Source: Neomicrococcus lactis
GTDB taxonomy: Bacteria > Actinomycetota > Actinomycetes > Actinomycetales > Micrococcaceae
Length of the DNA: 64,000 nucleotides
Assembly: GCF_014200305.1 (NCBI RefSeq)
Contig: NZ_JACHBL010000001.1
Coordinates: forward strand, 1,364,001-1,428,000
Direction of reading: 5' to 3'
Below are positions 1 to 64,000 of this stretch, piece after piece. How positions within the stretch are numbered: the stretch's first letter is position 1; each line of letters opens with the position of its first letter. Position numbers and translations under genes: made by a program. The notes under the pieces were generated by a model. The model ran no database searches and was not told where the DNA came from. It was given only the letters and a program-made list of their open reading frames with translations.

Positions 1-1
1 C

Positions 2-175
2 GACCATTGCGTCCGCGCCACCGCTACAGATTTGGCTGCCGAGAAACGTCCATATGCACAGCGCGTCAAGGTTTTAGCTGACCTCGTGGCAGGGGTTTCA
101 CCCGAGGTTTCGCAGCAGTTGTTGGATGAAGGATTCGCCCAGGCGAACGTGGTCGTGCGAGTTTCCGGAAACTAA
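2..175 (+). CDS. C-terminal end of an unidentified protein (partial)
   Basis: An open frame enters from the left edge and ends at TAA 173-175, giving about 57 codons that finish ...ANVVVRVSGN. It is acidic and helical in character (repeated Leu/Val/Ala with Glu/Asp/Lys/Arg). I do not recognise the family. It points towards hutI, so the two are convergent, and the hairpin at 215-230 lies between them. It could be the end of a longer gene or a chance open frame. Confidence 0.4.
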   Translation, partial: DHCVRATATDLAAEKRPYAQRVKVLADLVAGVSPEVSQQLLDEGFAQANVVVRVSGN

Positions 176-214
176 CGTCGATTAAAAAACGTTGACTAAA
201 AAACTAGGGTCAGG

Positions 215-230
215 CGGTCGCCGTCGACCG
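215..230 (-). terminator. Hairpin after the hut operon
   Basis: CGGTCG (215-220) and CGACCG (225-230) form a 6-bp GC stem with a 4-nt loop. Read on the minus strand, it is followed about 10 nt later by a run of T. It lies just past the hutI stop and would end the leftward hut transcript. Confidence 0.5.
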
Positions 231-248
231 TCTCACACTAGCGATCAT

Positions 249-1445
249 TCACCTTGCGCCGTGAACCAGCTGGCCGCGCTTCCACGTTTGGTGGGTCAGC
301 GGCATGCCGGGGCGGTACGCGATGTGGACGGCTGATGGTGCATTAAGAATGTGCAGGTCCGCGTACTTCCCCACTTCGAGCGAGCCGGTTTCCTGCTCAA
401 TTCCCAAGGCAATGGCACCTGAGTGCGTCGCCGCCCGCAGAGCTTCCGCCACCGTCAGCTTCATTTGAAGCACCGCAGTGGTCACGCAATACGTGACCGA
501 GGACGTAAAGCTCGAGCCCGGGTTGCAGTTGCTCGCGATAGCTACCACTACGCCGGCATCCAGCAACTCACGCGCTGGAGCGAGTGGCTCGCGCGTAGAG
601 AGATCGCATGCTGGCAAGCACGTGGCCACCGTGCCTCGAGGTGAGGACGGGTCCGTCAACGAGAAGCTGCTCCAGGAATCTGCGAGCGCACGAACATCAG
701 CGGCGGAGAGATGGTTCACGTGATCCACGCTCGCAGCGCCGAGCTCCACAGCAAGCTGCGTTCCAGGGCCTTCGCCCAGCTGATTGCCGTGAACGCGCAA
801 TCCAAGACCCGCTGCCTTGCCCGCTTCCAAAACGGCCCGCGACTGTTCGGCATTGAACGCGCCGGTCTCGCAGAAGACATCGATCCACTCCACGTATGGT
901 CGCACCGCGTCCAACATGGGTCCAGTCACCAATCGCGTGTACTCATCCGCGTCGGTTCCGGCGGGAACAACGTGGGCGCCCAGGAACGTGACGGTGTCGG
1001 CGATGGTCGAGGCCAATCGCGCGTGACGTGCTTCTTCCTCTACGTCCAGGCCGTAGCCGGTCTTTGTTTCCAGAGAGGTGGTTCCGCCAGCTGCGGCTTC
1101 GGCACGCCGACCCAACAGCAAACGCGTGAGGTCGTAGTCGCCCACGGCATGCGTGGCATCCGTGGTCACGCGAATGCCGCCGGCCGCGTACTTCTGACCC
1201 GCCATGCGCGCTTCAAACTCGGCAGAACGGTCGCCCGCAAATACCAAGTGCGAGTGCGAATCCACCCAGCCAGGCAAGACCGCACGCCCACCGACGTCCA
1301 CGAGAGTGTCAGCAGCTGGCGCCTCAGAGGCACGGCCAATCCACGCGATGCGCTCGCCTTCTACCACCAGCGCTGCGTCACGCAGCACGGTGTCTTCGGC
1401 GTCAATGGTTCGAAGTTCGGCGATGTTGGTAAAGAGAATGCTCAT
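249..1445 (-). CDS. hutI: Imidazolonepropionase
   Basis: HutI hydrolyses 4-imidazolone-5-propionate to N-formimidoyl-L-glutamate, the third step of histidine breakdown, in the cytoplasm. The protein has 398 residues, the usual length. It shows the metal-dependent amidohydrolase layout: HSHLVFAGDR near residue 63 (metal-binding His pair), the RVHGNQLGEG and DHVNHLS histidine segments in the middle, and ASNCNPGSS where many HutI proteins have ASDFNPGS. The ATG start overlaps the hutF stop by 4 nt (ATGA), so the two are probably translationally coupled. It is the last gene of the leftward hut transcript. The Asp-to-Asn and Phe-to-Cys changes in the ASNCNPGSS segment are the only unusual feature seen. 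Confidence 0.95.
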   Translation of the reverse strand: MSILFTNIAELRTIDAEDTVLRDAALVVEGERIAWIGRASEAPAADTLVDVGGRAVLPGWVDSHSHLVFAGDRSAEFEARMAGQKYAAGGIRVTTDATHAVGDYDLTRLLLGRRAEAAAGGTTSLETKTGYGLDVEEEARHARLASTIADTVTFLGAHVVPAGTDADEYTRLVTGPMLDAVRPYVEWIDVFCETGAFNAEQSRAVLEAGKAAGLGLRVHGNQLGEGPGTQLAVELGAASVDHVNHLSAADVRALADSWSSFSLTDPSSPRGTVATCLPACDLSTREPLAPARELLDAGVVVAIASNCNPGSSFTSSVTYCVTTAVLQMKLTVAEALRAATHSGAIALGIEQETGSLEVGKYADLHILNAPSAVHIAYRPGMPLTHQTWKRGQLVHGAR

Positions 1446-2734
1446 TGAAACTCCGGGTTGTCAGTCATGAACGCGCAGTACAGTTCGTCCACGCTACCGA
1501 GGGTGGCGTGGACGCCGTTCGTAGCGACCAATTGATCGTTGATGACCACCTTGTGCACGTCCGCGGAGGTAGCGGTCAGCGGCAACTGGTCGTCACGCGA
1601 ACCAAAAGTCCTGATGGATTCGGTATCCACCAAAACGTAGTCGCCGGTTACGGGGTTCAAGCCATAAGAAGGCATGCCCAAACTCTTCGCGCCGCCAGCA
1701 ACGGCGGCCTCCATAAGTTCGGCCGGCTGGAAACGCCCGCGCTGACCCGTGGCCAAACGTTCGCCATATTCCAGTCCGCGCATCTCCAAGTACGGGTCAA
1801 TCGAGGCGTGCTGATCCGTGCCCAAAGCAATCACCGCACCAGCGTCTGCGAGCTCCCGAGCCGGGCCAATGCCGTCAGCGAGGTCCGCCTCGGTGGTTGG
1901 GCACATGACCACAATGGACTGAGAGGCACCCAGCAGTTCAATGTCATGCTCGGTCAGATGCGTCGCGTGCACGGCACTAAAAGTCGGCGACAACAAGCCC
2001 GCCGAGGACAACAGCTCCACCGGCGTCATGCCGTACGCCGCGAGGCATGCCTCGTTTTCGGCCGGCTGCTCGGACACATGGGCGTGCAGAACCGCGCCAG
2101 GCTCCAGCTCGGCGCCGATGCGTTCAAGTTCCTTGCGTGGGACAGCTCGCACGGAGTGCACGGCCGCACCGAGCGTCACGAGCGGCGCACCCCCTGAAGG
2201 CGCCAGTTCGGCGTTCAGTTGGTAAACGCGCTCACGCAACTGGCTGCGTCGTCGTAGCCAAGAATCCGCGGTGCCGTCAGAGAAGCGAGTCTGCACTTCG
2301 TTGAGCGGAATCGCCTTGCCGGTCGCGGACAATCCGCCCTGGAGGTAGCACGTATCGAGGAGCGTCATGCGGATTCCGGCCGCGTAGGCCGCGCGAATGA
2401 TCGCTTCTTCCATCGCGAGCGGGTCGCTCAGACCCGTGCCGCCAGGCTCGTTGAGCCCGCGGTGCACGTAGTGGAATTCGCCCACGGCGGTCCAGCCGCA
2501 CGTCACCATTTCGGCGAACACGGCGGTGGCGAGCTGCTCATAGGCTTGAGGGCTTAAGTACGACGCCGCCGCGTACATTTGCTCGCGCCACGTCCAGAAA
2601 TTATCAGTTCCGTGGGAGACGGACGCCGCGGAGCGCTCATGCGTCCGGCCGCGCAACACGCGGTGGAACGCGTGCGAGTGCGCGTTGATCATGCCCGGAA
2701 TACGGATCAAGCGTGAATTCGTTTGTGCGTTCAT
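1442..2734 (-). CDS. hutF: Formimidoylglutamate deiminase
   Basis: HutF converts N-formimidoyl-L-glutamate to N-formyl-L-glutamate plus ammonia, the first half of the two-step hut branch that ends in glutamate and formate. Supporting motifs in this 430-residue amidohydrolase are INAHSHAFHRVLRG near the N-terminus, HAHVSEQPAEN in the middle, VHATHL, and LGTDQHASIDPYLEMRGLE near residue 310. These match the order of metal and substrate residues in HutF. It overlaps the upstream M20 gene by 4 nt and the downstream hutI by 4 nt, so three consecutive hut genes are coupled. The family call rests on motifs and on the operon. Confidence 0.9.
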   Translation of the reverse strand: MNAQTNSRLIRIPGMINAHSHAFHRVLRGRTHERSAASVSHGTDNFWTWREQMYAAASYLSPQAYEQLATAVFAEMVTCGWTAVGEFHYVHRGLNEPGGTGLSDPLAMEEAIIRAAYAAGIRMTLLDTCYLQGGLSATGKAIPLNEVQTRFSDGTADSWLRRRSQLRERVYQLNAELAPSGGAPLVTLGAAVHSVRAVPRKELERIGAELEPGAVLHAHVSEQPAENEACLAAYGMTPVELLSSAGLLSPTFSAVHATHLTEHDIELLGASQSIVVMCPTTEADLADGIGPARELADAGAVIALGTDQHASIDPYLEMRGLEYGERLATGQRGRFQPAELMEAAVAGGAKSLGMPSYGLNPVTGDYVLVDTESIRTFGSRDDQLPLTATSADVHKVVINDQLVATNGVHATLGSVDELYCAFMTDNPEFQ

Positions 2735-4023
2735 TGTGCTGCCTCCTCACTCAATAACGCAGCCAACGCGTCCGTCAACGCGTTCACGCCGGCTTGCGCA
2801 TCGGCATCTTCTACGTGTTCTTCGGGCGCATGAGAAATCCCGCTAGGGTTCCTCGTAAAAATCATGGCTGATGGCAAGTGCGCTGCCAAAATCCCGGCGT
2901 CGTGGCCGGCACCTGACGGCAACATCTCCACGCCAGACGTGGTGGCTGACAACGACGTCACAAGAGAACGAGACAACGAGTCGTCGAAGTGCACGGTCCC
3001 GGACATGGACTCTTCCACCATGTCCATGGTGCAGCCTTCGGCACCGGCGGCGGCCACCGCGCGGTCATAAATGCTCTGCACCAAGGCCGCCGTCACGGTG
3101 TCTTCAGGGTGGCGAACGTCGAGCCACACATCCACGCGCGAGGCCACCACGTTCGTGCCGCCAGGGACCGGTTCGAGCCGGCCAACAGTTCCGCGCGCGT
3201 CAGCCTGCGCGGCCACGGTTTCGCGAACGGCCAGGACGAAGGCCGCCGCTGCAACCATGGGGTCACGACGGTCCACCATGAGCGTGGTTCCCGCGTGGTT
3301 TCCTTGGCCAAAGAAGCTGAAACGCCAGCGGCCGTGTCCCAAGATGGAGCTGGCAACCGCCACGGCAGGGCCCAAGGGATTGTTGCCCAAGAACTTGCCT
3401 TGCTCCACATGGAGTTCCACGAAAGCATCGAGACCGGCCAAACGGGCGCGGTCCGCACCCATGAGGTCCGGGTTCAAGCCGGTGGCACGCGCGGCGTCTG
3501 CGAACGAGTTGCCTTCGCGGTCCGTCAGGGACAGCGCACGCTCGGGCGTGATGGCGCCCGTAATGAGCCGCGAGCCGAGGCAAGCCACGCCGAAGCGTGA
3601 GCCTTCCTCTTCCGGGAACACTGCCAGCACCAATGGCTTACGACGACGCAGCTCGCCCCTAGCTTCACGCTCTTGCAGTTGGTCGAGGCTTGCGAGGGTT
3701 GAGGCGACTCCCAGCGGGCCATCGAAGGCGCCGCCACCCGGGACCGAATCGAGATGCGATCCCGTAGCGATGGCGTGTTCACGTGCTGAGGTTTGATCAG
3801 CAGTTCGCTCGGCAGTCTGCTCGGCGGGTAAATCCCACCACGCCCAGGTGATGCCGTTCTGGTCGCGCTCCACGTCCAGCCCGCGGGCCTTCGCTTGAGC
3901 GACGAACCACTCGAGCATCGTGAGCTCATGCTCACCGAATCCCGGTCGTGAGTAACCCCCTCGAATGGGGTCACGGCCGATGTTCTCCAGATCTTGCATG
4001 AGCCGCACGACGGTTGAAGTCAT
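2731..4023 (-). CDS. M20-family amidohydrolase (allantoate amidohydrolase-like), probable N-formylglutamate deformylase
   Basis: This 430-residue protein belongs to the M20 metallohydrolases that include allantoate amidohydrolase and N-carbamoyl-L-amino-acid hydrolase. Visible di-metal motifs, in order, are GSHLDSVPGGGAFDGPLGV, FPEEEGSRFG, ELHVEQGKFL, GNHAGTTLMVDRRDP (dimerisation-lid region), and GAGHDAG with ISHAPEEHVEDAD at the C-terminus. Annotation pipelines would call it allantoate amidohydrolase. However, it sits between hutU and hutF with a 4-nt overlap to hutF, and no HutG-type N-formylglutamate hydrolase is seen in the window. I therefore infer that it releases formate from N-formylglutamate. 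A carbamoyl or ureido substrate remains possible. Confidence 0.8.
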   Translation of the reverse strand: MTSTVVRLMQDLENIGRDPIRGGYSRPGFGEHELTMLEWFVAQAKARGLDVERDQNGITWAWWDLPAEQTAERTADQTSAREHAIATGSHLDSVPGGGAFDGPLGVASTLASLDQLQEREARGELRRRKPLVLAVFPEEEGSRFGVACLGSRLITGAITPERALSLTDREGNSFADAARATGLNPDLMGADRARLAGLDAFVELHVEQGKFLGNNPLGPAVAVASSILGHGRWRFSFFGQGNHAGTTLMVDRRDPMVAAAAFVLAVRETVAAQADARGTVGRLEPVPGGTNVVASRVDVWLDVRHPEDTVTAALVQSIYDRAVAAAGAEGCTMDMVEESMSGTVHFDDSLSRSLVTSLSATTSGVEMLPSGAGHDAGILAAHLPSAMIFTRNPSGISHAPEEHVEDADAQAGVNALTDALAALLSEEAAQ

Positions 4024-4081
4024 TGCCCGAGTGGTCCTTCGCTGTGGTGACTAATTGGGTGTGCTTTTTTGTAGCGGGTGA

Positions 4082-5785
4082 CTACTGAACGCGGTTGTTG
4101 ATCATCGGAACCTTGACGCCGCGCTCGTTAGCAACGTCGACGGCACGGTCATAGCCGGCGTCGACGTGGCGGATGACGCCCATGCCTGGGTCATTCGTGA
4201 GCAACGCACGGAGCTTCGCAGCGGCGAGCTCGGTGCCATCAGCCACGGAGACCTGGCCGGCGTGGATGGAACGGCCGATGCCCACGCCACCACCGTGGTG
4301 GATGGAAACCCAGGTTGCGCCAGAGGATGCAGCGGTCAGGGCGTTCAAGAGTGGCCAGTCGGCGATAGCGTCTGAGCCGTCCTTCATGGCTTCGGTCTCA
4401 CGGTAAGGAGATGCCACGGAACCGGAGTCCAAGTGGTCGCGACCAATAACGATTGGAGCCTTGACCTTGCCTTCAGCGACGAGCTGGTTGAACAAGAGGC
4501 CAGCCTTGTGGCGTTCGCCGTAGCCCAACCAGCAAATACGTGCTGGCAAGCCCTCGAACTCCACGAATTCTTCGGCTGCATCGATCCAGCGGTGCAAGTG
4601 CTCGTTCTCTGGGAAGAGCTCCTTGATGGCCTGGTCCGTGACCTTGATGTCTTCTGGATCGCCAGAAAGTGCTACCCAGCGGAATGGGCCAAGCCCTTCG
4701 CAGAAGAGCGGACGGATGTAGGCAGGAACGAAGCCTGGGAAGGCGAAGGCGTTCTCGAAGCCACCCTTGCGTGCTTCGTCGCGAATGGAGTTGCCGTAAT
4801 CAAAGACCTCGGCGCCGATTTCCTGGAAGCCCACCATTGCTTCAACGTGGCGAGCCATGGCGGCCTGAGCCTTCTTCGTGAAGCCGATGGGATCAGACTT
4901 AGCTTCTGCGTCCCACTGGTCAATGGTGAATTCAACCGGGAGGTAGGACAGTGGGTCGTGCGCGGAGGTCTGGTCCGTCACGATGTCGATGGCGATCTCG
5001 CCGGCCTGCTGGCGGCGCAAAAGCTCTGGGAAGACCTCGGCAGCGTTGCCGACGTAGCCCACGGACAGCGCGCGCTTCTCTTCCTTGGCCTTGGTGACCT
5101 TGGCAATTGCGGTATCGAGATCAAGTTCAACATCGTCTAAGTAACGCTTGCCCAAGCGGCGGCGGAGGCGCTCTTCGGACACGTCAACGATCAGCACAGC
5201 GCCACCGTTCAAGGTCACGGCGAGCGGCTGAGCGCCACCCATGCCACCGCAACCACCGGTGAGGGTCAAGGTGCCGGCGAGGGTTCCGCCGTAGCGCTTG
5301 TCAGCAATTGCGGCGAAGGTTTCGTAGGTACCCTGCAAGATGCCCTGGGTACCAATGTAGATCCAGGATCCGGCCGTCATCTGGCCGTACATCATGAGCT
5401 CTTCGGCTTCGAGCTTGCGGAATTCTTCCCAGTTTGCCCAGTCGCCCACCAAGTTGGAGTTGGCGATCAACACGCGTGGAGCCCACTCGTTGGTGCGGAA
5501 GATGCCAACGGGCTTTCCGGACTGAACCAAGAGGGTCTCGTCAGCTTCGAGGTCCTTCAAAGACTCCACAATGGCGTCGAAGGATTCCCACGAACGAGCA
5601 GCACGTCCCGTGCCGCCGTAAACCACGAGGTCTTCTGGACGTTCGGCAACCTCGGGATCAAGGTTGTTCATGAGCATGCGCAAAGGGGCTTCGGTCTGCC
5701 ACGACTTCGCGGAGAGTTCGGTGCCGCGAGCTGCACGGATGGTACGGGAAGGGTCATGCTGCGTGAATGACTGGTGACGTGCCAT
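4082..5785 (-). CDS. hutU: Urocanate hydratase
   Basis: HutU adds water to urocanate to give imidazolonepropionate, using tightly bound NAD+. The protein has 567 residues from the chosen ATG at 5785, which follows an AGGAA ribosome site 6-7 nt upstream; a longer open frame starts 18 nt earlier without such a site. The NAD-binding glycine segment [14 protein letters not shown] lies near residue 170, and the family signature [18 protein letters not shown] near residue 440. The sequence is full length with no gaps. It is the second gene of the leftward operon, 36 nt after the IclR gene and 58 nt before the M20 gene. Confidence 0.97.
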
Positions 5786-5821
5786 GGTGGTTCCTTTCCA
5801 CAAAAATTTTCACGAAGAATT

Positions 5822-6484
5822 TCAAGAGGCGTTGATAGAGAGTTTTTGGGTGGCGCCGGCAAGTACTTCGCCGTACTGACGGGCCGTTTTTTCGGCAGTG
5901 CGGTAGCTCGGTGCCACGATCGACAGCGAAGCCACCACGGTGTCGCCGATGGTGACGGGAGCGGCTATAGCGGTGACATCGGCTTCCACCATGTCCGCTT
6001 CCATCACAAAGTCACCGGCAGCAACTTTGTTTTGAAGCACCCGTCCGGATGCGGACCCCTGCAGGGGGAAGCGACGTCCCACCCAGTTGATGTGCCGCAC
6101 GGATTGAGTGCCTTCCTCGATGGCCACATACAGGCCATGCTCGGAATCGGCGCGCACGGAGAGGTAGCAGGACTCCCCCGTTGCGGCCACGACAGCTCGC
6201 ATCATGGGCCGGCATGTTTCCACCAGGGCATCGTGGCTTAGTGCCGAAACACCTAGTTGCACCATGCGGAAACCGGGACGATATTCACCCTTGTCTTCGC
6301 GACGCATCACAAACCCCTTGGCTTCCAGAGTGCGCAAGAGACGAAGTGCCGTCGATGCAGACAAGTCGGTGGCTTTCGCAGCGTCCGCTAAGCGGATGCC
6401 CTCAACCGATTCGCAAACCACTTTCAGGAGGTCCAACACGCGATCCGCGGCGCGGGTGGTCGCGTCTGGCTTTTCTTCCCCCAT
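5822..6484 (-). CDS. IclR-family transcriptional regulator of the hut locus
   Basis: The protein has about 220 residues. The N-terminal winged helix-turn-helix (residues about 10-70, ADRVLDLLKVV through LRLLRTLEAKGFV) is followed by the effector-binding IclR domain, with a central segment around VGRRFPLQGSASGRVL and a C-terminal AIAAPVTIGDTVVASLSI. I chose the ATG at 6484 because GGGAG lies 5 nt upstream; an open frame runs to 6526 but covers a pair of direct repeats that look regulatory. It is the first gene of the leftward hut transcript and divergent from the solute-binding protein gene, the usual arrangement for a local, autoregulated controller. Urocanate or another hut intermediate is a reasonable effector, by inference only. 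Confidence 0.85.
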   Translation of the reverse strand: MGEEKPDATTRAADRVLDLLKVVCESVEGIRLADAAKATDLSASTALRLLRTLEAKGFVMRREDKGEYRPGFRMVQLGVSALSHDALVETCRPMMRAVVAATGESCYLSVRADSEHGLYVAIEEGTQSVRHINWVGRRFPLQGSASGRVLQNKVAAGDFVMEADMVEADVTAIAAPVTIGDTVVASLSIVAPSYRTAEKTARQYGEVLAGATQKLSINAS

Positions 6485-6500
6485 GGTGGCTCCCATCCAG

Positions 6501-6524
6501 TGATATTGCGAGTGTTGATATTGC
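6501..6524. repeat. Two direct repeats upstream of iclR
   Basis: TGATATTGC occurs at 6501-6509 and again at 6516-6524, a 15-bp period, just upstream of the preferred iclR start. A minus-strand promoter can be drawn beside it (TTGCCA at 6557-6552, TATTAG at 6532-6527). The repeats could be a regulator site on the iclR-hutU side; this is inference. Confidence 0.35.
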
Positions 6525-6598
6525 ATCTAATAAAACATGGATTTCACTCTATGGCAAGAATTTTTCAAAAAAATCTTGACGTGGGGCCACTAGATAGG

Positions 6599-6615
6599 GT
6601 GTCATTTAGTGACAC
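6599..6615. promoter_or_regulatory. 17-bp palindromic operator between the two hut arms
   Basis: GTGTCA-TTTAG-TGACAC is a perfect inverted repeat with 6-bp arms and a 5-bp centre. It lies 18 nt after a TTGACG -35-like box (6576-6581), so it would cover the -10 region of the rightward promoter for the solute-binding protein. Its place in a divergent promoter next to an IclR gene makes it the best operator candidate. Confidence 0.55.
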
Positions 6616-6666
6616 ACACATTTTATGCTGTGAAACTCTCTCTTGGAGCTTTGGATAGGACCCACC

Positions 6667-7680
6667 ATGCAGAACAACTCTCAAGCATTTACCCGCCGCG
6701 CGTTCGGTGCAATTAGTCTGTCCGCTGTCAGCGCCGTGGCGTTGGCTGCATGCGGCCAGGGCTCACCATCGGCTCCCGGAAGCAGCGCAAGCTCCGCTTC
6801 GGGAAGCGCAAACCTCACCAAGATCACCCTCGGCGTCCTGCCCATCACGGACGTCGCCCCCATCTACTTGGGCCAGAAGCAGGGTATCTTCGCAAAGCAC
6901 GGCCTCGAGCTGGATATTCAGATCGCTCAGGGCGGCGCCGCGATTCTGCCCGCTGTCACCACCGGCGAATACGTGATCGGCTACTCCAATGTGGTCTCAC
7001 TCCTGATCGCTCAGGACAAGGGCCTGCCGATCAAGGTGGTCCACAACGGCTCTAGCTCCACCAATAAGGCTGGCGCCGATGTGACCGAGGTTGCCGCTAA
7101 GGCGGACAAGGGCATTGCTAGCCCTAAGGACCTCGTGGGCAAGAAGATCGCGGTCAACGCGCTCAACAACTTCGCCGACATCACCATCCGCAACGCCGTC
7201 AAGAAGGACGGCGGAGATCCAACCAAGCTCAGCTTCGTAGAGATCCCCTACCCACAGATGCCAGCGGCGATTGATCGCGGCGACGTGGACGCTGCCTGGA
7301 CCACGGAACCATTCCGTACTCAAATCCTTGAGGCCGGCGGCAAGATTGTTGCTAGCCCCATGACGGACATGGCCCAGAACTTCGACTCCGCATTCTTCTT
7401 CACCTCACAGCAGTCCCTCACGGATAAGGCTGACGTGATTACTAAGTTCCGCGCTGCCCTCGACGAGTCCTTTGATTACGCGAACGCCAACGAAGCCGCA
7501 TTCCGCGAGATCATTCAGGACTACGCGAAGGTCACGCCTGAGCTCGCAAAGAAGGTTGTCATGTCCAAGTGGAACAAGAAGGTCAACCAGGACGCGTTGA
7601 AGACCCTCGGCGCAGCCGCTAAGGAGTTCGGTGTCATCTCGAATGAGCCGAACATCGCTGGACTGCTCGCCGAAAGCTAA
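6667..7680 (+). CDS. Lipoprotein solute-binding protein, NMT1/SsuA-like (ABC type)
   Basis: The start is the ATG at 6667 (GGATAGGA upstream), although a TTG-initiated frame begins at 6643. The N-terminus has a twin-arginine-like segment (FTRRAFGAI), a hydrophobic stretch and a lipobox ALAACG, so it should be anchored outside the membrane. The mature part (about 310 residues) begins with KITLGVLPITDVAPIYLGQK and has GEYVIGYSNVVSLL and VDAAWTTEPFRTQI, typical of the NMT1/THI5/sulphonate-nitrate binding group. No permease or ATPase gene lies next to it; the next gene is hutH. Its place in the hut locus suggests it captures histidine, urocanate or a related compound, but the fold itself does not say so. 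Confidence 0.85.
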   Translation: MQNNSQAFTRRAFGAISLSAVSAVALAACGQGSPSAPGSSASSASGSANLTKITLGVLPITDVAPIYLGQKQGIFAKHGLELDIQIAQGGAAILPAVTTGEYVIGYSNVVSLLIAQDKGLPIKVVHNGSSSTNKAGADVTEVAAKADKGIASPKDLVGKKIAVNALNNFADITIRNAVKKDGGDPTKLSFVEIPYPQMPAAIDRGDVDAAWTTEPFRTQILEAGGKIVASPMTDMAQNFDSAFFFTSQQSLTDKADVITKFRAALDESFDYANANEAAFREIIQDYAKVTPELAKKVVMSKWNKKVNQDALKTLGAAAKEFGVISNEPNIAGLLAES

Positions 7681-7689
7681 AGCCGACGT

Positions 7690-7725
7690 GGCGTCGTCGT
7701 ACTCAAATAGAAGGACGACGACGCC
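7690..7725. terminator. Hairpin between the solute-binding protein gene and hutH
   Basis: GGCGTCGTCGT (7690-7700) pairs perfectly with ACGACGACGCC (7715-7725) around a 14-nt loop. No T run follows, so it may slow or attenuate transcription rather than fully stop it before hutH. Confidence 0.5.
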
Positions 7726-7807
7726 GCTCACTTCCCACACCCCACCCCCTCTACGCTGCGCTTAAGAGCGCGCCACCGCGCGCTAGTAACGGCTAATCGA
7801 AAGAATC

Positions 7808-9337
7808 ATGGAAACGCTGCTCATCTCCCCCTCCCCATTGACCGCTCAAGAATTGTTAGAGGTGGCGCGCCTTGATCGCAAGATCGAGCTGTCCCCCGAG
7901 GCATTGAATGCAATGGAGAAGTCTCGTGCGGTCATCGATTCCCTGATTCACGACGAAAAGCCGCATTACGGCGTCTCTACCGGCTTTGGCGCGCTTGCAA
8001 CCATGCACATTCCTGTGCCGATGCGTGCTCAACTGCAGCGGTCGTTGATTCGTTCGCACGCTGCGTCTAGCGGAGCTGAGGTGGATCGCGAAGTCATTCG
8101 TGGACTCATGCTTAACCGTTTGCACACCATGGTCACCGGTCACACCGGCGTTCGTCCCGTGGTGGCGGAAACGTATGCGGCGCTCCTGAACGCCGGCATC
8201 ACCCCTGTAGTGGGCGAATACGGTTCGCTGGGTTGCTCCGGCGATCTCGCGCCTCTCTCCCACTGCGCGCTTGCAGTCATGGGCGAGGGAACAGTGCGCG
8301 ATGCCGCCGGTGTTTCGATGCCTGCCGCTGAAGCCTTGGCAGCCGCCGGAATCACGCCTGTTCAGCTTGCTGAGAAGGAAGGCCTCGCGCTCATCAACGG
8401 CACCGACGGCATGCTCGCGATGCTCGCCATGGCATCCTTGGACATTGCACGTTTGATCGACATTGCAGACCTTGCCGCGGCCATGAGCGTTGAAGGCTTG
8501 CTGGGCACGGACGGCGTTTTTGCCGCCGACCTGCACGCATTGCGTCCGCAGTTTGGACAGGCCGAGTCTGCCGCCGCGATCGCTGGGCACTTGGCTGGTA
8601 GCAAGTTGATTGAGTCCGTCAAGAGCGGCGAGCACGCGTTCACCCGCGTTCAGGACGCCTACTCCTTGCGTTGCGCGCCTCAGGTTCACGGCGCCGTGCG
8701 CTCCACGTTAGCTCACGCTCAGTCTGTGGCGGTTGCCGAGTTTGGCTCCGCGATCGACAACCCAGCCGTCACTTCCGATGGCCGCGTGGAATCCAACGGC
8801 AACTTCCACGGCGCACCTGTAGGCTACGTCTTGGACTTCTTGGCCATTGCTATTGCCGATTTGGCCTCGATGTCCGAGCGCCGCACCGACCGCTTCTTGG
8901 ATAAGGCTCGCTCCCACGGACTCAACCCGTTCTTGGCGGACGATCCAGGCGTCGACTCCGGCCACATGATCGCTCAGTACACGGCCGCCGGCATTGTCTC
9001 CGAGATGAAGCGCCTTGCCGTTCCTGCTTCGGTGGACTCTATTCCTTCTTCCGCCATGCAGGAAGACCACGTGTCCATGGGCTGGGCCGCCGGCCTCAAG
9101 CTTCGCAAGGCCGTTGACGGCGCCGAGCGCGTGCTGGCGATTGAACTGCTGACCGCCGCGCGTGGCTTGGATATGCGTGACGGTGGCGTTGCGAAGTCTC
9201 AGTCTTCGCCGTCCATCACCGCGGCCCGATCCGTGATCCGCACCGTGGTTGAGGGCCCAGGTCCGGACCGCTACATCTCCCCCGAGATCGAAGCAGTGAC
9301 GCAGCTCGTCAAGACCGGGGCTGTGCTGGGGAAGTAG
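7808..9337 (+). CDS. hutH: Histidine ammonia-lyase
   Basis: HutH deaminates L-histidine to trans-urocanate, the entry step of the pathway. The protein has 509 residues, full length. Diagnostic segments are YGVSTGFGALA near residue 56, the MIO-cofactor loop GSLGCSGDLAPLSH near residue 140, ALINGTDGMLAMLA, YSLRCAPQVHGA near residue 285 and NGNFHGAPVGY. The cofactor triad is Cys-Ser-Gly rather than the commoner Ala-Ser-Gly; this variant is allowed in the family signature, so activity is expected. It reads away from the rest of the hut genes, after the solute-binding protein, with a 127-nt gap containing a hairpin. No strong ribosome site is visible before the ATG. Confidence 0.96.
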   Translation: METLLISPSPLTAQELLEVARLDRKIELSPEALNAMEKSRAVIDSLIHDEKPHYGVSTGFGALATMHIPVPMRAQLQRSLIRSHAASSGAEVDREVIRGLMLNRLHTMVTGHTGVRPVVAETYAALLNAGITPVVGEYGSLGCSGDLAPLSHCALAVMGEGTVRDAAGVSMPAAEALAAAGITPVQLAEKEGLALINGTDGMLAMLAMASLDIARLIDIADLAAAMSVEGLLGTDGVFAADLHALRPQFGQAESAAAIAGHLAGSKLIESVKSGEHAFTRVQDAYSLRCAPQVHGAVRSTLAHAQSVAVAEFGSAIDNPAVTSDGRVESNGNFHGAPVGYVLDFLAIAIADLASMSERRTDRFLDKARSHGLNPFLADDPGVDSGHMIAQYTAAGIVSEMKRLAVPASVDSIPSSAMQEDHVSMGWAAGLKLRKAVDGAERVLAIELLTAARGLDMRDGGVAKSQSSPSITAARSVIRTVVEGPGPDRYISPEIEAVTQLVKTGAVLGK

Positions 9338-9359
9338 AACTTCCTCGTTTTGTTCGTTG

Positions 9360-9392
9360 AGAGGGGCGCCAGCTCAAGCCAGTGCCCCCTCT
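9360..9392 (+). terminator. hutH terminator
   Basis: AGAGGGG (9360-9366) pairs with CCCCTCT (9386-9392), followed by TTCGTTATT. It lies 22 nt past the hutH stop and marks the end of the hut region. Confidence 0.7.
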
Positions 9393-9402
9393 TTCGTTAT
9401 TC

Positions 9403-9888
9403 CTAGTTATCCAATTCTTCGAGGGTCTCGGCAGTAATTACTTCAGCCTGGCCAGAGTCCACGATGGCAATCATGTGGAGAGCATCTATCTGCAAGAAGA
9501 GCGCTTCCTCCTCACCTTCTTCGGAGTGATTGAGCCTGGCGTCTTCCCTGGCGATAACCGCTTTTCTGATTGCATCCTGAAAATACGACAGCGACGAGTT
9601 TCCCAAAGAATTCTCGATCCTTCACGCTTCAAGGCTGAGCCTCGCGGCGAGCGCCGCGTCGTCGTCCTTCGCGCCGCTAAGCCCCTCAAACAGTTCACGG
9701 GCCTCAGGAAATTTGCCTTGCAGCCCGAGCGGGCGCGCTGCCTGCGTCCTCAACACTGCCGCGTCAAGTCTCATGCTCTTGGCTGCAGCGGCAGTGAAGC
9801 GCAGTAAAGAACTCGCGGAATCAGCGAAGCCCCACAGTCGGTCCAAATGTCTTTGAACAATCGTCATCTCAGAGAAGGTAGCTGACAT
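9403..9888 (-). pseudogene. TPR-like helical protein gene broken by an in-frame TGA
   Basis: Two open pieces (88 and 67 codons) lie in one and the same frame, separated by TGA at 9624-9622 and a few codons. Read through, they give one continuous helical protein with small-residue patterns typical of tetratricopeptide repeats (RTQAARPLGLQGKFPEARELFEGL; AARLSLEA-stop-RIENSLGN; LFLQIDALHMIAIVD). A CGA-to-TGA change would explain the stop. The C-terminus also ends soon after the DALHMIAIVD segment, where I would expect further repeats. From memory it resembles an actinobacterial TPR protein family; a search is needed to confirm this. It marks the left border of the decayed region. Confidence 0.55.
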
Positions 9889-9929
9889 TCCGTCCAGCAG
9901 ATCCGTACTTTCGGATCACTCGGAGACTT

Positions 9930-10955
9930 CTAACGAACAAAGCGTGAAAACCTGAGCGAAGGCTTCTCTACCAGATGCCAGGAAGCACAAGCGGTAACGC
10001 TTGCCACCAGAAGAGCGATCACAATATGTCCGAAAATCCCCGCGGATGTGCCTAGCAGTAATACGACCAGCTGTTGAGACGGCCACCCATAAAGATAGAT
10101 TCCGTAGGAAATGTCATTACTGGCTCCCAAACGTATAGGCAAACTAGCTCCCAACCCCAGCACCAAATAGGTGAGCGGGATGTGTGCAAACCATCCGGCC
10201 TTATCCCAACCAGCAAGGTTCCAGAGTAAGACAATTGTGACCGCTGAGATCAGAATCAATGTCGAATTCACTCTCACCCAGTTTTTGCCGAAAAATGCGA
10301 CAGAGCCAACCGCAAAATACGCACCCAAGCGAATGAAATTCTCAATCGAATCCGGTGATGCCCCGCTTGCAGCGCGCATAGCAACGGTCAAACCGACCAA
10401 GACAGCTGTCAAGAAACCCATCGCCAGCAGACCGTTACGTCGCACCCACGCAATTGACAAGAAGGAACCGAGCAACAAATAGGCAACAAACTCATAGAAG
10501 AGGGTCCATGCTGTTCCGAGCCACACATGTGGAATTGGGAGACTCGTGAGCGTATTCGCAACTTCATCTTGCACCTGCCACAAGAGTGCATTTCTTATGG
10601 GAAAGCCGAGAGCTGATTTCACCACGAGATTGTCCGGCGTGAAGGCGGCGACCATCGGGGCAAGCACAAATGCGACGACCAATAACGCGACCCAGTATGC
10701 AGGGAAAATTCGCAAAATCCGGCGCCAAAGATACGACCACCAGTTTGAACGAAGTCGCGAACCGGTGATCAGGTAGCCGGAAGCTATAAAGAATCCATTA
10801 ACTGCCCAATTGCCTAATTCGGTCAGCAAATGTCCGGTCGGATCTGGGATTCCCATGATGGGTGTCGTGTGAGCAACGATTACTAATGAGGCGAGGACCA
10901 GGCGAACGAAGTTCAGCGCGTTGTTTCGATCCGCAAGAGCAGTGCCCAGGTTCAT
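9930..10955 (-). CDS. Acyltransferase-3 family membrane protein (surface glycan O-acylation)
   Basis: This integral membrane protein of about 341 residues has the acyltransferase-3 (OafA/YrhL-like) pattern: NALNFVRLVLASLVIVAHT at the start (catalytic-type His in helix 1), GFFIASGYLI, WRRILRIFPAYW, and about ten hydrophobic helices ending in a short basic tail. The ATG at 10955 is preferred (AGGATCGG just upstream) over a longer frame from 11006. It likely adds an acetyl or other acyl group to a surface sugar. A paralogue with the same motifs lies at 22826, so the two bracket the glycosyltransferase array. Confidence 0.85.
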   Translation of the reverse strand: MNLGTALADRNNALNFVRLVLASLVIVAHTTPIMGIPDPTGHLLTELGNWAVNGFFIASGYLITGSRLRSNWWSYLWRRILRIFPAYWVALLVVAFVLAPMVAAFTPDNLVVKSALGFPIRNALLWQVQDEVANTLTSLPIPHVWLGTAWTLFYEFVAYLLLGSFLSIAWVRRNGLLAMGFLTAVLVGLTVAMRAASGASPDSIENFIRLGAYFAVGSVAFFGKNWVRVNSTLILISAVTIVLLWNLAGWDKAGWFAHIPLTYLVLGLGASLPIRLGASNDISYGIYLYGWPSQQLVVLLLGTSAGIFGHIVIALLVASVTACASWHLVEKPSLRFSRFVR

Positions 10956-11163
10956 GGTCCGATCCTGGCGGCCTCGTGTCGTCTTGATGAAACGTGGAAG
11001 TGACAACTGTGTTCATACCGTTCAGTTGTTGGAGATAGTTACTTCATGCAACCCTGAATCCTGCGGTGAAATACACGCGACCACAAAATTCTCTTTGAGA
11101 GCAAATTTTGTCCTACGAGAATCCCACTCTGTGAATTTGGAGCTTGGAATCGAAGGTTCAGGG

Positions 11164-11925
11164 TCATCCTTCTTCAAGGCGAAACCTCTTAGATTTGGCC
11201 ATCCGATTCTTCAATTGCGCACGTTTCCGACGGATCGACGCCAAATACGATGAGGGTGCGTGCCACCATCGCGAACCATGGATTGGCCCCAAATTACGGT
11301 TTGTCTTCTCCAACTCATCTAGGCGCATAAGTTGAAACTCTGGAGAACTACTAGTCACGCTAATGTCGGTCTCAAATCGCGTTCCGCGAATTACGGCATT
11401 CGGCCGCTTCTGTGACAGGAATAAGTAGTCGTCTCCACCCCAGATTTTCATTTCATCGGGAATGGTCACATAGTTTTCGCGTCGCAAAGCCATGAACATC
11501 CCGAATCCGATGGCAACGTGCTCGTAGGTTGCCAGGCGGTGAGTTATTCTTCGTGGTCCGCCCTTGTTGATTATCGAACCGTCGATTCCGACCATCCCGA
11601 ACGTCCCCCTACGAAGAAGCTTTCGAGCGTATTCGAATATTTCGTCATCGAATCTGACATCGTCATTTATTATTGCCAGGTATTGCCCGCGAGCCTCACC
11701 GGCCCCGAGATTCCACGCAGGATTGACGTAGATGTTCTCGTCTTGCTGAATAACCCGTACCTTGGATGACTCACTGGTCAGTGGATCGGTTGAGTTATTT
11801 ATGATGAGCACTTCCAGAACCAAAGGATTCGCGGCGCATTGCTCAATTAGAGTGCGCAGGTCTGGGGAGCGTTGAAGTGTAGGGATAACAACCGAAAACA
11901 CGGGCAACGGCAAACTGGCGCTCAT
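11164..11925 (-). CDS. Small GT2 glycosyltransferase, paralogue 1 of 4
   Basis: This 253-residue GT-A protein begins PVFSVVIPTLQRSPDLRTL (nucleotide-binding strand), continues with VLEVLIINNSTDPL, the shared block ENIYVNPAWNLGAGEARGQ, the metal-site-like IINDDVRFD, and KIWGGDDYLFL near residue 165 (acceptor/catalytic region). No membrane helix is seen. It has the same plan as the genes at 12472, 18594 and 19537 and should transfer a sugar to a surface polymer; donor and acceptor cannot be read from the sequence. A TAGATT box 6 nt before the ATG suggests a leaderless mRNA. It lies in decayed DNA. Confidence 0.85.
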   Translation of the reverse strand: MSASLPLPVFSVVIPTLQRSPDLRTLIEQCAANPLVLEVLIINNSTDPLTSESSKVRVIQQDENIYVNPAWNLGAGEARGQYLAIINDDVRFDDEIFEYARKLLRRGTFGMVGIDGSIINKGGPRRITHRLATYEHVAIGFGMFMALRRENYVTIPDEMKIWGGDDYLFLSQKRPNAVIRGTRFETDISVTSSSPEFQLMRLDELEKTNRNLGPIHGSRWWHAPSSYLASIRRKRAQLKNRMAKSKRFRLEEG

Positions 11926-11931
11926 ATCTAG

Positions 11932-11937
11932 AATCTA
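11932..11937 (-). promoter_or_regulatory. -10 box of GT paralogue 1 (leaderless)
   Basis: TAGATT on the minus strand, 6 nt before the ATG at 11925. The same TANNNT-N6-start spacing recurs before many genes here. Confidence 0.5.
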
Positions 11938-12121
11938 GACGGAACATGGCACTTGCATCTTTAACTGTTACGCAGGCACTATGAAAATGTCGCCTCGAAT
12001 TTGGATCTTTCCAAAGCCGACTCAGAGTCAAACTTAATTAGTTGCCGAAGGCAGCCAAACGATGGCGTTTGGAAGACCCCTACGAAGTTAGTTACCAATA
12101 CTTTGGCTCTGATCTCGAATA

Positions 12122-12447
12122 TTACAGTTCAAGTTTTTTCGCACCGCTACCTAGGTGGCCGTAATTAGTCTTCAACATTCGCTGAGAACGCCAAAAGAGG
12201 TGAAGCCTCACCCATGAAGGGTCGCATCGCAAGAAAACGTAGCGACGTCTCTCAGCATTTGGTTTCGCAACGTCATTGCTGATCTCCCCTGCCAGCAAAC
12301 CAGCTTGGACCTGGTAGTGGGCATCCAGAACACCAAGCGTTTGGAGCTAACCAATAAGGCGACGCTACGTAACTGCTGAACTACTTCCACAATCCATGGA
12401 TAATCTCTAATGGGCTCGTCCGGCTGAAGCTCAATAACTGCCATCAC
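12122..12447 (-). pseudogene. Decayed coding remnant, family not recognised
   Basis: Two overlapping minus-strand frames each look protein-like over part of the stretch. One, starting near 12447, reads AVIELQPDEPIRDYPWIVEV; the other, open from 12346 to TAA at 12124-12122, reads RRRYVFLRCDPSWVRLHLFW and ends with GSGAKKLEL. A frameshift near 12350-12400 would join them. It sits between the divergent GT paralogues 1 and 2, so it may be the rest of a lost sugar-transferase gene. This is weak evidence. Confidence 0.3.
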
Positions 12448-12459
12448 TGAATCTTGGCT

Positions 12460-12465
12460 TAGTCT
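12460..12465 (+). promoter_or_regulatory. -10 box of GT paralogue 2 (leaderless)
   Basis: TAGTCT lies 6 nt before the ATG at 12472, and no purine-rich ribosome site is present. Confidence 0.5.
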
Positions 12466-12471
12466 TTATAA

Positions 12472-13191
12472 ATGAACGTAAGCGTGAAAAGCCCAGTGTT
12501 TTCGGTCATCATTCCAACCCTTCAAAGGTCGGCAGATCTGGATCCGCTTGTAACTCAATGCGCTTCACACCCCCTTGTCATCGAAGTCTTAGTAATTAAT
12601 AATGCTTCCGCACCACTTTCTTGGGACTCTCCCAAAGTCCGCGTGCTACAGCAAGCGGAGAACATTTACGTAAATCCGGCCTGGAACCTTGGAGTAGTTG
12701 AAGCAAAAGGCGAGCTTCTCGCGATATTAAACGACGATCTGTCATTTGATCTCAAAGTTTTCGAGTACTGTGCCGAAGTTCTGGAACGTGGCCGGTTTTC
12801 GATACTGGGTCCTTCGCCCAAGGCTATGAATATGTCTCCGAGGGGGAAGCTGAGGCATCGGTTGACAAGCCTTCATACGGAACCCTTTGGCACGGCAATG
12901 TTTATGAAACGGGAAAACTACGTCCCCATTCCTGAAGATATGAAAATCTGGGGCGGCGACGATTGGCTGATGCTGAATCAACGCAAGCCCGTAGCAGAGT
13001 TACTGGGAGCGGCGTTTCGAACTGAAATGTCCACGACATCCGGTTCTCCTGAATTTCAACGTATGAGAGCAGATGCGAATCGAGTATCCGAAAGGTACCT
13101 CCTACCTCTGCGGGGAAGCCAGCCGTGGCATTTTCCAGCGCGACTAATGACAAGATTGAGAGTATTGCGAGAGAAGAATTTCGGTCGGTAA
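12472..13191 (+). CDS. Small GT2 glycosyltransferase, paralogue 2 of 4
   Basis: The protein has 239 residues with the plan of paralogue 1: FSVIIPTLQRSADLDPL, VIEVLVINNASAPLSWDSPK, ENIYVNPAWNLGVVEAKGE, ILNDDLSFD, and MKIWGGDDWLMLNQ near residue 160. It has no membrane segment. It is divergent from paralogue 1, about 550 bp away, with a decayed remnant between them. It ends with a basic tail (RLRVLREKNFGR). The sugar specificity is unknown; the divergence among copies lies mainly after residue 95, which suggests different acceptors or donors. Confidence 0.85.
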   Translation: MNVSVKSPVFSVIIPTLQRSADLDPLVTQCASHPLVIEVLVINNASAPLSWDSPKVRVLQQAENIYVNPAWNLGVVEAKGELLAILNDDLSFDLKVFEYCAEVLERGRFSILGPSPKAMNMSPRGKLRHRLTSLHTEPFGTAMFMKRENYVPIPEDMKIWGGDDWLMLNQRKPVAELLGAAFRTEMSTTSGSPEFQRMRADANRVSERYLLPLRGSQPWHFPARLMTRLRVLREKNFGR

Positions 13192-13204
13192 GATAGATAG
13201 TCAT

Positions 13205-13636
13205 TTACCTTTGAAATACCTTGAGTCTTCCGGCGACTATGCCGTTCTCGATAAGAGGCGTCTTCATGCCAAGTACAACGTTTCGGTTCATAGGCACTCT
13301 TACTCTCATTCCATCGTTGCCAAGAAGCCCGGCGCGAAAGTCTCGTGCGGTTATTCGAAGAATGAATGATTTCGAATGAGAACGCCATAACGCCGGTTTA
13401 GCTCATTTGTACTACCCAAAGGCTCCTCCGTCGCGTCCTCGAGCGTGCAGCGGGTAATGATCAGCAAACGCAGGAATAATGAAGATTTCTTCGCGACGAA
13501 ATTCCGCCAAGCAACCCGCGTCATTTACGCCGTAGCATTCCGCGCTAAGGATGGAAGCGCAATCTTCGCGGACCCAGCCGCAATGGGTTACCGGTTTTCT
13601 ACATATGAAGACGTTGTACCGAATGATGGGATGCAT
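13205..13636 (-). pseudogene. Possible broken gene, two in-frame stops
   Basis: One minus-strand frame is open from 13636 to 13205 except for TAG at 13414-13412 and a TGA two codons later. Its last part, DFRAGLLGNDGMRVRVPMNR and NVVLGMKTPLIENGIVAG, looks like natural protein. I cannot name a family, and another frame is also partly open here, so this is only a suggestion of a dead gene next to GT paralogue 2. Confidence 0.25.
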
Positions 13637-13663
13637 ACAACTAAATCAAGCATTTCATTCTAG

Positions 13664-14018
13664 CCAAGAGCGTCTTGCTAGCTTTTCGTTCTCCTAAGCT
13701 CAGCCCCGGGCTCTCATCATCTCAATACTGAGCCTTGTTACCTCGCCGGAAATCAAGTCACAGTCGACTTGAAACTTCATTCCACGCACATTGAAAGGCG
13801 ACATACACATAGGCGATTCGAACAATGCACCTCACGTGATAGGCACTGGATGCCTCGGAATTCTGAGCGGATACGCCTGATCATTGGTCGCGGATCTGAC
13901 GTAAAGGTCGACGAAATGAAACCTTATTCGACACAGCGTCGACTTCTAACCTTCAGTGGAACCAGATGCTCTCGAAACCACACTTGGCGCTAACCAAATT
14001 CCCAATATTCCGCGTTAA
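13664..14018. other. Non-coding or fully decayed stretch
   Basis: No convincing open frame, repeat or regulatory signal is seen. Base composition resembles the neighbouring decayed segments. Confidence 0.4.
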
Positions 14019-14834
14019 CTAGTAAAAATCTCCACGAATAATCCGCCAGTTTCTACGTAGTTGATGTGCTCGACCATTATTCCAAGACCTGCCAAAGAAC
14101 CATGGGGCAATAACTTCGCGGCCAGGGTTTAGCTCATCTCCTATGTATCCGCCCCAGTACGAAAACGTCGAGTTTGATATCAGGAGGCGAGGCGCATTTA
14201 CGATCGCATTTAGGTCGTGGGCTACATCTCCATCTTCGTAATCGGCTGGCGCGTACGGCGAAAGAATTGGGCCAAGCTCCGCACGACACCAATCAAGACC
14301 GTCTGAAATGATCAAAAATCTATCGGGTGCTCCATTTGCTTCTACGGATGCTCGAAGTGCATGACGAACATATGAAACTTGATCCATGCCGAATTCTTTT
14401 TCATTGGCCGCTACGGAAAAGTAGTCGCCGCGTCGGACGTTAATGACCATTGAATTTGACTGTTGAAGTACCGGATCTTCGACGATCACGCTGTTCGGGA
14501 GAAGCATCTGGCGAATATATGGTCCATCAATTTCGGCAGAAGTGTAGGCGTCAGCGCTGGGCTTTTCGCCTGACCACGGCATGACCCGCTTGTCAGTAAA
14601 TTTGACTTGATTTCGGGTGACAGAGAGTTGGTCTCGGAGTTCTGGGAAAAGACTCAACGACTCCCTCTGCTTGTCATCGCTCAGAACACGACGCCCTTCC
14701 TCGGAACCCTGGAACGCCCACTCTCCCACATATAGAAGATTTCCAAGGCGCATCCATTCGGGGGTCCACGCTACTGGGCGACCATTTCTGACAATGCCAA
14801 GGGCCGTGGACTTCGCTTTTTGGACGAGACTCAT
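14019..14834 (-). CDS. GT11-like alpha-1,2-fucosyltransferase
   Basis: The protein has 271 residues. The GT11 hallmarks are visible: MVINVRRGDYFS near residue 130 (GDP-fucose-binding motif I), FLIISDGLDWCRAEL near residue 180 (motif II) and LLISNSTFSYWGGYIGDEL near residue 220 (motif III). The expected role is transfer of fucose from GDP-fucose to a galactose-type acceptor on a surface glycan. A second member lies at 54106. No GDP-fucose synthesis genes are in the window, so the donor must come from elsewhere or the donor differs. TAATTT 6 nt before the ATG indicates a leaderless mRNA. Confidence 0.82.
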   Translation of the reverse strand: MSLVQKAKSTALGIVRNGRPVAWTPEWMRLGNLLYVGEWAFQGSEEGRRVLSDDKQRESLSLFPELRDQLSVTRNQVKFTDKRVMPWSGEKPSADAYTSAEIDGPYIRQMLLPNSVIVEDPVLQQSNSMVINVRRGDYFSVAANEKEFGMDQVSYVRHALRASVEANGAPDRFLIISDGLDWCRAELGPILSPYAPADYEDGDVAHDLNAIVNAPRLLISNSTFSYWGGYIGDELNPGREVIAPWFFGRSWNNGRAHQLRRNWRIIRGDFY

Positions 14835-14840
14835 AGGTAC

Positions 14841-14846
14841 AAATTA
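14841..14846 (-). promoter_or_regulatory. -10 box of the GT11 gene (leaderless)
   Basis: TAATTT on the minus strand, 6 nt before the ATG at 14834. Confidence 0.45.
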
Positions 14847-14933
14847 TCGTCGATAACCCCACCCCACTCGATGTATTACGAAGGGACGTTCTAGACATTA
14901 GAGAAGAAACTAGCTCTCAGCTCCATTGCTATA

Positions 14934-15297
14934 GTGTCCGTGAGCTCATCTAATGAGCGCAAAGATTATTGGATAGTTCTGATTGCCGCAGCCGATCGAA
15001 TGAGTTTCAGGGAACTAAGGAGACTTTCAGGCACTAGTCGAGCGCACGTCCGAGGTCATCGATGCCTTGAAGAGATCCAGCCTCGTTATGGGGATAGGCG
15101 CATTTCCAACTCGCAAGTTCCTTGAATCAGCGAGTCCAACTAACCGAGAGAATTTCACACTGCTAAACGCAGAATCTGAGGACCCACTGCATTGTGCGAG
15201 CAAAGCAATTAAGGTTTTTCCGGAGGTACGTTGCACTTCTTTCATTGCGCCGTGGCGATGCGAGTTTGAGTTGTTCCAAGGGACTCGCATCAACTAG
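14934..15297 (+). pseudogene. Possible decayed gene with one frameshift
   Basis: A first frame reads NERKDYWIVLIAAADRMSFR. After a shift near 15050 a second frame reads ERTSEVIDALKRSSLVMGIG and SASPTNRENFTLLNAESEDP before TAG at 15295-15297. The two together look like one protein of about 120 residues, but I cannot assign a family. It may be a remnant of a sugar-modifying gene, given the surroundings. Confidence 0.25.
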
Positions 15298-15362
15298 GTA
15301 AATTGGCGTGCAAAAAGTTGCAGGTGGGATGCTAGCCAGTGATGAGAATAGCATGCTGAAAA

Positions 15363-16207
15363 TCAACGATATTCGTGCTCCGGGTCACTTTCCCAGTGCA
15401 GGTTCTCGTCAATAATCAGGCGCTGCTGAAACTTAAGGCAAAGCGGTTCAAATACGTTTCCCATGATTGAAAACCAAGAAATCGGATAGCCCTCGTTAGT
15501 GCCGAATGGATTCGTGGGTAACTACTGACCTAAAAGTGGTTCAAAATAGTTGAGCCTTCTCTCAACCTCTGAGAGCCACTCCCCTGTAAACGGGTTATTC
15601 GGTCTAAAGGCAAAACAACTGGCATACACGTGGCGGCTGAAGTTTGCGCGCTACTCCCGCGGGAGCTTCCCGCCTAAAGCTGATCCGACGTTGTGAGATC
15701 CCAGCTCTTTCATCCCTCCGCCATGATGGTAAGCGAAATAGGCACGCAAATAGTCGGAACGATGGATTATTGACAGGTTCTCATACGCGGAATGCAAGGG
15801 GTATGACGGGACAATCCAATCATCCAGATTGGCTGGGCTAACGAGTATTACCTCGGCGGTAGAACCCTTCTGCAAGCGCTCCAGAGATTTCAGCCTATTT
15901 TCTGACATTTCATTGGTTCCGGTCCGAAAAAAACAAAAACGCGACGGGGTGCCGGCTTTGGGAAATCCTCGATTGGTAAGGCTGAGTCATACATCAAGTG
16001 ATTGACCGGAAAAGTACTGGATGCGGGAATTTTAAGCGCCCCGTCGCCAAAGTGTGACGTGTGGCGGGCCAAATTGAACTTGTACTCAGTCCGACTGACA
16101 CGAAAGGTCCACCATTTGTCCTTGGTTGCATGAGCCGAGCGTTTGAGATTTCGCGCTCCCAAGTAAACCTCGTGTTTCGCCGTCCGTAGCAGCTGGAGAG
16201 GATTCAT
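15363..16207 (-). pseudogene. Broken capsular-type sugar transferase (one frameshift, two stops)
   Basis: Reading left from 16207, the frame is intact to RRVFVFF near 15930, where a T-rich run (GTTTTTGTTTTTTTCGG on the minus strand) shifts it. The continuing frame reads GTNEMSENRLKSLER, LSIIHRSDYLRAYFAYHHGG, then TAG (15653-15651), then FAFRPNNPFTGEWLSEVERR, then TAG (15524-15522), then TNPFGTNEGYPISW and a final TGA at 15365-15363. The HRSDYLRAYFAYHHGGG segment is the donor/metal region of capsular-polysaccharide and GT32-like sugar transferases. Total span (about 281 codons) is close to full length, so the gene died by point changes rather than deletion. Confidence 0.75.
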
Positions 16208-17013
16208 GTAGAGATTCTAGATGTGCCCTATGTAAGGAGTTCATTTTGGGGCAACTTGTGAGCAGCAGCAGAAGGTTGAGGCTCGACAAGTATGCGGATG
16301 CTGGGACGATCTTTGTAGAGAGAAAAGTGTTGAATTCACTTCAATGTGAATGAAGTAAATCACTCTATTGACTACCTTTGGTCCCATGGTACTTGGAATC
16401 ACCCATTGAGTCGCAAGCACTTACGCTATGCCAACCGAGGCCGTACTCTCAAGCGCCGAATTCGTTAAGGTCACAAAGTCTTCGCCACCTGTCTGCCAAA
16501 CGTTTGAACAGCACCAGCGTTCTGAGGGCTCACATTAAGCGTGGAGTCAAAAGCCAGTCCAGTGGTATTTTTCCGGCAACCCGTCTCGCCGTGTTCCTTA
16601 TCGGTACGAGAGCACATCTTCCGAGTTCACATTGCGTTAGTGGATCAATCGGAAGTGCGTGCTGTCAAAAGCCACCCCGGTTTGAATCTTCTTTTCAGCT
16701 ACATGACAACTGGGCCGTGTATCGCAAGGTTTATCAAAGCTGATTGATAGCGACAGTACAACTACCTGTCCAGGAGACCTTAGAACTCCACCCAGCCCTC
16801 GACTTGGTCATAGCACTTTCGGATTGAACTGAGGAGTGAGATCAGAGGAATTCTCCCTAGAACTTGCTCGCCGGCGCCTAAATGGCGTACCGCGAGCAAT
16901 GAGCCCGGACTGTTTTTCGCCTCATCGATACTGGCGACTAAGTGGCATAGCCCCTACAGCCAATCATATAAGAGCAAGACATCCACCCATGCTCTAACTT
17001 CTATTCAGCTTGA
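16208..17013. other. Long stretch without a recognisable gene
   Basis: About 800 bp between the broken sugar transferase and the secreted protein gene. A 121-codon plus-strand frame (16378-16743) exists, but its protein is rich in Ser, Arg and Pro with no motif, and I judge it chance. No insertion-sequence ends or clean inverted repeats were noticed. It is probably decayed DNA. Confidence 0.4.
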
Positions 17014-17750
17014 CTAGAAACAGATCGTGACATCTCCAATGCCCGCATACTGGAAGTTGCTGCTGGCTACCAGCCGAGTCGTAGACACGTTCGCATAAGT
17101 AATCGATGGCGTCGCCGAGGACGGTTTCAAGGTGATTGGAATGTAGTTACCGCTCGTCGTCGACGTATTAGTCTCCGTCGAAGATGTCGATGTCGTTGTC
17201 GTTGTCGTGACATAGGTTTTTGGCGTCCCGACTGCCGTTCCGTATCTATCCGTTGCGCCACTGAAAGACAGCTGGTCTGTGTAGTAGGCAGCGTTGTTCA
17301 TGTTGGCCTGCTGACTCGTGATGTCGTAAGCGTTGAAAGAGATTGGGACAGGCGTCAGGGCTTTGCCTGTGCTCGAGGCAAACGAGAAAGTCAAAGTTTC
17401 AGAGCCCCTCGTTGTTCCCTTGGCACTCGATGATGTTCCTTGATTGAAGTTGAGCACAGACGTTGTTGTACCTGACGGCACCACGTATTTGGTTGACTGA
17501 TCGCTGGTGACGCCATTGGCCCAGGCTTTCTGTGAGCCAGCCGAGGTCGCGCTGAAATCGCCATAGTTAGGCGTGGGCTGCTGGCCGGAATCGATTTTGC
17601 GACCCGGCTGCCCTCCGGTTCGGTATTTACGAACGGCGACTGTGACCTGCTCCCCGCTAGACAGCGTAATGGTGTCGACGCGCGTCGCATCTGTTCCTTG
17701 CGTTACAGCCAGAGTGGCTGACGTCCAAACCAGTTTTCCACAGCCTTCTC

Positions 17751-17757
17751 GGGGGGG
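17751..17757 (-). repeat. C7 tract after the signal peptide
   Basis: Seven C on the coding strand directly after the AMAA signal-peptide end. Six would keep the frame. Confidence 0.85.
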
Positions 17758-17838
17758 CAGCCATGGCAGGAGCAGCGGTAACAAGAGCGATCGTTGGAAC
17801 CGTCCAAGCGATATTTCGGGCAACGGCTCGGCGAGCAT

Positions 17839-17845
17839 GGGGGGG
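17839..17845 (-). repeat. C7 tract near the start codon
   Basis: Seven C on the coding strand, eight codons after the ATG. Six would join the start to the signal peptide. Confidence 0.85.
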
Positions 17846-17867
17846 TGTTCTTTTCAATATTAGTCAT

Positions 17868-18477
17868 GGAGAATTCATCTAGAACGGTGTGTGGAAATGG
17901 GACGACTGCTTAAAAGCGGATTCAAGCTAGACCAAAGATTACCCAAATCATAGATTTGATCACGACGACCGTTATCGGCGCGATATTTATACCGTCATTA
18001 TGCTCGTTGTGCCTCGCCTTACCGATCGATAAGTTAATATCGATCCATCCCAGAGAGGCAACAGCGGAATGGTCGTACGCAGGCCCCAATCAGGGTACAG
18101 TTCCAGACCGACGGCAGGCACAAGGTCTCGGCTTGCCCTCAGAAAGCAGGGATGTGATTCCACAGAGACGGTATTAGAGAAATGGGCACGTATATCCTGA
18201 ATTACGATGTCAACACGTAGGAAATAAGTGACAACTGCACTGATTCCAAACCAAAAGAGTCAGTGCAAAATAGTGGAACTAGGAGTTCTCGCAAGCAAAT
18301 CGGAAGTCGCTGATCGCGACGCCGTCAAAAGCCGGATTGCTGGTTGTGAGCGCTACCAACTTTCAAAGAAGTCGACAGCGGATACATTGCGAAACTCCTC
18401 AAGCAGGCGATGAGGACACCGATCAATTCGTCAAGCACCCCTCAATCACCCAAGACAAAATGAAATTTTGCATAGAT
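17868..18477. other. Intergenic stretch without a recognisable gene
   Basis: About 600 bp between the divergent secreted-protein gene and GT paralogue 3. Only short chance frames are seen. The last part runs into the duplicated block beginning at 18478. Confidence 0.4.
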
Positions 18478-18877
18478 GCGATCTTCGAGCTCAATCCATC
18501 TGGAGTCATTCGCCCGTCCACAACGAGATGGACAAACCTTCACGCGATGTAGCCTTTCGGAAGTCTGCGAGTTTTGATGTTTAGAATGGCGGCATGACCA
18601 TCCACGCGCCTCGGCCAGTTTTCTCGGTGATAGTCCCAACGCTTCAACGCGCGAAAGAGCTACAGCAACTAGTGCAGGATTGCGCTGATCATCCCTTAGT
18701 CCTCGAAGTTCTCGTTATCAATAACGCCAAGGACCCACTCTCGTGGAACTCGCCCAAAGTTCGCGTCCTCCAACAACAGGAAAATATCTACGTCAATCCA
18801 GCATGGAATCTAGGGGTTCGAGAATCTCGAGGAAAATATTTAGCCATCCTAAATGATGACGTATTGTTCAACCCCAA
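18478..18877 (+). repeat. Duplicated block A, copy 1
   Basis: 400 bp that match 19421-19820 with no gaps and, by my count, about 24 differences (about 94% identity). The block covers 116 bp upstream plus the first 95 codons of GT paralogue 3. Confidence 0.9.
18582..18587 (+). promoter_or_regulatory. -10 box of GT paralogue 3 (leaderless)
   Basis: TAGAAT lies 6 nt before the ATG at 18594. The corresponding box of paralogue 4 is TAGAAC at 19525-19530. Confidence 0.5.
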
Positions 18878-19319
18878 TCTTTTTGACTTAATCCTTAGAT
18901 GGTTAAGAGTTCCTGGAATTGGAATCATCGGCCCAAACAAAACGAGTTTCCACCCCTCCACTGGACGACCTTTTATTCGCCCCAAATATCAGCGACCATA
19001 CGGCTGGGGCACGGCAATGTTCATGCGCCGCGATGCATACACTGCGATTCCGGAGGAATTGCGCGTTTTTTACGGTGATGATTGGCTATTTCTCCATTCG
19101 CCGCGAAGAAACTGGACATTTTCCAATTTTTTCATTTCAACGAAAATGTCAACAACCGCTGGCGATTCAAAATTCAGCCCAGTCATCACTCATGATCAAG
19201 AAGTCTGGGAAAGTTTCGAAAAGGTTCCAAATCATCCTCGAAAGTTGGACCGCAAAGTATCCGAAATCTCACGAGCAATTCGACACAAAAGGGAACCCGG
19301 GAAATATAAAAGGCAATGA
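18594..19319 (+). CDS. Small GT2 glycosyltransferase, paralogue 3 of 4
   Basis: The protein has 241 residues. Its N-terminal half (PVFSVIVPTLQRAKELQQL, VLEVLVINNAKDPLSWNSPK, ENIYVNPAWNLGVRESRGK, ILNDDVLFN) is nearly identical to paralogue 4. Residues about 96-140 then diverge, residues about 141-166 (AMFMRRDAYTAIPEELRVFY then GDDWLF) are again almost identical, and the C-terminal tail diverges. This patchwork points to recombination between copies. The GT-A donor half is kept while the presumed acceptor-facing segments vary. The tail is strongly basic (KREPGKYKRQ), which could help it sit at the membrane. Confidence 0.87.
   Translation: MTIHAPRPVFSVIVPTLQRAKELQQLVQDCADHPLVLEVLVINNAKDPLSWNSPKVRVLQQQENIYVNPAWNLGVRESRGKYLAILNDDVLFNPNLFDLILRWLRVPGIGIIGPNKTSFHPSTGRPFIRPKYQRPYGWGTAMFMRRDAYTAIPEELRVFYGDDWLFLHSPRRNWTFSNFFISTKMSTTAGDSKFSPVITHDQEVWESFEKVPNHPRKLDRKVSEISRAIRHKREPGKYKRQ
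19014..19090 (+). repeat. Duplicated block B, copy 1
   Basis: 77 bp that match 19957-20033 with one or two differences, although the sequence on both sides differs. It encodes the AMFMRRDAYTAIPEELRVFY and GDDWL segment. Confidence 0.88.
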
Positions 19320-19420
19320 AATCTGTAGAAATACCGAATAATATTCGGCTCCCAGTCACATGAAGGAACCATGACGGTGTCGGGGGTAGCTTCGGAGCCA
19401 AATATTGACTCTATAAAGTT

Positions 19421-19820
19421 GCGATCTTCGACCTCAATCCATCTGGAGTCATTCGCCCGTCCACAACGAGATAGGCAAACCTTCACGCGATGTAGCCTGT
19501 CTGAAGTCTGCGATTTTTGAAGTTTAGAACGGCGACATGACCATCCGCGCGCCTCGGCCAGTTTTTTCGGTGATAGTCCCAACGCTTCTACGCGCGGAAG
19601 AGCTTCAGCAACTAGTGCAGGATTGCGAAGATCATCCCTTAGTTCTTGAAGTTCTCGTTATCAATAACGCCACGGACCCACTCTCTTGGAACTCACCCAA
19701 AGTTCGCGTCCTCCAACAACAGGAAAATATCTACGTCAATCCAGCATGGGATCTAGTGGTTCGAGAATCTCGAGGAAAATATTTAGCCATCCTGAATGAT
19801 GACGTATTGTTCAACCCCAA
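19421..19820 (+). repeat. Duplicated block A, copy 2
   Basis: Second copy of 18478-18877 at a constant offset of 943 bp. It covers the promoter region and the first 95 codons of GT paralogue 4. Confidence 0.9.
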
Positions 19821-20286
19821 AATTTTTACATTTATTGCGAAGTGGCTTGGTGTCCCAGGCATCGGAATAATTGGCCCTAATAATTCATGCCTGATCGCCC
19901 CAAATGGGCAGCCCATACTTCGGCCAACGAATGAACGGCCAACTGGTTGGGGTATAGCAATGTTCATGCGTCGCGATGCATACACTGCGATTCCGGAGGA
20001 ATTGCGCGTTTTTTACGGTGATGATTGGCTATTCCGCAATTCGCCCCGAACAAACTGGACACATGGAAATTATCCGATTCCAACTGAGATGTCCGTGACG
20101 TCGGGCGATCCAAAATTCAACCCAATAATTGCGGCCGACGACGAGGTATGGAGGAACCTTGAATTTAGCCCGAGTAAACAACCAAAAATCGCACGAATAG
20201 TCATCCAACTTTCACGCGCATTAAATGCGCATATTCGCACCCAAAAGCGCAGCGCCATATCCTTGCTAATCAAAGCACAAGACTAG
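19537..20286 (+). CDS. Small GT2 glycosyltransferase, paralogue 4 of 4
   Basis: The protein has 249 residues in tandem with paralogue 3, every matched position exactly 943 bp downstream. It shares the N-terminal donor half and the AMFMRRDAYTAIPEELRVFY block with paralogue 3, but has a different middle (FIAKWLGVPGIGIIGPNNSC region) and C-terminus. In the conserved block the usual PAWNLG reads PAWDLV here. The function is transfer of a sugar in surface-glycan assembly, with specificity unknown. The -10-like box (TAGAAC) is one base off TANNNT, so expression may be weaker than that of paralogue 3. Confidence 0.87.
   Translation: MTIRAPRPVFSVIVPTLLRAEELQQLVQDCEDHPLVLEVLVINNATDPLSWNSPKVRVLQQQENIYVNPAWDLVVRESRGKYLAILNDDVLFNPKIFTFIAKWLGVPGIGIIGPNNSCLIAPNGQPILRPTNERPTGWGIAMFMRRDAYTAIPEELRVFYGDDWLFRNSPRTNWTHGNYPIPTEMSVTSGDPKFNPIIAADDEVWRNLEFSPSKQPKIARIVIQLSRALNAHIRTQKRSAISLLIKAQD
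19957..20033 (+). repeat. Duplicated block B, copy 2
   Basis: Matches 19014-19090 at the same 943-bp offset, flanked by diverged sequence. Confidence 0.88.
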
Positions 20287-20402
20287 AATTTTTTCTCACA
20301 ACTACGTGTAGAAGCCTTAGTACGACTTAGTTCAAGCTTACGTTTTCGGCTCGAGGCAATGCGCGGGTTGCACGGTGTTTATCCGAGTGGTGGGATAGTC
20401 GA

Positions 20403-21446
20403 ATGAAAGCTCTTCTCAAAGCTCAGCCTCAACCCGGCTTCGAGCTGACCGACGTTCCGGAGCCAGAGACCCGCCCTCATGACGTCAAAATTCGAGTCCA
20501 CACGGCCGGCATTTGCGGCACTGACATTCACATCCTGAATTACGACGCCGCCGCGCAAGACATGATTAACACTCCGCTGATCCCGGGCCACGAGTTCTAC
20601 GGCGAAGTGGTGGAAGTCGGTAGTCTCGCAAGCACTGTCAAAGTGGGAGATCGAGTCTCCGGCGAGGGCCACGTGGTCTGCGGTATGTGCCGTAATTGCC
20701 GCGCGGGTCGCAAGCACATGTGCATCAACACTTCGTCCGTCGGCGTCCAGCGCAACGGCGCGTTCGCCGAGTATGTCGTTATCCCCGAATCAAACGTATG
20801 GGTTCACAAGGATGAGAACATCACGCCGGAACTCGGAGCCATTTTTGATCCACTCGGCAACGCCGTCCACACAGCCCTTTCATTTCCTCTCGTCGGCGAA
20901 GATGTCCTCATCACCGGGGCTGGTCCTATCGGCCTGATGGCAGTGGGCGTTGCCCGTCACGCGGGCGCACGGAAGATCGTCATTACCGATGTGTCCGAAG
21001 AGCGGCTGGCTTTAGCGCATGCAATGGGTGCTGACCTCACGCTGAACGTCGCCGAGCACCACATCAAAGAAGCCCAAGCACAGCTGAAAATGGTTGAAGG
21101 CTTCGACGTAGGACTTGAAATGTCCGGCCGTGGAACCGCGCTGCGCGAAATGATCGAGAACATGAACCACGGCGGCAACATCGCACTTCTGGGATTGTCG
21201 AGTGAGACAGCTGAATTCGACTGGACCAAGGTTGTCACTCATATGCTCACCCTCAAGGGCATATACGGCCGCGAGATGTTCGAGACCTGGTACGCGATGA
21301 GTGCCATGCTCCAGTCCAACGAGACACTTCGAAACAACATCGCAAGCACCGTGACTGACGTATTTCTTGCCGAATCGTGGGAAGAAGCTTTCGCTACCGC
21401 GAAGGCCGGACACGGCGGCAAAGTCATCATCGACTGGAGGTCCTAA
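20403..21446 (+). CDS. tdh: L-threonine 3-dehydrogenase
   Basis: Tdh oxidises L-threonine to 2-amino-3-ketobutyrate with NAD+. The 347-residue zinc alcohol dehydrogenase-like protein shows [10 protein letters not shown] (catalytic zinc Cys), [16 protein letters not shown], the structural-zinc cysteines in [15 protein letters not shown] near residue 100, and the NAD-binding [18 protein letters not shown] near residue 172. Its stop is 2 nt before the kbl start, so both are made from one mRNA and perform consecutive steps. It follows directly on the glycosyltransferase array but has the codon character of a core gene. Confidence 0.93.
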
Positions 21447-21448
21447 TC

Positions 21449-22657
21449 TTGAGCAAGCAATCAATTCTTGCCAGCGTCAGCGAAGAAATCGCTGGGATAC
21501 GCGAAGCAGGACTCTACAAGAACGAACGCCATATCGACACACCTCAGGATGCATCCATCGAGGCCGGTCCGCTCGGGGTAGCAGCAGCTCCTGTTCTAAA
21601 CTTCTGTGCCAACAATTATCTAGGTCTCGCGAACGATTCACGGCTCATCGAAGCGGCCCACGAGGGTCTCGAAAACCACGGCTTCGGCATGGCTTCAGTG
21701 CGCTTCATTTGCGGCACGCAGGACATTCATCTTGCGTTGGAGTCCGAGGTCTCTGAATTTCTCGGTACCGATGCCACCATTTTGTTTTCAAGTTGCTTCG
21801 ACGCCAATGGCGGCGTTTTTGAGACTCTTTTCGGCCCTGAAGATGCGATCTTCTCCGATGCCCTAAACCACGCGTCCATCATCGACGGCATTCGCCTATC
21901 CAAAGCCAACCGATTCCGCTATGCCAATCAGGACATGACGGATTTGCGAGTCCAGTTGGAGGCCGCGAAATCACTGAACGACGGCGCCGGACCACGTCGG
22001 TCCGTCATTGTGACGGATGGCGTGTTCTCGATGGACGGTTTCATCGCTCCGGTCCGGGAGATCTGCGATCTGGCTGATGAGTACGGAGCCCTAGTCATGG
22101 TCGACGATTCCCATGCGGTGGGATTCATGGGAGCAACCGGCGCCGGAGTTCCCGAACATCTGGGTGTGGGTGACCGAGTGGATATCTACACCGGCACGTT
22201 CGGCAAAGCTCTCGGTGGTGCTTCCGGTGGCTACGTTTCAGGCCACGCAGAGATCATTGAGCTGATGCGCCAGCGAGCACGTCCATATTTGTTCTCCAAC
22301 TCGTTGGCACCAGCAATCGTCCAGGCCACGCGTGAAGCACTGAAGTTGGTGACCGGTTCTGGCTCCCTACGCGAAAAACTTTTTGCCAACGCCACCCACT
22401 TCCGCACTTCCATGACGGAAGCCGGGTTTGAACTCTTGCCTGGCGAACACGCAATCGTGCCCGTCATGTTCGGCGACGCCCACGTTGCGTCGAAAATTGC
22501 CGATGCGATGCTGGAGCACGGAGTGTTTGTCACAGCCTTTAGCTACCCGGTAGTACCGAAGGGTGCCGCACGTATTCGTGTGCAACTCTCCGCAGCGCAC
22601 TCTACCGAAGACATCGAAATTTGCGTGAAGGCCTTTATCGCCGCACGAGGATCGTGA
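21449..22657 (+). CDS. kbl: Glycine C-acetyltransferase (2-amino-3-ketobutyrate CoA ligase)
   Basis: Kbl cleaves 2-amino-3-ketobutyrate with CoA to glycine and acetyl-CoA, completing threonine breakdown. I start it at TTG 21449, because GGAGG lies 8 nt upstream and the open frame further upstream is only overlap with tdh. The result is about 403 residues. PLP-enzyme motifs are [41 protein letters not shown] and the Schiff-base lysine segment [13 protein letters not shown] near residue 250. The length fits the family. It is coupled to tdh. Confidence 0.93.
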
Positions 22658-22825
22658 TGAAGCCTTGCGACTTTGAGATTCCAAGTCCACTCATAACTTG
22701 ACCTTCTTCATGGTTAGCCTTCGTACTCAAGACTTGGGTGAAATGACTCTGGAATAAATATCCTTTCATGCGAAGATCGTTCATAACGAAGGTCTACTAA
22801 GTTAAAAACCGAAGAGGGTAAATTC

Positions 22826-23917
22826 TTGCCTCAGCCAGCTAACCGACCAACACTTCATGCCAAACTGAGCTCCTCAGACAATGCCCTAGGCGCCGTTCGT
22901 CTAATGCTGGCGGTCCTGGTCATTTTCGGGCATGCCTTCCCTCTCGGCGGATTTCAGTCATTCCAGTTTGGCCCCTTCATTCACAGCGGCCTCCATGGTG
23001 CTGCAGTTGATGGATTCTTCGTGATCTCGGGGTATTTGATATTTGCGTCAGCTTTGAGGACTCGAACACTGGCATACTTCTGGCGCAGGTTCCTTCGCAT
23101 CTATCCTGGCTACTTAGTGGCCATACTCGTAACGGCATTCCTTTTCGCGCCTCTCGGCAGCGTTCTGGAAGCGGGCACTAAATGGGAAGCGGCTTCGGCA
23201 ATCCATTACGTTACTGGTGCACTTGATCTCAAGCCCTCGCAGGATGGCATTGAAAACACATTGAATCAAGTTCCGTGGCCACACACATGGAACGGAAGTC
23301 TCTGGACACTTTTTTACGAGGCGTTGGCATACGTCGGCGTTGCAGTCCTATGTGTGGCAAATCCAGTTCGAACGAGAGTGCACATAATTGTGCCAGCATT
23401 GACCCTGATGGCAACTCTCGCTTATGTCACGCTTCCACCGACGTTCTTCTCCAGCACCTTCTCTAGTGCGTTTGGCGCAATTGCGGACAACGGTCTCCGT
23501 CTTTGGACTCACTTTCTATGGGGAATGTTGGCCTACGTGGCTGGGAAACATATTAGATTCAACCGAATTTCCTTTTTCGGATCAACTGTATTGTTTCTGT
23601 TTTTGACTCACACGTCCGTACTTCCTGAGACCTCTGGAAAGATTGTCGGGCTGATCTCGCTAGTTGTCGCCGTTCTTAGCGCAGGATCAGTTCTCAAGAC
23701 TCGCATTGGGTCCAACACAGATCTGTCGTACGGCATCTACATTTACGCTTTTCCGGTACAACAGCTTCTAATATTGTGCGGAATTGCCAATTTTGGCTGG
23801 CTGGTCACAGCCCTTAGTTGCGTTAGCATAACGGCGGTATTGGCGCTGCTTTCGTGGAAATTCGTGGAACTTCCTGCCATTAACCTCAAGCATCTGGTTC
23901 CTGCGCGGCATTGGTGA
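22826..23917 (+). CDS. Acyltransferase-3 family membrane protein, second paralogue
   Basis: The protein has 363 residues from a TTG start with GAGGG about 8 nt upstream. It opens with NALGAVRLMLAVLVIFGHAF (catalytic-type His in helix 1), then GFFVISGYLI, FWRRFLRIYPGYLVAILV, and about ten membrane helices. It matches the protein at 9930 motif for motif, so the two probably acylate related surface sugars with different specificity. It is convergent with the GT2 gene at 24051. The gap before it (22658-22825) holds no gene. Confidence 0.85.
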   Translation: MPQPANRPTLHAKLSSSDNALGAVRLMLAVLVIFGHAFPLGGFQSFQFGPFIHSGLHGAAVDGFFVISGYLIFASALRTRTLAYFWRRFLRIYPGYLVAILVTAFLFAPLGSVLEAGTKWEAASAIHYVTGALDLKPSQDGIENTLNQVPWPHTWNGSLWTLFYEALAYVGVAVLCVANPVRTRVHIIVPALTLMATLAYVTLPPTFFSSTFSSAFGAIADNGLRLWTHFLWGMLAYVAGKHIRFNRISFFGSTVLFLFLTHTSVLPETSGKIVGLISLVVAVLSAGSVLKTRIGSNTDLSYGIYIYAFPVQQLLILCGIANFGWLVTALSCVSITAVLALLSWKFVELPAINLKHLVPARHW

Positions 23918-24050
23918 CATCGTAGCGCCGTCCAACATATCTCTATATTTGAGGCTAATATCGCAATTTCCTGGCTCCAGTCTAGGAGGGTCAATCTCCA
24001 AGGAGCTCTCGGTGTGACACGCGGTAATTGACGGCCCAAGTAGCGAATGC

Positions 24051-24938
24051 TCATTTATTAGGGGCAATGAGAAATTGTGGTTCGTCCCAGCCTTTGTACT
24101 TACCAGATATGACGCCCACCAAGTGGCCTGCAGCAGTCACGCCCGAGCGCGCGTGCCCCTTAAGTGAATTCGACCGGAACCCAGTTACAGCATGAGTCGC
24201 CGATTTGAAGTTCTCGAGAATAACGGAACGAAGCTTATTTCTTCCGGGAAATTCGTCTGGATGTCTCGCCCAAACTCGTACTTCAGCTTTTCCAGAATTG
24301 TATATTTTCCTGAGAACGTTCTTGAAATCAGTCGTAGGCGTGAACTCAATTCTGGCGCTCGGGACGTAGGCAATGCGAAGTCGGGCTTTTCGAGCACGGA
24401 TCATGAATTCATAATCCTCACAGCCATAAGTGCGGAACGACTCATCATAGCCGCCGAGTTCCAGGAATCTGTGCCTTCTGATGGCCGAATTTCCACCCAA
24501 GTGAACCGGGGCACGGAAATTCTCAGATTCCTCGTAAATAGCAGTTACGTCAAGATCACTTACGCGATCTTCGTACTCCTCCAGGAATCCGCCCACGACA
24601 TCAACATCACTGCTTAACGCCCAAACAAGAGTGTCGAGCCAATCTGGCTCCACTCGGTCATCAGCGTCACAGAACGCGACAAATTTCCCTCGTGCTACAA
24701 GGACTCCGGAATTACGTGCGTGTGCGGCACCCTGAGTCTTGGACGCGTCAACGAGTGACAATGGCACTGGGAAGCGGCTCTTGAAACTCTCAATGACTCG
24801 AACAGTCTCATCTTTCGAACCGTTGTTCGCGACTATTACTTCCCAAGAACCGTCGAATGTCTGACAGGCTAAAGAGTCCAGCTGTCTTCCAATCGTTGAA
24901 GCAGCGTTATATGCAGGAATAACTACAGACACGTCCAT
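24051..24938 (-). CDS. GT2 glycosyltransferase (CDADD type), paralogue of the genes at 51609 and 53066
   Basis: The ATG at 24938 is chosen because GAGAGGAAA lies upstream and the GT-A fold begins right there (MDVSVVIPAYNAASTIGRQL); the open frame extends to 25124 without homology. The protein has about 295 residues. Motifs are VIVANNGSKDETVRV, AAHARNSGVLVARGKF, the metal-binding VAFCDADDRVEPDW near residue 95, and GCEDYEFMIRARKA near residue 185. No membrane helices are seen. It belongs to a second local GT2 family whose other members lie at 51609 and 53066. Sugar specificity is unknown. Confidence 0.87.
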   Translation of the reverse strand: MDVSVVIPAYNAASTIGRQLDSLACQTFDGSWEVIVANNGSKDETVRVIESFKSRFPVPLSLVDASKTQGAAHARNSGVLVARGKFVAFCDADDRVEPDWLDTLVWALSSDVDVVGGFLEEYEDRVSDLDVTAIYEESENFRAPVHLGGNSAIRRHRFLELGGYDESFRTYGCEDYEFMIRARKARLRIAYVPSARIEFTPTTDFKNVLRKIYNSGKAEVRVWARHPDEFPGRNKLRSVILENFKSATHAVTGFRSNSLKGHARSGVTAAGHLVGVISGKYKGWDEPQFLIAPNK

Positions 24939-25109
24939 GTTTGCGCCGTTTCCTCTCTCTGAGTCAGTGACTAAGACCAAAAGCCAGAAACGACTACTAA
25001 CTCCGCCAGAACAATTGCCTTTTAACCGATCGTAGGCGGGGCAGATATCATTGCCAACTTGTGACCTACGAATAAGGAGATGGAAACCTGCATCCTCGCC
25101 CATAGACGC

Positions 25110-25146
25110 CGGAGTGGTCGCCAATCTTTATCCGGCCACCACTCCG
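25110..25146 (-). terminator. Hairpin after gatB
   Basis: CGGAGTGGT (25110-25118) pairs with ACCACTCCG (25138-25146), 15 nt past the gatB stop. No T run follows on the minus strand. Confidence 0.5.
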
Positions 25147-25160
25147 CTGTCTGTACGAAT

Positions 25161-26672
25161 CTAACCGTCAACACCCAGCTTCTCGAGCACAATCTCGCGG
25201 ACACGAGCCGCGTCAGCCTGCCCACGGGTCGCCTTCATGACGGGGCCAATGAGTGCGCCGATGGCCTGCACCTTGCCGGACTGGATCTTTGCCACAACAT
25301 CTGGCATCTGAGCCATGGCTTCGTCGATAGCCGCGCCGAGGGCAGAGTCATCGTTCACCACGGCAAGACTGCGCTTTTCAACAACCTCAGATGGGGTTCC
25401 TTCGCCGGCGAGGACAAAGTCCAAGACCTGGCGGGCGATCTTGTCATTGATCTTCTTGCAATCGATAAGTCCCTGAAGTTCAACAATGGTTTCCGGCGTG
25501 ACACCAAGTTCAGCAGCGTCAACGTCCTGGGTCTTCGCAAGACCAGAGACAACACCCATCCACCATTTACGAGCAACCGCTGGTGAAGCGCCTGCTGCGA
25601 TGGTGTCAGAGATGAGGTCCGTCATTCCAGCATTTACGACGTCACGGAATTCTGCGTCCGAGTATCCCCACTCAGCCTTGAGGCGCTTGCGGCGCTCGGC
25701 TGGCGGCTCTGGCAGACGGGCACGAAGCTCTTCAATCCACTCTGGCGTCGTGACAACAGGAACCAAGTCCGGCTCTGGGAAGTAACGGTAATCGTCGGCG
25801 TCGGACTTCGGACGGCCAGATGTGGTGGAGCGAGTGTCTTCGTGCCAGTGCCGGGTCTCTTGGACAACCTTCTGACCTGATTCGAGAACAGCAGCGTGAC
25901 GCTCAATCTCGAAGCGAACAGCATGCTCAACTGCGCGCAGCGAGTTCACGTTCTTCGTCTCGGAACGAGTGCCGAACTTGTCAGCGCCCTTGAGCATAAG
26001 GGAAACGTTGGCATCGCAACGCACGTTGCCGCGCTCCATCTTGGCGTCAGAGACGTCAAGGTTCTTCACGATTTCGCGGATCGCTCCAACGTAGGCACGC
26101 GCCAGTTCAGGGGCACGCTTGCCAGCGCCAACAATAGGCTTCGTCACGATTTCCACGAGCGGAACACCAGCACGGTTGTAGTCAACCAAGGAGAACTCGG
26201 CGCCCTGAATACGTCCGGTGCTACCACCCATGTGGGTGAGCTTTCCGGCATCTTCTTCCATGTGAGCGCGTTCAATTTCAACGCGGAACACTTCGCCGTC
26301 TTCCAGCTCAATGTCGATGTAGCCGTCGTAGGCGATCGGCTCGTCGTACTGAGAGGTCTGGAAGTTCTTAGGGGTGTCCGGGTAGAAGTAGTTCTTGCGG
26401 GCGAAACGGCAGGATTCTGCAATCTTGCAGTTCAGCGCCAAGCCAATGAGGATCGAATACTCCACGGCCGTCTTGTTAACTACCGGCAAGACACCAGGCA
26501 AGCCAAGGTCAACCGGCGTGACGTTCGTGTTCGGCACGTCACCAAAGGCGTTCGGAGCATCAGAGAACATCTTGGTCTTGGTGTTGAGTTCAACGTGAAC
26601 TTCAAAGCCAAGGACTGGATCGTACTTTTCTAGCGCCTCGTCAAAGTCCACGAGTTCTTCAGTCACTGCCAC
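25161..26672 (-). CDS. gatB: Asp-tRNA(Asn)/Glu-tRNA(Gln) amidotransferase subunit B
   Basis: GatB is the tRNA-binding and kinase subunit of GatCAB, which converts Glu-tRNA(Gln) (and Asp-tRNA(Asn)) to the amidated form. The 503-residue protein has the family start [16 protein letters not shown], the catalytic segment [37 protein letters not shown] and [14 protein letters not shown], and a C-terminal YqeY-like helical domain ending [11 protein letters not shown]. The GTG start abuts the gatA stop with no gap; a second GTG lies two codons later. It is the last gene of the PP2C-ligA-gatCAB run. Confidence 0.95.
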
Positions 26673-28217
26673 TTAGGCCACCTCACCCTGTCCTGCAGCT
26701 GCGATGGCAGCTTCAACGTCTGGAGCCTGAGCCAGCAACGGCCCGCCCCACTGCTTTTCCAAGAGGGCTTCCAGCGCCGCACCCGCACGGTACATGCGCG
26801 CGTCTTCATGAGCTGGAGCCAAGAACTGGATGCCTACTGGCAACCCTTCAGAGAGACCACCAGGGACCGAGATGCCTGGGATGCCAGCCATGTTTGCTGG
26901 GATCGTGGCGACGTCGTTCAAGTACATTGCCAGCGGATCATCCGTCTTCGAGCCGAACTCAAACGCCACAGTCGGTGCCGTTGGGGAAATGAGAACATCT
27001 GCCTGCGCAAACGCGGCTTCGAAGTCACGCTGAATGAGCGTACGAACCTTCTGAGCCGAGCCGTAGTAGGCGTCGTAGTAGCCAGCGGACAAAGCGTAGG
27101 TGCCCAAGATGATGCGGCGCTTTACTTCGTCACCAAAGTGTGCGGCGCGAGTAGCACCCATAACGCGTTCAATAGTTACCGGACCGTCGGTTGGCACCAC
27201 GCGCTGCCCGTAACGAACACCGTCGAACTTCGCGAGGTTAGAAGAGACCTCAGAAGGCATGATCAAGTAGTAAGCAGCCAGCGCGTACTTGAAGTTCGGG
27301 CAAGACACTTCCACGATGGTCGCGCCAGCGCCGCGCAAAAGTTCCAGTGCTTCATCGAAGCGCTGCTGAACGCCGGCTTCGTAGCCTTCGCCTTGAAGTT
27401 CACGAATCACGCCGACGCGCACTCCGCTCAAATCACCGGTTGCGCCCTGCTGAGCAGCAGCCACGAGATCCGCGACTGGCTCGTTGAGAGAGGTGGAATC
27501 CTTTGGATCGTGTCCACCGATGAGCTCGTGGAGCAACGCGGCGTCCATGACCGTACGGGACACAGGGCCAATCTGGTCCAAAGAAGATGCCATGGCGATC
27601 GCACCGTAACGCGAAACTCCGCCATAGGTTGGCTTGGAGCCCACGGTGCCGGTAACAGCACCTGGCTGGCGGATGGATCCGCCAGTATCCGTACCCAACG
27701 CAAGAGGTGCTTCAAAGGCAGCAACGGCTGCAGCAGAGCCACCGCCGGAACCGCCTGGGATGCGGCCGAGGTCCCACGGGTTGCGGGTGTTGCCATATGC
27801 AGAGTGCTCCGTGGAGGAACCCATGGCGAACTCATCCAAGTTCGTCTTGCCAAGCATCGGCAGCTTTGCGGCACGGATCTTTTCGATCACGGTCGCATCG
27901 TACGGAGACATCCAGCCCTCAAGCATCTTGGAACCAGCCGTCGTCGGCTGGCCCTTCGTGACAATGAGGTCCTTGATCGCGATTGGCACACCGGCGAGTG
28001 GGTGCAGGGTCTCCCCCGCAGCGCGCAGGGCGTCCACTTGTGCGGCAACAGCCAAAGCTTCCTCCGCGTTCACGTGCAAGTAGGCGTTGACGCCATTCTC
28101 GCCACCGTCAACGGCAGCAATGCGGTCCAGGTGTGCCTGTACGGCCTGTACCGAAGTGACCGTTCCGGCTTGCAACGCGGCGGCCAGCTCGGCCGCACTC
28201 ATACGAATGATGTCCAA
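26673..28217 (-). CDS. gatA: Asp-tRNA(Asn)/Glu-tRNA(Gln) amidotransferase subunit A
   Basis: GatA is the amidase that frees ammonia from glutamine for GatB. The Ser-cisSer-Lys catalytic set is visible: [14 protein letters not shown] (Lys near residue 80), [14 protein letters not shown], and [13 protein letters not shown] (nucleophile Ser). I prefer the TTG start at 28217, because GGGGAG lies 7 nt upstream inside the gatC end; an ATG at 28202 is the alternative. Length is about 514 residues, as expected. It starts 5 nt after the gatC stop and its own stop touches gatB. Confidence 0.93.
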
Positions 28218-28221
28218 ATTC

Positions 28222-28518
28222 TTACTCCCCATCCAAAATCGCAGGAACCTTAAACCGGCCATCCTCAGAGTCCGGGGCATTCTGCAACGCCTCTTCTTGA
28301 GTCAGCGTCTGTCCCACTACGTCTTCACGGAATACGTTTTGAAGCGGAATCGGGTGGCTTGTCGCTGGGACGTCTTCGCCCGCGGCTTCGCTCACTACCG
28401 CAATTGAGTCCACAATGACGGCGAGTTCGCTCGCCATGGTCTCAAGTTCGGCGTCGGACATTTCCAAATGCGCAAGACGGGCCAAGTGGGCCACGTCTTC
28501 ACGGCTGATGGCAGACAT
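28222..28518 (-). CDS. gatC: Asp-tRNA(Asn)/Glu-tRNA(Gln) amidotransferase subunit C
   Basis: This small clamp subunit links GatA and GatB. From the ATG at 28518 (GGGAGA upstream) it has 98 residues: [20 protein letters not shown] at the N-terminus, and [20 protein letters not shown] with [18 protein letters not shown] at the C-terminus, all typical of GatC. It starts about 40 nt after the phosphatase/acetyltransferase fusion gene ends. Confidence 0.93.
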
Positions 28519-28558
28519 GAATCTCCCGGTATTAGACGGTTGGATGTTGGCTTCCAGT

Positions 28559-32960
<4,402 letters not shown>

Positions 32961-33018
32961 GCTTCCATCTTTTCAGATTCTGCAGTGAATAAGGACCAAC
33001 TCAGAAAACTATTCACTC

Positions 33019-34257
33019 CTAGTCGAGTGAGAGGCCTTCGCCTTCGCCTCGCGCCAAGATGTAGGGAGTGATTTCGCCGAAGCCTCGAACCTCGTGGCTT
33101 TGCTGGCGTTCCACGATGTAGCGCTTGTCACCGGACAGCGTCGAAGCCGTCAACGCATCACAAAGCACCGTACTCGGTTTAGCCAATGCTGTGAGTCGCG
33201 CCGCGAGGTTCACAGTTGGGCCGTAAATGTCACCCAAGCGAGACAACACTCGTCCCCAAACCAGAGACACACGAGCGTCCGGCAGGAACTCGTCCGCCTT
33301 GAATTCTTCTGCGAGCGCCAGCGAAATCTCAGCGCCTGCCTGCGGAGTTTCCGCGACAAACAACACTTCGTCGCCAATCGTCTTCACAAGACGTCCGCCA
33401 CCCACGGCAATGATTTCGGCACTCTTTTGCTCGAACCGCTGCACCAGTTGAGCCAGCGTACGTTCGTTCATACGGCGAGACAGTGAAGTGTAGGAGACCA
33501 AATCGGCAAAGCCCACGGCTCGAGCCAACGGCAGCGGTGCGTCGTCTTCCTCGCCGGTTCGACCCTCGGCAGAAGCCAACAGCCCGGATTCAACCCGCAA
33601 CACCTGACGCTGAATCGCAGCATTCATTTGGCGCCGCCACGTATAAAGAAGAACATTTTCAATGGGCTCAATGAGCCTAGGCAAGAGCTCAAGAACGTGC
33701 TCGCGCGCTTCCCGATCTGTCATCTTCCGGTTCTGCACGAAGTCCTCCACGAGGGCTTCGATCTGCCAAATCACCATGCGGTCAGTCATCTGGCCAATTG
33801 AGCGCGTGATGGAAATGGCGGTTTCCTCAGACAAGTAGCCTTCACGAACGTTCTCAACGATGGTCAAGATGGCTTCGAGGTCACGCTCGGTGAAGGCAAC
33901 TTCTTCGTCGTTTACGTTGGGGAACCCCAATGCTCGCCATAGCTTCTTGGCTGACAACAAGGAAACGCCAGCACCGGAAGCCACCTCGCGACGCTTGAGG
34001 GTACGTGGGCCACCGAGAAGTCGCCGCTCCAGATTTCTAGATGCTTCACGATCGTTCATGGTTCGCTCGGCCACAGGCGCTACTTCCGGAACTGATTCCG
34101 GCTCAGGTGTGGGCTCCGGCGTCACTTCAGGAACCTGAACAGCTGGTTCCTCCGGGGCATCAGATTCCTGCACAGTGACGGGTTCCGGCACCGCTGCAGG
34201 TTCCGAATCAGCTACCGGCATGCGGTTGCGGAAATTCTCAAAGGGATCAGAAATCAC
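33019..34257 (-). CDS. Class III adenylate/guanylate cyclase with helical regulatory domain
   Basis: Residues 1-70 are a Pro/Glu/Val-rich disordered stretch (PEPVTVQESDAPEEPAVQVP). Residues about 75-200 form a helical regulatory domain that starts with a MerR-like turn (REVASGAGVSLLSAKKLWRA), like the adenylate-cyclase regulatory domain of mycobacterial Rv1264. The catalytic domain (about 235-400) keeps both metal Asp residues (GFADLVSYTSLS and KTIGDEVLFV), the base-selecting Lys (VKTIGDE) and Asp (GDIYGPTVNLAARL), and the Asn/Arg pair in the last motif. It therefore looks active, making cAMP. I prefer the GTG at 34257, which overlaps the PH-protein stop as GTGA, over 34266. Confidence 0.85.
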   Translation of the reverse strand: MISDPFENFRNRMPVADSEPAAVPEPVTVQESDAPEEPAVQVPEVTPEPTPEPESVPEVAPVAERTMNDREASRNLERRLLGGPRTLKRREVASGAGVSLLSAKKLWRALGFPNVNDEEVAFTERDLEAILTIVENVREGYLSEETAISITRSIGQMTDRMVIWQIEALVEDFVQNRKMTDREAREHVLELLPRLIEPIENVLLYTWRRQMNAAIQRQVLRVESGLLASAEGRTGEEDDAPLPLARAVGFADLVSYTSLSRRMNERTLAQLVQRFEQKSAEIIAVGGGRLVKTIGDEVLFVAETPQAGAEISLALAEEFKADEFLPDARVSLVWGRVLSRLGDIYGPTVNLAARLTALAKPSTVLCDALTASTLSGDKRYIVERQQSHEVRGFGEITPYILARGEGEGLSLD

Positions 34258-34769
34258 AGTGCCCACCGTTCAACGGGTAAAGCTCGAGCAGGGAGGGCAT
34301 CGCGGTACTCCACCACCAAATCGGCGACGGTGCGTACGGCGGGAACGTTGTAGATAATGCCATTTCCTGAAGCTGTTCTGAGGATCATTGTCCCTGACTG
34401 GTTCATTTTTTGCGCCACGGATTGCCGCAGGTCAACTCCAAAAATACCGTCAAGAGGCACTTCGCGGTCTACACCTTTACGGTGGACCACTACGCGTTGC
34501 GTAGTGAGGATGATCCACGTGGTGAACCATCGGAAGATCGGGAGGACCCCATACTTGAACGCCAAAAGCGCGCCGACACCCACCACAATCCAATGCAGTA
34601 CAGGTGCCATGGTGGCGAGAGGCTCAGTGTGTTCGCGGTTCAAAAATCCTGCGCCGTAGCTTGCTACGAGAACTATGAGGAAGAGCCGAATGGTGGGCCA
34701 CAGAATTGTCCGCAGGTGCGGTCGCGTACGCACTACAACGCGTTCATCGTCGCGTAACCGAACTCGCAC
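34254..34769 (-). CDS. PH-domain (bPH2/DUF304) membrane protein
   Basis: This 171-residue protein from a GTG start has two hydrophobic helices (TIRLFLIVLVASYGAGFL and LHWIVVGVGALLAFKYG), then a bacterial PH-type domain from TTWIILTTQRVVVHRKGVD to LVVEYRDAL. The pattern is that of YdbS/DUF304 small membrane proteins of unknown role. It is the first gene of a two-gene unit with the cyclase (4-nt overlap), so it may pass a membrane or envelope signal to cAMP production; that link is inference from gene order. Confidence 0.85.
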   Translation of the reverse strand: MRVRLRDDERVVVRTRPHLRTILWPTIRLFLIVLVASYGAGFLNREHTEPLATMAPVLHWIVVGVGALLAFKYGVLPIFRWFTTWIILTTQRVVVHRKGVDREVPLDGIFGVDLRQSVAQKMNQSGTMILRTASGNGIIYNVPAVRTVADLVVEYRDALPARALPVERWAL

Positions 34770-34837
34770 ACTGACTCCTCTCTGTTCTTACGTCTCATCT
34801 TTACAGCTCACCCTGAGAAAATCTCAAGAATGACCGT

Positions 34838-35644
34838 CTAGGCGTAGGCCCCGTCGGAGCGACGCAGATGGACGATGTCACCAGCACTAATACGATGCGA
34901 TTGCCCGTCCGCCGTTTCCACAATGAGCGCACCGTCCGGATCCAGGTCCACACACTCGCCAATCACGTGGCGACCATTAGGAAGCTCTGCACACACGTCT
35001 AGACCCAGCGAACTCAATTTTTCCTTGACAGCGCCGCGCAACCACACCGACGTGCGGTATCCAGACGCCTTGAGCTTCTCGAAATCCGAGCGAATGTGCG
35101 ATAGGAATACTTCGCACACTCGATCGATGTCCGCTTCGATACCTTCGAGCGCAAGGCTCGTGGCAGTGCGAACCGGAAGTTGTTCGTGAGTCAGCGAAAT
35201 ATTCGTTCCAATTCCCACTACGACGCCGCTGCTCGTCTCCCGCTCCCCGCTCGCAACGGCTTCTCTTGGGTTGAGCACGGAATGGAACTGCGCAAGAATT
35301 CCGGCAACTTTCTTGCCGTTGAGCAACACATCGTTGGGCCACTTGAGGCGAGCTGCATCCGACGCCGCACCAAGTTCCTCAATGGTGCGAGTCAAGGACA
35401 GCGCGCAGAGCACCGAAAGCCACGCGGCTTCGTGGGAGGGAATTTCGCCAGGCTCGTCGACGCGGAAGAACACGCTCAGAGCCAAGCTTGTGCCGGTGGG
35501 TGCCACCCACGCCCGGCCTAATCGACCGGTCCCAGAGGTCTGGTCGCCGGTAGCGGCCCAATCCAAGGTGTTCCATGATGCTGGGTCGGCGCGAAATTGC
35601 TCGCCTACAAAGGCGTTGGTTGAGGAGCAAGATTCCAACATCAT
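34838..35644 (-). CDS. birA: Biotin-[acetyl-CoA carboxylase] ligase
   Basis: BirA activates biotin with ATP and attaches it to the carrier domain of AccA3 (49828). The protein has 268 residues. The adenylation motif reads DQTSGTGRLGRAWVAP (usually GRGRxGR), followed by LKWPNDVLLNGKKVAGILAQ, and a C-terminal domain ending DGQSHRISAGDIVHLRR. The N-terminal DNA-binding domain of E. coli BirA is absent, so this is a ligase only. TAGGAT 6 nt before the ATG fits a leaderless mRNA, although AGGA could also serve as a weak ribosome site. Confidence 0.92.
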   Translation of the reverse strand: MMLESCSSTNAFVGEQFRADPASWNTLDWAATGDQTSGTGRLGRAWVAPTGTSLALSVFFRVDEPGEIPSHEAAWLSVLCALSLTRTIEELGAASDAARLKWPNDVLLNGKKVAGILAQFHSVLNPREAVASGERETSSGVVVGIGTNISLTHEQLPVRTATSLALEGIEADIDRVCEVFLSHIRSDFEKLKASGYRTSVWLRGAVKEKLSSLGLDVCAELPNGRHVIGECVDLDPDGALIVETADGQSHRISAGDIVHLRRSDGAYA

Positions 35645-35650
35645 GAGTCA

Positions 35651-35656
35651 ATCCTA
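35651..35656 (-). promoter_or_regulatory. -10 box of birA (leaderless)
   Basis: TAGGAT on the minus strand, 6 nt before the ATG at 35644. Confidence 0.4.
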
Positions 35657-35690
35657 ACGATGCAATCCGCCTCATGAGCGTCGAGAAACT

Positions 35691-35699
35691 CCCCCCCCC
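35691..35699. repeat. C9 homopolymer between the SDR gene and birA
   Basis: Nine C in the 65-bp gap, just beyond the stop of the SDR gene and upstream of the birA promoter. Length change here could alter the spacing upstream of birA. Confidence 0.8.
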
Positions 35700-35709
35700 A
35701 ACGTACTCC

Positions 35710-36546
35710 TTAGAGGAAGATGTCAGGGATCAGATCCGTATTACCCGGCGTCGTCGCATAGCGTCCAAGGTCCTCCTCACCCTTGAGCGTCAAGATTTCT
35801 TCATCCACCAAGAATTTGCCCGTGAGTTCTCGAGGGTCTGACGTCAGGATGGCGTGAGCCGCGTCGCCGACGATCTCAATGGAGCGCCCCTTGGACGCCA
35901 AGAGATCACCGTGAGGCATCGCGCGGATGGCTGCCGTATCAATGAGCGTTGCCGGCCAAAGAGAGTTCACACCGATTCCATGCTCCTTGAGTTCTTCCGC
36001 GAGCCCCAGCGTCACGAGGCTCATGGCGTACTTGGACATGGTGTAGCCCACGTGCATGCCAGCCCACTTCGGATCAAGGTTGAGCGGCGGGGACATGGTC
36101 AGGATGTGCGCATGGTCAGACTTCATCAAATGTGGCAACGCCGTCTTTGCCATGAGGAACGAACCACGAGCGTTGATATCCAGCATGAGGTCGTACTTCT
36201 TCATCGACAGATCAGGCGTCTTGCTCAAGTCAATCGCGGAGGCGTTATTGATCACGATGTCAATGCCGCCGAAGGTTTCAACCGCTTCTGCAACGGCGCG
36301 AGCTACGTCGTCGTCATTGCGAACGTCACCCACCACGGGAAGTGCCTTGCCGCCGGCTTCCTCCATTTCCGCTCGGGCCGTGTAGACGGTGCCCTCCAAC
36401 TTGTCATGCGCTTGCACCGTCTTGGCAAGGAATACAATGTTGGCGCCGTCAGCCGCCGCTCGCTTGGCGATCGCCAACCCAATTCCGCGGCTGCCGCCGC
36501 TCATGAGGATGGTGCGGCCCTTCAAAGAGAAAGTTTCAGTAGTCAT
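35710..36546 (-). CDS. Short-chain dehydrogenase/reductase (HSDL2-like)
   Basis: This 278-residue classical SDR has the NAD(P)-binding LMSGGSRGIGLAIAKRAAAD, the structural NNAS in IVINNASAID, a catalytic Tyr/Lys pair in GYTMSKYAMS near residue 165, and the PATLID segment in place of the usual PG motif. At the expected catalytic Ser position the sequence reads LTMSPPLN. This pattern and length match the hydroxysteroid dehydrogenase-like 2 group, whose substrates are unsettled. The ATG at 36546 is preferred (TATTCT 6 nt upstream) over a frame that begins at 36633. Confidence 0.87.
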   Translation of the reverse strand: MTTETFSLKGRTILMSGGSRGIGLAIAKRAAADGANIVFLAKTVQAHDKLEGTVYTARAEMEEAGGKALPVVGDVRNDDDVARAVAEAVETFGGIDIVINNASAIDLSKTPDLSMKKYDLMLDINARGSFLMAKTALPHLMKSDHAHILTMSPPLNLDPKWAGMHVGYTMSKYAMSLVTLGLAEELKEHGIGVNSLWPATLIDTAAIRAMPHGDLLASKGRSIEIVGDAAHAILTSDPRELTGKFLVDEEILTLKGEEDLGRYATTPGNTDLIPDIFL

Positions 36547-36552
36547 GAAGTC

Positions 36553-36558
36553 AGAATA
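36553..36558 (-). promoter_or_regulatory. -10 box of the SDR gene (leaderless)
   Basis: TATTCT on the minus strand, 6 nt before the ATG at 36546. Confidence 0.45.
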
Positions 36559-36745
36559 GTGGCTTCCGACACATTTTGTTACCCATGAGTAACAAGTATT
36601 TTCTGATTCATTCCACGACTTTGTAGGTTTCATACCAGCGATGTCCGTAAATGGCTCACTAGACTAGCCAAGTTGCAGGTTCTTGTTGTGGAATCTCTAC
36701 AAGCACACCGGCACTTAGTGAATCGATGATGGGAGCACCCAACCT

Positions 36746-38377
36746 ATGACCGCACCAGCTGCGAACGCCAATGCTGCTAGCTCAGGCGAAGAGAGCCCCA
36801 TCGATCTCACCACCACTGCCGGAAAGATTGCAGAATTCCGGCGCCGCGAAGCACTTTCCCAGCTGCCGTCCGGTCAAGCAGCCGTCGACAAGCAGCACGA
36901 GCGCGGGAAGCACACGGCCCGCGAACGCATTGATCTTTTGTTGGACGAGGGTTCTTTCGTTGAGTTCGACGCCCTCGCGATCCACCGCACCTCCGCTTTC
37001 GGCATGGACAAGAAGCGCCCTCTCGGCGACGGCGTAGTTTCGGGCTACGGCACCGTAGACGGCCGCCTCGTCGCCGTTTACTCCCAAGATTTCACTGTCT
37101 ATGGCGGTTCGTTGAGCCAGGTCAACGGCGAGAAGATCGTCAAGGTTCAGGAATTCGCCCTGCGCAACGCATGCCCCGTCATCGGTATTAACGACGGCGG
37201 TGGCGCTCGCATCCAGGAAGGCGTTGCCTCGCTGGCCATGTTTGCGGATATCTTCCGCAATAACGTTCACTCTTCCGGCGTCATCCCGCAGATCTCCCTC
37301 ATCATGGGCCCCTGCGCAGGCGGTGCCGCCTACTCCCCTGCTTTGACCGACTACGTGGTCATGGTGGATAAGACCAGCCACATGTTCATCACCGGCCCGG
37401 ACGTCATCAAGACCGTGACCGGCGAAGAAGTGGACATGGAGACGCTCGGTGGCGCTCGCCAGCACAACGCTGTGACGGGTACGGCAACCTACCTTGCAGA
37501 CGACGAAGAAGACGCAATCGACTTCGTCAAAGAGCTCCTGGACTTCTTGCCATCCAGCAACCTGTCCCCCACCCCGATGGAGGGCTTCGAGGAGAATCTT
37601 GAGATCACGGAAGAGGACGAGGCGCTCGACCTTCTCATTCCTGACTCCGCAAATCAGCCATATGACATGCGCGAAGTCATCGAGGCAATTGTCGACGACG
37701 GTCACTTCCTCGAAATGCAGTCTCTGTACGCACCGAATGTCCTCATTGGATACGCACGCGTTGAGGGCCGCCCCATCGGCATCGTGGCGAACCAGCCGAT
37801 GCAGTTCGCTGGCACGTTGGACATCGCTGCTTCCGAAAAGGCCGCCCGCTTTGTCCGTAACTGCGATGCATTCAATATTCCAATTTTGACCCTCGTTGAC
37901 GTTCCCGGCTTCTTGCCTGGCACGGATCAGGAGTTCCAGGGCATCATCCGCCGCGGCGCCAAGTTGCTCTACGCGTACGCAGAGGCGACGGTCCCGAAGA
38001 TCACCATCATCACCCGCAAAGCTTATGGCGGCGCCTACATTGTGATGGGCTCTAAGAAGCTCGGAGCTGATCTGAACTTCGCGTGGCCTACCGCGCAGAT
38101 TGGTGTCATGGGCGCTCAAGGTGCGGTCAACATTCTGTACCGCCGCGACCTAGCAGCCGTTGAAGCCGAAGGCGGCGACGTTGAGGCGCGCCGCACCGAG
38201 GTCATCGAAGGCTACGAAGCCGAGCTGCTCAATCCTTACCAGGCTGCCGAGCTTGGCTACTTGGACGCTGTCATTGCTCCTCAGAACACGCGACTTCGTG
38301 TAGTTCACGGCTTGCGAGCATTGCGCGACAAGCACGTTGCCAACCCTGCTAAGAAGCACGGAAACATCCCACTATGA
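36746..38377 (+). CDS. accD: Acyl-CoA carboxylase beta subunit (acetyl/propionyl-CoA carboxyltransferase)
   Basis: This subunit moves the carboxyl group from biotin to acetyl- or propionyl-CoA, making malonyl- or methylmalonyl-CoA for lipid synthesis. The 543-residue carboxyltransferase has family start [34 protein letters not shown], the acyl-CoA site [13 protein letters not shown] and [16 protein letters not shown], and the carboxybiotin site [20 protein letters not shown] and [20 protein letters not shown]. It is most like the AccD5/PccB group. It overlaps accE by 4 nt, and the biotin-carrying partner is AccA3 at 49828. Confidence 0.95.
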
Positions 38378-38631
38378 GTCCAGCAGCAGCCGCACGCGGC
38401 ACGCGTACATGGGAAGGCGATTCCGAAGAACAGGAAGCGCCGATCTTCAAAGTGGTCTCTGGCGATCCATCGCCGGAGGAGCTTGCTGCTCTGACGGCAT
38501 GCCTTCTCGCGACGACGAGCCAATCGGAGGAAGAGCCGGAGGCACCTACGCGCAATGACTTGGTGCGTGAAGCCATCAAGCGTGGCCGGCAGTTCATGCA
38601 GCTACCGGGAATCTGGCGCGGACGACACTAA
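38374..38631 (+). CDS. accE: Acyl-CoA carboxylase epsilon subunit
   Basis: This 85-residue actinobacterial accessory subunit stimulates the AccA3-AccD complex. The core signature [19 protein letters not shown] is present at residues about 24-42, followed by an acidic linker and a C-terminal tail LPGIWRGRH. Its ATG overlaps the accD stop (ATGA). Confidence 0.88.
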
Positions 38632-38662
38632 GTAGCTGATATTCAGCGACTATTTCACGTTG

Positions 38663-38668
38663 TAATGT
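38663..38668 (+). promoter_or_regulatory. -10 box of the DUF885 gene (leaderless)
   Basis: TAATGT lies 6 nt before the ATG at 38675, with no ribosome site. Confidence 0.45.
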
Positions 38669-38674
38669 TGTCTC

Positions 38675-40351
38675 ATGACCATTGAGATGCCCATCACACG
38701 TACCCCGAGCGCCATTGACGAATCTTGCGAGAAGTTCTTTCAGGAATTCCTGAAGCTCTCCCCTGAGACTGGAGCCTCGCTCGGTATCCCCGGATACGAA
38801 GAAGGATACGAAGACCGCTCCCCTGAAGGCCGTCAGAAGCTACGCGATCTCATGCAGCGCGCGCTCGACGACATCATGGCTGCTACGCCCGTCGATGACA
38901 TCGACAAGGTCACGCAGCACTCTGTCAACGAGCGACTGAGTCTCTGGATCGAAAACATCGACTCCGGCTGGACCGACCTCAACAATATTGCCTCGACACC
39001 GCAAAACGTTCGTGCAATCTTGGACCTCATGCCCACCGCAACTGCCGAGGACTGGGACCACATCGCCGGGCGTCTTGCGAATATCCCCAAGGCACTGACG
39101 CAAGCTACGGCGTCGTACAAAAAGAGCGCAAGTGAAGGCAAAGTGGCCGCGCGCCGCCAAGTGGACATTGTCCTAGGCCAGATCGCTGACTACACCAAGG
39201 ACGTCGGCTTCTTCGACAGCCTCGTGGAGCGCGCGCCTGCGATCTTCTCGACCGTTCGACTCAAGGAAAGCGCGGCTGCCGCGAAAGCCGGATACGACGA
39301 GTTCGCGACGTTTCTGCGCGAAGAACTTCTTCCGATCGCACCAGAGAAGGACGCCTTTGGCCGCGAGCGCTACTTGCTAGCGAGCCGCGAGTTCCTGGGC
39401 ACCACGATCGATATTGACGAGACCTATGAGTGGGGCATCGCTGAGCTGGACCGCATCATTGCGGAACAAGAGCGTGTTGCCAATGCCATCAAGCCTGGCG
39501 CTACCATCGCCGAAGCGAAAGCACTTCTCAACGAGGACTCCACGCGCGTTTTGCACGGTACGGATGCCCTAAAGGCGTGGATGCAAGAAAAGTCTGACGC
39601 GGCAGTGGCCGAGCTCGGAGAGAATCACTTCGATATTCCGGAGCCAGTGCGCAAGCTCGAATGCATGATTGCGCCGACGCAAGAAGGAGGCATCTATTAC
39701 ACCGGTCCGTCTGACGATTTTTCACGTCCAGGCCAAATGTGGTGGTCCGTGCCGGCCGGCGAGGAAAAGTTCCTGACCTGGTCAGAAACCAGCACGGTGT
39801 ATCACGAGGGCGTGCCCGGACACCATCTGCAGGTAGCGACGGCTGTGTACTTGAAGGACACCCTCAACTCGGTGCGCCGAAACCTGATTTGGGTATCCGG
39901 TCATGGTGAAGGCTGGGCGCTCTATGCAGAGCGACTCATGCAAGAGCTGGGGTACCTCGATGATTTGGGCGACTACATGGGCATGCTAGATGCGCAGCGC
40001 ATGCGTGCGGCCCGTGTGGTCTTTGACATTGGCGTCCACTGCGAGCTCGAGATTCCTGAGCAGTGGGGATCCGGCACGTGGACCCCTGAGCTGGGCTACG
40101 AGTTCTTGAAGAAGAACTTGGACACCTCCCCCGGCCAGTTGGATTTTGAGTTCAACCGCTACCTTGGCTGGGCCGGTCAGGCTCCTGCCTACAAGCTCGG
40201 CGAGCGCCTGTGGAATGAGCTTCGTGAAGAGGTCAAGCAGCGCGAGGGCGATGCGTTTGATCTCAAGAAGTTCCACAAGGACGCCTTGGCACTCGGCTCC
40301 GTTGGACTCGACACCTTGAAATACGCCTTGACGGAAGTCACAGTCGCGTAA
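38675..40351 (+). CDS. DUF885 family protein, probable zinc metallopeptidase
   Basis: The 558-residue protein has mostly helical character. The family core is visible near residue 370: STVYHEGVPGHHLQVATAV (His-Glu-containing zinc site) and VSGHGEGWALYAERLMQELG, with a third segment LDAQRMRAARVVFDIGVH. This arrangement is that of DUF885 proteins, thought to be peptidases related to carboxypeptidase M32/thermolysin folds. No signal peptide or membrane helix is seen, so it is cytoplasmic. The substrate is unknown. Confidence 0.85.
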   Translation: MTIEMPITRTPSAIDESCEKFFQEFLKLSPETGASLGIPGYEEGYEDRSPEGRQKLRDLMQRALDDIMAATPVDDIDKVTQHSVNERLSLWIENIDSGWTDLNNIASTPQNVRAILDLMPTATAEDWDHIAGRLANIPKALTQATASYKKSASEGKVAARRQVDIVLGQIADYTKDVGFFDSLVERAPAIFSTVRLKESAAAAKAGYDEFATFLREELLPIAPEKDAFGRERYLLASREFLGTTIDIDETYEWGIAELDRIIAEQERVANAIKPGATIAEAKALLNEDSTRVLHGTDALKAWMQEKSDAAVAELGENHFDIPEPVRKLECMIAPTQEGGIYYTGPSDDFSRPGQMWWSVPAGEEKFLTWSETSTVYHEGVPGHHLQVATAVYLKDTLNSVRRNLIWVSGHGEGWALYAERLMQELGYLDDLGDYMGMLDAQRMRAARVVFDIGVHCELEIPEQWGSGTWTPELGYEFLKKNLDTSPGQLDFEFNRYLGWAGQAPAYKLGERLWNELREEVKQREGDAFDLKKFHKDALALGSVGLDTLKYALTEVTVA

Positions 40352-40403
40352 TATTTCGCAATTTAGGCTTGGACGGCAGGATAATTCGCCCCACACTCGT
40401 TAG

Positions 40404-41783
40404 GTGAATAATCCTGCCTCCTACGCAACTGCCGTGCGTCGTCTGCCTAAATGGGCGACCTCGTTCGGCCCTCAAATCATTGCCGCCCTCATTCTTGGCC
40501 TCATCCTAGGTCTCTGGGCGAAGCAAACCGGCCACACCACCGAATCGCCGAACGCGCTAGGAACCACGCTTCAGGTCATCGGTTCCAGCTACGTCAGCTT
40601 GCTGAAGGCCGCCGTTGTTCCACTGGTGTTCTTCGCCGTAGTGGCCTCGATCGCAAACCTTGCACAAGTCACCAACGCCGCCCGCTTGGCGTGGAAGACA
40701 CTTTTGTGGTTCTGCATCACGGCGTTCATTGCGGTGATGATCGGTATTGGATTGGGAATTGTCTTCCAGCCAGGCGTCGGCACCGGCCAGTCAGCCCCAG
40801 CCGACTACACCGGCAAGACTGGCTCTTGGTGGGCCTTCTTGCAGGGACTTATCCCAGCTAACTTCTTGGGCCTTTCCGCCTCGAGCAAGGTTGCAGAGTC
40901 CGGCGCCGTTTCCACTTCAGTGTCCTTCGACGTACTTCAGATCCTGGTGATCGCTATCGCCGTAGGCGTTGCCGCACTCAAGGTTGGTGCTGCGGCCGAA
41001 CCGTTCGTTTCCTTCAGCCGCTCGATTCTGGCCATCATCCAAAAGGTTCTTTGGTGGATCATCCGCATTGCACCAATCGGCACCGTGGGACTCATCGGCA
41101 ATGCTGTGGCAACCTACGGCTGGGACACCATGGGATCCCTCGCCAAGTTCGTTGTAGCCATCTACGTTGGCCTGGCACTCGTGCTGTTTGTGGTGTACCC
41201 GATCATGGTTCGTGTTCACGGACTTTCGGTACGCCAGTACTTCTCCGGCGCATGGCCAGCCATTCAGCTTGCCTTCGTGTCCCGCTCTTCCGTGGGAACC
41301 ATGCCGCTGACTCAGCGCGTGACGGAGCGCAACATGGGCGTCCCTAGTGGCTACGCATCCTTCGCAGTTCCGCTCGGCGCTACGACCAAGATGGATGGCT
41401 GCGCAGCCATCTACCCGGCAATCGCCGCCATCTTCGTGGCTCAATTCTTCGGCATTGACCTGAACTTCAGCCAGTACTTGTTGATTGTGATTGTGTCCGT
41501 TCTGGGCTCCGCAGCAACAGCAGGCACCACGGGAGCTACCGTGATGTTGACTCTGACCTTGTCTACTTTGGGACTGCCACTCGCCGGCGTTGGTCTGTTG
41601 CTCGCCATCGATCCGATCGTCGACATGGGACGCACCGCCGTAAATGTGGCCGGTCAGATCCTGGTGCCGACCATCGTGTCTAAGCGCGAAGGAATCTTGG
41701 ACGAATCTCTGTACAACGCTGACCGCGAGGGGGATCCGTTTAAGGATGAGTTCTCGGAGAAACCGGAGACAGTCGACGCGTAA
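40404..41783 (+). CDS. Dicarboxylate/amino acid:cation symporter (SLC1/GltT family)
   Basis: This 459-residue membrane transporter from a GTG start has about eight helices plus two re-entrant loops. Family landmarks are LLKAAVVPLVFFAVVASIAN, the HP1 region FVSRSSVGTMPLTQRV (usually Ser-rich), TTKMDGCAAIYPAIAAIF where most members have NMDGT, and VDMGRTAVNVAGQI in helix 8, which supplies the Arg for acidic substrates. The Arg suggests a carboxylate substrate such as glutamate, aspartate or C4-dicarboxylate. The Asn-to-Lys change in the NMDGT motif is unusual and may alter cation coupling. Confidence 0.88.
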   Translation: MNNPASYATAVRRLPKWATSFGPQIIAALILGLILGLWAKQTGHTTESPNALGTTLQVIGSSYVSLLKAAVVPLVFFAVVASIANLAQVTNAARLAWKTLLWFCITAFIAVMIGIGLGIVFQPGVGTGQSAPADYTGKTGSWWAFLQGLIPANFLGLSASSKVAESGAVSTSVSFDVLQILVIAIAVGVAALKVGAAAEPFVSFSRSILAIIQKVLWWIIRIAPIGTVGLIGNAVATYGWDTMGSLAKFVVAIYVGLALVLFVVYPIMVRVHGLSVRQYFSGAWPAIQLAFVSRSSVGTMPLTQRVTERNMGVPSGYASFAVPLGATTKMDGCAAIYPAIAAIFVAQFFGIDLNFSQYLLIVIVSVLGSAATAGTTGATVMLTLTLSTLGLPLAGVGLLLAIDPIVDMGRTAVNVAGQILVPTIVSKREGILDESLYNADREGDPFKDEFSEKPETVDA

Positions 41784-41797
41784 AGACTTTCCTCACA

Positions 41798-41845
41798 AGT
41801 GAGGGTGGTGTCGAACGAGCCAATTCGTTCGACACCACCCTCACT
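41798..41845. terminator. Bidirectional terminator, 21-bp perfect stem
   Basis: The arms 41798-41818 and 41825-41845 are perfect inverted repeats (AGTGAGGGTGGTGTCGAAC...) around a 6-nt loop. It lies between the convergent symporter and ABC exporter genes and includes the stop codon of the latter (41843-41841), so it can stop both transcripts. Confidence 0.92.
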
Positions 41846-43640
41846 TCTCTTCCGCCAAGCTTGCGGATCCGATTCTGACCAGCTCCGCGAAATCCATGTT
41901 TGACTGCTGAAGGCTTTCGAAGGACCCCTCGCCAGCTATCAGTCCATTCTTCATGAAGAGGATGTTGTCCGCATTCTTCACCGTGGAAAGTCTGTGGGCA
42001 ACGATGATGATTGTTCGTTCACCAGCCAGAGATTTCATGGTTTCAGAAATTTCAAATTCCGTGATGTTGTCTAAGGCTGAGGTGGCTTCGTCGAGTACCA
42101 GAACATCGGGATCCCGATATAGCGCTCTAGCAATTCCAACACGTTGCCGTTGACCGCCCGAGAGTCGGACGCCACGCTCACCAAGTCGTGTCGCGAGCCC
42201 GTCGGGAAGCTGCGCTACTGCTTCATCTAACTGTGCCAGCGAAACTACATCTCTGACTTTCTGCATATCTATCTCGTTGTCTGGTAGCCCATAAGCGACA
42301 TTCGCGGCCAGGGAGTCATCCAGAATAAAGATGTCCTGAGACACCACTGCTACCCGTTCATACCATGATCCGAGCGCACCGTGGATGCTTTGGCCACCGT
42401 AAGTCACAGTTCCACTAGTGGGCGTAAACAATCCGAGAATGATGTCTAGCAATGTGCTTTTACCTGCACCGCTAGATCCTACAAAAGCGACCGTGGATCC
42501 GGCTTGTATATCTACACTAACGCCCTTCAGGACGAACTCATCTGAGTCGTCAAATTTGAAGCGCACATCAGAAATCCTTATAGCTTGCTTCTCTGCGAGC
42601 TTCGGTTCATCGTCAAGCTTTACAGGTCCGGACGCCTCCAGCTGGTTGATTTCAGATACAACAATTTGCAAGCCTGCATTACTCATACGAACTGATCCCA
42701 AAGTACCGGTAAACCGATTCAACGTTGGCAGAAGTCTTGTTGCAGCAGCCACGAAAACTCCGAGTACTGAGAGCGCTTGCCCTTGGTCTTGGGTGCTAAA
42801 AAGAAGAACAGACATAGCACCTACACCAATGACGAAAACAATCTCCAAGACGTATCTGGGAATTTCGGAGATCAGAGCCATCCGGCGGTGAGCTTGAGCC
42901 TGCTCGCTCCGCGACGCGAAGAAGCGGGAAACAAATTCGGTTGATGTCTTGGTGACTCGGGACTCCCGAAAACCATTAATGCCAGGAAGGACCGCGTTCC
43001 ATGCCCCGGCCTCATACTCCGCAATTTCTTCGCCAATCCTTTGCTGCCGCTTTCTCAGAAGAGATTGTGTGACAAACATGGTCGTACCAAAGAAAACTAT
43101 GACTCCAAGTGTTGTCCACGGAGACACCAAAAAAAGCACAACTAGAATCAGCGATATCGTCAAACCATCGGTAAGAAGTGAAATCAGCCCAAGCAAAACT
43201 CCACCAAAAGCCTGAGAGACTGCGTGACCGATGTTGCGGTGCATCTCTGACATCTTTCGGCCTCGATGATCCGAGTATGCGGAATCCACATATCGTCGAA
43301 ATAGCTCCGTTGAAGCCTCCGCCTCGAGCCTCGAAGTATGGCCCGACAGCCACCACTTGAACGTAAGTTGAACGAGAGCTTTGGTCACAAATGAGAGGGC
43401 AACAAGACCCGAAATAATTAAAAGAAGACGCTGAAGATCCTGAGTCCCGAAAACTTCAGAAATCGTAGAAATCGCCACGTTATCCGTTGATCCCGTGACT
43501 AGTAACATCAGCGGAAGCATCGCAGCAACGCCAAGCATATCTAGCCCAGCAACCAACAATGATCCGAGCACAGCGGGAATGAGCCAAACCAGTCGCTCAT
43601 TCTTGAGCAGTCTGCTTACAACTCTTAGATCTTTAAGCAA
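41841..43640 (-). CDS. ABC exporter, membrane plus ATPase fused (lipid-linked glycan flippase type)
   Basis: This 599-residue half-transporter has about six membrane helices in residues 20-320, then the ATPase: Walker A VGSSGAGKSTLLD, Q-loop region VAVVSQDIFIL, signature LSGGQRQRVGIARAL, Walker B VLVLDEATSALD and H-loop IIIVAHRLSTVKNA. It is complete and would work as a homodimer. The MsbA/PglK-like plan and the neighbouring glycosyltransferase at 43830 suggest that it flips a lipid-linked oligosaccharide, but lipid or drug export is possible. The start is a TTG, with GGGGG about 8 nt upstream. Confidence 0.88.
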   Translation of the reverse strand: MLKDLRVVSRLLKNERLVWLIPAVLGSLLVAGLDMLGVAAMLPLMLLVTGSTDNVAISTISEVFGTQDLQRLLLIISGLVALSFVTKALVQLTFKWWLSGHTSRLEAEASTELFRRYVDSAYSDHRGRKMSEMHRNIGHAVSQAFGGVLLGLISLLTDGLTISLILVVLFLVSPWTTLGVIVFFGTTMFVTQSLLRKRQQRIGEEIAEYEAGAWNAVLPGINGFRESRVTKTSTEFVSRFFASRSEQAQAHRRMALISEIPRYVLEIVFVIGVGAMSVLLFSTQDQGQALSVLGVFVAAATRLLPTLNRFTGTLGSVRMSNAGLQIVVSEINQLEASGPVKLDDEPKLAEKQAIRISDVRFKFDDSDEFVLKGVSVDIQAGSTVAFVGSSGAGKSTLLDIILGLFTPTSGTVTYGGQSIHGALGSWYERVAVVSQDIFILDDSLAANVAYGLPDNEIDMQKVRDVVSLAQLDEAVAQLPDGLATRLGERGVRLSGGQRQRVGIARALYRDPDVLVLDEATSALDNITEFEISETMKSLAGERTIIIVAHRLSTVKNADNILFMKNGLIAGEGSFESLQQSNMDFAELVRIGSASLAEEK

Positions 43641-43829
43641 AAATAGCCCCCAGCGCGATCGAAAACGGCGACGCCTAACAATATGCCGGAGCCGTCGCTG
43701 AATTATGCTGTTATAGATCTTAGGTTGATTTAACTGTGAACGAATAACGCGTTGCGGGCACCCGATTGAAACGCCCTAAACCCAGTTCACCTTTGTTGTC
43801 GTGTCGTAACTAGTGAGGTGGCTCCCAGG

Positions 43830-44801
43830 ATGAACCGGATCAGGACTTCTGATATCAATGCCTATACCTCAAACATCACGCGAAATGGCTTAACAACGAT
43901 TCGCGACTATGTTGGCTTCTCTAGGCGAGTCGCTCATCGCAATATCTCAAAAGAACACACTCGTCGAATGAGACTCATAACCTCAGGCTTAAGTCTTCCG
44001 CAACCGCTACCCAAGTTACCGAAGGGCTCCGTTGCAGCTGTGACGATGGTTAGGAATGAACAAGACATCATTTCAAATACCGTAGGCCACTTGCTTTCGC
44101 AGGGAGTCGATTACGTACTCGTTGCAGATAACAATTCCACTGATCAGACCCCCGAAATCTTGAAAGATCTTGCAAGGGACCCGCGGGTTGATATTGCCTT
44201 CGACGCTGTCGACGCCTATTACCAGTCAGAAAAGATGACAAACTTAGCACGAATTGTCAGAAACTTGGGTGCTACTTGGATCATCCCCTTCGACGCTGAC
44301 GAATACTGGTTCTCCGAGCACGGAGCTCTTGCCGATTTCCTCCGTGCATCCGACGGCAAGCGGTTCCCCGCGGCTGTCCACAATGCTTTTCCTTCCAGCA
44401 CTGATTCAGAAAAACTGTGGGTGGATCTGGGGCACGAAATCCAACCAAAGACGGCATTCAAGAAGTTTCCATTTGCCTTTCCGACTATGGGAAATCACTA
44501 CGTGATTCGGCCTGGAAAGTTCCAAGGTGGCTTGCACATCGTCCATCATCCGTGGCGGTCAAAAGCGCAATTGCGCCGAAAAGCTCAAACAGGGAGCCTG
44601 GCCTTGAGACTCGCTAACGCCGATGCAGGAATTGGCGGTCAGTGGACCGGCATTCAATATGAAAATGAAGCCGTAGTGGACGGTATTTGGGAGTCCATAT
44701 TGAACCACAAACCTGATCCCGTTCTGGGCCTCAAAGCGAACGGGCCATTTCGCCTAATGGACCCACGAGAGATGACAACTTGGGACCTTTCAGAAATCTA
44801 G
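43830..44801 (+). CDS. Glycosyltransferase, GT2/GT92-like
   Basis: The protein has about 323 residues. The GT-A core begins near residue 65: SVAAVTMVRNEQDIISNTVG, YVLVADNNSTDQTPEIL, and the metal site IIPFDADEYWF near residue 155, followed by LHIVHHPWRSKAQLRRKAQT. No membrane helices are seen. An ATG at 43830 with GAGGTGG upstream is preferred; a GTG at 43818 is the alternative. It is divergent from the ABC exporter, which may move its product. The sequence has the diverged, A/T-richer look of the other glycan genes. Confidence 0.82.
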   Translation: MNRIRTSDINAYTSNITRNGLTTIRDYVGFSRRVAHRNISKEHTRRMRLITSGLSLPQPLPKLPKGSVAAVTMVRNEQDIISNTVGHLLSQGVDYVLVADNNSTDQTPEILKDLARDPRVDIAFDAVDAYYQSEKMTNLARIVRNLGATWIIPFDADEYWFSEHGALADFLRASDGKRFPAAVHNAFPSSTDSEKLWVDLGHEIQPKTAFKKFPFAFPTMGNHYVIRPGKFQGGLHIVHHPWRSKAQLRRKAQTGSLALRLANADAGIGGQWTGIQYENEAVVDGIWESILNHKPDPVLGLKANGPFRLMDPREMTTWDLSEI

Positions 44802-44816
44802 AAAACAATTTTGAAT

Positions 44817-44848
44817 TTGCACTGAATGCAAGTTTGCACGTAGTGTAA
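44817..44848. promoter_or_regulatory. Operator/promoter region of the tetR-mmpL operon
   Basis: TTGCA-CTGAA-TGCAA (44817-44831) is a perfect 5-bp-arm palindrome, directly followed by the imperfect one TTGCAC-GTA-GTGTAA (44834-44848). The second contains the TAGTGT -10 box (44841-44846), 6 nt before the GTG start of tetR. TetR bound here would block its own leaderless promoter. Confidence 0.55.
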
Positions 44849-44852
44849 CCAT

Positions 44853-45476
44853 GTGCTTGTTTCCCGCCGTGACATCAATAAGGCTGAAACGCGAGCCGCT
44901 ATCGCTGAATCTGCTCGGAAAATCCTCAATCTCGTTGGGCTTGAAGGACTGACCGCTGAAAAGATCGCCGAAGCCGCTGGCGTCAGCCGCCGTACTTTTT
45001 TCAACTACTTCCCGAGCGTGGACTCTGCGCTGAATGTACCGATTGAGCACTTCATTGAACGTGTCTTGACTGCGGTTGAAGAAGTTGATGATTCAGCATC
45101 TCTCGCGGAAGCCGCCGTCCAGGCGGTCCAGGAGTTCGAGGACATCGAATCGTACCGCTCGGTCGCCGAAATGTTTGTTCTCGCGCAGACCCATCCCCCG
45201 CTCGCAAGACTTCAAACTGAAACTTGGGACTCTTGCGCTTTCCACCTAGCGGACTTTGTTGAATCACGATATGGCCAGCCTCTGGACCTTGACGCTTACG
45301 CATTTGTCTTCTCCATTACCGGCGCAGGAAAAGCCGCATTCGCCTACTGGGCACAGGAATCAGCTGGGGATCTGAGCGACGATTCCATGAAGAAACTCCA
45401 CAGCTATCTAGTTGACGCACTCGCTACGTTGCGCGATGGCTTCCCTACAATCCGCAATTTCTCTCGAGGTGCATAG
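44853..45476 (+). CDS. TetR-family transcriptional repressor
   Basis: The protein has 207 residues from a GTG start. The N-terminal helix-turn-helix is clear (GLEGLTAEKIAEAAGVSRRT then FFNYFPSVDSAL, residues about 30-60); the rest is the helical ligand-binding domain. It is followed 1 nt later by the large MmpL gene, so it most likely controls that exporter and itself through the palindromes just upstream. The ligand is unknown, probably a hydrophobic compound or drug exported by the partner. Confidence 0.9.
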   Translation: MLVSRRDINKAETRAAIAESARKILNLVGLEGLTAEKIAEAAGVSRRTFFNYFPSVDSALNVPIEHFIERVLTAVEEVDDSASLAEAAVQAVQEFEDIESYRSVAEMFVLAQTHPPLARLQTETWDSCAFHLADFVESRYGQPLDLDAYAFVFSITGAGKAAFAYWAQESAGDLSDDSMKKLHSYLVDALATLRDGFPTIRNFSRGA

Positions 45477-45477
45477 C

Positions 45478-48400
45478 ATGGCTTCTTTTCTCTACCGTCT
45501 AGGAAAGTTTGCTTACCGCAAGCGCTGGTTCGTGGTTTCCGCATGGCTTGTCGCGCTCCTAGCCATCGGCGGCAGCGCCGCAATGTTCATGGGCAAGCTG
45601 AGCAACGAATTCAGCATTCCAGGCACAGAAACACAGCGCACGCTGGACCGCCTCAAGCAGGAGATGCCCGAAGTCTCTGGAGGAAATGGTCGAATCGTCT
45701 TTGAGACAGCCAACGGTCAACCCTTTACAACTGCCCAACGTGAAGCCGCCGAGGACGCCGTCAAACAGCTCGACGAGCTCACTTTCGTGCGCAGCGCAAT
45801 CGATCCTTTCAGCACTCAAGATGAGCTTGACTCAGCTGCACAGAAAGTAATTGATGGCCAAAAAGAACTCGACGATGCTCGCAAGAAGCTCGAAGACGGT
45901 CTGGCCCAACTCAACGACGGCAAGCAACAGTTGACTGACGGCCAAAAGAAGATCGATGACGGTCGTGCCCAGCTAGAAGACGCCACCCAACAGTGGAAGA
46001 GCGGTTCCCAGCAGCTCGCGGATGCTCGCGCACAGCTCGCTTCTGGACGCACTGAGCTAAATTCCGCAAAGGCCCAGCTGAAGGCGGGCCAGGAGAAGTT
46101 TGCGGCGGGCGAAAAGAAGCTTGCGGACGGCCAGAAGGAATACGACGCCGGGCTCGCGAAATTGCAGGCTGGCGAAAAGCAATTGAAGGACGCGCAGCAG
46201 ACGATCGCCGCTAAGGAAAAAGAGCTTGCTGCAGGACAGAGCCAGTTTGATGCTGGCGTCCGCCAGCTCACCAGCGGTCTGGGAGTCTCGGAACTAAGCC
46301 AAGTTCCTGCCGCTATCACTTCAGCCGAGTCGCAACTTAGCGATGCGAAGAAGCAGGTTTCCGACGGTCAGGCACAGCTCAACGCCGCGAAGAAGGAACT
46401 CGATTCCAAAGCGGCTGCTCTGGCAACTCAAGAGACGCAACTAAAGGAATCCCTGACCAAGGTAACGGCCGGCCTTGAAGCCCTTGACTCGCAAGAAGAC
46501 GCGATCAACGCCGATACCTCCCTCACCGCGGACCAGAAGGCTGCCGCTCTCGCCGAAATCCAGGCGAAGCGTCAAGAGCTCGAAGGTCAAAAGGCTCAGC
46601 TTGATGCCGGCCTTAAGCAAGTTGCTGACGGTAAGACACAGATTGCGGCTGCGCTCAAGCAGATCACTCAGAAGCAATCGGAACTAGATGCCGCACAAGC
46701 AAAGATTGCTGCTAGCGAAAAGAAGATCGCCACCGCGAAATCCGGCTATCAACAGCTAGTCTCGGCGAAGTCAACCATCGATTCTGGCAAGAAGCAGCTT
46801 GACGCCGGGAAAGCGACTTTAGCGACTAAGCAGAAGGAGCTGGACGCCGGTAAGGCAAAGCTAGAGACGGCCAAGCAACAGCTCGACGCCGGATATGCCG
46901 AAATTGCGGCGAACCGAACGAAGCTCGAACAAGCAGCAGCAAAGATCAGTTCAGGCGCCGCTTCTCTTGCTGAAGGCGAAAAGCTTCTTGCCGCAAATCA
47001 AGCCAAGGCAGACGCTGGCGCACAGAAGATTACTGATTCGAAGAAGCAGCTTGAGGCTGGACAAGCCGAGCTGGACAGCAAATCGGCCGAAATCCCCAAG
47101 GCTGAGGAGGAACTAGCGGAGGGCGAAGAAAGGCTTAAGACTGGCGAATCGGATCTGGCACTCGGGCAGCGAAAAGCCGAGTCCACCCATGGAATGCGCT
47201 TCGTTTCTGAAGACGGCAGTATTGCAGCCTCTCAGTTAAGTTTCACTTCCTCTGCCGATGCGCTCACGTCTGCGAACCGAGCAAAGATCCAAGAGATCGC
47301 AAACGCAGTCAATGCGGATGGTGTGAACGTCTACTATTCCAAGGAAATCGTCAGCGACTTGAATTCCATCTTTGGAATCGCTGAGATTTTGGGTCTTTTG
47401 ATCGCAGCAGTTGTTCTGTTCGTCATGCTTGGAACTTTGGTTGCCGCTGGCCTTCCACTCTTGATGGCAGTGCTTGGCGTTGCGGCCGGCGTCGGTGGAA
47501 CGCTTGCGTTCTCGTCATTGATTTCGATGGCGTCGATTACGCCTGCACTGGCACTCATGTTGGGTCTCGCTGTGGGAATCGACTATTCGCTCTTCATTGT
47601 TCACCGGCATAGGCGTCAACTGCTGTCCGGCATGGATATGGAAGAGTCAGTTGGCAGGGCTACTGGTACTTCTGGCAACGCTGTGGTGTTTGCTGGATTG
47701 ACCGTAGTCATCGCACTCGCTGCCTTGGCTGTTCCAGGTCTGCCATTCCTCGCCGTTCTTGGAATTTCAGCAGCCGCCACAGTGACGATCGCTGTTTTGA
47801 TTGCCTTGACGCTGACTCCAGCTCTGTTGGGAATTATCGGCAACCGCTTGGTCAGCAAGCGCGCTTGGGCCAAGGCAGCTAGCGCGGATGAGACACCTGC
47901 TCATGCTGAACAGCAGGCCACAGGTAGCCGAGGCTGGGGTGCACTTGTCACTCGCTTCCCCTGGGTTGCATTGGGCATTGGCGTAGTCCTACTTGGTCTT
48001 CTGGCTATTCCAGCGGCCAGCATGCGTACGGCTCTTCCGGACGGTTCCGCTGAACCGGCAGGCTCCAGTGCATTCACGGCTTACGAAAAGCTCGGTGACG
48101 CCTTCGGTGCAGGTTACAACGGTCCTATGTTGGTAGTCGCTGATTTGCCCGCCGGCCTTGACGACCGTGCGGCGGAGATCCAAACTCTTGATGTTGCCGA
48201 TCAGATTCGTTCTATCCCTGGCGTTGTCGCCGCGGTTCCTGCTGGAACGAACGACGCTAAAACGATCGGAATCATTCAGGTCATTCCTCAGGCTGGCCCA
48301 TCCTCCGCGGAAACCGAAACTTTGGTTCATACCATCCGTGACGAGGCGGCTTCTATTGAGGAAAATACCGGATCCCACATTGCTCTCGCGGGTCAGGTAG

Positions 48401-49083
48401 CAGCCCAGATCGATGTGTCTGAGCGACTAAATGAAGTGTTGCCGCTCTACCTCGGTATCGTTGTGGGCCTTTCACTGGTACTGCTATTGCTGGTCTTCCG
48501 TTCCGTCGTAGTGCCTCTCTTGGCCACCGCAGGCTTCCTGCTTTCACTGGCTGCTGCCTTTGGCGCGACCGTCGCGGTGTACCAGTGGGGTTGGCTCAGC
48601 GGCGTGTTTGACGTCAACGTTCCCGGCCCGATCATGAGCTTCATGCCAATCCTGTTGACAGGTATCCTGTTCGGCCTGGCGATGGACTACCAGGTGTTCT
48701 TGGTTTCTGGCATGAGGGAGTCTTTTGCCCACGGCCAGGACGCGCGTTTGGCGGTGCGAACCGGATTCGTCCATTCAGCACCTGTGGTGACGGCAGCTGC
48801 GCTGATCATGACCAGCGTCTTCGCCGGCTTCATCTTCAGCCACTTGACCATGATTCGCGCCATTGGCTTCTCCTTGGCGATCGGTGTACTTCTTGACGCT
48901 TTCGTAGTGCGCATGACCTTGACTCCGGCAATCATGCACCTGCTGGGTGATAAGGCTTGGTACATTCCACGCTGGCTGGACAAGATCTTGCCGGACGTTG
49001 ACGTTGAAGGTGCCAAACTAGAAACTCGTCAGACCACTGCATCTCATCAGCTTGATGAGATGCAACTCGAGAACAGGACATGA
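45478..49083 (+). CDS. Giant MmpL/RND-family exporter with a long coiled-coil insert
   Basis: From the ATG at 45478 (GAGGTG upstream) the protein has 1201 residues. Helix 1 (about 16-40) is followed by a short porter piece, then about 450 residues (about 116-570) of a regular heptad-like array rich in Lys, Gln, Ala, Asp and Gly (units such as QKELDDARKKLEDGLAQLND). The MmpL core follows: VNVYYSKEIVSDLNSIFG, two sets of helices with LGLAVGIDYSLFIVHRHRR and LFGLAMDYQVFLVSGMRE (proton-relay Asp residues), ending in an acidic tail. The array resembles YhgE/Pip-type spacer domains and could reach across the cell wall. It forms an operon with tetR. Confidence 0.9.
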   Translation: MASFLYRLGKFAYRKRWFVVSAWLVALLAIGGSAAMFMGKLSNEFSIPGTETQRTLDRLKQEMPEVSGGNGRIVFETANGQPFTTAQREAAEDAVKQLDELTFVRSAIDPFSTQDELDSAAQKVIDGQKELDDARKKLEDGLAQLNDGKQQLTDGQKKIDDGRAQLEDATQQWKSGSQQLADARAQLASGRTELNSAKAQLKAGQEKFAAGEKKLADGQKEYDAGLAKLQAGEKQLKDAQQTIAAKEKELAAGQSQFDAGVRQLTSGLGVSELSQVPAAITSAESQLSDAKKQVSDGQAQLNAAKKELDSKAAALATQETQLKESLTKVTAGLEALDSQEDAINADTSLTADQKAAALAEIQAKRQELEGQKAQLDAGLKQVADGKTQIAAALKQITQKQSELDAAQAKIAASEKKIATAKSGYQQLVSAKSTIDSGKKQLDAGKATLATKQKELDAGKAKLETAKQQLDAGYAEIAANRTKLEQAAAKISSGAASLAEGEKLLAANQAKADAGAQKITDSKKQLEAGQAELDSKSAEIPKAEEELAEGEERLKTGESDLALGQRKAESTHGMRFVSEDGSIAASQLSFTSSADALTSANRAKIQEIANAVNADGVNVYYSKEIVSDLNSIFGIAEILGLLIAAVVLFVMLGTLVAAGLPLLMAVLGVAAGVGGTLAFSSLISMASITPALALMLGLAVGIDYSLFIVHRHRRQLLSGMDMEESVGRATGTSGNAVVFAGLTVVIALAALAVPGLPFLAVLGISAAATVTIAVLIALTLTPALLGIIGNRLVSKRAWAKAASADETPAHAEQQATGSRGWGALVTRFPWVALGIGVVLLGLLAIPAASMRTALPDGSAEPAGSSAFTAYEKLGDAFGAGYNGPMLVVADLPAGLDDRAAEIQTLDVADQIRSIPGVVAAVPAGTNDAKTIGIIQVIPQAGPSSAETETLVHTIRDEAASIEENTGSHIALAGQVAAQIDVSERLNEVLPLYLGIVVGLSLVLLLLVFRSVVVPLLATAGFLLSLAAAFGATVAVYQWGWLSGVFDVNVPGPIMSFMPILLTGILFGLAMDYQVFLVSGMRESFAHGQDARLAVRTGFVHSAPVVTAAALIMTSVFAGFIFSHLTMIRAIGFSLAIGVLLDAFVVRMTLTPAIMHLLGDKAWYIPRWLDKILPDVDVEGAKLETRQTTASHQLDEMQLENRT

Positions 49084-49090
49084 TCAACGC

Positions 49091-49717
49091 ATGACGCAGA
49101 CGGCACTCGCAGTCATCCTTGCTTCAACGAGCCCAGCTCGTTCTCGCATCCTCACCAACGCCTTGGTTCCGTTCACCGTGAGCCCGTCGGCGGTAGATGA
49201 AGAAGGAGAGCTTTCGCAGCTTATTGCCAAGAGCGGTAAGCCAAGCTCAGCAGAAGAAGCTGTCTTCCTCGCTGGGTTAAAAGCGGAGGCCGTGGCAAGA
49301 GACGCTGCGGGTGCCATCGTCATTGGTTGCGACTCCGTGTTTGAAGTCGATGGCGTGAGTTACGGGAAGCCGTACACGGTAGAAGAAACGGTGAATCGTT
49401 GGTCCATCATGAGCGGCAAGACCGGAACTCTTCACACCGGCCAAGTGGTCATTGATACTGCCAACGGCAATCGGCGCAGCGCGCGAGTAGTTTCGACAGA
49501 AGTAACCTTCACCGAGGTATCTCCGGAAGAAGCCCGTGCTTATGCCGAGACCGGAGAGCCTCTCCAGTGCGCTGGCGCCTTCACATTGGATGGGCGAGGC
49601 TCCGCATTTGTTGCGGGAATACAGGGTGATGCCAACGCCGTCATTGGCATTTCCACTGCCGCCTTGCGTGAACAATTTGCCGAGCTCGGTCACATGTTGC
49701 CACTGGCAGCCTTGTAG
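49091..49717 (+). CDS. maf: Maf-family nucleotide pyrophosphatase
   Basis: This house-cleaning enzyme hydrolyses dTTP/UTP or modified nucleotides to monophosphates. The 208-residue protein begins VILASTSPARSRILTNALVP (substrate-binding motif) and has SAVDEEG, VIGCDSVFEVDGVSYGKPY with the catalytic Asp, and SGKTGTLHTGQVVID. The start at 49091 lies 7 nt after the MmpL stop; a longer overlapping frame begins at 49052. Confidence 0.9.
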   Translation: MTQTALAVILASTSPARSRILTNALVPFTVSPSAVDEEGELSQLIAKSGKPSSAEEAVFLAGLKAEAVARDAAGAIVIGCDSVFEVDGVSYGKPYTVEETVNRWSIMSGKTGTLHTGQVVIDTANGNRRSARVVSTEVTFTEVSPEEARAYAETGEPLQCAGAFTLDGRGSAFVAGIQGDANAVIGISTAALREQFAELGHMLPLAAL

Positions 49718-49827
49718 AACCCATACAAAAGCAAAACAAAATATCGACGCGAACGACGTGAATTACCGTGGGATTCACACAAAAGGGGTAGGCTCCCAAT
49801 GTACTAAAAGAAGGAGCCTTCCCCTCG

Positions 49828-51612
49828 ATGTCGTCATTGACCAAAGTTCTGATCGCTAACCGTGGCGAAATTGCCGTTCGTGTTATCCGGGCGGCCAAGG
49901 ATGAAGGCATCGCCTCCGTCGCCGTATATGCAGATTCCGATCGCGATGCTTTGCACGCTCGACTTGCCGACGAAGCGTATGCGTTGAACGGCACCTCCGC
50001 TGCAGAGACCTACTTGGTGGGCGACAAGATCATCGAGATCGCTAAGCGATCCGGCGCCGACGCCATCCACCCGGGATACGGATTCCTTTCCGAGAACGCC
50101 GACTTCGCACAGCAGGTCATTGACGCCGGCCTCATCTGGATTGGCCCTTCCCCCGAAGCTATCTCGACTCTTGGAGACAAAGTTGCTGCGCGCCACATCG
50201 CCGGCAAAGTCGGCGCTCCTCTCGCGCCAGGCTCCCCTGGTCCCGTAGAAACCGTTGACGAAGTACTGAGCTTCGTTGATGAATTTGGTCTTCCCCTAGC
50301 TATCAAGGCTGCCTATGGCGGCGGCGGACGTGGCATCAAGGTGGCACGCACTCGCTCAGAAGTACCTGAGCTGTTTGAATCCGCAGTGCGCGAAGCCAAG
50401 GCAGCCTTCGGCCGCGGCGACTGCTTCGTAGAACGCTTCCTTGACGCACCGCGCCACGTCGAAACCCAATGTTTGGCAGATACGCACGGCAACGTCGTCG
50501 TGGTTTCTACCCGCGACTGCTCACTGCAGCGCCGCAACCAGAAGCTCGTAGAAGAGGCACCAGCTCCATTCTTGACGGATGACCAGCGCGAGCGGCTCTA
50601 TGAGGCGTCCAAAGCGATTCTCAAGGAAGCAAAGTACACGGGCGCTGGCACATGCGAGTTCCTCATCGGCCAGGATGGCCTGATCACGTTTCTTGAGGTC
50701 AACACTCGACTTCAGGTAGAACACCCTGTCACCGAAGAAGTCACCGGAATTGACCTGGTACGTGAGCAGTTCCGCATCGCTCGCGGCGAAGAATTGGGCT
50801 ACAAGGATCCTGAGATTCGTGGCCACTCCTTTGAGTTCCGCTTGAACGGTGAGGATCCAGGACGCTCGTTTATGCCGACTCCGGGCACCTTGACGAAGCT
50901 TGCGTTCCCGTCCGGCCCCGGCGTTCGAATTGATTCGGGCATCGAGCAGGGCGACACGGTATCCGGCAACTTTGACTCGATGATCGCGAAGATCATCGTT
51001 ACCGGCCGAACCCGTAACGAAGCTGCCCAGCGCGCCCGCCGCGCTCTTGAGGAGTTGCAGGTCGAAGGTATGCCAACCGTGGCACCATTCCACCAAGCCG
51101 TCATGGCAGACCCTGCTTTTGTGCCGGAGGCTGATGATCAGCCGTTCTCCGTTCACACGCGTTGGATTGAGACCGAGTTCAAGAACACGATCCCGCCATT
51201 CTCAGTACTTGAAGCTGGCGAGGCCGAGGACGCTGAGTCGACGAAGTACACCGTGGAAGTTGGCGGAAAGCGCATCGAGGTGCTCTTGCCGGCTGCGCTC
51301 ACTTCTGGTGTATCCATGAGCTCACGCAACAGCACCTCCAAGCCCGCCAAGAAGCGCAACTTCGGTGGACGCCGCGGAGGTGCCTCGTCTGGCGCTTCTG
51401 GCGACGATTTGAAGTCCCCTATGCAGGGAACCATCGTCAAGGTAGCCGTCAAGGACGGGGACACCGTCAAGGAAGGAGATCTGGTGCTGGTCCTTGAAGC
51501 TATGAAGATGGAGCAGCCATTGTCCGCTCACAAGGACGGTGTGGTGTCCGGCCTCGACGCGACTGTGGGATCCACCGTGAGCGCTGGAACGACGTTGGCG
51601 GTTATTCGCTAG
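49828..51612 (+). CDS. accA3: Acetyl/propionyl-CoA carboxylase alpha subunit (biotin carboxylase plus biotin carrier)
   Basis: This subunit carboxylates its own biotin with ATP and bicarbonate. The 594-residue protein has a biotin-carboxylase half ([23 protein letters not shown]-grasp [32 protein letters not shown]) and a C-terminal carrier domain with the biotinylation site [11 protein letters not shown] near residue 562. Partners are AccD and AccE (36746-38631) and BirA (34838). Its stop overlaps by 3 bp the stop of the convergent glycosyltransferase (shared CTAG), leaving no room for a separate terminator. Confidence 0.96.
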
Positions 51613-52538
51613 TTCGAACGAATCTTGGCCTTCAGCGGCTCAAGAACTCGATACTTCGCGATTCCCTGAAGAGCGCCAACGTTGCCGCCCAGAATGCGGA
51701 TGGCTCGCAGTCGTTGCGCCGATTTTTCCGGCCGCGGATCGAGTCCCTGAGGCAAGTACTTAGCGATTTCCGTCAGCGAGTACTTGACGCTTGGTCCGCT
51801 CATGCTCGTCCCCTTGTATTGGGTCCAGAGAAAGACACGCGCGTACTGTTGAATTCTCTGTTGCCTAAAAATACCCCGTCCGCCCTGACGCAACCGGTAT
51901 TGCACTAGGGCGCGCGGTGCCGAAACTACTCGAACACCACTGAGCTGTACGCGCCATGAAAAATCCGTTTCCTCTGATCCGCCAGGGAAGTCTGGATTCA
52001 TACCGCCAACACTGAAATAAGTGCTCTTTAGCGCTCCGAAGTTATTTCCCGCTACGGTTGGCAAGTAATTCGCGAAAGGGGCAGGTTTCCAATCAATCCG
52101 AGGAGTTTCATCCGTGAGCTGAGGGTCTTCCGGGACATCGTATGCCGCAAGCAGGTCTCGGCTATTAAATCGATCATGCCTTAACGCACCGGTGACCAAC
52201 GCCCCGCCAGAATTCTCAACGGCATGACTCAATTCTGCGACCCAATTTTCATCCACGATGTCGTCTGAATCGCAAAAGAGAAGGATTTCCGCAGTCGAGG
52301 CTGCCGCTCCGACATTCCGTGCGTAGGAGGCACCTGGCTTTGCTGAAGAGTCGACGAACCTCAGTTTGAATGGCCAGTGTCGGTAGTTGGCACACTGGAG
52401 TGTGTTGTCGATACTGCCATTGTCACTAACGACGACGTCGAAAACCGGCGCATTCTTCTGAGTAGCCAATGCCTCAAGCTGCTCCGGCAATACACTTGCC
52501 ACGTTGCGTGCTGGAATGATGACGCTGATTTCCACCAT
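51609..52538 (-). CDS. GT2 glycosyltransferase (CDSDD type)
   Basis: The protein has 309 residues. It begins [20 protein letters not shown], then [34 protein letters not shown], metal site [11 protein letters not shown] near residue 95, and [16 protein letters not shown] near residue 195. It is a paralogue of 24051 and 53066. It is the last gene of a leftward three-gene unit (GT2, hexapeptide acyltransferase, GT2), 18 nt after the acyltransferase. The acceptor is unknown. Confidence 0.87.
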
Positions 52539-52556
52539 GTTGCGTAGTACCTATTC

Positions 52557-53069
52557 TTATTCGTTGCCGTCCGGCAAGTCCCGGACCCGTTTGGCAGGAG
52601 AACCGACATAGAGTCCGTGGTCTTCGCAATTCTTAGTGACCACTGAACCCGCGCCAATAATGCAGCCCTTTCCAATGGTCACTCCCGGCAAGATGATGGC
52701 GCCCGCACCAATCCATGTCCCATCGCCGACAGCGACGGGTTTGACGATCCCGTCACCTGCTCGTCTGTCAGGACTACCAATTTCATGAGTCACGGTGATA
52801 ATCATGGTCCTTTGACCGATGTAGACGTTCTTACCGAGAGTCACTTTTCCATAATCAATAAACACACCCCGATTAACATAACAACCCTCCGAAAACACAA
52901 GCTCATCAGGTGAAACAATCTCGACGTTCGGCCCAATAAAGCCTGATTGGAATTGTTGGTACCCCATCCGAGCGAGGAGTCTTGTTCGCTTTGTGTTCGG
53001 GATAAGACTGGAGTAGGCAATGTTCCAACCCAGCCGCCGAATGAACCCTGCGCCGATGACCTTCTTCAT
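52557..53069 (-). CDS. Hexapeptide-repeat (left-handed beta-helix) acetyltransferase
   Basis: The 170-residue protein has imperfect hexapeptide repeats from IGPNVEIVSPDELVFSEGCY to VAVGDGTWIGAGAIILPGVT and IGKGCIIGAGSVVTKN, with a catalytic-type His in ITVTHEIGS, and the maltose/galactoside O-acetyltransferase ending YVGSPAKRVRDLPDGNE. It likely uses acetyl-CoA to O-acetylate a glycan intermediate. The ATG overlaps the upstream GT2 stop (ATGA). This is a cytoplasmic route to acylation, unlike the two membrane acyltransferase-3 proteins. Confidence 0.87.
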   Translation of the reverse strand: MKKVIGAGFIRRLGWNIAYSSLIPNTKRTRLLARMGYQQFQSGFIGPNVEIVSPDELVFSEGCYVNRGVFIDYGKVTLGKNVYIGQRTMIITVTHEIGSPDRRAGDGIVKPVAVGDGTWIGAGAIILPGVTIGKGCIIGAGSVVTKNCEDHGLYVGSPAKRVRDLPDGNE

Positions 53070-54028
53070 GGTTGGGAACCTTTGTCTTCGTCATTCATTC
53101 CGACCCCGATCAGCGTCTGGGGAATACGTCCGAATACTTTGTATTGCGTCTTGCCAGCTATTAGTCCGGCTAAGATTGCTGCCCTAGATGAAAGTCCAGA
53201 CCAATTTCTTTCCTTCTTACCGAGAGCCATCAAAATCGTGGAACCCGAAACTCGCACTAGCTCACGATGCACTCGCGGCATTGGCGATTCACTCCATGCT
53301 TCGTAACGGGTGGCGATGAGTGTGTGCGCTTTTGCCTGCCGGAAGGCTAGCTTTCGAATGAACTTGGAGTCCCACTTACCCCGGTAGCCGATTCTCACCG
53401 ATGGTGCATTGGGATACGCGTAACCGGCCTTCCGAAGCCGGAATCCCAGATCGTTATCCTCGCCCGCTCCAAAGAACGACTGATCAAATCCCTGGACTTC
53501 CTGTAGTACTGACTTGGTCGCTCCAAAATTTCCACCCATAAGAACTGGAAATGCGCTTGACGCGGCGGCCACTGGCTCTTCGAAAACGGGTGAATCACCA
53601 AATTCGGCACGGATTTGGTCTACGGTCCCCTCGAACTGCTTGTCACTGAGCAGAATTGCCGCGCCATTCCAAACTGGTGAGCGTTCAAAGCACTGATTCC
53701 CGTGGCTGATCCACCATTGGGAAACCACATCGTCCGCATCGCAAAACATGATTCGATCGGCAATGCTACGGCTGACTCCAACATTGCGAGCATATGAGGC
53801 GCCTTGGTAGCTGTGAGCCTCTATCACTCGAAACGGCACGGAAGCGTGTTTGGCGAAGTTCTGGACGATTTCGCGGGACTTATCTGTTGAACCATTGTCG
53901 ATAATCAAAACCTCGAACTTTGGTGCGTCCTTTTGCGTCTCCAGTGCTTCCAGCTGATCTGCAATAGTGCGTTCGGCATTAAAACACGGAATTACTACGC
54001 TCACTTTTGGTTCTTCCGAGGCACTCAT
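53066..54028 (-). CDS. GT2 glycosyltransferase (CDADD type)
   Basis: The ATG at 54028 gives 320 residues: [56 protein letters not shown], metal site CDADDVVSQWW, and GAGEDNDLGFRLRKAGYAYP. It is a paralogue of 24051 and 51609. TATCAT lies 7 nt before the ATG, again without a ribosome site. It is first in a leftward unit with the hexapeptide acyltransferase and the GT2 at 51609, and divergent from the GT11 gene across 77 bp. Confidence 0.87.
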   Translation of the reverse strand: MSASEEPKVSVVIPCFNAERTIADQLEALETQKDAPKFEVLIIDNGSTDKSREIVQNFAKHASVPFRVIEAHSYQGASYARNVGVSRSIADRIMFCDADDVVSQWWISHGNQCFERSPVWNGAAILLSDKQFEGTVDQIRAEFGDSPVFEEPVAAASSAFPVLMGGNFGATKSVLQEVQGFDQSFFGAGEDNDLGFRLRKAGYAYPNAPSVRIGYRGKWDSKFIRKLAFRQAKAHTLIATRYEAWSESPMPRVHRELVRVSGSTILMALGKKERNWSGLSSRAAILAGLIAGKTQYKVFGRIPQTLIGVGMNDEDKGSQP

Positions 54029-54035
54029 ACTTAGG

Positions 54036-54041
54036 ATGATA
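54036..54041 (-). promoter_or_regulatory. -10 box of the GT2 gene at 54028 (leaderless)
   Basis: TATCAT on the minus strand, 7 nt before the ATG. Confidence 0.4.
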
Positions 54042-54105
54042 CTTGGAACTTTGGATTGACTTACACACTTTGCCTGAACGATACGCCTTACATCAGGAGC
54101 AGAAT

Positions 54106-54957
54106 TTGAACCCTTTTCGGGCAATTTCTAACCATGCACTTTCATTGATCAGACGTGGCGAAAACGGCGTCATCTGGGCTGGCGATGGAAAACGCGGCGG
54201 GAATTACCTGTACGTGTGGTTACGCGCAGACTCTCGGCTAGCTAGCGGCCGCCGGACTCCGTTTCTGTACAAGGAAAATATGCGCGATTGGCTACAGGAG
54301 TTTCCTGCGCTCAAGGAACTAACCATCTCCCGCGAAGAGGTGAAATTCACGATGCCCCGTTTTAGCGAATGGCCGATCAACTACGGTGAGGATTTCACGG
54401 AGTCCGACCTCAATGAATTTCTCGAGAGACGACTCCTCAGTTCCGAAGCGTTTGGAGCAAAAATCTCAGCTGCATCGAGCGCGATCGACCAACATCAGTT
54501 GACGATCAACATACGACGAGGTGATTACTATTCAACGCCCTTTGAAGAAATTTACGGTATCGATATTGAGTCCTTTGTCGCTGAGGCAATAACCCACTTC
54601 GATCACTTCACAAGCATTCGGGTGATCTCCGACGATCTTGAGTGGTGCCGAACCCATTCAGATATGTTCCCCAGTAATCTTCCGATTCACTTCGGCGGGG
54701 TCACACCGGGCGTATTCGGTGATTTGGCTGCACTCGCTTGCTCCTCAAAACTGATTCTTCCGAATTCCACATTCTCTTATTGGGGTGGATTCCTTTCAGA
54801 CCTTCTGAGCCAAAAAAGAAATAAAATCGTCGTGCCGGAGATCCATGAAAGGTATGTGGATGAAAGCCGCGCGTGGCCTCTACCTGCATGGTGGACGCGC
54901 GTGAATGCAATTAGCAGTTTGCACTCCGGTGCAATGCCCGATGAGCTAGATGACTAG
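54106..54957 (+). CDS. GT11-like alpha-1,2-fucosyltransferase, second copy
   Basis: I start it at TTG 54106, since AGGAG lies 6 nt upstream and the alignment with the GT11 protein at 14019 begins here; the frame is open from 54043. It has about 283 residues. GT11 motifs are LTINIRRGDYYSTPF near residue 140, IRVISDDLEWCRTH near residue 185 and LILPNSTFSYWGGFLSDLL near residue 230. It probably adds fucose, or a related deoxy sugar, to the surface glycan. It ends 2 nt before the stop of the convergent gene at 54960. Confidence 0.82.
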   Translation: MNPFRAISNHALSLIRRGENGVIWAGDGKRGGNYLYVWLRADSRLASGRRTPFLYKENMRDWLQEFPALKELTISREEVKFTMPRFSEWPINYGEDFTESDLNEFLERRLLSSEAFGAKISAASSAIDQHQLTINIRRGDYYSTPFEEIYGIDIESFVAEAITHFDHFTSIRVISDDLEWCRTHSDMFPSNLPIHFGGVTPGVFGDLAALACSSKLILPNSTFSYWGGFLSDLLSQKRNKIVVPEIHERYVDESRAWPLPAWWTRVNAISSLHSGAMPDELDD

Positions 54958-54959
54958 AG

Positions 54960-56000
54960 CTAGCCTAGCCTGCTAGAAAGTTGCTTCAGCTGTTGAATTT
55001 CCTCCTTCAATTGACGCGACCCAAGGTCTAGGTGGGCATCGATTGAAGCCAGTCTGTACCGCCAGTCCAGGTGGTCTACCGCATGCTTTCGCAATACCGA
55101 TGCTTTATCCTCACTCCAACTTTGAAGCCAAGAACGCACCTCACCGAGACCACGGCTTCGATCTAGCGCGTTCACATCGAATCTGCCAACCTCGGGTACA
55201 AGTGACCGGGAAGTCTCCGTGTTGGGAAATGCTCCACCGATTGCAGCCCCGCTAGCCAACGCATCTAACCATCGACCGGTGACATACTCCTTTGTAGGAT
55301 GCGTGTATTTTGACCCATCCACCAGGTTCGAAAATGCGAGAACAGACTTAGTGGTTGCAAGCGCACGGTACAGGTTACGTTGAGATTCACTCTCATCACT
55401 GCCGAATGCGGGCCTGCCTGCGAAGTTGATGCCTAGCTGAGATGCGTCACTCAACGTAAGCACATCGTCGTCGTATTCCAGCGGTTGCCGTCCAACTCGC
55501 AACAAGTCAATGTGCTTTGAAGCAACCGAATACTCTGTGTTGATTCGAAGCGCATCCGTACCCCATGGGAGCACCCCCACACGATTACCGAAATGGGACT
55601 TCCAGTCAGGTACATCGTTGGAGTCAGTAACCCAGATCCAATCGATTCGCCTCGTCCCGCGAAGAGCTTTCGGAATGCGCTCATTCCAGAAACTATCGAT
55701 GACCCAAACAGCTACTTGCTCGTACCTGCCCAACCACAGCGGATCTTCAAGCAGTGCAAAAAGTTGGCCCGGGACGCCAACGATCAAGAGCGCGCTTTTT
55801 CCCGAGTCCTTTCCCTTGTTGCGAGGAACCCCGGCTTTGGCCCAGAAGAGTCGGGAGACAGACTTCCTCGCTGGAACCGTGATGAGCTGCGCTGAGAATA
55901 CTTCAGCGGCCAGCGTTGATAGGCGCTCGATTGGCCCCCAACCGCGAGTTGCATTTCCAACAGTGATCACATCTAGCGATTTTGGCAAAGCCTCCCCCAT
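54960..56000 (-). CDS. Glycosyltransferase, GT4/GT-B-like
   Basis: This 346-residue soluble protein starts with a beta-strand/loop (LDVITVGNATRGWGPIERLS) and has IDWIWVTDSNDVPDW mid-way, then KYTHPTKEYVTGRWLDALAS near residue 240, where GT-B enzymes and CgeB-like proteins carry the donor-binding segment (the tail of that motif reads DALASGAAIGG). The C-terminus is a helical, possibly coiled, tail (RQLKEEIQQLKQLSSRL). GAGGA sits directly before the ATG. The donor sugar cannot be read. It lies convergent to the GT11 gene and probably belongs to the same glycan pathway. Confidence 0.7.
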   Translation of the reverse strand: MGEALPKSLDVITVGNATRGWGPIERLSTLAAEVFSAQLITVPARKSVSRLFWAKAGVPRNKGKDSGKSALLIVGVPGQLFALLEDPLWLGRYEQVAVWVIDSFWNERIPKALRGTRRIDWIWVTDSNDVPDWKSHFGNRVGVLPWGTDALRINTEYSVASKHIDLLRVGRQPLEYDDDVLTLSDASQLGINFAGRPAFGSDESESQRNLYRALATTKSVLAFSNLVDGSKYTHPTKEYVTGRWLDALASGAAIGGAFPNTETSRSLVPEVGRFDVNALDRSRGLGEVRSWLQSWSEDKASVLRKHAVDHLDWRYRLASIDAHLDLGSRQLKEEIQQLKQLSSRLG

Positions 56001-56152
56001 TCCTCGAACATGTCAAGGCTAAGCCCTCGCCCGATTCTCTAACCACGTTTCAGTATTCGGTTCTAACGGCAGCTCTATCAAATTCAAAGTGACTTCTCAT
56101 GAAATCTAGGCCAATGCCAATCCAATAAATACACACCCCCCAGAATGACAAA

Positions 56153-56193
56153 AGTGGGTGTCTACTCTCAATAATAGAGAGTAGACACCCACT
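56153..56193. terminator. Strong hairpin terminator, 17-bp perfect stem
   Basis: AGTGGGTGTCTACTCTC (56153-56169) pairs with 56177-56193 around a 7-nt loop. It lies 15 nt past the stop of the leftward MFS gene. A T run is not evident. Confidence 0.88.
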
Positions 56194-56208
56194 GTCTGAC
56201 GATCGGTG

Positions 56209-57594
56209 CTAAGCCAAGTTGTCCTCAAACTCTTGATCGCGAGTCTCGCGAGTCATGAAGAGAGCAATGAGCGTGCAGATACCAGCCAATGCGAGATAAA
56301 CGCCAACCCAGACCGTGTTTCCGCCGCCAGCCTGCCACAATGCGATGGCAACGAACGATGCCGGCGCTGCGCCAATGACGGACGACAGGTTGTAGGCAAC
56401 GGCCGATCCGGTGTAGCGGACGTTGGTTGGGAACAGCTCGGGTAGGAAAGCGGCCATAGGGCCGAACGTTGAACCCATCAATGACATACCGATGATCAGA
56501 CCAACCATTGCCGGAGCCTTGCCTGGTCCAAACATGGTTGTCCAGCTGCAGCCAAAGATCACGATGAGCACCGTGACGATGATCAAGAACTTCCGGCGAC
56601 CCAGCTTTTCAGACAGCGGACCCGAGACCAGAGTGAAGATCGCGAAGAACACGACGCCGATAATCAGCATGGTAAGGAACTCTGGGCGTGCAATGCCCAG
56701 TCCAGGCACGAAGCCATCCGGGTTGAACGCCTTGCCGGCCTTAGCTGCTGCAGCGGCTGCCTGTTCAGGCGTGGCTGGTGAAGTTCCATAGGTCAATGTG
56801 AAGGAAGTCATCAAGTAGAACAGCACGTAGGTTGCAAACATGATGAACGTGCCAGCAAGCACAGCGCGCCAGTGGAGACGGAAGGTGTCCGCTACAGGGT
56901 TCTTAGAAACCTTGTCCTGCGCAATGACCTTCTGGAAAGAAGTCGATTCGACGAGACGGAGGCGTACCCACAGACCGATTGCGACCATGACAATGGAGAA
57001 CCAGAACGGAACTCGCCAGCCCCAAGCCATGAATTGTTCTGCAGTCAGGCTGTTCTGGAGGAAGACGAACATCGTGTTAGCAATGATGAAGCCGAGAGGC
57101 GCACCGAGCTGCGGGAACGTGCCGTAGATGGCGCGCTTGTCGGCTGGAGCGTTTTCGATTGCCACCAAGGCTGCACCCGACCATTCGCCACCCAACGCAA
57201 GGCCCTGAGCAAAGCGCAGAAGCACCAAGAAGAGCGGTGCGAGGATAACCCAAGCGCCTTGAGCCGCCGGCAGGAATCCAATGAGGAAGGTTGCCAAGCC
57301 CATGGTGAGCAGCGATGCCACCAAGGTTCCCTTGCGGCCCAGCTTGTCGCCGAAGTGGCCAAAGAGCACTGAACCCAGCGGACGGGCGATAAACGCGACG
57401 CCGAAGATTGCGAACGCGCTCAGAATAGCGTTGATATTAGTTGCGTTCGGGAAGAACAGCGCGGGGAAGACCAGAACCGATGCCGTTGCATAGGCATAGA
57501 AATCATAAAATTCGATAGTGGTGCCGATGAGCGACGCAAAAAGAACGCGGGAACGCGTGTTTTGCCTCGCTGGCACTGCGTCAGTGACTGCCAC
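56209..57594 (-). CDS. MFS transporter, metabolite:H+ symporter (MHS) family
   Basis: The protein has about 461 residues from GTG 57594 (AAAGGT 9 nt upstream); an open frame continues to 57630. It shows 12 helices with the MHS landmarks: ASLIGTTIEFYDFYAYATAS in helix 1, LFGHFGDKLGRKGTL between helices 2 and 3, LRFAQGLALGGEWSGAALVA in helix 4, and GPLSEKLGRRKFLII in the second half. ProP/ShiA/KgtP-type carriers belong here. The substrate is probably a carboxylate or compatible solute, but cannot be read. It has its own strong terminator and appears monocistronic. Confidence 0.9.
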   Translation of the reverse strand: MAVTDAVPARQNTRSRVLFASLIGTTIEFYDFYAYATASVLVFPALFFPNATNINAILSAFAIFGVAFIARPLGSVLFGHFGDKLGRKGTLVASLLTMGLATFLIGFLPAAQGAWVILAPLFLVLLRFAQGLALGGEWSGAALVAIENAPADKRAIYGTFPQLGAPLGFIIANTMFVFLQNSLTAEQFMAWGWRVPFWFSIVMVAIGLWVRLRLVESTSFQKVIAQDKVSKNPVADTFRLHWRAVLAGTFIMFATYVLFYLMTSFTLTYGTSPATPEQAAAAAAKAGKAFNPDGFVPGLGIARPEFLTMLIIGVVFFAIFTLVSGPLSEKLGRRKFLIIVTVLIVIFGCSWTTMFGPGKAPAMVGLIIGMSLMGSTFGPMAAFLPELFPTNVRYTGSAVAYNLSSVIGAAPASFVAIALWQAGGGNTVWVGVYLALAGICTLIALFMTRETRDQEFEDNLA

Positions 57595-57703
57595 TTTGTA
57601 GTTACCTTTCTCAAGCGCGAGTGTGCGCACTGAGGAATACTACGCCGTGGTAATAACGGAACTTCAGCGCCAACGAGAGATGTCCACTATTTGAGACAAT
57701 GTC

Positions 57704-59113
57704 TCACAAGTGAACGTGCAACCTTCGCGCAGCTTCAGAAACAGATCCAGACAATGATGGATACACAGTGAAGGTCTCGGCAAGGTCATCCACGTGGAGT
57801 CGCTTGTGAACAGCGAGACTAATCGGGAAGATCAGTTCGGAGGCACGTGGCGCAACAACTACGCCGCCAATAACGGTTCCGGAGCCCCTGCGGGAAAAGA
57901 TCTTCACGAAGCCTTCCGTTACGTTCATCATTTTGGCGCGAGCGTTCGTGGCCAGATCCAAACGTAGTACGTCGGCCTGGTAGACACCTTCAGCCACCTG
58001 CTTTTCGGTGACGCCAACGGTCGCGATTTCTGGCGACGTGAAGATGTTGGACGAAACTTCGTTGAGCTTGAGCGGACGAACGCCGTCGCCTAGCCAGTGA
58101 GCCATCGCGATCCGGCCTTGCATGGCCGCCACGGATGCCAAAGCAAATACGCCGGTGCAGTCGCCAGAAGCGTAGATGTTCGTTGCCGTGGTGCGGGAAA
58201 CACCATCAACCTGGATGTAGCCAGCTTCATTGACCTGAACGCCAGCAGCTTCCAAGCCGAGCCCCTCGGTGTTAGGGATACCGCCAACAGCCAAGAGGCA
58301 GTGACTTGCTTCAAGGGTCCGGCCATCGCCGAGCGTTACCAACACGCCGTTCTCCGTGCGCTCCACCGCTTCAGCACGAGATTTGCTCACCACGTTGACG
58401 CCGTTGCGCTGGAAGACCTCTTCCAGAACTGCTGCGGCGTCCGGGTCCTCGCCCGGAAGCACGCGGTCGCGTGAAGACACCAGCGACACCTTGGTGCCCA
58501 AAAGGTTGTAGGCCGAGGCAAACTCGGCGCCGGTCACACCAGATCCAACCACTACAAGATGCTCAGGCACCTCAGTCATGTTGTAGACCTGAGTCCAGTT
58601 GAAGATGCGTTCCCCGTCTGGCTTAGCGGTCGGCAATTCGCGCGGGTGAGCACCCACGGCCAGCAAGATAGCGTCGGCCTTCAAGACCGTCGTGGAGCCA
58701 TCGTGGCGGGTGACCTGTACTTCGGAAGAACCCAGAAGTTTTCCGTGACCGTCATAGATCTCCACGCCGTTGCGCTCCAGTGCCGCACGGATATCAGCAG
58801 ACTGGGACGCCGCAAGATCCAAAAGACGGGAGTTCACCACGTCGAAGTCAGCCCAAGCGACCGCGTCCTTCTCGCCGGTGGCGGCGTTGCCAATATTGAC
58901 ACCCAGCTCACGCGCACTGTTCACACGTCGCATTGCATCCGCGGTGGCGATCAATGTCTTGGACGGAACAACGTCTGTGAGAACGGCCGCTCCGCCCATG
59001 CCACGGGCCTCCACGACGCTCACTTTGGCGCCGAGATGGGCTGCTACAAGCGCCGCCTCATAGCCGCCGGGGCCGCCGCCGATGATGACTAGATGCTTTT
59101 TGCTGATGTCCAT
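57704..59113 (-). CDS. lpdA: NAD(P)H-quinone dehydrogenase, LpdA-like (disulphide-less flavoprotein)
   Basis: This class I pyridine nucleotide-disulphide oxidoreductase of about 469 residues has FAD site HLVIIGGGPGGYEAALVAAH, NAD site LVVVGSGVTGAEFASAYNLL, IYASGDCTGVFALASVAAMQ and a C-terminal dimer domain. Where lipoamide dehydrogenase has the redox CxxxxC, this protein reads GMGGAAVLTDVVPSK, so it cannot do dithiol chemistry. That loss is typical of the actinobacterial LpdA (Rv3303c-like) group, which passes NAD(P)H electrons to quinones and protects against oxidants. The ATG at 59113 is preferred; a GTG at 59125 is possible. Confidence 0.85.
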   Translation of the reverse strand: MDISKKHLVIIGGGPGGYEAALVAAHLGAKVSVVEARGMGGAAVLTDVVPSKTLIATADAMRRVNSARELGVNIGNAATGEKDAVAWADFDVVNSRLLDLAASQSADIRAALERNGVEIYDGHGKLLGSSEVQVTRHDGSTTVLKADAILLAVGAHPRELPTAKPDGERIFNWTQVYNMTEVPEHLVVVGSGVTGAEFASAYNLLGTKVSLVSSRDRVLPGEDPDAAAVLEEVFQRNGVNVVSKSRAEAVERTENGVLVTLGDGRTLEASHCLLAVGGIPNTEGLGLEAAGVQVNEAGYIQVDGVSRTTATNIYASGDCTGVFALASVAAMQGRIAMAHWLGDGVRPLKLNEVSSNIFTSPEIATVGVTEKQVAEGVYQADVLRLDLATNARAKMMNVTEGFVKIFSRRGSGTVIGGVVVAPRASELIFPISLAVHKRLHVDDLAETFTVYPSLSGSVSEAARRLHVHL

Positions 59114-59213
59114 ATGGTTGGTCACGTTCCCATTCTTCACTAAAGCCACCAAAAGTTGCCATTCGCCAAGCCGCTACGCCTAAGTTCAGAATGCAAAAAT
59201 CAAGTGGTGCCTG

Positions 59214-59219
59214 TAGGTT
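59214..59219 (+). promoter_or_regulatory. -10 box of the PNP gene (leaderless)
   Basis: TAGGTT lies 7 nt before the GTG at 59227. Confidence 0.4.
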
Positions 59220-59226
59220 TTTGTAT

Positions 59227-60027
59227 GTGAATAACGAACCGTTTGACCTTGCCCGCGACGCCGCCGATGCCATCGCGAAGATCACTGGAGTAGCTACCCA
59301 CGATATTTCCCTCACTCTGGGATCAGGCTGGGGCGGAGCCGCTGACCTTATTGGTGAAACCACGCACGAGTTCGCGGCCGCTGATATCCCTGGATTCTTC
59401 TCTCCTGCCGTCCACGGCCATGGTGGAACTATTCGCTCGATTCTCACCGAGAGCGGAAAGCGCGTGCTCGTTATTGGCGCCCGCACGCACTTCTACGAGG
59501 GCAAAGGCGTTCGCGCCGTCGCCCACGGTGTCCGTGTTGCGGCCGCTGCCGGTTGCAAGATCGCAGTCCTGACCAACGGCTGTGGTGGCTTGAATCCCAA
59601 TTGGGCACCCGGCACCCCCGTGCTCATCAAGGACCACATCAATCTCACGGCTTCGTCCCCGCTCGAGGGCGCTACGTTCGTGGATCTTACGGACCTTTAT
59701 TCCTCACGCATTCGCGAGATCGCCAAGACTGTCGACAGCTCCCTCGACGAAGGCGTCTACGCACAGTTCACGGGACCTCACTACGAGACCCCGTCAGAAG
59801 TGCAGTACGCGAAAATCATCGGCGCCGATCTAGTGGGCATGTCTACCGCTCTCGAAGCAATCGCTGCCCGCCACGCTGGCATGGAGGTCTTTGGCATCTC
59901 ACTCGTGACCAACCTTGCTGCCGGCATTAGTGATCAGCCGTTGAGCCACGAAGAAGTACTTGAAGCTGGACAGGCCGCTGGACCAAGGATTTCTCAATTG
60001 CTCGCCAACATCGTTGGTCAGCTTTAG
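59227..60027 (+). CDS. punA: Purine nucleoside phosphorylase
   Basis: This enzyme splits purine (deoxy)nucleosides with phosphate into base and (deoxy)ribose-1-phosphate. From GTG 59227 it has 266 residues with trimeric-PNP motifs: LTLGSGWGGAAD, FFSPAVHGHGGTI (phosphate His), ARTHFYEGKG, NGCGGLNPNW, QFTGPHYETPSEVQYAKIIG and GMSTALEAIAARHAGMEVFG (base site), then LVTNLAAG. It leads a run with a phosphohexomutase and deoC that together can feed the sugar part into central metabolism. It is divergent from lpdA. Confidence 0.92.
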   Translation: MNNEPFDLARDAADAIAKITGVATHDISLTLGSGWGGAADLIGETTHEFAAADIPGFFSPAVHGHGGTIRSILTESGKRVLVIGARTHFYEGKGVRAVAHGVRVAAAAGCKIAVLTNGCGGLNPNWAPGTPVLIKDHINLTASSPLEGATFVDLTDLYSSRIREIAKTVDSSLDEGVYAQFTGPHYETPSEVQYAKIIGADLVGMSTALEAIAARHAGMEVFGISLVTNLAAGISDQPLSHEEVLEAGQAAGPRISQLLANIVGQL

Positions 60028-60063
60028 GCCCTTTCACTCCCCCACCAAGAAAGTTTCAAGGAC

Positions 60064-61800
60064 ATGAATTCCCATTCCACTCGCGAAGCACTGCTGCAGC
60101 GAGCGCGGGTCTGGGCCGCTGAAGACCCAGACCCTCAGACACAACAGGAACTTCTTGACCTCCTCGCAGGTCTTGAGAATCCGGACGCCTCTCTCGAAGA
60201 GCTCGAGGACCGCTTCGCCGGCACCCTCGAGTTCGGCACCGCCGGATTGCGCGCCGCCCTTGGTGCCGGTCCTATGCGCATGAACCGAGTCGTGGTCCGC
60301 CGCACCGCAGCTGGCCTCGCTCGATTCCTCGCAACGAAGGCTGGAAGCGCGTATGTACCGCGCGTCGTCGTAGGTTACGACGCTCGCCACAACTCGCTGG
60401 AATTTGCAAAAGACTCGGCAGCCGTCTTTACCGCGCACGGGTTCGAGACGTTCTTAATGCCATCTGCGTTGCCAACGCCCGTGCTCGCTTTCGCAGTGCG
60501 CCACCTTGATGCCGACTGTGGCGTCATGGTGACCGCTTCGCACAATCCTCCACAGGACAACGGCTACAAGGTGTACCTCGGCGGCCGGGTTGTCACGGAC
60601 GCTGGGCAAGGCGCTCAGATCGTTTCGCCGCTGGATCAAGAGATCGCCGCGGCCATCGATTACTCCACTCCGCTCTCGAGCATCGAGTTGGCAGATTCGG
60701 GATGGACGGTACTTCCAGGCAAGGGAGAGGACGACGACGTCGCCGCGACTTACGCGCGCGCCGTTGCGGACGCCGTGGCTCAGAAGGTGACGGATGAGCC
60801 TTCTGACAAGTACTTGCCCATTGTCCTCACTCCCCTACATGGTGTGGGTGGCGAAACGATGGAGAGCGTCCTCCGCGGCGCTGGATTCACGAATCTTCAT
60901 GTGGTTCAAGAGCAATCTGCTCCTGACCCTGATTTCCCGACCGTGACCTTCCCAAATCCGGAAGAGGCCGGCGCCATTGATATGGCTCTCGAGCTTGCGG
61001 ATCGTGTCGATGCCGCGCTGGTGATTGCCAATGATCCGGACGCAGACCGTTGTGCTGTGGCGATTAAGTCGACTGACGGATGGCGCATGCTTCGCGGTGA
61101 CGAGTTGGGATCCGTGCTCGGCAACTTCCTCGCCACGAGTCTGGCCGACTCCGCCGAAGGCGCTGTGTTCGCCAACTCGATTGTGTCGTCCCGCCGCCTT
61201 GCAGGCATCGCTGCCGCGCACAACATTGCTCACAGCAACACGCTGACGGGCTTCAAGTGGATTTCCCGTGTCCCAGGGCTGACTTTCGGCTACGAAGAGG
61301 CGCTAGGCTATTGCGTGGCGCCTGAATTGGTTCGTGACAAGGACGGCATTTCGGCCGGATTGCTCGTGGCCGAAATCGCCGCTCGCCGCCATGCCAAGGG
61401 TGAGAACTTGCAGCAGGACCTTGACGATCTCGACCTCAAGTACGGTCTATACGCTACGGACCAGTTGTCCGTCCGTGTGAGCTCGTTAGACTTGATCGGC
61501 GCCATGATGGGACGCATTCGCGCGCAGGCGCCTGAGTCCTTGGGAGGTTCCCCTGTTGACTCCGTAATTGACTTGTCCCTCCCCGGCGGCGACCTACCTC
61601 CGACAGATGGCGTCTTGTTTGCCACGGCGGATGACACACGAGTCATCATTCGTCCGTCTGGCACAGAGCCCAAGCTGAAGTGCTACTTGGAAGTTCATTT
61701 GAACGCCGATGCACCAGGAACGCTTGACGAGCAGCGTCTAGCCGCGCAGGAACGCCTAGCGGAGGTTCGTAACGACGTCAGCGAAGCACTCGGACTGTAG
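60064..61800 (+). CDS. Phosphohexomutase (phosphomannomutase/phosphoglucomutase family), probable phosphopentomutase role
   Basis: The 578-residue alpha-D-phosphohexomutase has domain markers GTLEFGTAGLRAALGAGPMR, the phosphoserine loop VMVTASHNPPQDNGYKVY near residue 160, metal loop VIANDPDADRCAVAI near residue 322, sugar loop FGYEEALGYCVAP near residue 408 and phosphate loop RPSGTEPKLKCYLEV near residue 535. This long form is the PgmB/PGM2-like group, some of which act on pentose phosphates. Between PNP and DeoC it would convert (deoxy)ribose-1-phosphate to the 5-phosphate; this role is inferred from gene order. It starts 36 nt after PNP. Confidence 0.9.
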   Translation: MNSHSTREALLQRARVWAAEDPDPQTQQELLDLLAGLENPDASLEELEDRFAGTLEFGTAGLRAALGAGPMRMNRVVVRRTAAGLARFLATKAGSAYVPRVVVGYDARHNSLEFAKDSAAVFTAHGFETFLMPSALPTPVLAFAVRHLDADCGVMVTASHNPPQDNGYKVYLGGRVVTDAGQGAQIVSPLDQEIAAAIDYSTPLSSIELADSGWTVLPGKGEDDDVAATYARAVADAVAQKVTDEPSDKYLPIVLTPLHGVGGETMESVLRGAGFTNLHVVQEQSAPDPDFPTVTFPNPEEAGAIDMALELADRVDAALVIANDPDADRCAVAIKSTDGWRMLRGDELGSVLGNFLATSLADSAEGAVFANSIVSSRRLAGIAAAHNIAHSNTLTGFKWISRVPGLTFGYEEALGYCVAPELVRDKDGISAGLLVAEIAARRHAKGENLQQDLDDLDLKYGLYATDQLSVRVSSLDLIGAMMGRIRAQAPESLGGSPVDSVIDLSLPGGDLPPTDGVLFATADDTRVIIRPSGTEPKLKCYLEVHLNADAPGTLDEQRLAAQERLAEVRNDVSEALGL

Positions 61801-61849
61801 AGCCCGCGGCTTCTCGACCATTTCATCCCTCAACTACAGGACAGCAACA

Positions 61850-62551
61850 ATGACTATTTCTCCCGCCGCAGAGCTTTCGGCAGCCGAGCTCGCTCAAATG
61901 ATTGACCACACGCTTCTCAAGCAGAATTCCTCCCGGGACGACATCCTGCGAGTCTGCGATGAAGCGCGCGAATTCAAGTTCAAATCCGTGTGCGTAAATC
62001 CTTTGTGGGTTTCCACCGTCAGCGAAGCTTTGGAAGGTAGCGGCGTCCTTACCTGCTCCGTCATTGGATTCCCATTCGGTGCCTCCCCGACGGCCGTCAA
62101 GGTGTTCGAAACGAAGCAGGCCATCGCTGATGGTGCGAACGAGATCGACATGGTCATCGACATTGCCTCTGCCATCCGCGGAGATCGCGACGCTTTGGTT
62201 GCTGACATCTCCGCTATCGCTGCGGCCGCTCATGAGGGCAACGCCATTCTCAAGGTGATCTTGGAAACGTCCATGCTTGACGACGCCGCCAAAGTACTCG
62301 CTTGCGAAGCATCCGTCGAAGCGAAGGCAGATTTCGTGAAGACCAGCACTGGTTTCGGTGGCGGCGGCGCGACGGTTGAAGACGTTGCTTTGATGCGCAA
62401 GACGGTCGGACCGACCCTGGGTGTGAAGGCATCCGGTGGTGTGCGTTCCCGCGAGGATGCGCTCAACATGATCAAAGCTGGCGCAACAAGGCTCGGTGCT
62501 AGCTCAGGAATTGCTATTGTTAGAGGAGAACTGGGCGAAAGCTCGTACTAG
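61850..62551 (+). CDS. deoC: Deoxyribose-phosphate aldolase
   Basis: DeoC cleaves 2-deoxyribose-5-phosphate into glyceraldehyde-3-phosphate and acetaldehyde. The 233-residue protein shows LAQMIDHTLLKQNSSRDDIL, SVCVNPLWVSTV, NEIDMVIDI, the Schiff-base lysine in ADFVKTSTGFGGGGAT near residue 165, and VKASGGVRSREDAL. It completes the nucleoside-salvage run, 49 nt after the mutase gene. AGGAC lies 8 nt before the ATG. Confidence 0.95.
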   Translation: MTISPAAELSAAELAQMIDHTLLKQNSSRDDILRVCDEAREFKFKSVCVNPLWVSTVSEALEGSGVLTCSVIGFPFGASPTAVKVFETKQAIADGANEIDMVIDIASAIRGDRDALVADISAIAAAAHEGNAILKVILETSMLDDAAKVLACEASVEAKADFVKTSTGFGGGGATVEDVALMRKTVGPTLGVKASGGVRSREDALNMIKAGATRLGASSGIAIVRGELGESSY

Positions 62552-62592
62552 TCGTAGCTCGTCCAGATTCAGTCGCACCTTCAGGAGGAAAA

Positions 62593-62901
62593 GTGTATTC
62601 ACAGGGTAAGAACAAGGCCTACTCGGGTCAGGGCAACTTCGCAGGTAATTTCCTGACGCTGATTGTCGTCTTTGTGCTTTTCGCAGCTGCAATCTTCATG
62701 ACCACGTTTTGGACTCTCTCCAACGCATGGTGGCCAACCATTGCACTGTTGGTGTTAGTTTTGATCGCACTCATTGTCCCCCAGCACATCCTGGGTCGCT
62801 CGGATGCTCACCCGGACAAGACGGCGAATGAGAACTTCGCCCGCGCTTCTGTGGATGCTGAATACCGCGACGCTATCAACGCTGAGTCGTCCAAGCACTA
62901 A
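62593..62901 (+). CDS. Small two-helix membrane protein
   Basis: The 102-residue protein from a GTG start has AGGAGG about 5 nt upstream. Helix 1 is FLTLIVVFVLFAAAIFMTTF (about 20-40) and helix 2 WWPTIALLVLVLIALIVP (about 46-63), followed by a polar, charged tail. No known domain is recognised; actinobacteria have many such proteins. The strong ribosome site argues that it is expressed. Confidence 0.75.
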   Translation: MYSQGKNKAYSGQGNFAGNFLTLIVVFVLFAAAIFMTTFWTLSNAWWPTIALLVLVLIALIVPQHILGRSDAHPDKTANENFARASVDAEYRDAINAESSKH

Positions 62902-62982
62902 TTCGTCTTAACGGCCCTTTCGTAATAAGCTTTACACTGTAAATCACGCAAGTTAATCACTTTAAGCACGACTGGAGGAATC

Positions 62983-63342
62983 ATGCGACTCTTCACATTC
63001 ATTGCAGGTGCAGTAGCGGGATATATTTTCGGAACCCGTCAGGGCCGGGAATCGTACGAGAACATGAAGTCTAAAGCGAAGCAGATGTGGGAAGACCCTC
63101 AGACGCAGCAGAAGATCACAGAGTTCACGGATAAGGTCAAAGAAAAGGCGCCTGAAGTCAGCGCAGCCGTTTCTTCGGCCGCATCCAAGGTGACCACTCA
63201 GGTCAAGGAGAAGGTCTCGCACTCGGACAACGCCGAGAAGGATGTTCCGGTTGCAGATGACGTCATCTCTGACCCAGCTCAGGATGACCAAGTTGGATCT
63301 GACTGGGCCGCCGAAGGTGGATCCCCTCGTCCTCAGCAGTAG
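62983..63342 (+). CDS. YtxH-like small membrane-anchored protein
   Basis: The 119-residue protein has an N-terminal glycine-rich helix FTFIAGAVAGYIFGTRQGRE, which is the YtxH/GTRAGRE-type signature, then an amphipathic helical stretch rich in Lys, Glu and Ala (KITEFTDKVKEKAPEVSAAV), and an acidic, disordered C-terminus. Members are linked to stress and envelope functions, but the role is not known. GGAGG lies 5-6 nt before the ATG. Confidence 0.78.
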   Translation: MRLFTFIAGAVAGYIFGTRQGRESYENMKSKAKQMWEDPQTQQKITEFTDKVKEKAPEVSAAVSSAASKVTTQVKEKVSHSDNAEKDVPVADDVISDPAQDDQVGSDWAAEGGSPRPQQ

Positions 63343-63375
63343 GCGAGAGTCCCTCCAGGACTAATGGAGTTTCTC

Positions 63376-63418
63376 AAGGAGCTGGTGTCGTAACTATCAT
63401 GTTCGGCACCAGCTCCTT
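63376..63418 (+). terminator. Rho-independent terminator before rfbA
   Basis: AAGGAGCTGGTG (63376-63387) pairs with CACCAGCTCCTT (63407-63418), followed by TTTCTTCTTT. It ends the ytxH-like transcript. Confidence 0.9.
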
Positions 63419-63442
63419 TTTCTTCTTTAATAACGCTCGAAA

Positions 63443-63448
63443 TAGGAT
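63443..63448 (+). promoter_or_regulatory. -10 box of rfbA (leaderless)
   Basis: TAGGAT lies 6 nt before the ATG at 63455; the AGGA inside it could also act as a ribosome site. Confidence 0.4.
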
Positions 63449-63454
63449 GAATAC

Positions 63455-64000
63455 ATGAAGGGCATCATTCTCGCCGGCGGTTCCGGAACGCGACTACATC
63501 CGATCACTCAAGGAATCTCCAAGCAACTGGTGCCTGTCTATGACAAGCCCATGATTTATTACCCGCTTTCAACCTTGTTGTTGGCTGGTATTCGAGAAAT
63601 CCTTATCATCACCACACCCCACGATGCCCCACAGTTCCAGCGCTTGCTGGGCGACGGCTCACAGTTCGGCGTATCCTTCTCCTACGTCCAGCAGCCCTCC
63701 CCCGATGGTTTGGCACAAGCATTTGTCTTGGGCAGAGACTTTATAGGCGATGACAAGGTTGCTCTTGTACTTGGTGACAACGTCTTCTACGGCCCAGGCA
63801 TGGGCACCCAGTTGACCAAGAATGTTGACGTCGATGGCGCGGCCATCTTTGGTTACTGGGTCAAAAATCCGCGCGCCTACGGTGTGGTGGAGTTTGACGC
63901 CAACGGCAAAGCCATATCGCTTGAGGAGAAGCCTGCGGAGCCCAAGAGCAGCTACGCCGTCCCGGGCCTCTATTTCTATGACAACGAAGTTGTAGACATC
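63455..64000 (+). CDS. rfbA: Glucose-1-phosphate thymidylyltransferase (5' part)
   Basis: RfbA joins dTTP and glucose-1-phosphate to dTDP-glucose, the first step of dTDP-L-rhamnose synthesis. The 182 residues present show the nucleotide-binding [54 protein letters not shown], the metal Asp in [12 protein letters not shown], and [19 protein letters not shown]. The gene runs off the right edge. It supplies an activated sugar for the cell-wall or surface polymer that the glycosyltransferases of this window may build. Confidence 0.95.

Follow-up and report, generated by a model that had tools for sequence, protein, structure and literature searches.

Alternating near-identical and diverged blocks in a tandem glycosyltransferase pair of Neomicrococcus lactis: probable partial homogenisation by recombination

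The 2.70-Mb genome of Neomicrococcus lactis contains four members of a small glycosyltransferase family (E 0.001), GT1 to GT4, all of them inside the 64,000-nucleotide stretch analysed here (the window; Table 1). GT3 and GT4 are direct neighbours, and stretches of near-identity alternate with strongly diverged ones along the pair. What process leaves islands of identity between diverged parts of the same two genes? A previous sequence-only reading had proposed recombination or gene conversion that keeps the catalytic blocks and exchanges acceptor-facing segments, with a predicted effect on surface sugar linkages, instead of plain duplication followed by drift.

Both proteins score above the PF00535 gathering cut-off of 23.3 bits (GT3 46.5 bits, GT4 30.7 bits). 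NCBIfam gave no match at cut-off for GT1-GT4, and the sole PHROGs hit was a weak one of GT3 to a galactosyl-transferase (E 1.5e-4). The AlphaFold models of GT3 and GT4 (pLDDT 88.2 and 87.5) have the same order of strands and helices, and comparison of the GT3 model with the PDB yielded GT-A matches, including ppGalNAc-T2, WrtF and SpsA, with Z 15.3-17.7 in the 50 matches listed. Across 14 aligned rows, N87, D88, D89, G161 and D162 are invariant and D163 is nearly so. By analogy, N87-D88-D89 is predicted to be a DxD-like metal motif and G161-D162-D163 to contain an xED-like catalytic acid.

Likelihood segmentation of the GT3/GT4 alignment at constant offset reproduced the layout proposed earlier, namely an offset of 943 bp, a block A of 400 bp at about 94% identity, about 135 diverged bp, a block B of 77 bp at about 99% and a diverged tail (measured values in Table 1). 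The 77 bp (19014-19090) hold one mismatch, include an exactly identical 62-bp core (19029-19090), and form part of a longer segment of block B. The left edge of identity is abrupt, at about 18477, and block A comprises 117 bp 5' of the ATG and about 94.7 codons of GT3 (the 95th in part), i.e., the donor half, ending just past the NDD/DxD motif. The upstream region and the roughly 95 codons ascribed to block A were thus recovered; the promoter ascribed to it was not, as a scan for sigma-70 sites in 18300-20450 gave none. The block upstream of GT3 and GT4 occurs in only two copies in the genome (search to E 1).

Table 1. Coordinates of the genes, alignment blocks and related features (window positions unless another locus is named).
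Feature	Location	Coordinates	Strand	Description
GT1	window	11164..11925	-	dispersed inverted paralogue
GT2	window	12472..13191	+	dispersed paralogue without homogenisation; A-block pS 0.83-0.89 to the other three
GT3	window	18594..19319	+	241-aa GT-A-fold family-2-like glycosyltransferase; ORF, PF00535 E 5e-12
Block A, copy 1	window	18477..18877	+	401 bp, 94.0% identical to 19420-19820
GT3 diverged middle	window	18878..19013	+	136 bp, 56.6% identity; codons 95-140; position of the HV2 region
Block B, copy 1	window	19014..19118	+	105 bp, 94.3% identity; strand 141-145 to helix 161-167, GDD/xED-like motif
GT3 diverged tail	window	19119..19319	+	C-terminal helices; segment 19119-19330 at 49% identity
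GT4	window	19537..20286	+	249-aa paralogue; ORF, PF00535 E 3.6e-7
Block A, copy 2	window	19420..19820	+	5' of GT4 and GT4 start; offset 943
GT4 diverged middle	window	19821..19956	+	from segmentation
Block B, copy 2	window	19957..20061	+	from segmentation
GT4 diverged tail	window	20062..20286	+	from segmentation
Hairpin with T-run, GT3	window	19043..19063		within coding block B; not above chance
Hairpin with T-run, GT4	window	19986..20006		within coding block B; not above chance
Split gene	L012, Brevibacterium senegalense	5974-7935		split by ~1.2-kb insertion, inverted repeats near its ends
Split gene	L052, G630 (gene also in L048)	3356-5472		split by ~1.4-kb insertion
G067 second copy	L044	15323-16025		apparent frameshift
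G223 gene	L035			gene with stops

Synonymous divergence, compared block by block as Nei-Gojobori proportions, alternates along the pair and is far from uniform. The pS values are 0.11-0.12 in block A (pN 0.04), 0.84 in the middle (pN 0.27-0.28), 0.12-0.13 in block B (pN 0.02-0.03), and 0.53 and 0.74 in the two parts of the tail. Restricting the comparison to same-residue codons that have synonyms gives identical/different counts of 77/7 in A, 4/17 in the middle, 21/2 in B and 14/13 in the tail, and the excess of synonymous identity expected of block B is therefore present (21 of 23 such codons identical, as against 4 of 21 in the middle). Fisher tests separate the middle from B (1.6e-6) and from A (9e-11) and the tail from B (0.004), and find A and B alike (1.0). 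The tail is somewhat less diverged than the middle at these codons (p 0.034), in part owing to 19094-19118, which is still within the island. When silent identity was permuted over the conserved degenerate codons, p was ~1e-4 both for the main breakpoint at codons 97/100 (10,000 shuffles) and, in the C-half, for a 19-codon silent run (20,000 shuffles). The alternation is not due to chance. Since silent divergence is non-uniform and block B carries excess silent identity, a role of recombination or gene conversion in shaping the two genes is well supported at the sequence level.

These silent sites also bear on explanations that invoke no exchange of DNA. Plain duplication with purifying selection on catalytic amino acids would fit the better conservation of A and B among the homologues listed, but silent sites are identical too, through 62 bp without interruption, and the amino acids of block B vary between paralogues: GT2 shares 54% and 50% of its residues there with GT3 and GT4, compared with 68% and 65% in A and 24% in the middle. 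This explanation is very unlikely. Middle and tail thus appear as the variable parts among the paralogues too. Preservation of block B by an RNA or DNA element acting at the nucleotide level is similarly improbable; a terminator-like hairpin is found in both copies of the block, but terminator-like sites number 4 against 2.5 +/- 1.7 expected, the folding z is -0.49, no Rfam family reaches its gathering score in 9000-26000, and such an element would leave both block A and a second gene pair, described below for Kocuria, unexplained. Least credible is targeted hypermutation of middle and tail after a recent duplication. It would account for the concentration of changes there, but silent change in the middle greatly exceeds replacement change per site, and the substitution types are mixed (15 C/T, 13 A/T, 12 A/C, 12 A/G, 5 C/G, 1 G/T). 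Selection alone, the element in block B and hypermutation were accordingly rejected on silent-site, folding/Rfam and substitution evidence.

Four genomes carry at least two copies of the family and provide nine within-genome pairs (six in N. lactis and one each in G001, G067 and G184, the last being Kocuria rhizophila TA68). Only two of the nine, GT3/GT4 and the TA68 pair, are direct head-to-tail neighbours, and both have a homogenised N-half that ends just after the DxD motif. The longest exact run measures 62 nt in GT3/GT4 and 131 nt in the Kocuria pair; it is 8-17 nt in the other seven, whose A-blocks are 62-66% identical in nucleotides and have pS values of 0.59-0.89 (one gene among them, G067b, is seemingly frameshifted). 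Together with the silent alternation and the 62-bp run, these controls uphold the earlier preference for recombination or gene conversion over drift after duplication or selection on amino acids. No further tandem pair was found among 36 loci beyond that of Kocuria (L007/L043). Second pieces were present in the G067 region (L037/L044), L012 and L048, and they do not amount to additional tandem pairs because L012 and L048 are single genes split by insertions and the extra piece in G067 is the second copy continued after the apparent frameshift.

The TA68 genes, G184a and G184b, abut: as called, the start codon of a comes after the stop codon of b. They are 99.3% identical from the start codon to nt 272 and 56.9% identical thereafter, with pS of 0.046 in A and 0.485 in the middle; no identity was found upstream of the start codon, and block B is not homogenised. 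In aligned codons, the breakpoint falls at 95 in N. lactis and at GT3 codon 94 in Kocuria. Judged from these sequences, the pattern is thus seen again, at the same position, in a second genus. The coincidence may just mark where similarity ends, in a sample with two homogenised pairs. A polarised comparison is offered by G173, from the same genus, which has one match in a region whose neighbouring sequence is shared with the TA68 locus. Block A has 53 informative sites, 50 of which link a to b and set G173 apart; in the middle, by contrast, 52 of 71 link a to G173 and set b apart, as do 13 of 18 in B and 53 of 86 in the tail; the final part of the tail holds a run of sites shared by a and b where G173 itself is divergent. 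Within the tract, a and b are therefore closer to each other at nucleotide sites than to the G173 orthologue. The divergence of a from G173 is even (pS 0.44 in A, 0.50 in the middle and 0.53 in the tail, with 0.19 in the short block B), so that copy a looks native throughout and b would have received, or been built on, the N-half of a. For GT3 and GT4, no close orthologue was found in the sampled genomes.

How do the blocks relate to the parts of a GT-A enzyme? In the GT3 model, strands 10-16, 36-43, 56-60 and 82-86 lie in block A, whose end comes directly after N87-D88-D89. To the middle belong helix 96-104 and strand 109-114 with the residues that follow up to 140; block B contains strand 141-145 and helix 161-167 with G161-D162-D163, and the tail contains strand 172-177 and the C-terminal helices. 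As described in passages of one GT-A survey, HV2 lies between beta 6 and beta 7, a C-terminal tail is named, and hypervariable regions are tied to acceptor choice (PMC7185993); passages of a second source present the GT-A design as donor, acceptor and catalytic templates (PMC7948508). Fold and literature mapping support equating the shared blocks with the donor/DxD core and with the catalytic segment from G-loop to xED, and by the same mapping the diverged segments would correspond to the hypervariable, acceptor-facing parts. Of the proposal that catalytic blocks are kept and acceptor-facing segments exchanged, the first half agrees with this mapping; the exchange is not supported in that form, given the middle values (pS 0.84, pN 0.28) and the sister relation of GT3 and GT4 there.

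That sister relation comes from trees in which GT3 and GT4 are the closest sampled relatives of each other in middle plus tail with block B omitted (100/96). The block-identity alignment excluded L013, L014, L015, L016 and L035 (distant or broken), and L017-L022 were in no alignment; trees and consensus counts additionally excluded Brevibacterium L012, G067b, G630 and G521 (broken, partial or set aside) and a duplicate Kocuria row, which left 22 rows. In the C-half, G184a groups with G173 (99/97 without block B) and GT1 with G001a (99/99 with block B, 89/36 without). The N-half protein tree does not reject G184a+G173 (p-AU 0.72), and G184a+G184b in the C-half gives p-AU 0.064 with block B and 0.16 without it, so that a topology change in Kocuria is not decisively seen in protein trees.

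Recombination could have shaped GT3/GT4 in either of two ways. In one, which corresponds to the exchange proposed earlier, the entire gene was recently duplicated in tandem and one copy later took in a new middle and tail from a diverged allele. A single duplication would give A and B the same silent divergence, as observed (7 of 84 and 2 of 23 codons differ), and the source of middle and tail could be unsampled, since no sampled sequence is closely related to them. Against such a replacement, the flanks give no support to a copied unit: the sequences left of both repeats, and likewise those downstream of the two genes, are unrelated to each other (downstream local score 8, shuffle mean 7.5, with 226 of 500 shuffles as good). 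The mutual relation of the GT3 and GT4 middle and tail also speaks against it, as does the evenly evolving Kocuria gene, which points to the N-half as the copied part. An imported cassette is therefore regarded as unlikely, though it deserves more weight than the explanations rejected above.

In the second, which we consider probable, homologous recombination copied block A and block B between old head-to-tail paralogues, and the diverged middle and tail escaped. The middle is silent-saturated and yet conserved as protein, and it looks like old paralogous sequence that was never homogenised. Given the age and constraint of middle and tail, and the sister relation of GT3 and GT4 in both, these segments were on present evidence not recent arrivals, and homogenisation of donor and catalytic parts is favoured over recent swapping of acceptor cassettes. 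GT3 and GT4 would then be old neighbours encoding a small GT-A glycosyltransferase, in which recombination between direct repeats transferred the donor half and the sequence 5' of it from one gene to the other; block B would have been copied in that event or in another of about the same time. The presumed route is RecA-type gene conversion, i.e., one-way copying. The tracts would stop where divergence between the genes prevents pairing, leaving the old divergence of the acceptor-facing middle and tail, which by analogy may set acceptor choice. Both enzymes are, or were, probably used in surface-glycan assembly.

Recombination needs similarity, and A and B are the best conserved parts, so a tract stops where similarity collapses; this alone could explain the shared stopping place without selection for module exchange. 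A point against the preferred reading is that it calls for two distinct tracts of similar age in the window, unless a single patchy event produced both. In addition, the 62-66% identity of the A-blocks in other pairs is low for efficient pairing, and conversion must therefore have begun early or been repeated. More doubtful is the extension that, in this actinobacterial family, the donor module up to DxD is a unit repeatedly copied between tandem neighbours, that a small library of acceptor modules stands behind a shared donor module, and that direct-repeat recombination can yield new enzymes or reduce the pair to a single gene.

The state of GT4 complicates the picture. Of eight amino-acid differences between GT3 and GT4 in block A, three (Q18L, N72D and G74V) fall at sites invariant in 20 of 20 other rows, and GT4 is the altered copy in all three, which suggests that it may be decaying. 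At block A positions conserved to at least 90%, GT4 departs at 5 of 33 and GT3 at 2 of 33; 16 of the 22 rows depart at 0-2 positions, G517 at 3, G204 and G194 at 4, G172 at 5 and G482 at 8. GT4 departs at none of the eight such positions in the C-half, its reading frame is open and its fold prediction is good. GT4 may thus be losing or altering its donor site, or decaying, and possible decay makes it less certain that both enzymes work.

Gene conversion between duplicates is a well-known general process, and the lgtB, lgtE and lgtH genes of Neisseria are mosaic. Among the published processes compared, the one that appears most similar is gene conversion driving the concerted evolution of PKS/NRPS domains, in which duplicated biosynthetic modules are likewise homogenised internally and parts divergent in function or sequence escape (PMC4256081). 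In GT3/GT4, by contrast with that account, half of a small single-domain GT-A enzyme serves as the unit, and its boundary falls within the catalytic domain, directly after DxD. At the Neisseria pgl loci, homologous recombination alters glycosylation genes, and the likeness is that a surface glycan is changed or possibly changed; that work draws on many isolates and known glycan forms, whereas the present gene-conversion comparison covers one genome per species and genes alone (PMC11130364). The block borders of GT3/GT4 coincide with the donor, acceptor and catalytic templates and HV1-HV3 of GT-A enzymes, although the passages on them describe long-term divergence, unlike the recombination proposed here (PMC7185993, PMC7948508). 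In those passages, the terms 'recombination' and 'gene conversion' are absent from PMC7185993 and 'gene conversion' from PMC7948508. Among the literature matches listed, no bacterial glycosyltransferase pair with such a partial pattern stood out, which is not proof of its absence from print.

GT3/GT4 is a new, clear example of partial homogenisation between tandem paralogues, and it provides a natural case in which the donor and acceptor modules of one GT-A glycosyltransferase would differ in age within one genome. The second case in Kocuria, with its breakpoint at most one codon away, would make the proposed GT-A modularity testable with natural chimeras.

GT1-GT4 lie in a low-GC stretch (~47-53%) flanked on one side by hutH, in whose surroundings GC is 58-63%, and on the other by tdh-kbl (54-57%); GC drops again at 22.5-25 kb and is back at 57-63% from gatB on. 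The low-GC glycan island corresponds to 9900-20300 of the window, between hutH and tdh-kbl-gatB. In G001 (L041), one family member and a further glycosyltransferase lie between these same flanking genes, so that the interval looks like a conserved place for such genes, which suggests an insertion site for variable glycan genes. Within the island, 15000-18500 is a long stretch of short or broken-looking ORFs, one with a weak Caps_synth match (E 0.067, below cut-off); these may be decayed surface-glycan genes. A Ser/Thr-rich ORF of 274 aa at 17014-17838 (minus strand) has no match in Pfam (E 0.1) or PHROGs (E 0.01).

The distribution of the family is sparse. In overlapping samples searched at differing cut-offs, it was found in 2 of 2 genomes of the genus, N. 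lactis included (E 1e-15), in 9 of 395 of the taxonomic family (1e-25), in 6 of 396 of the order (1e-40) and in 1 of 396 of the phylum sample (1e-40), this being the N. lactis genome itself, as well as in 2 of 27 Kocuria genomes and in 4/35, 3/38, 1/11 and 2/186 of four further groups. Plasmid relatives were found neither by DNA (E 1e-5) nor by protein (E 1e-10). From the split, frameshifted and stop-containing genes in Table 1, decay looks frequent in this family.
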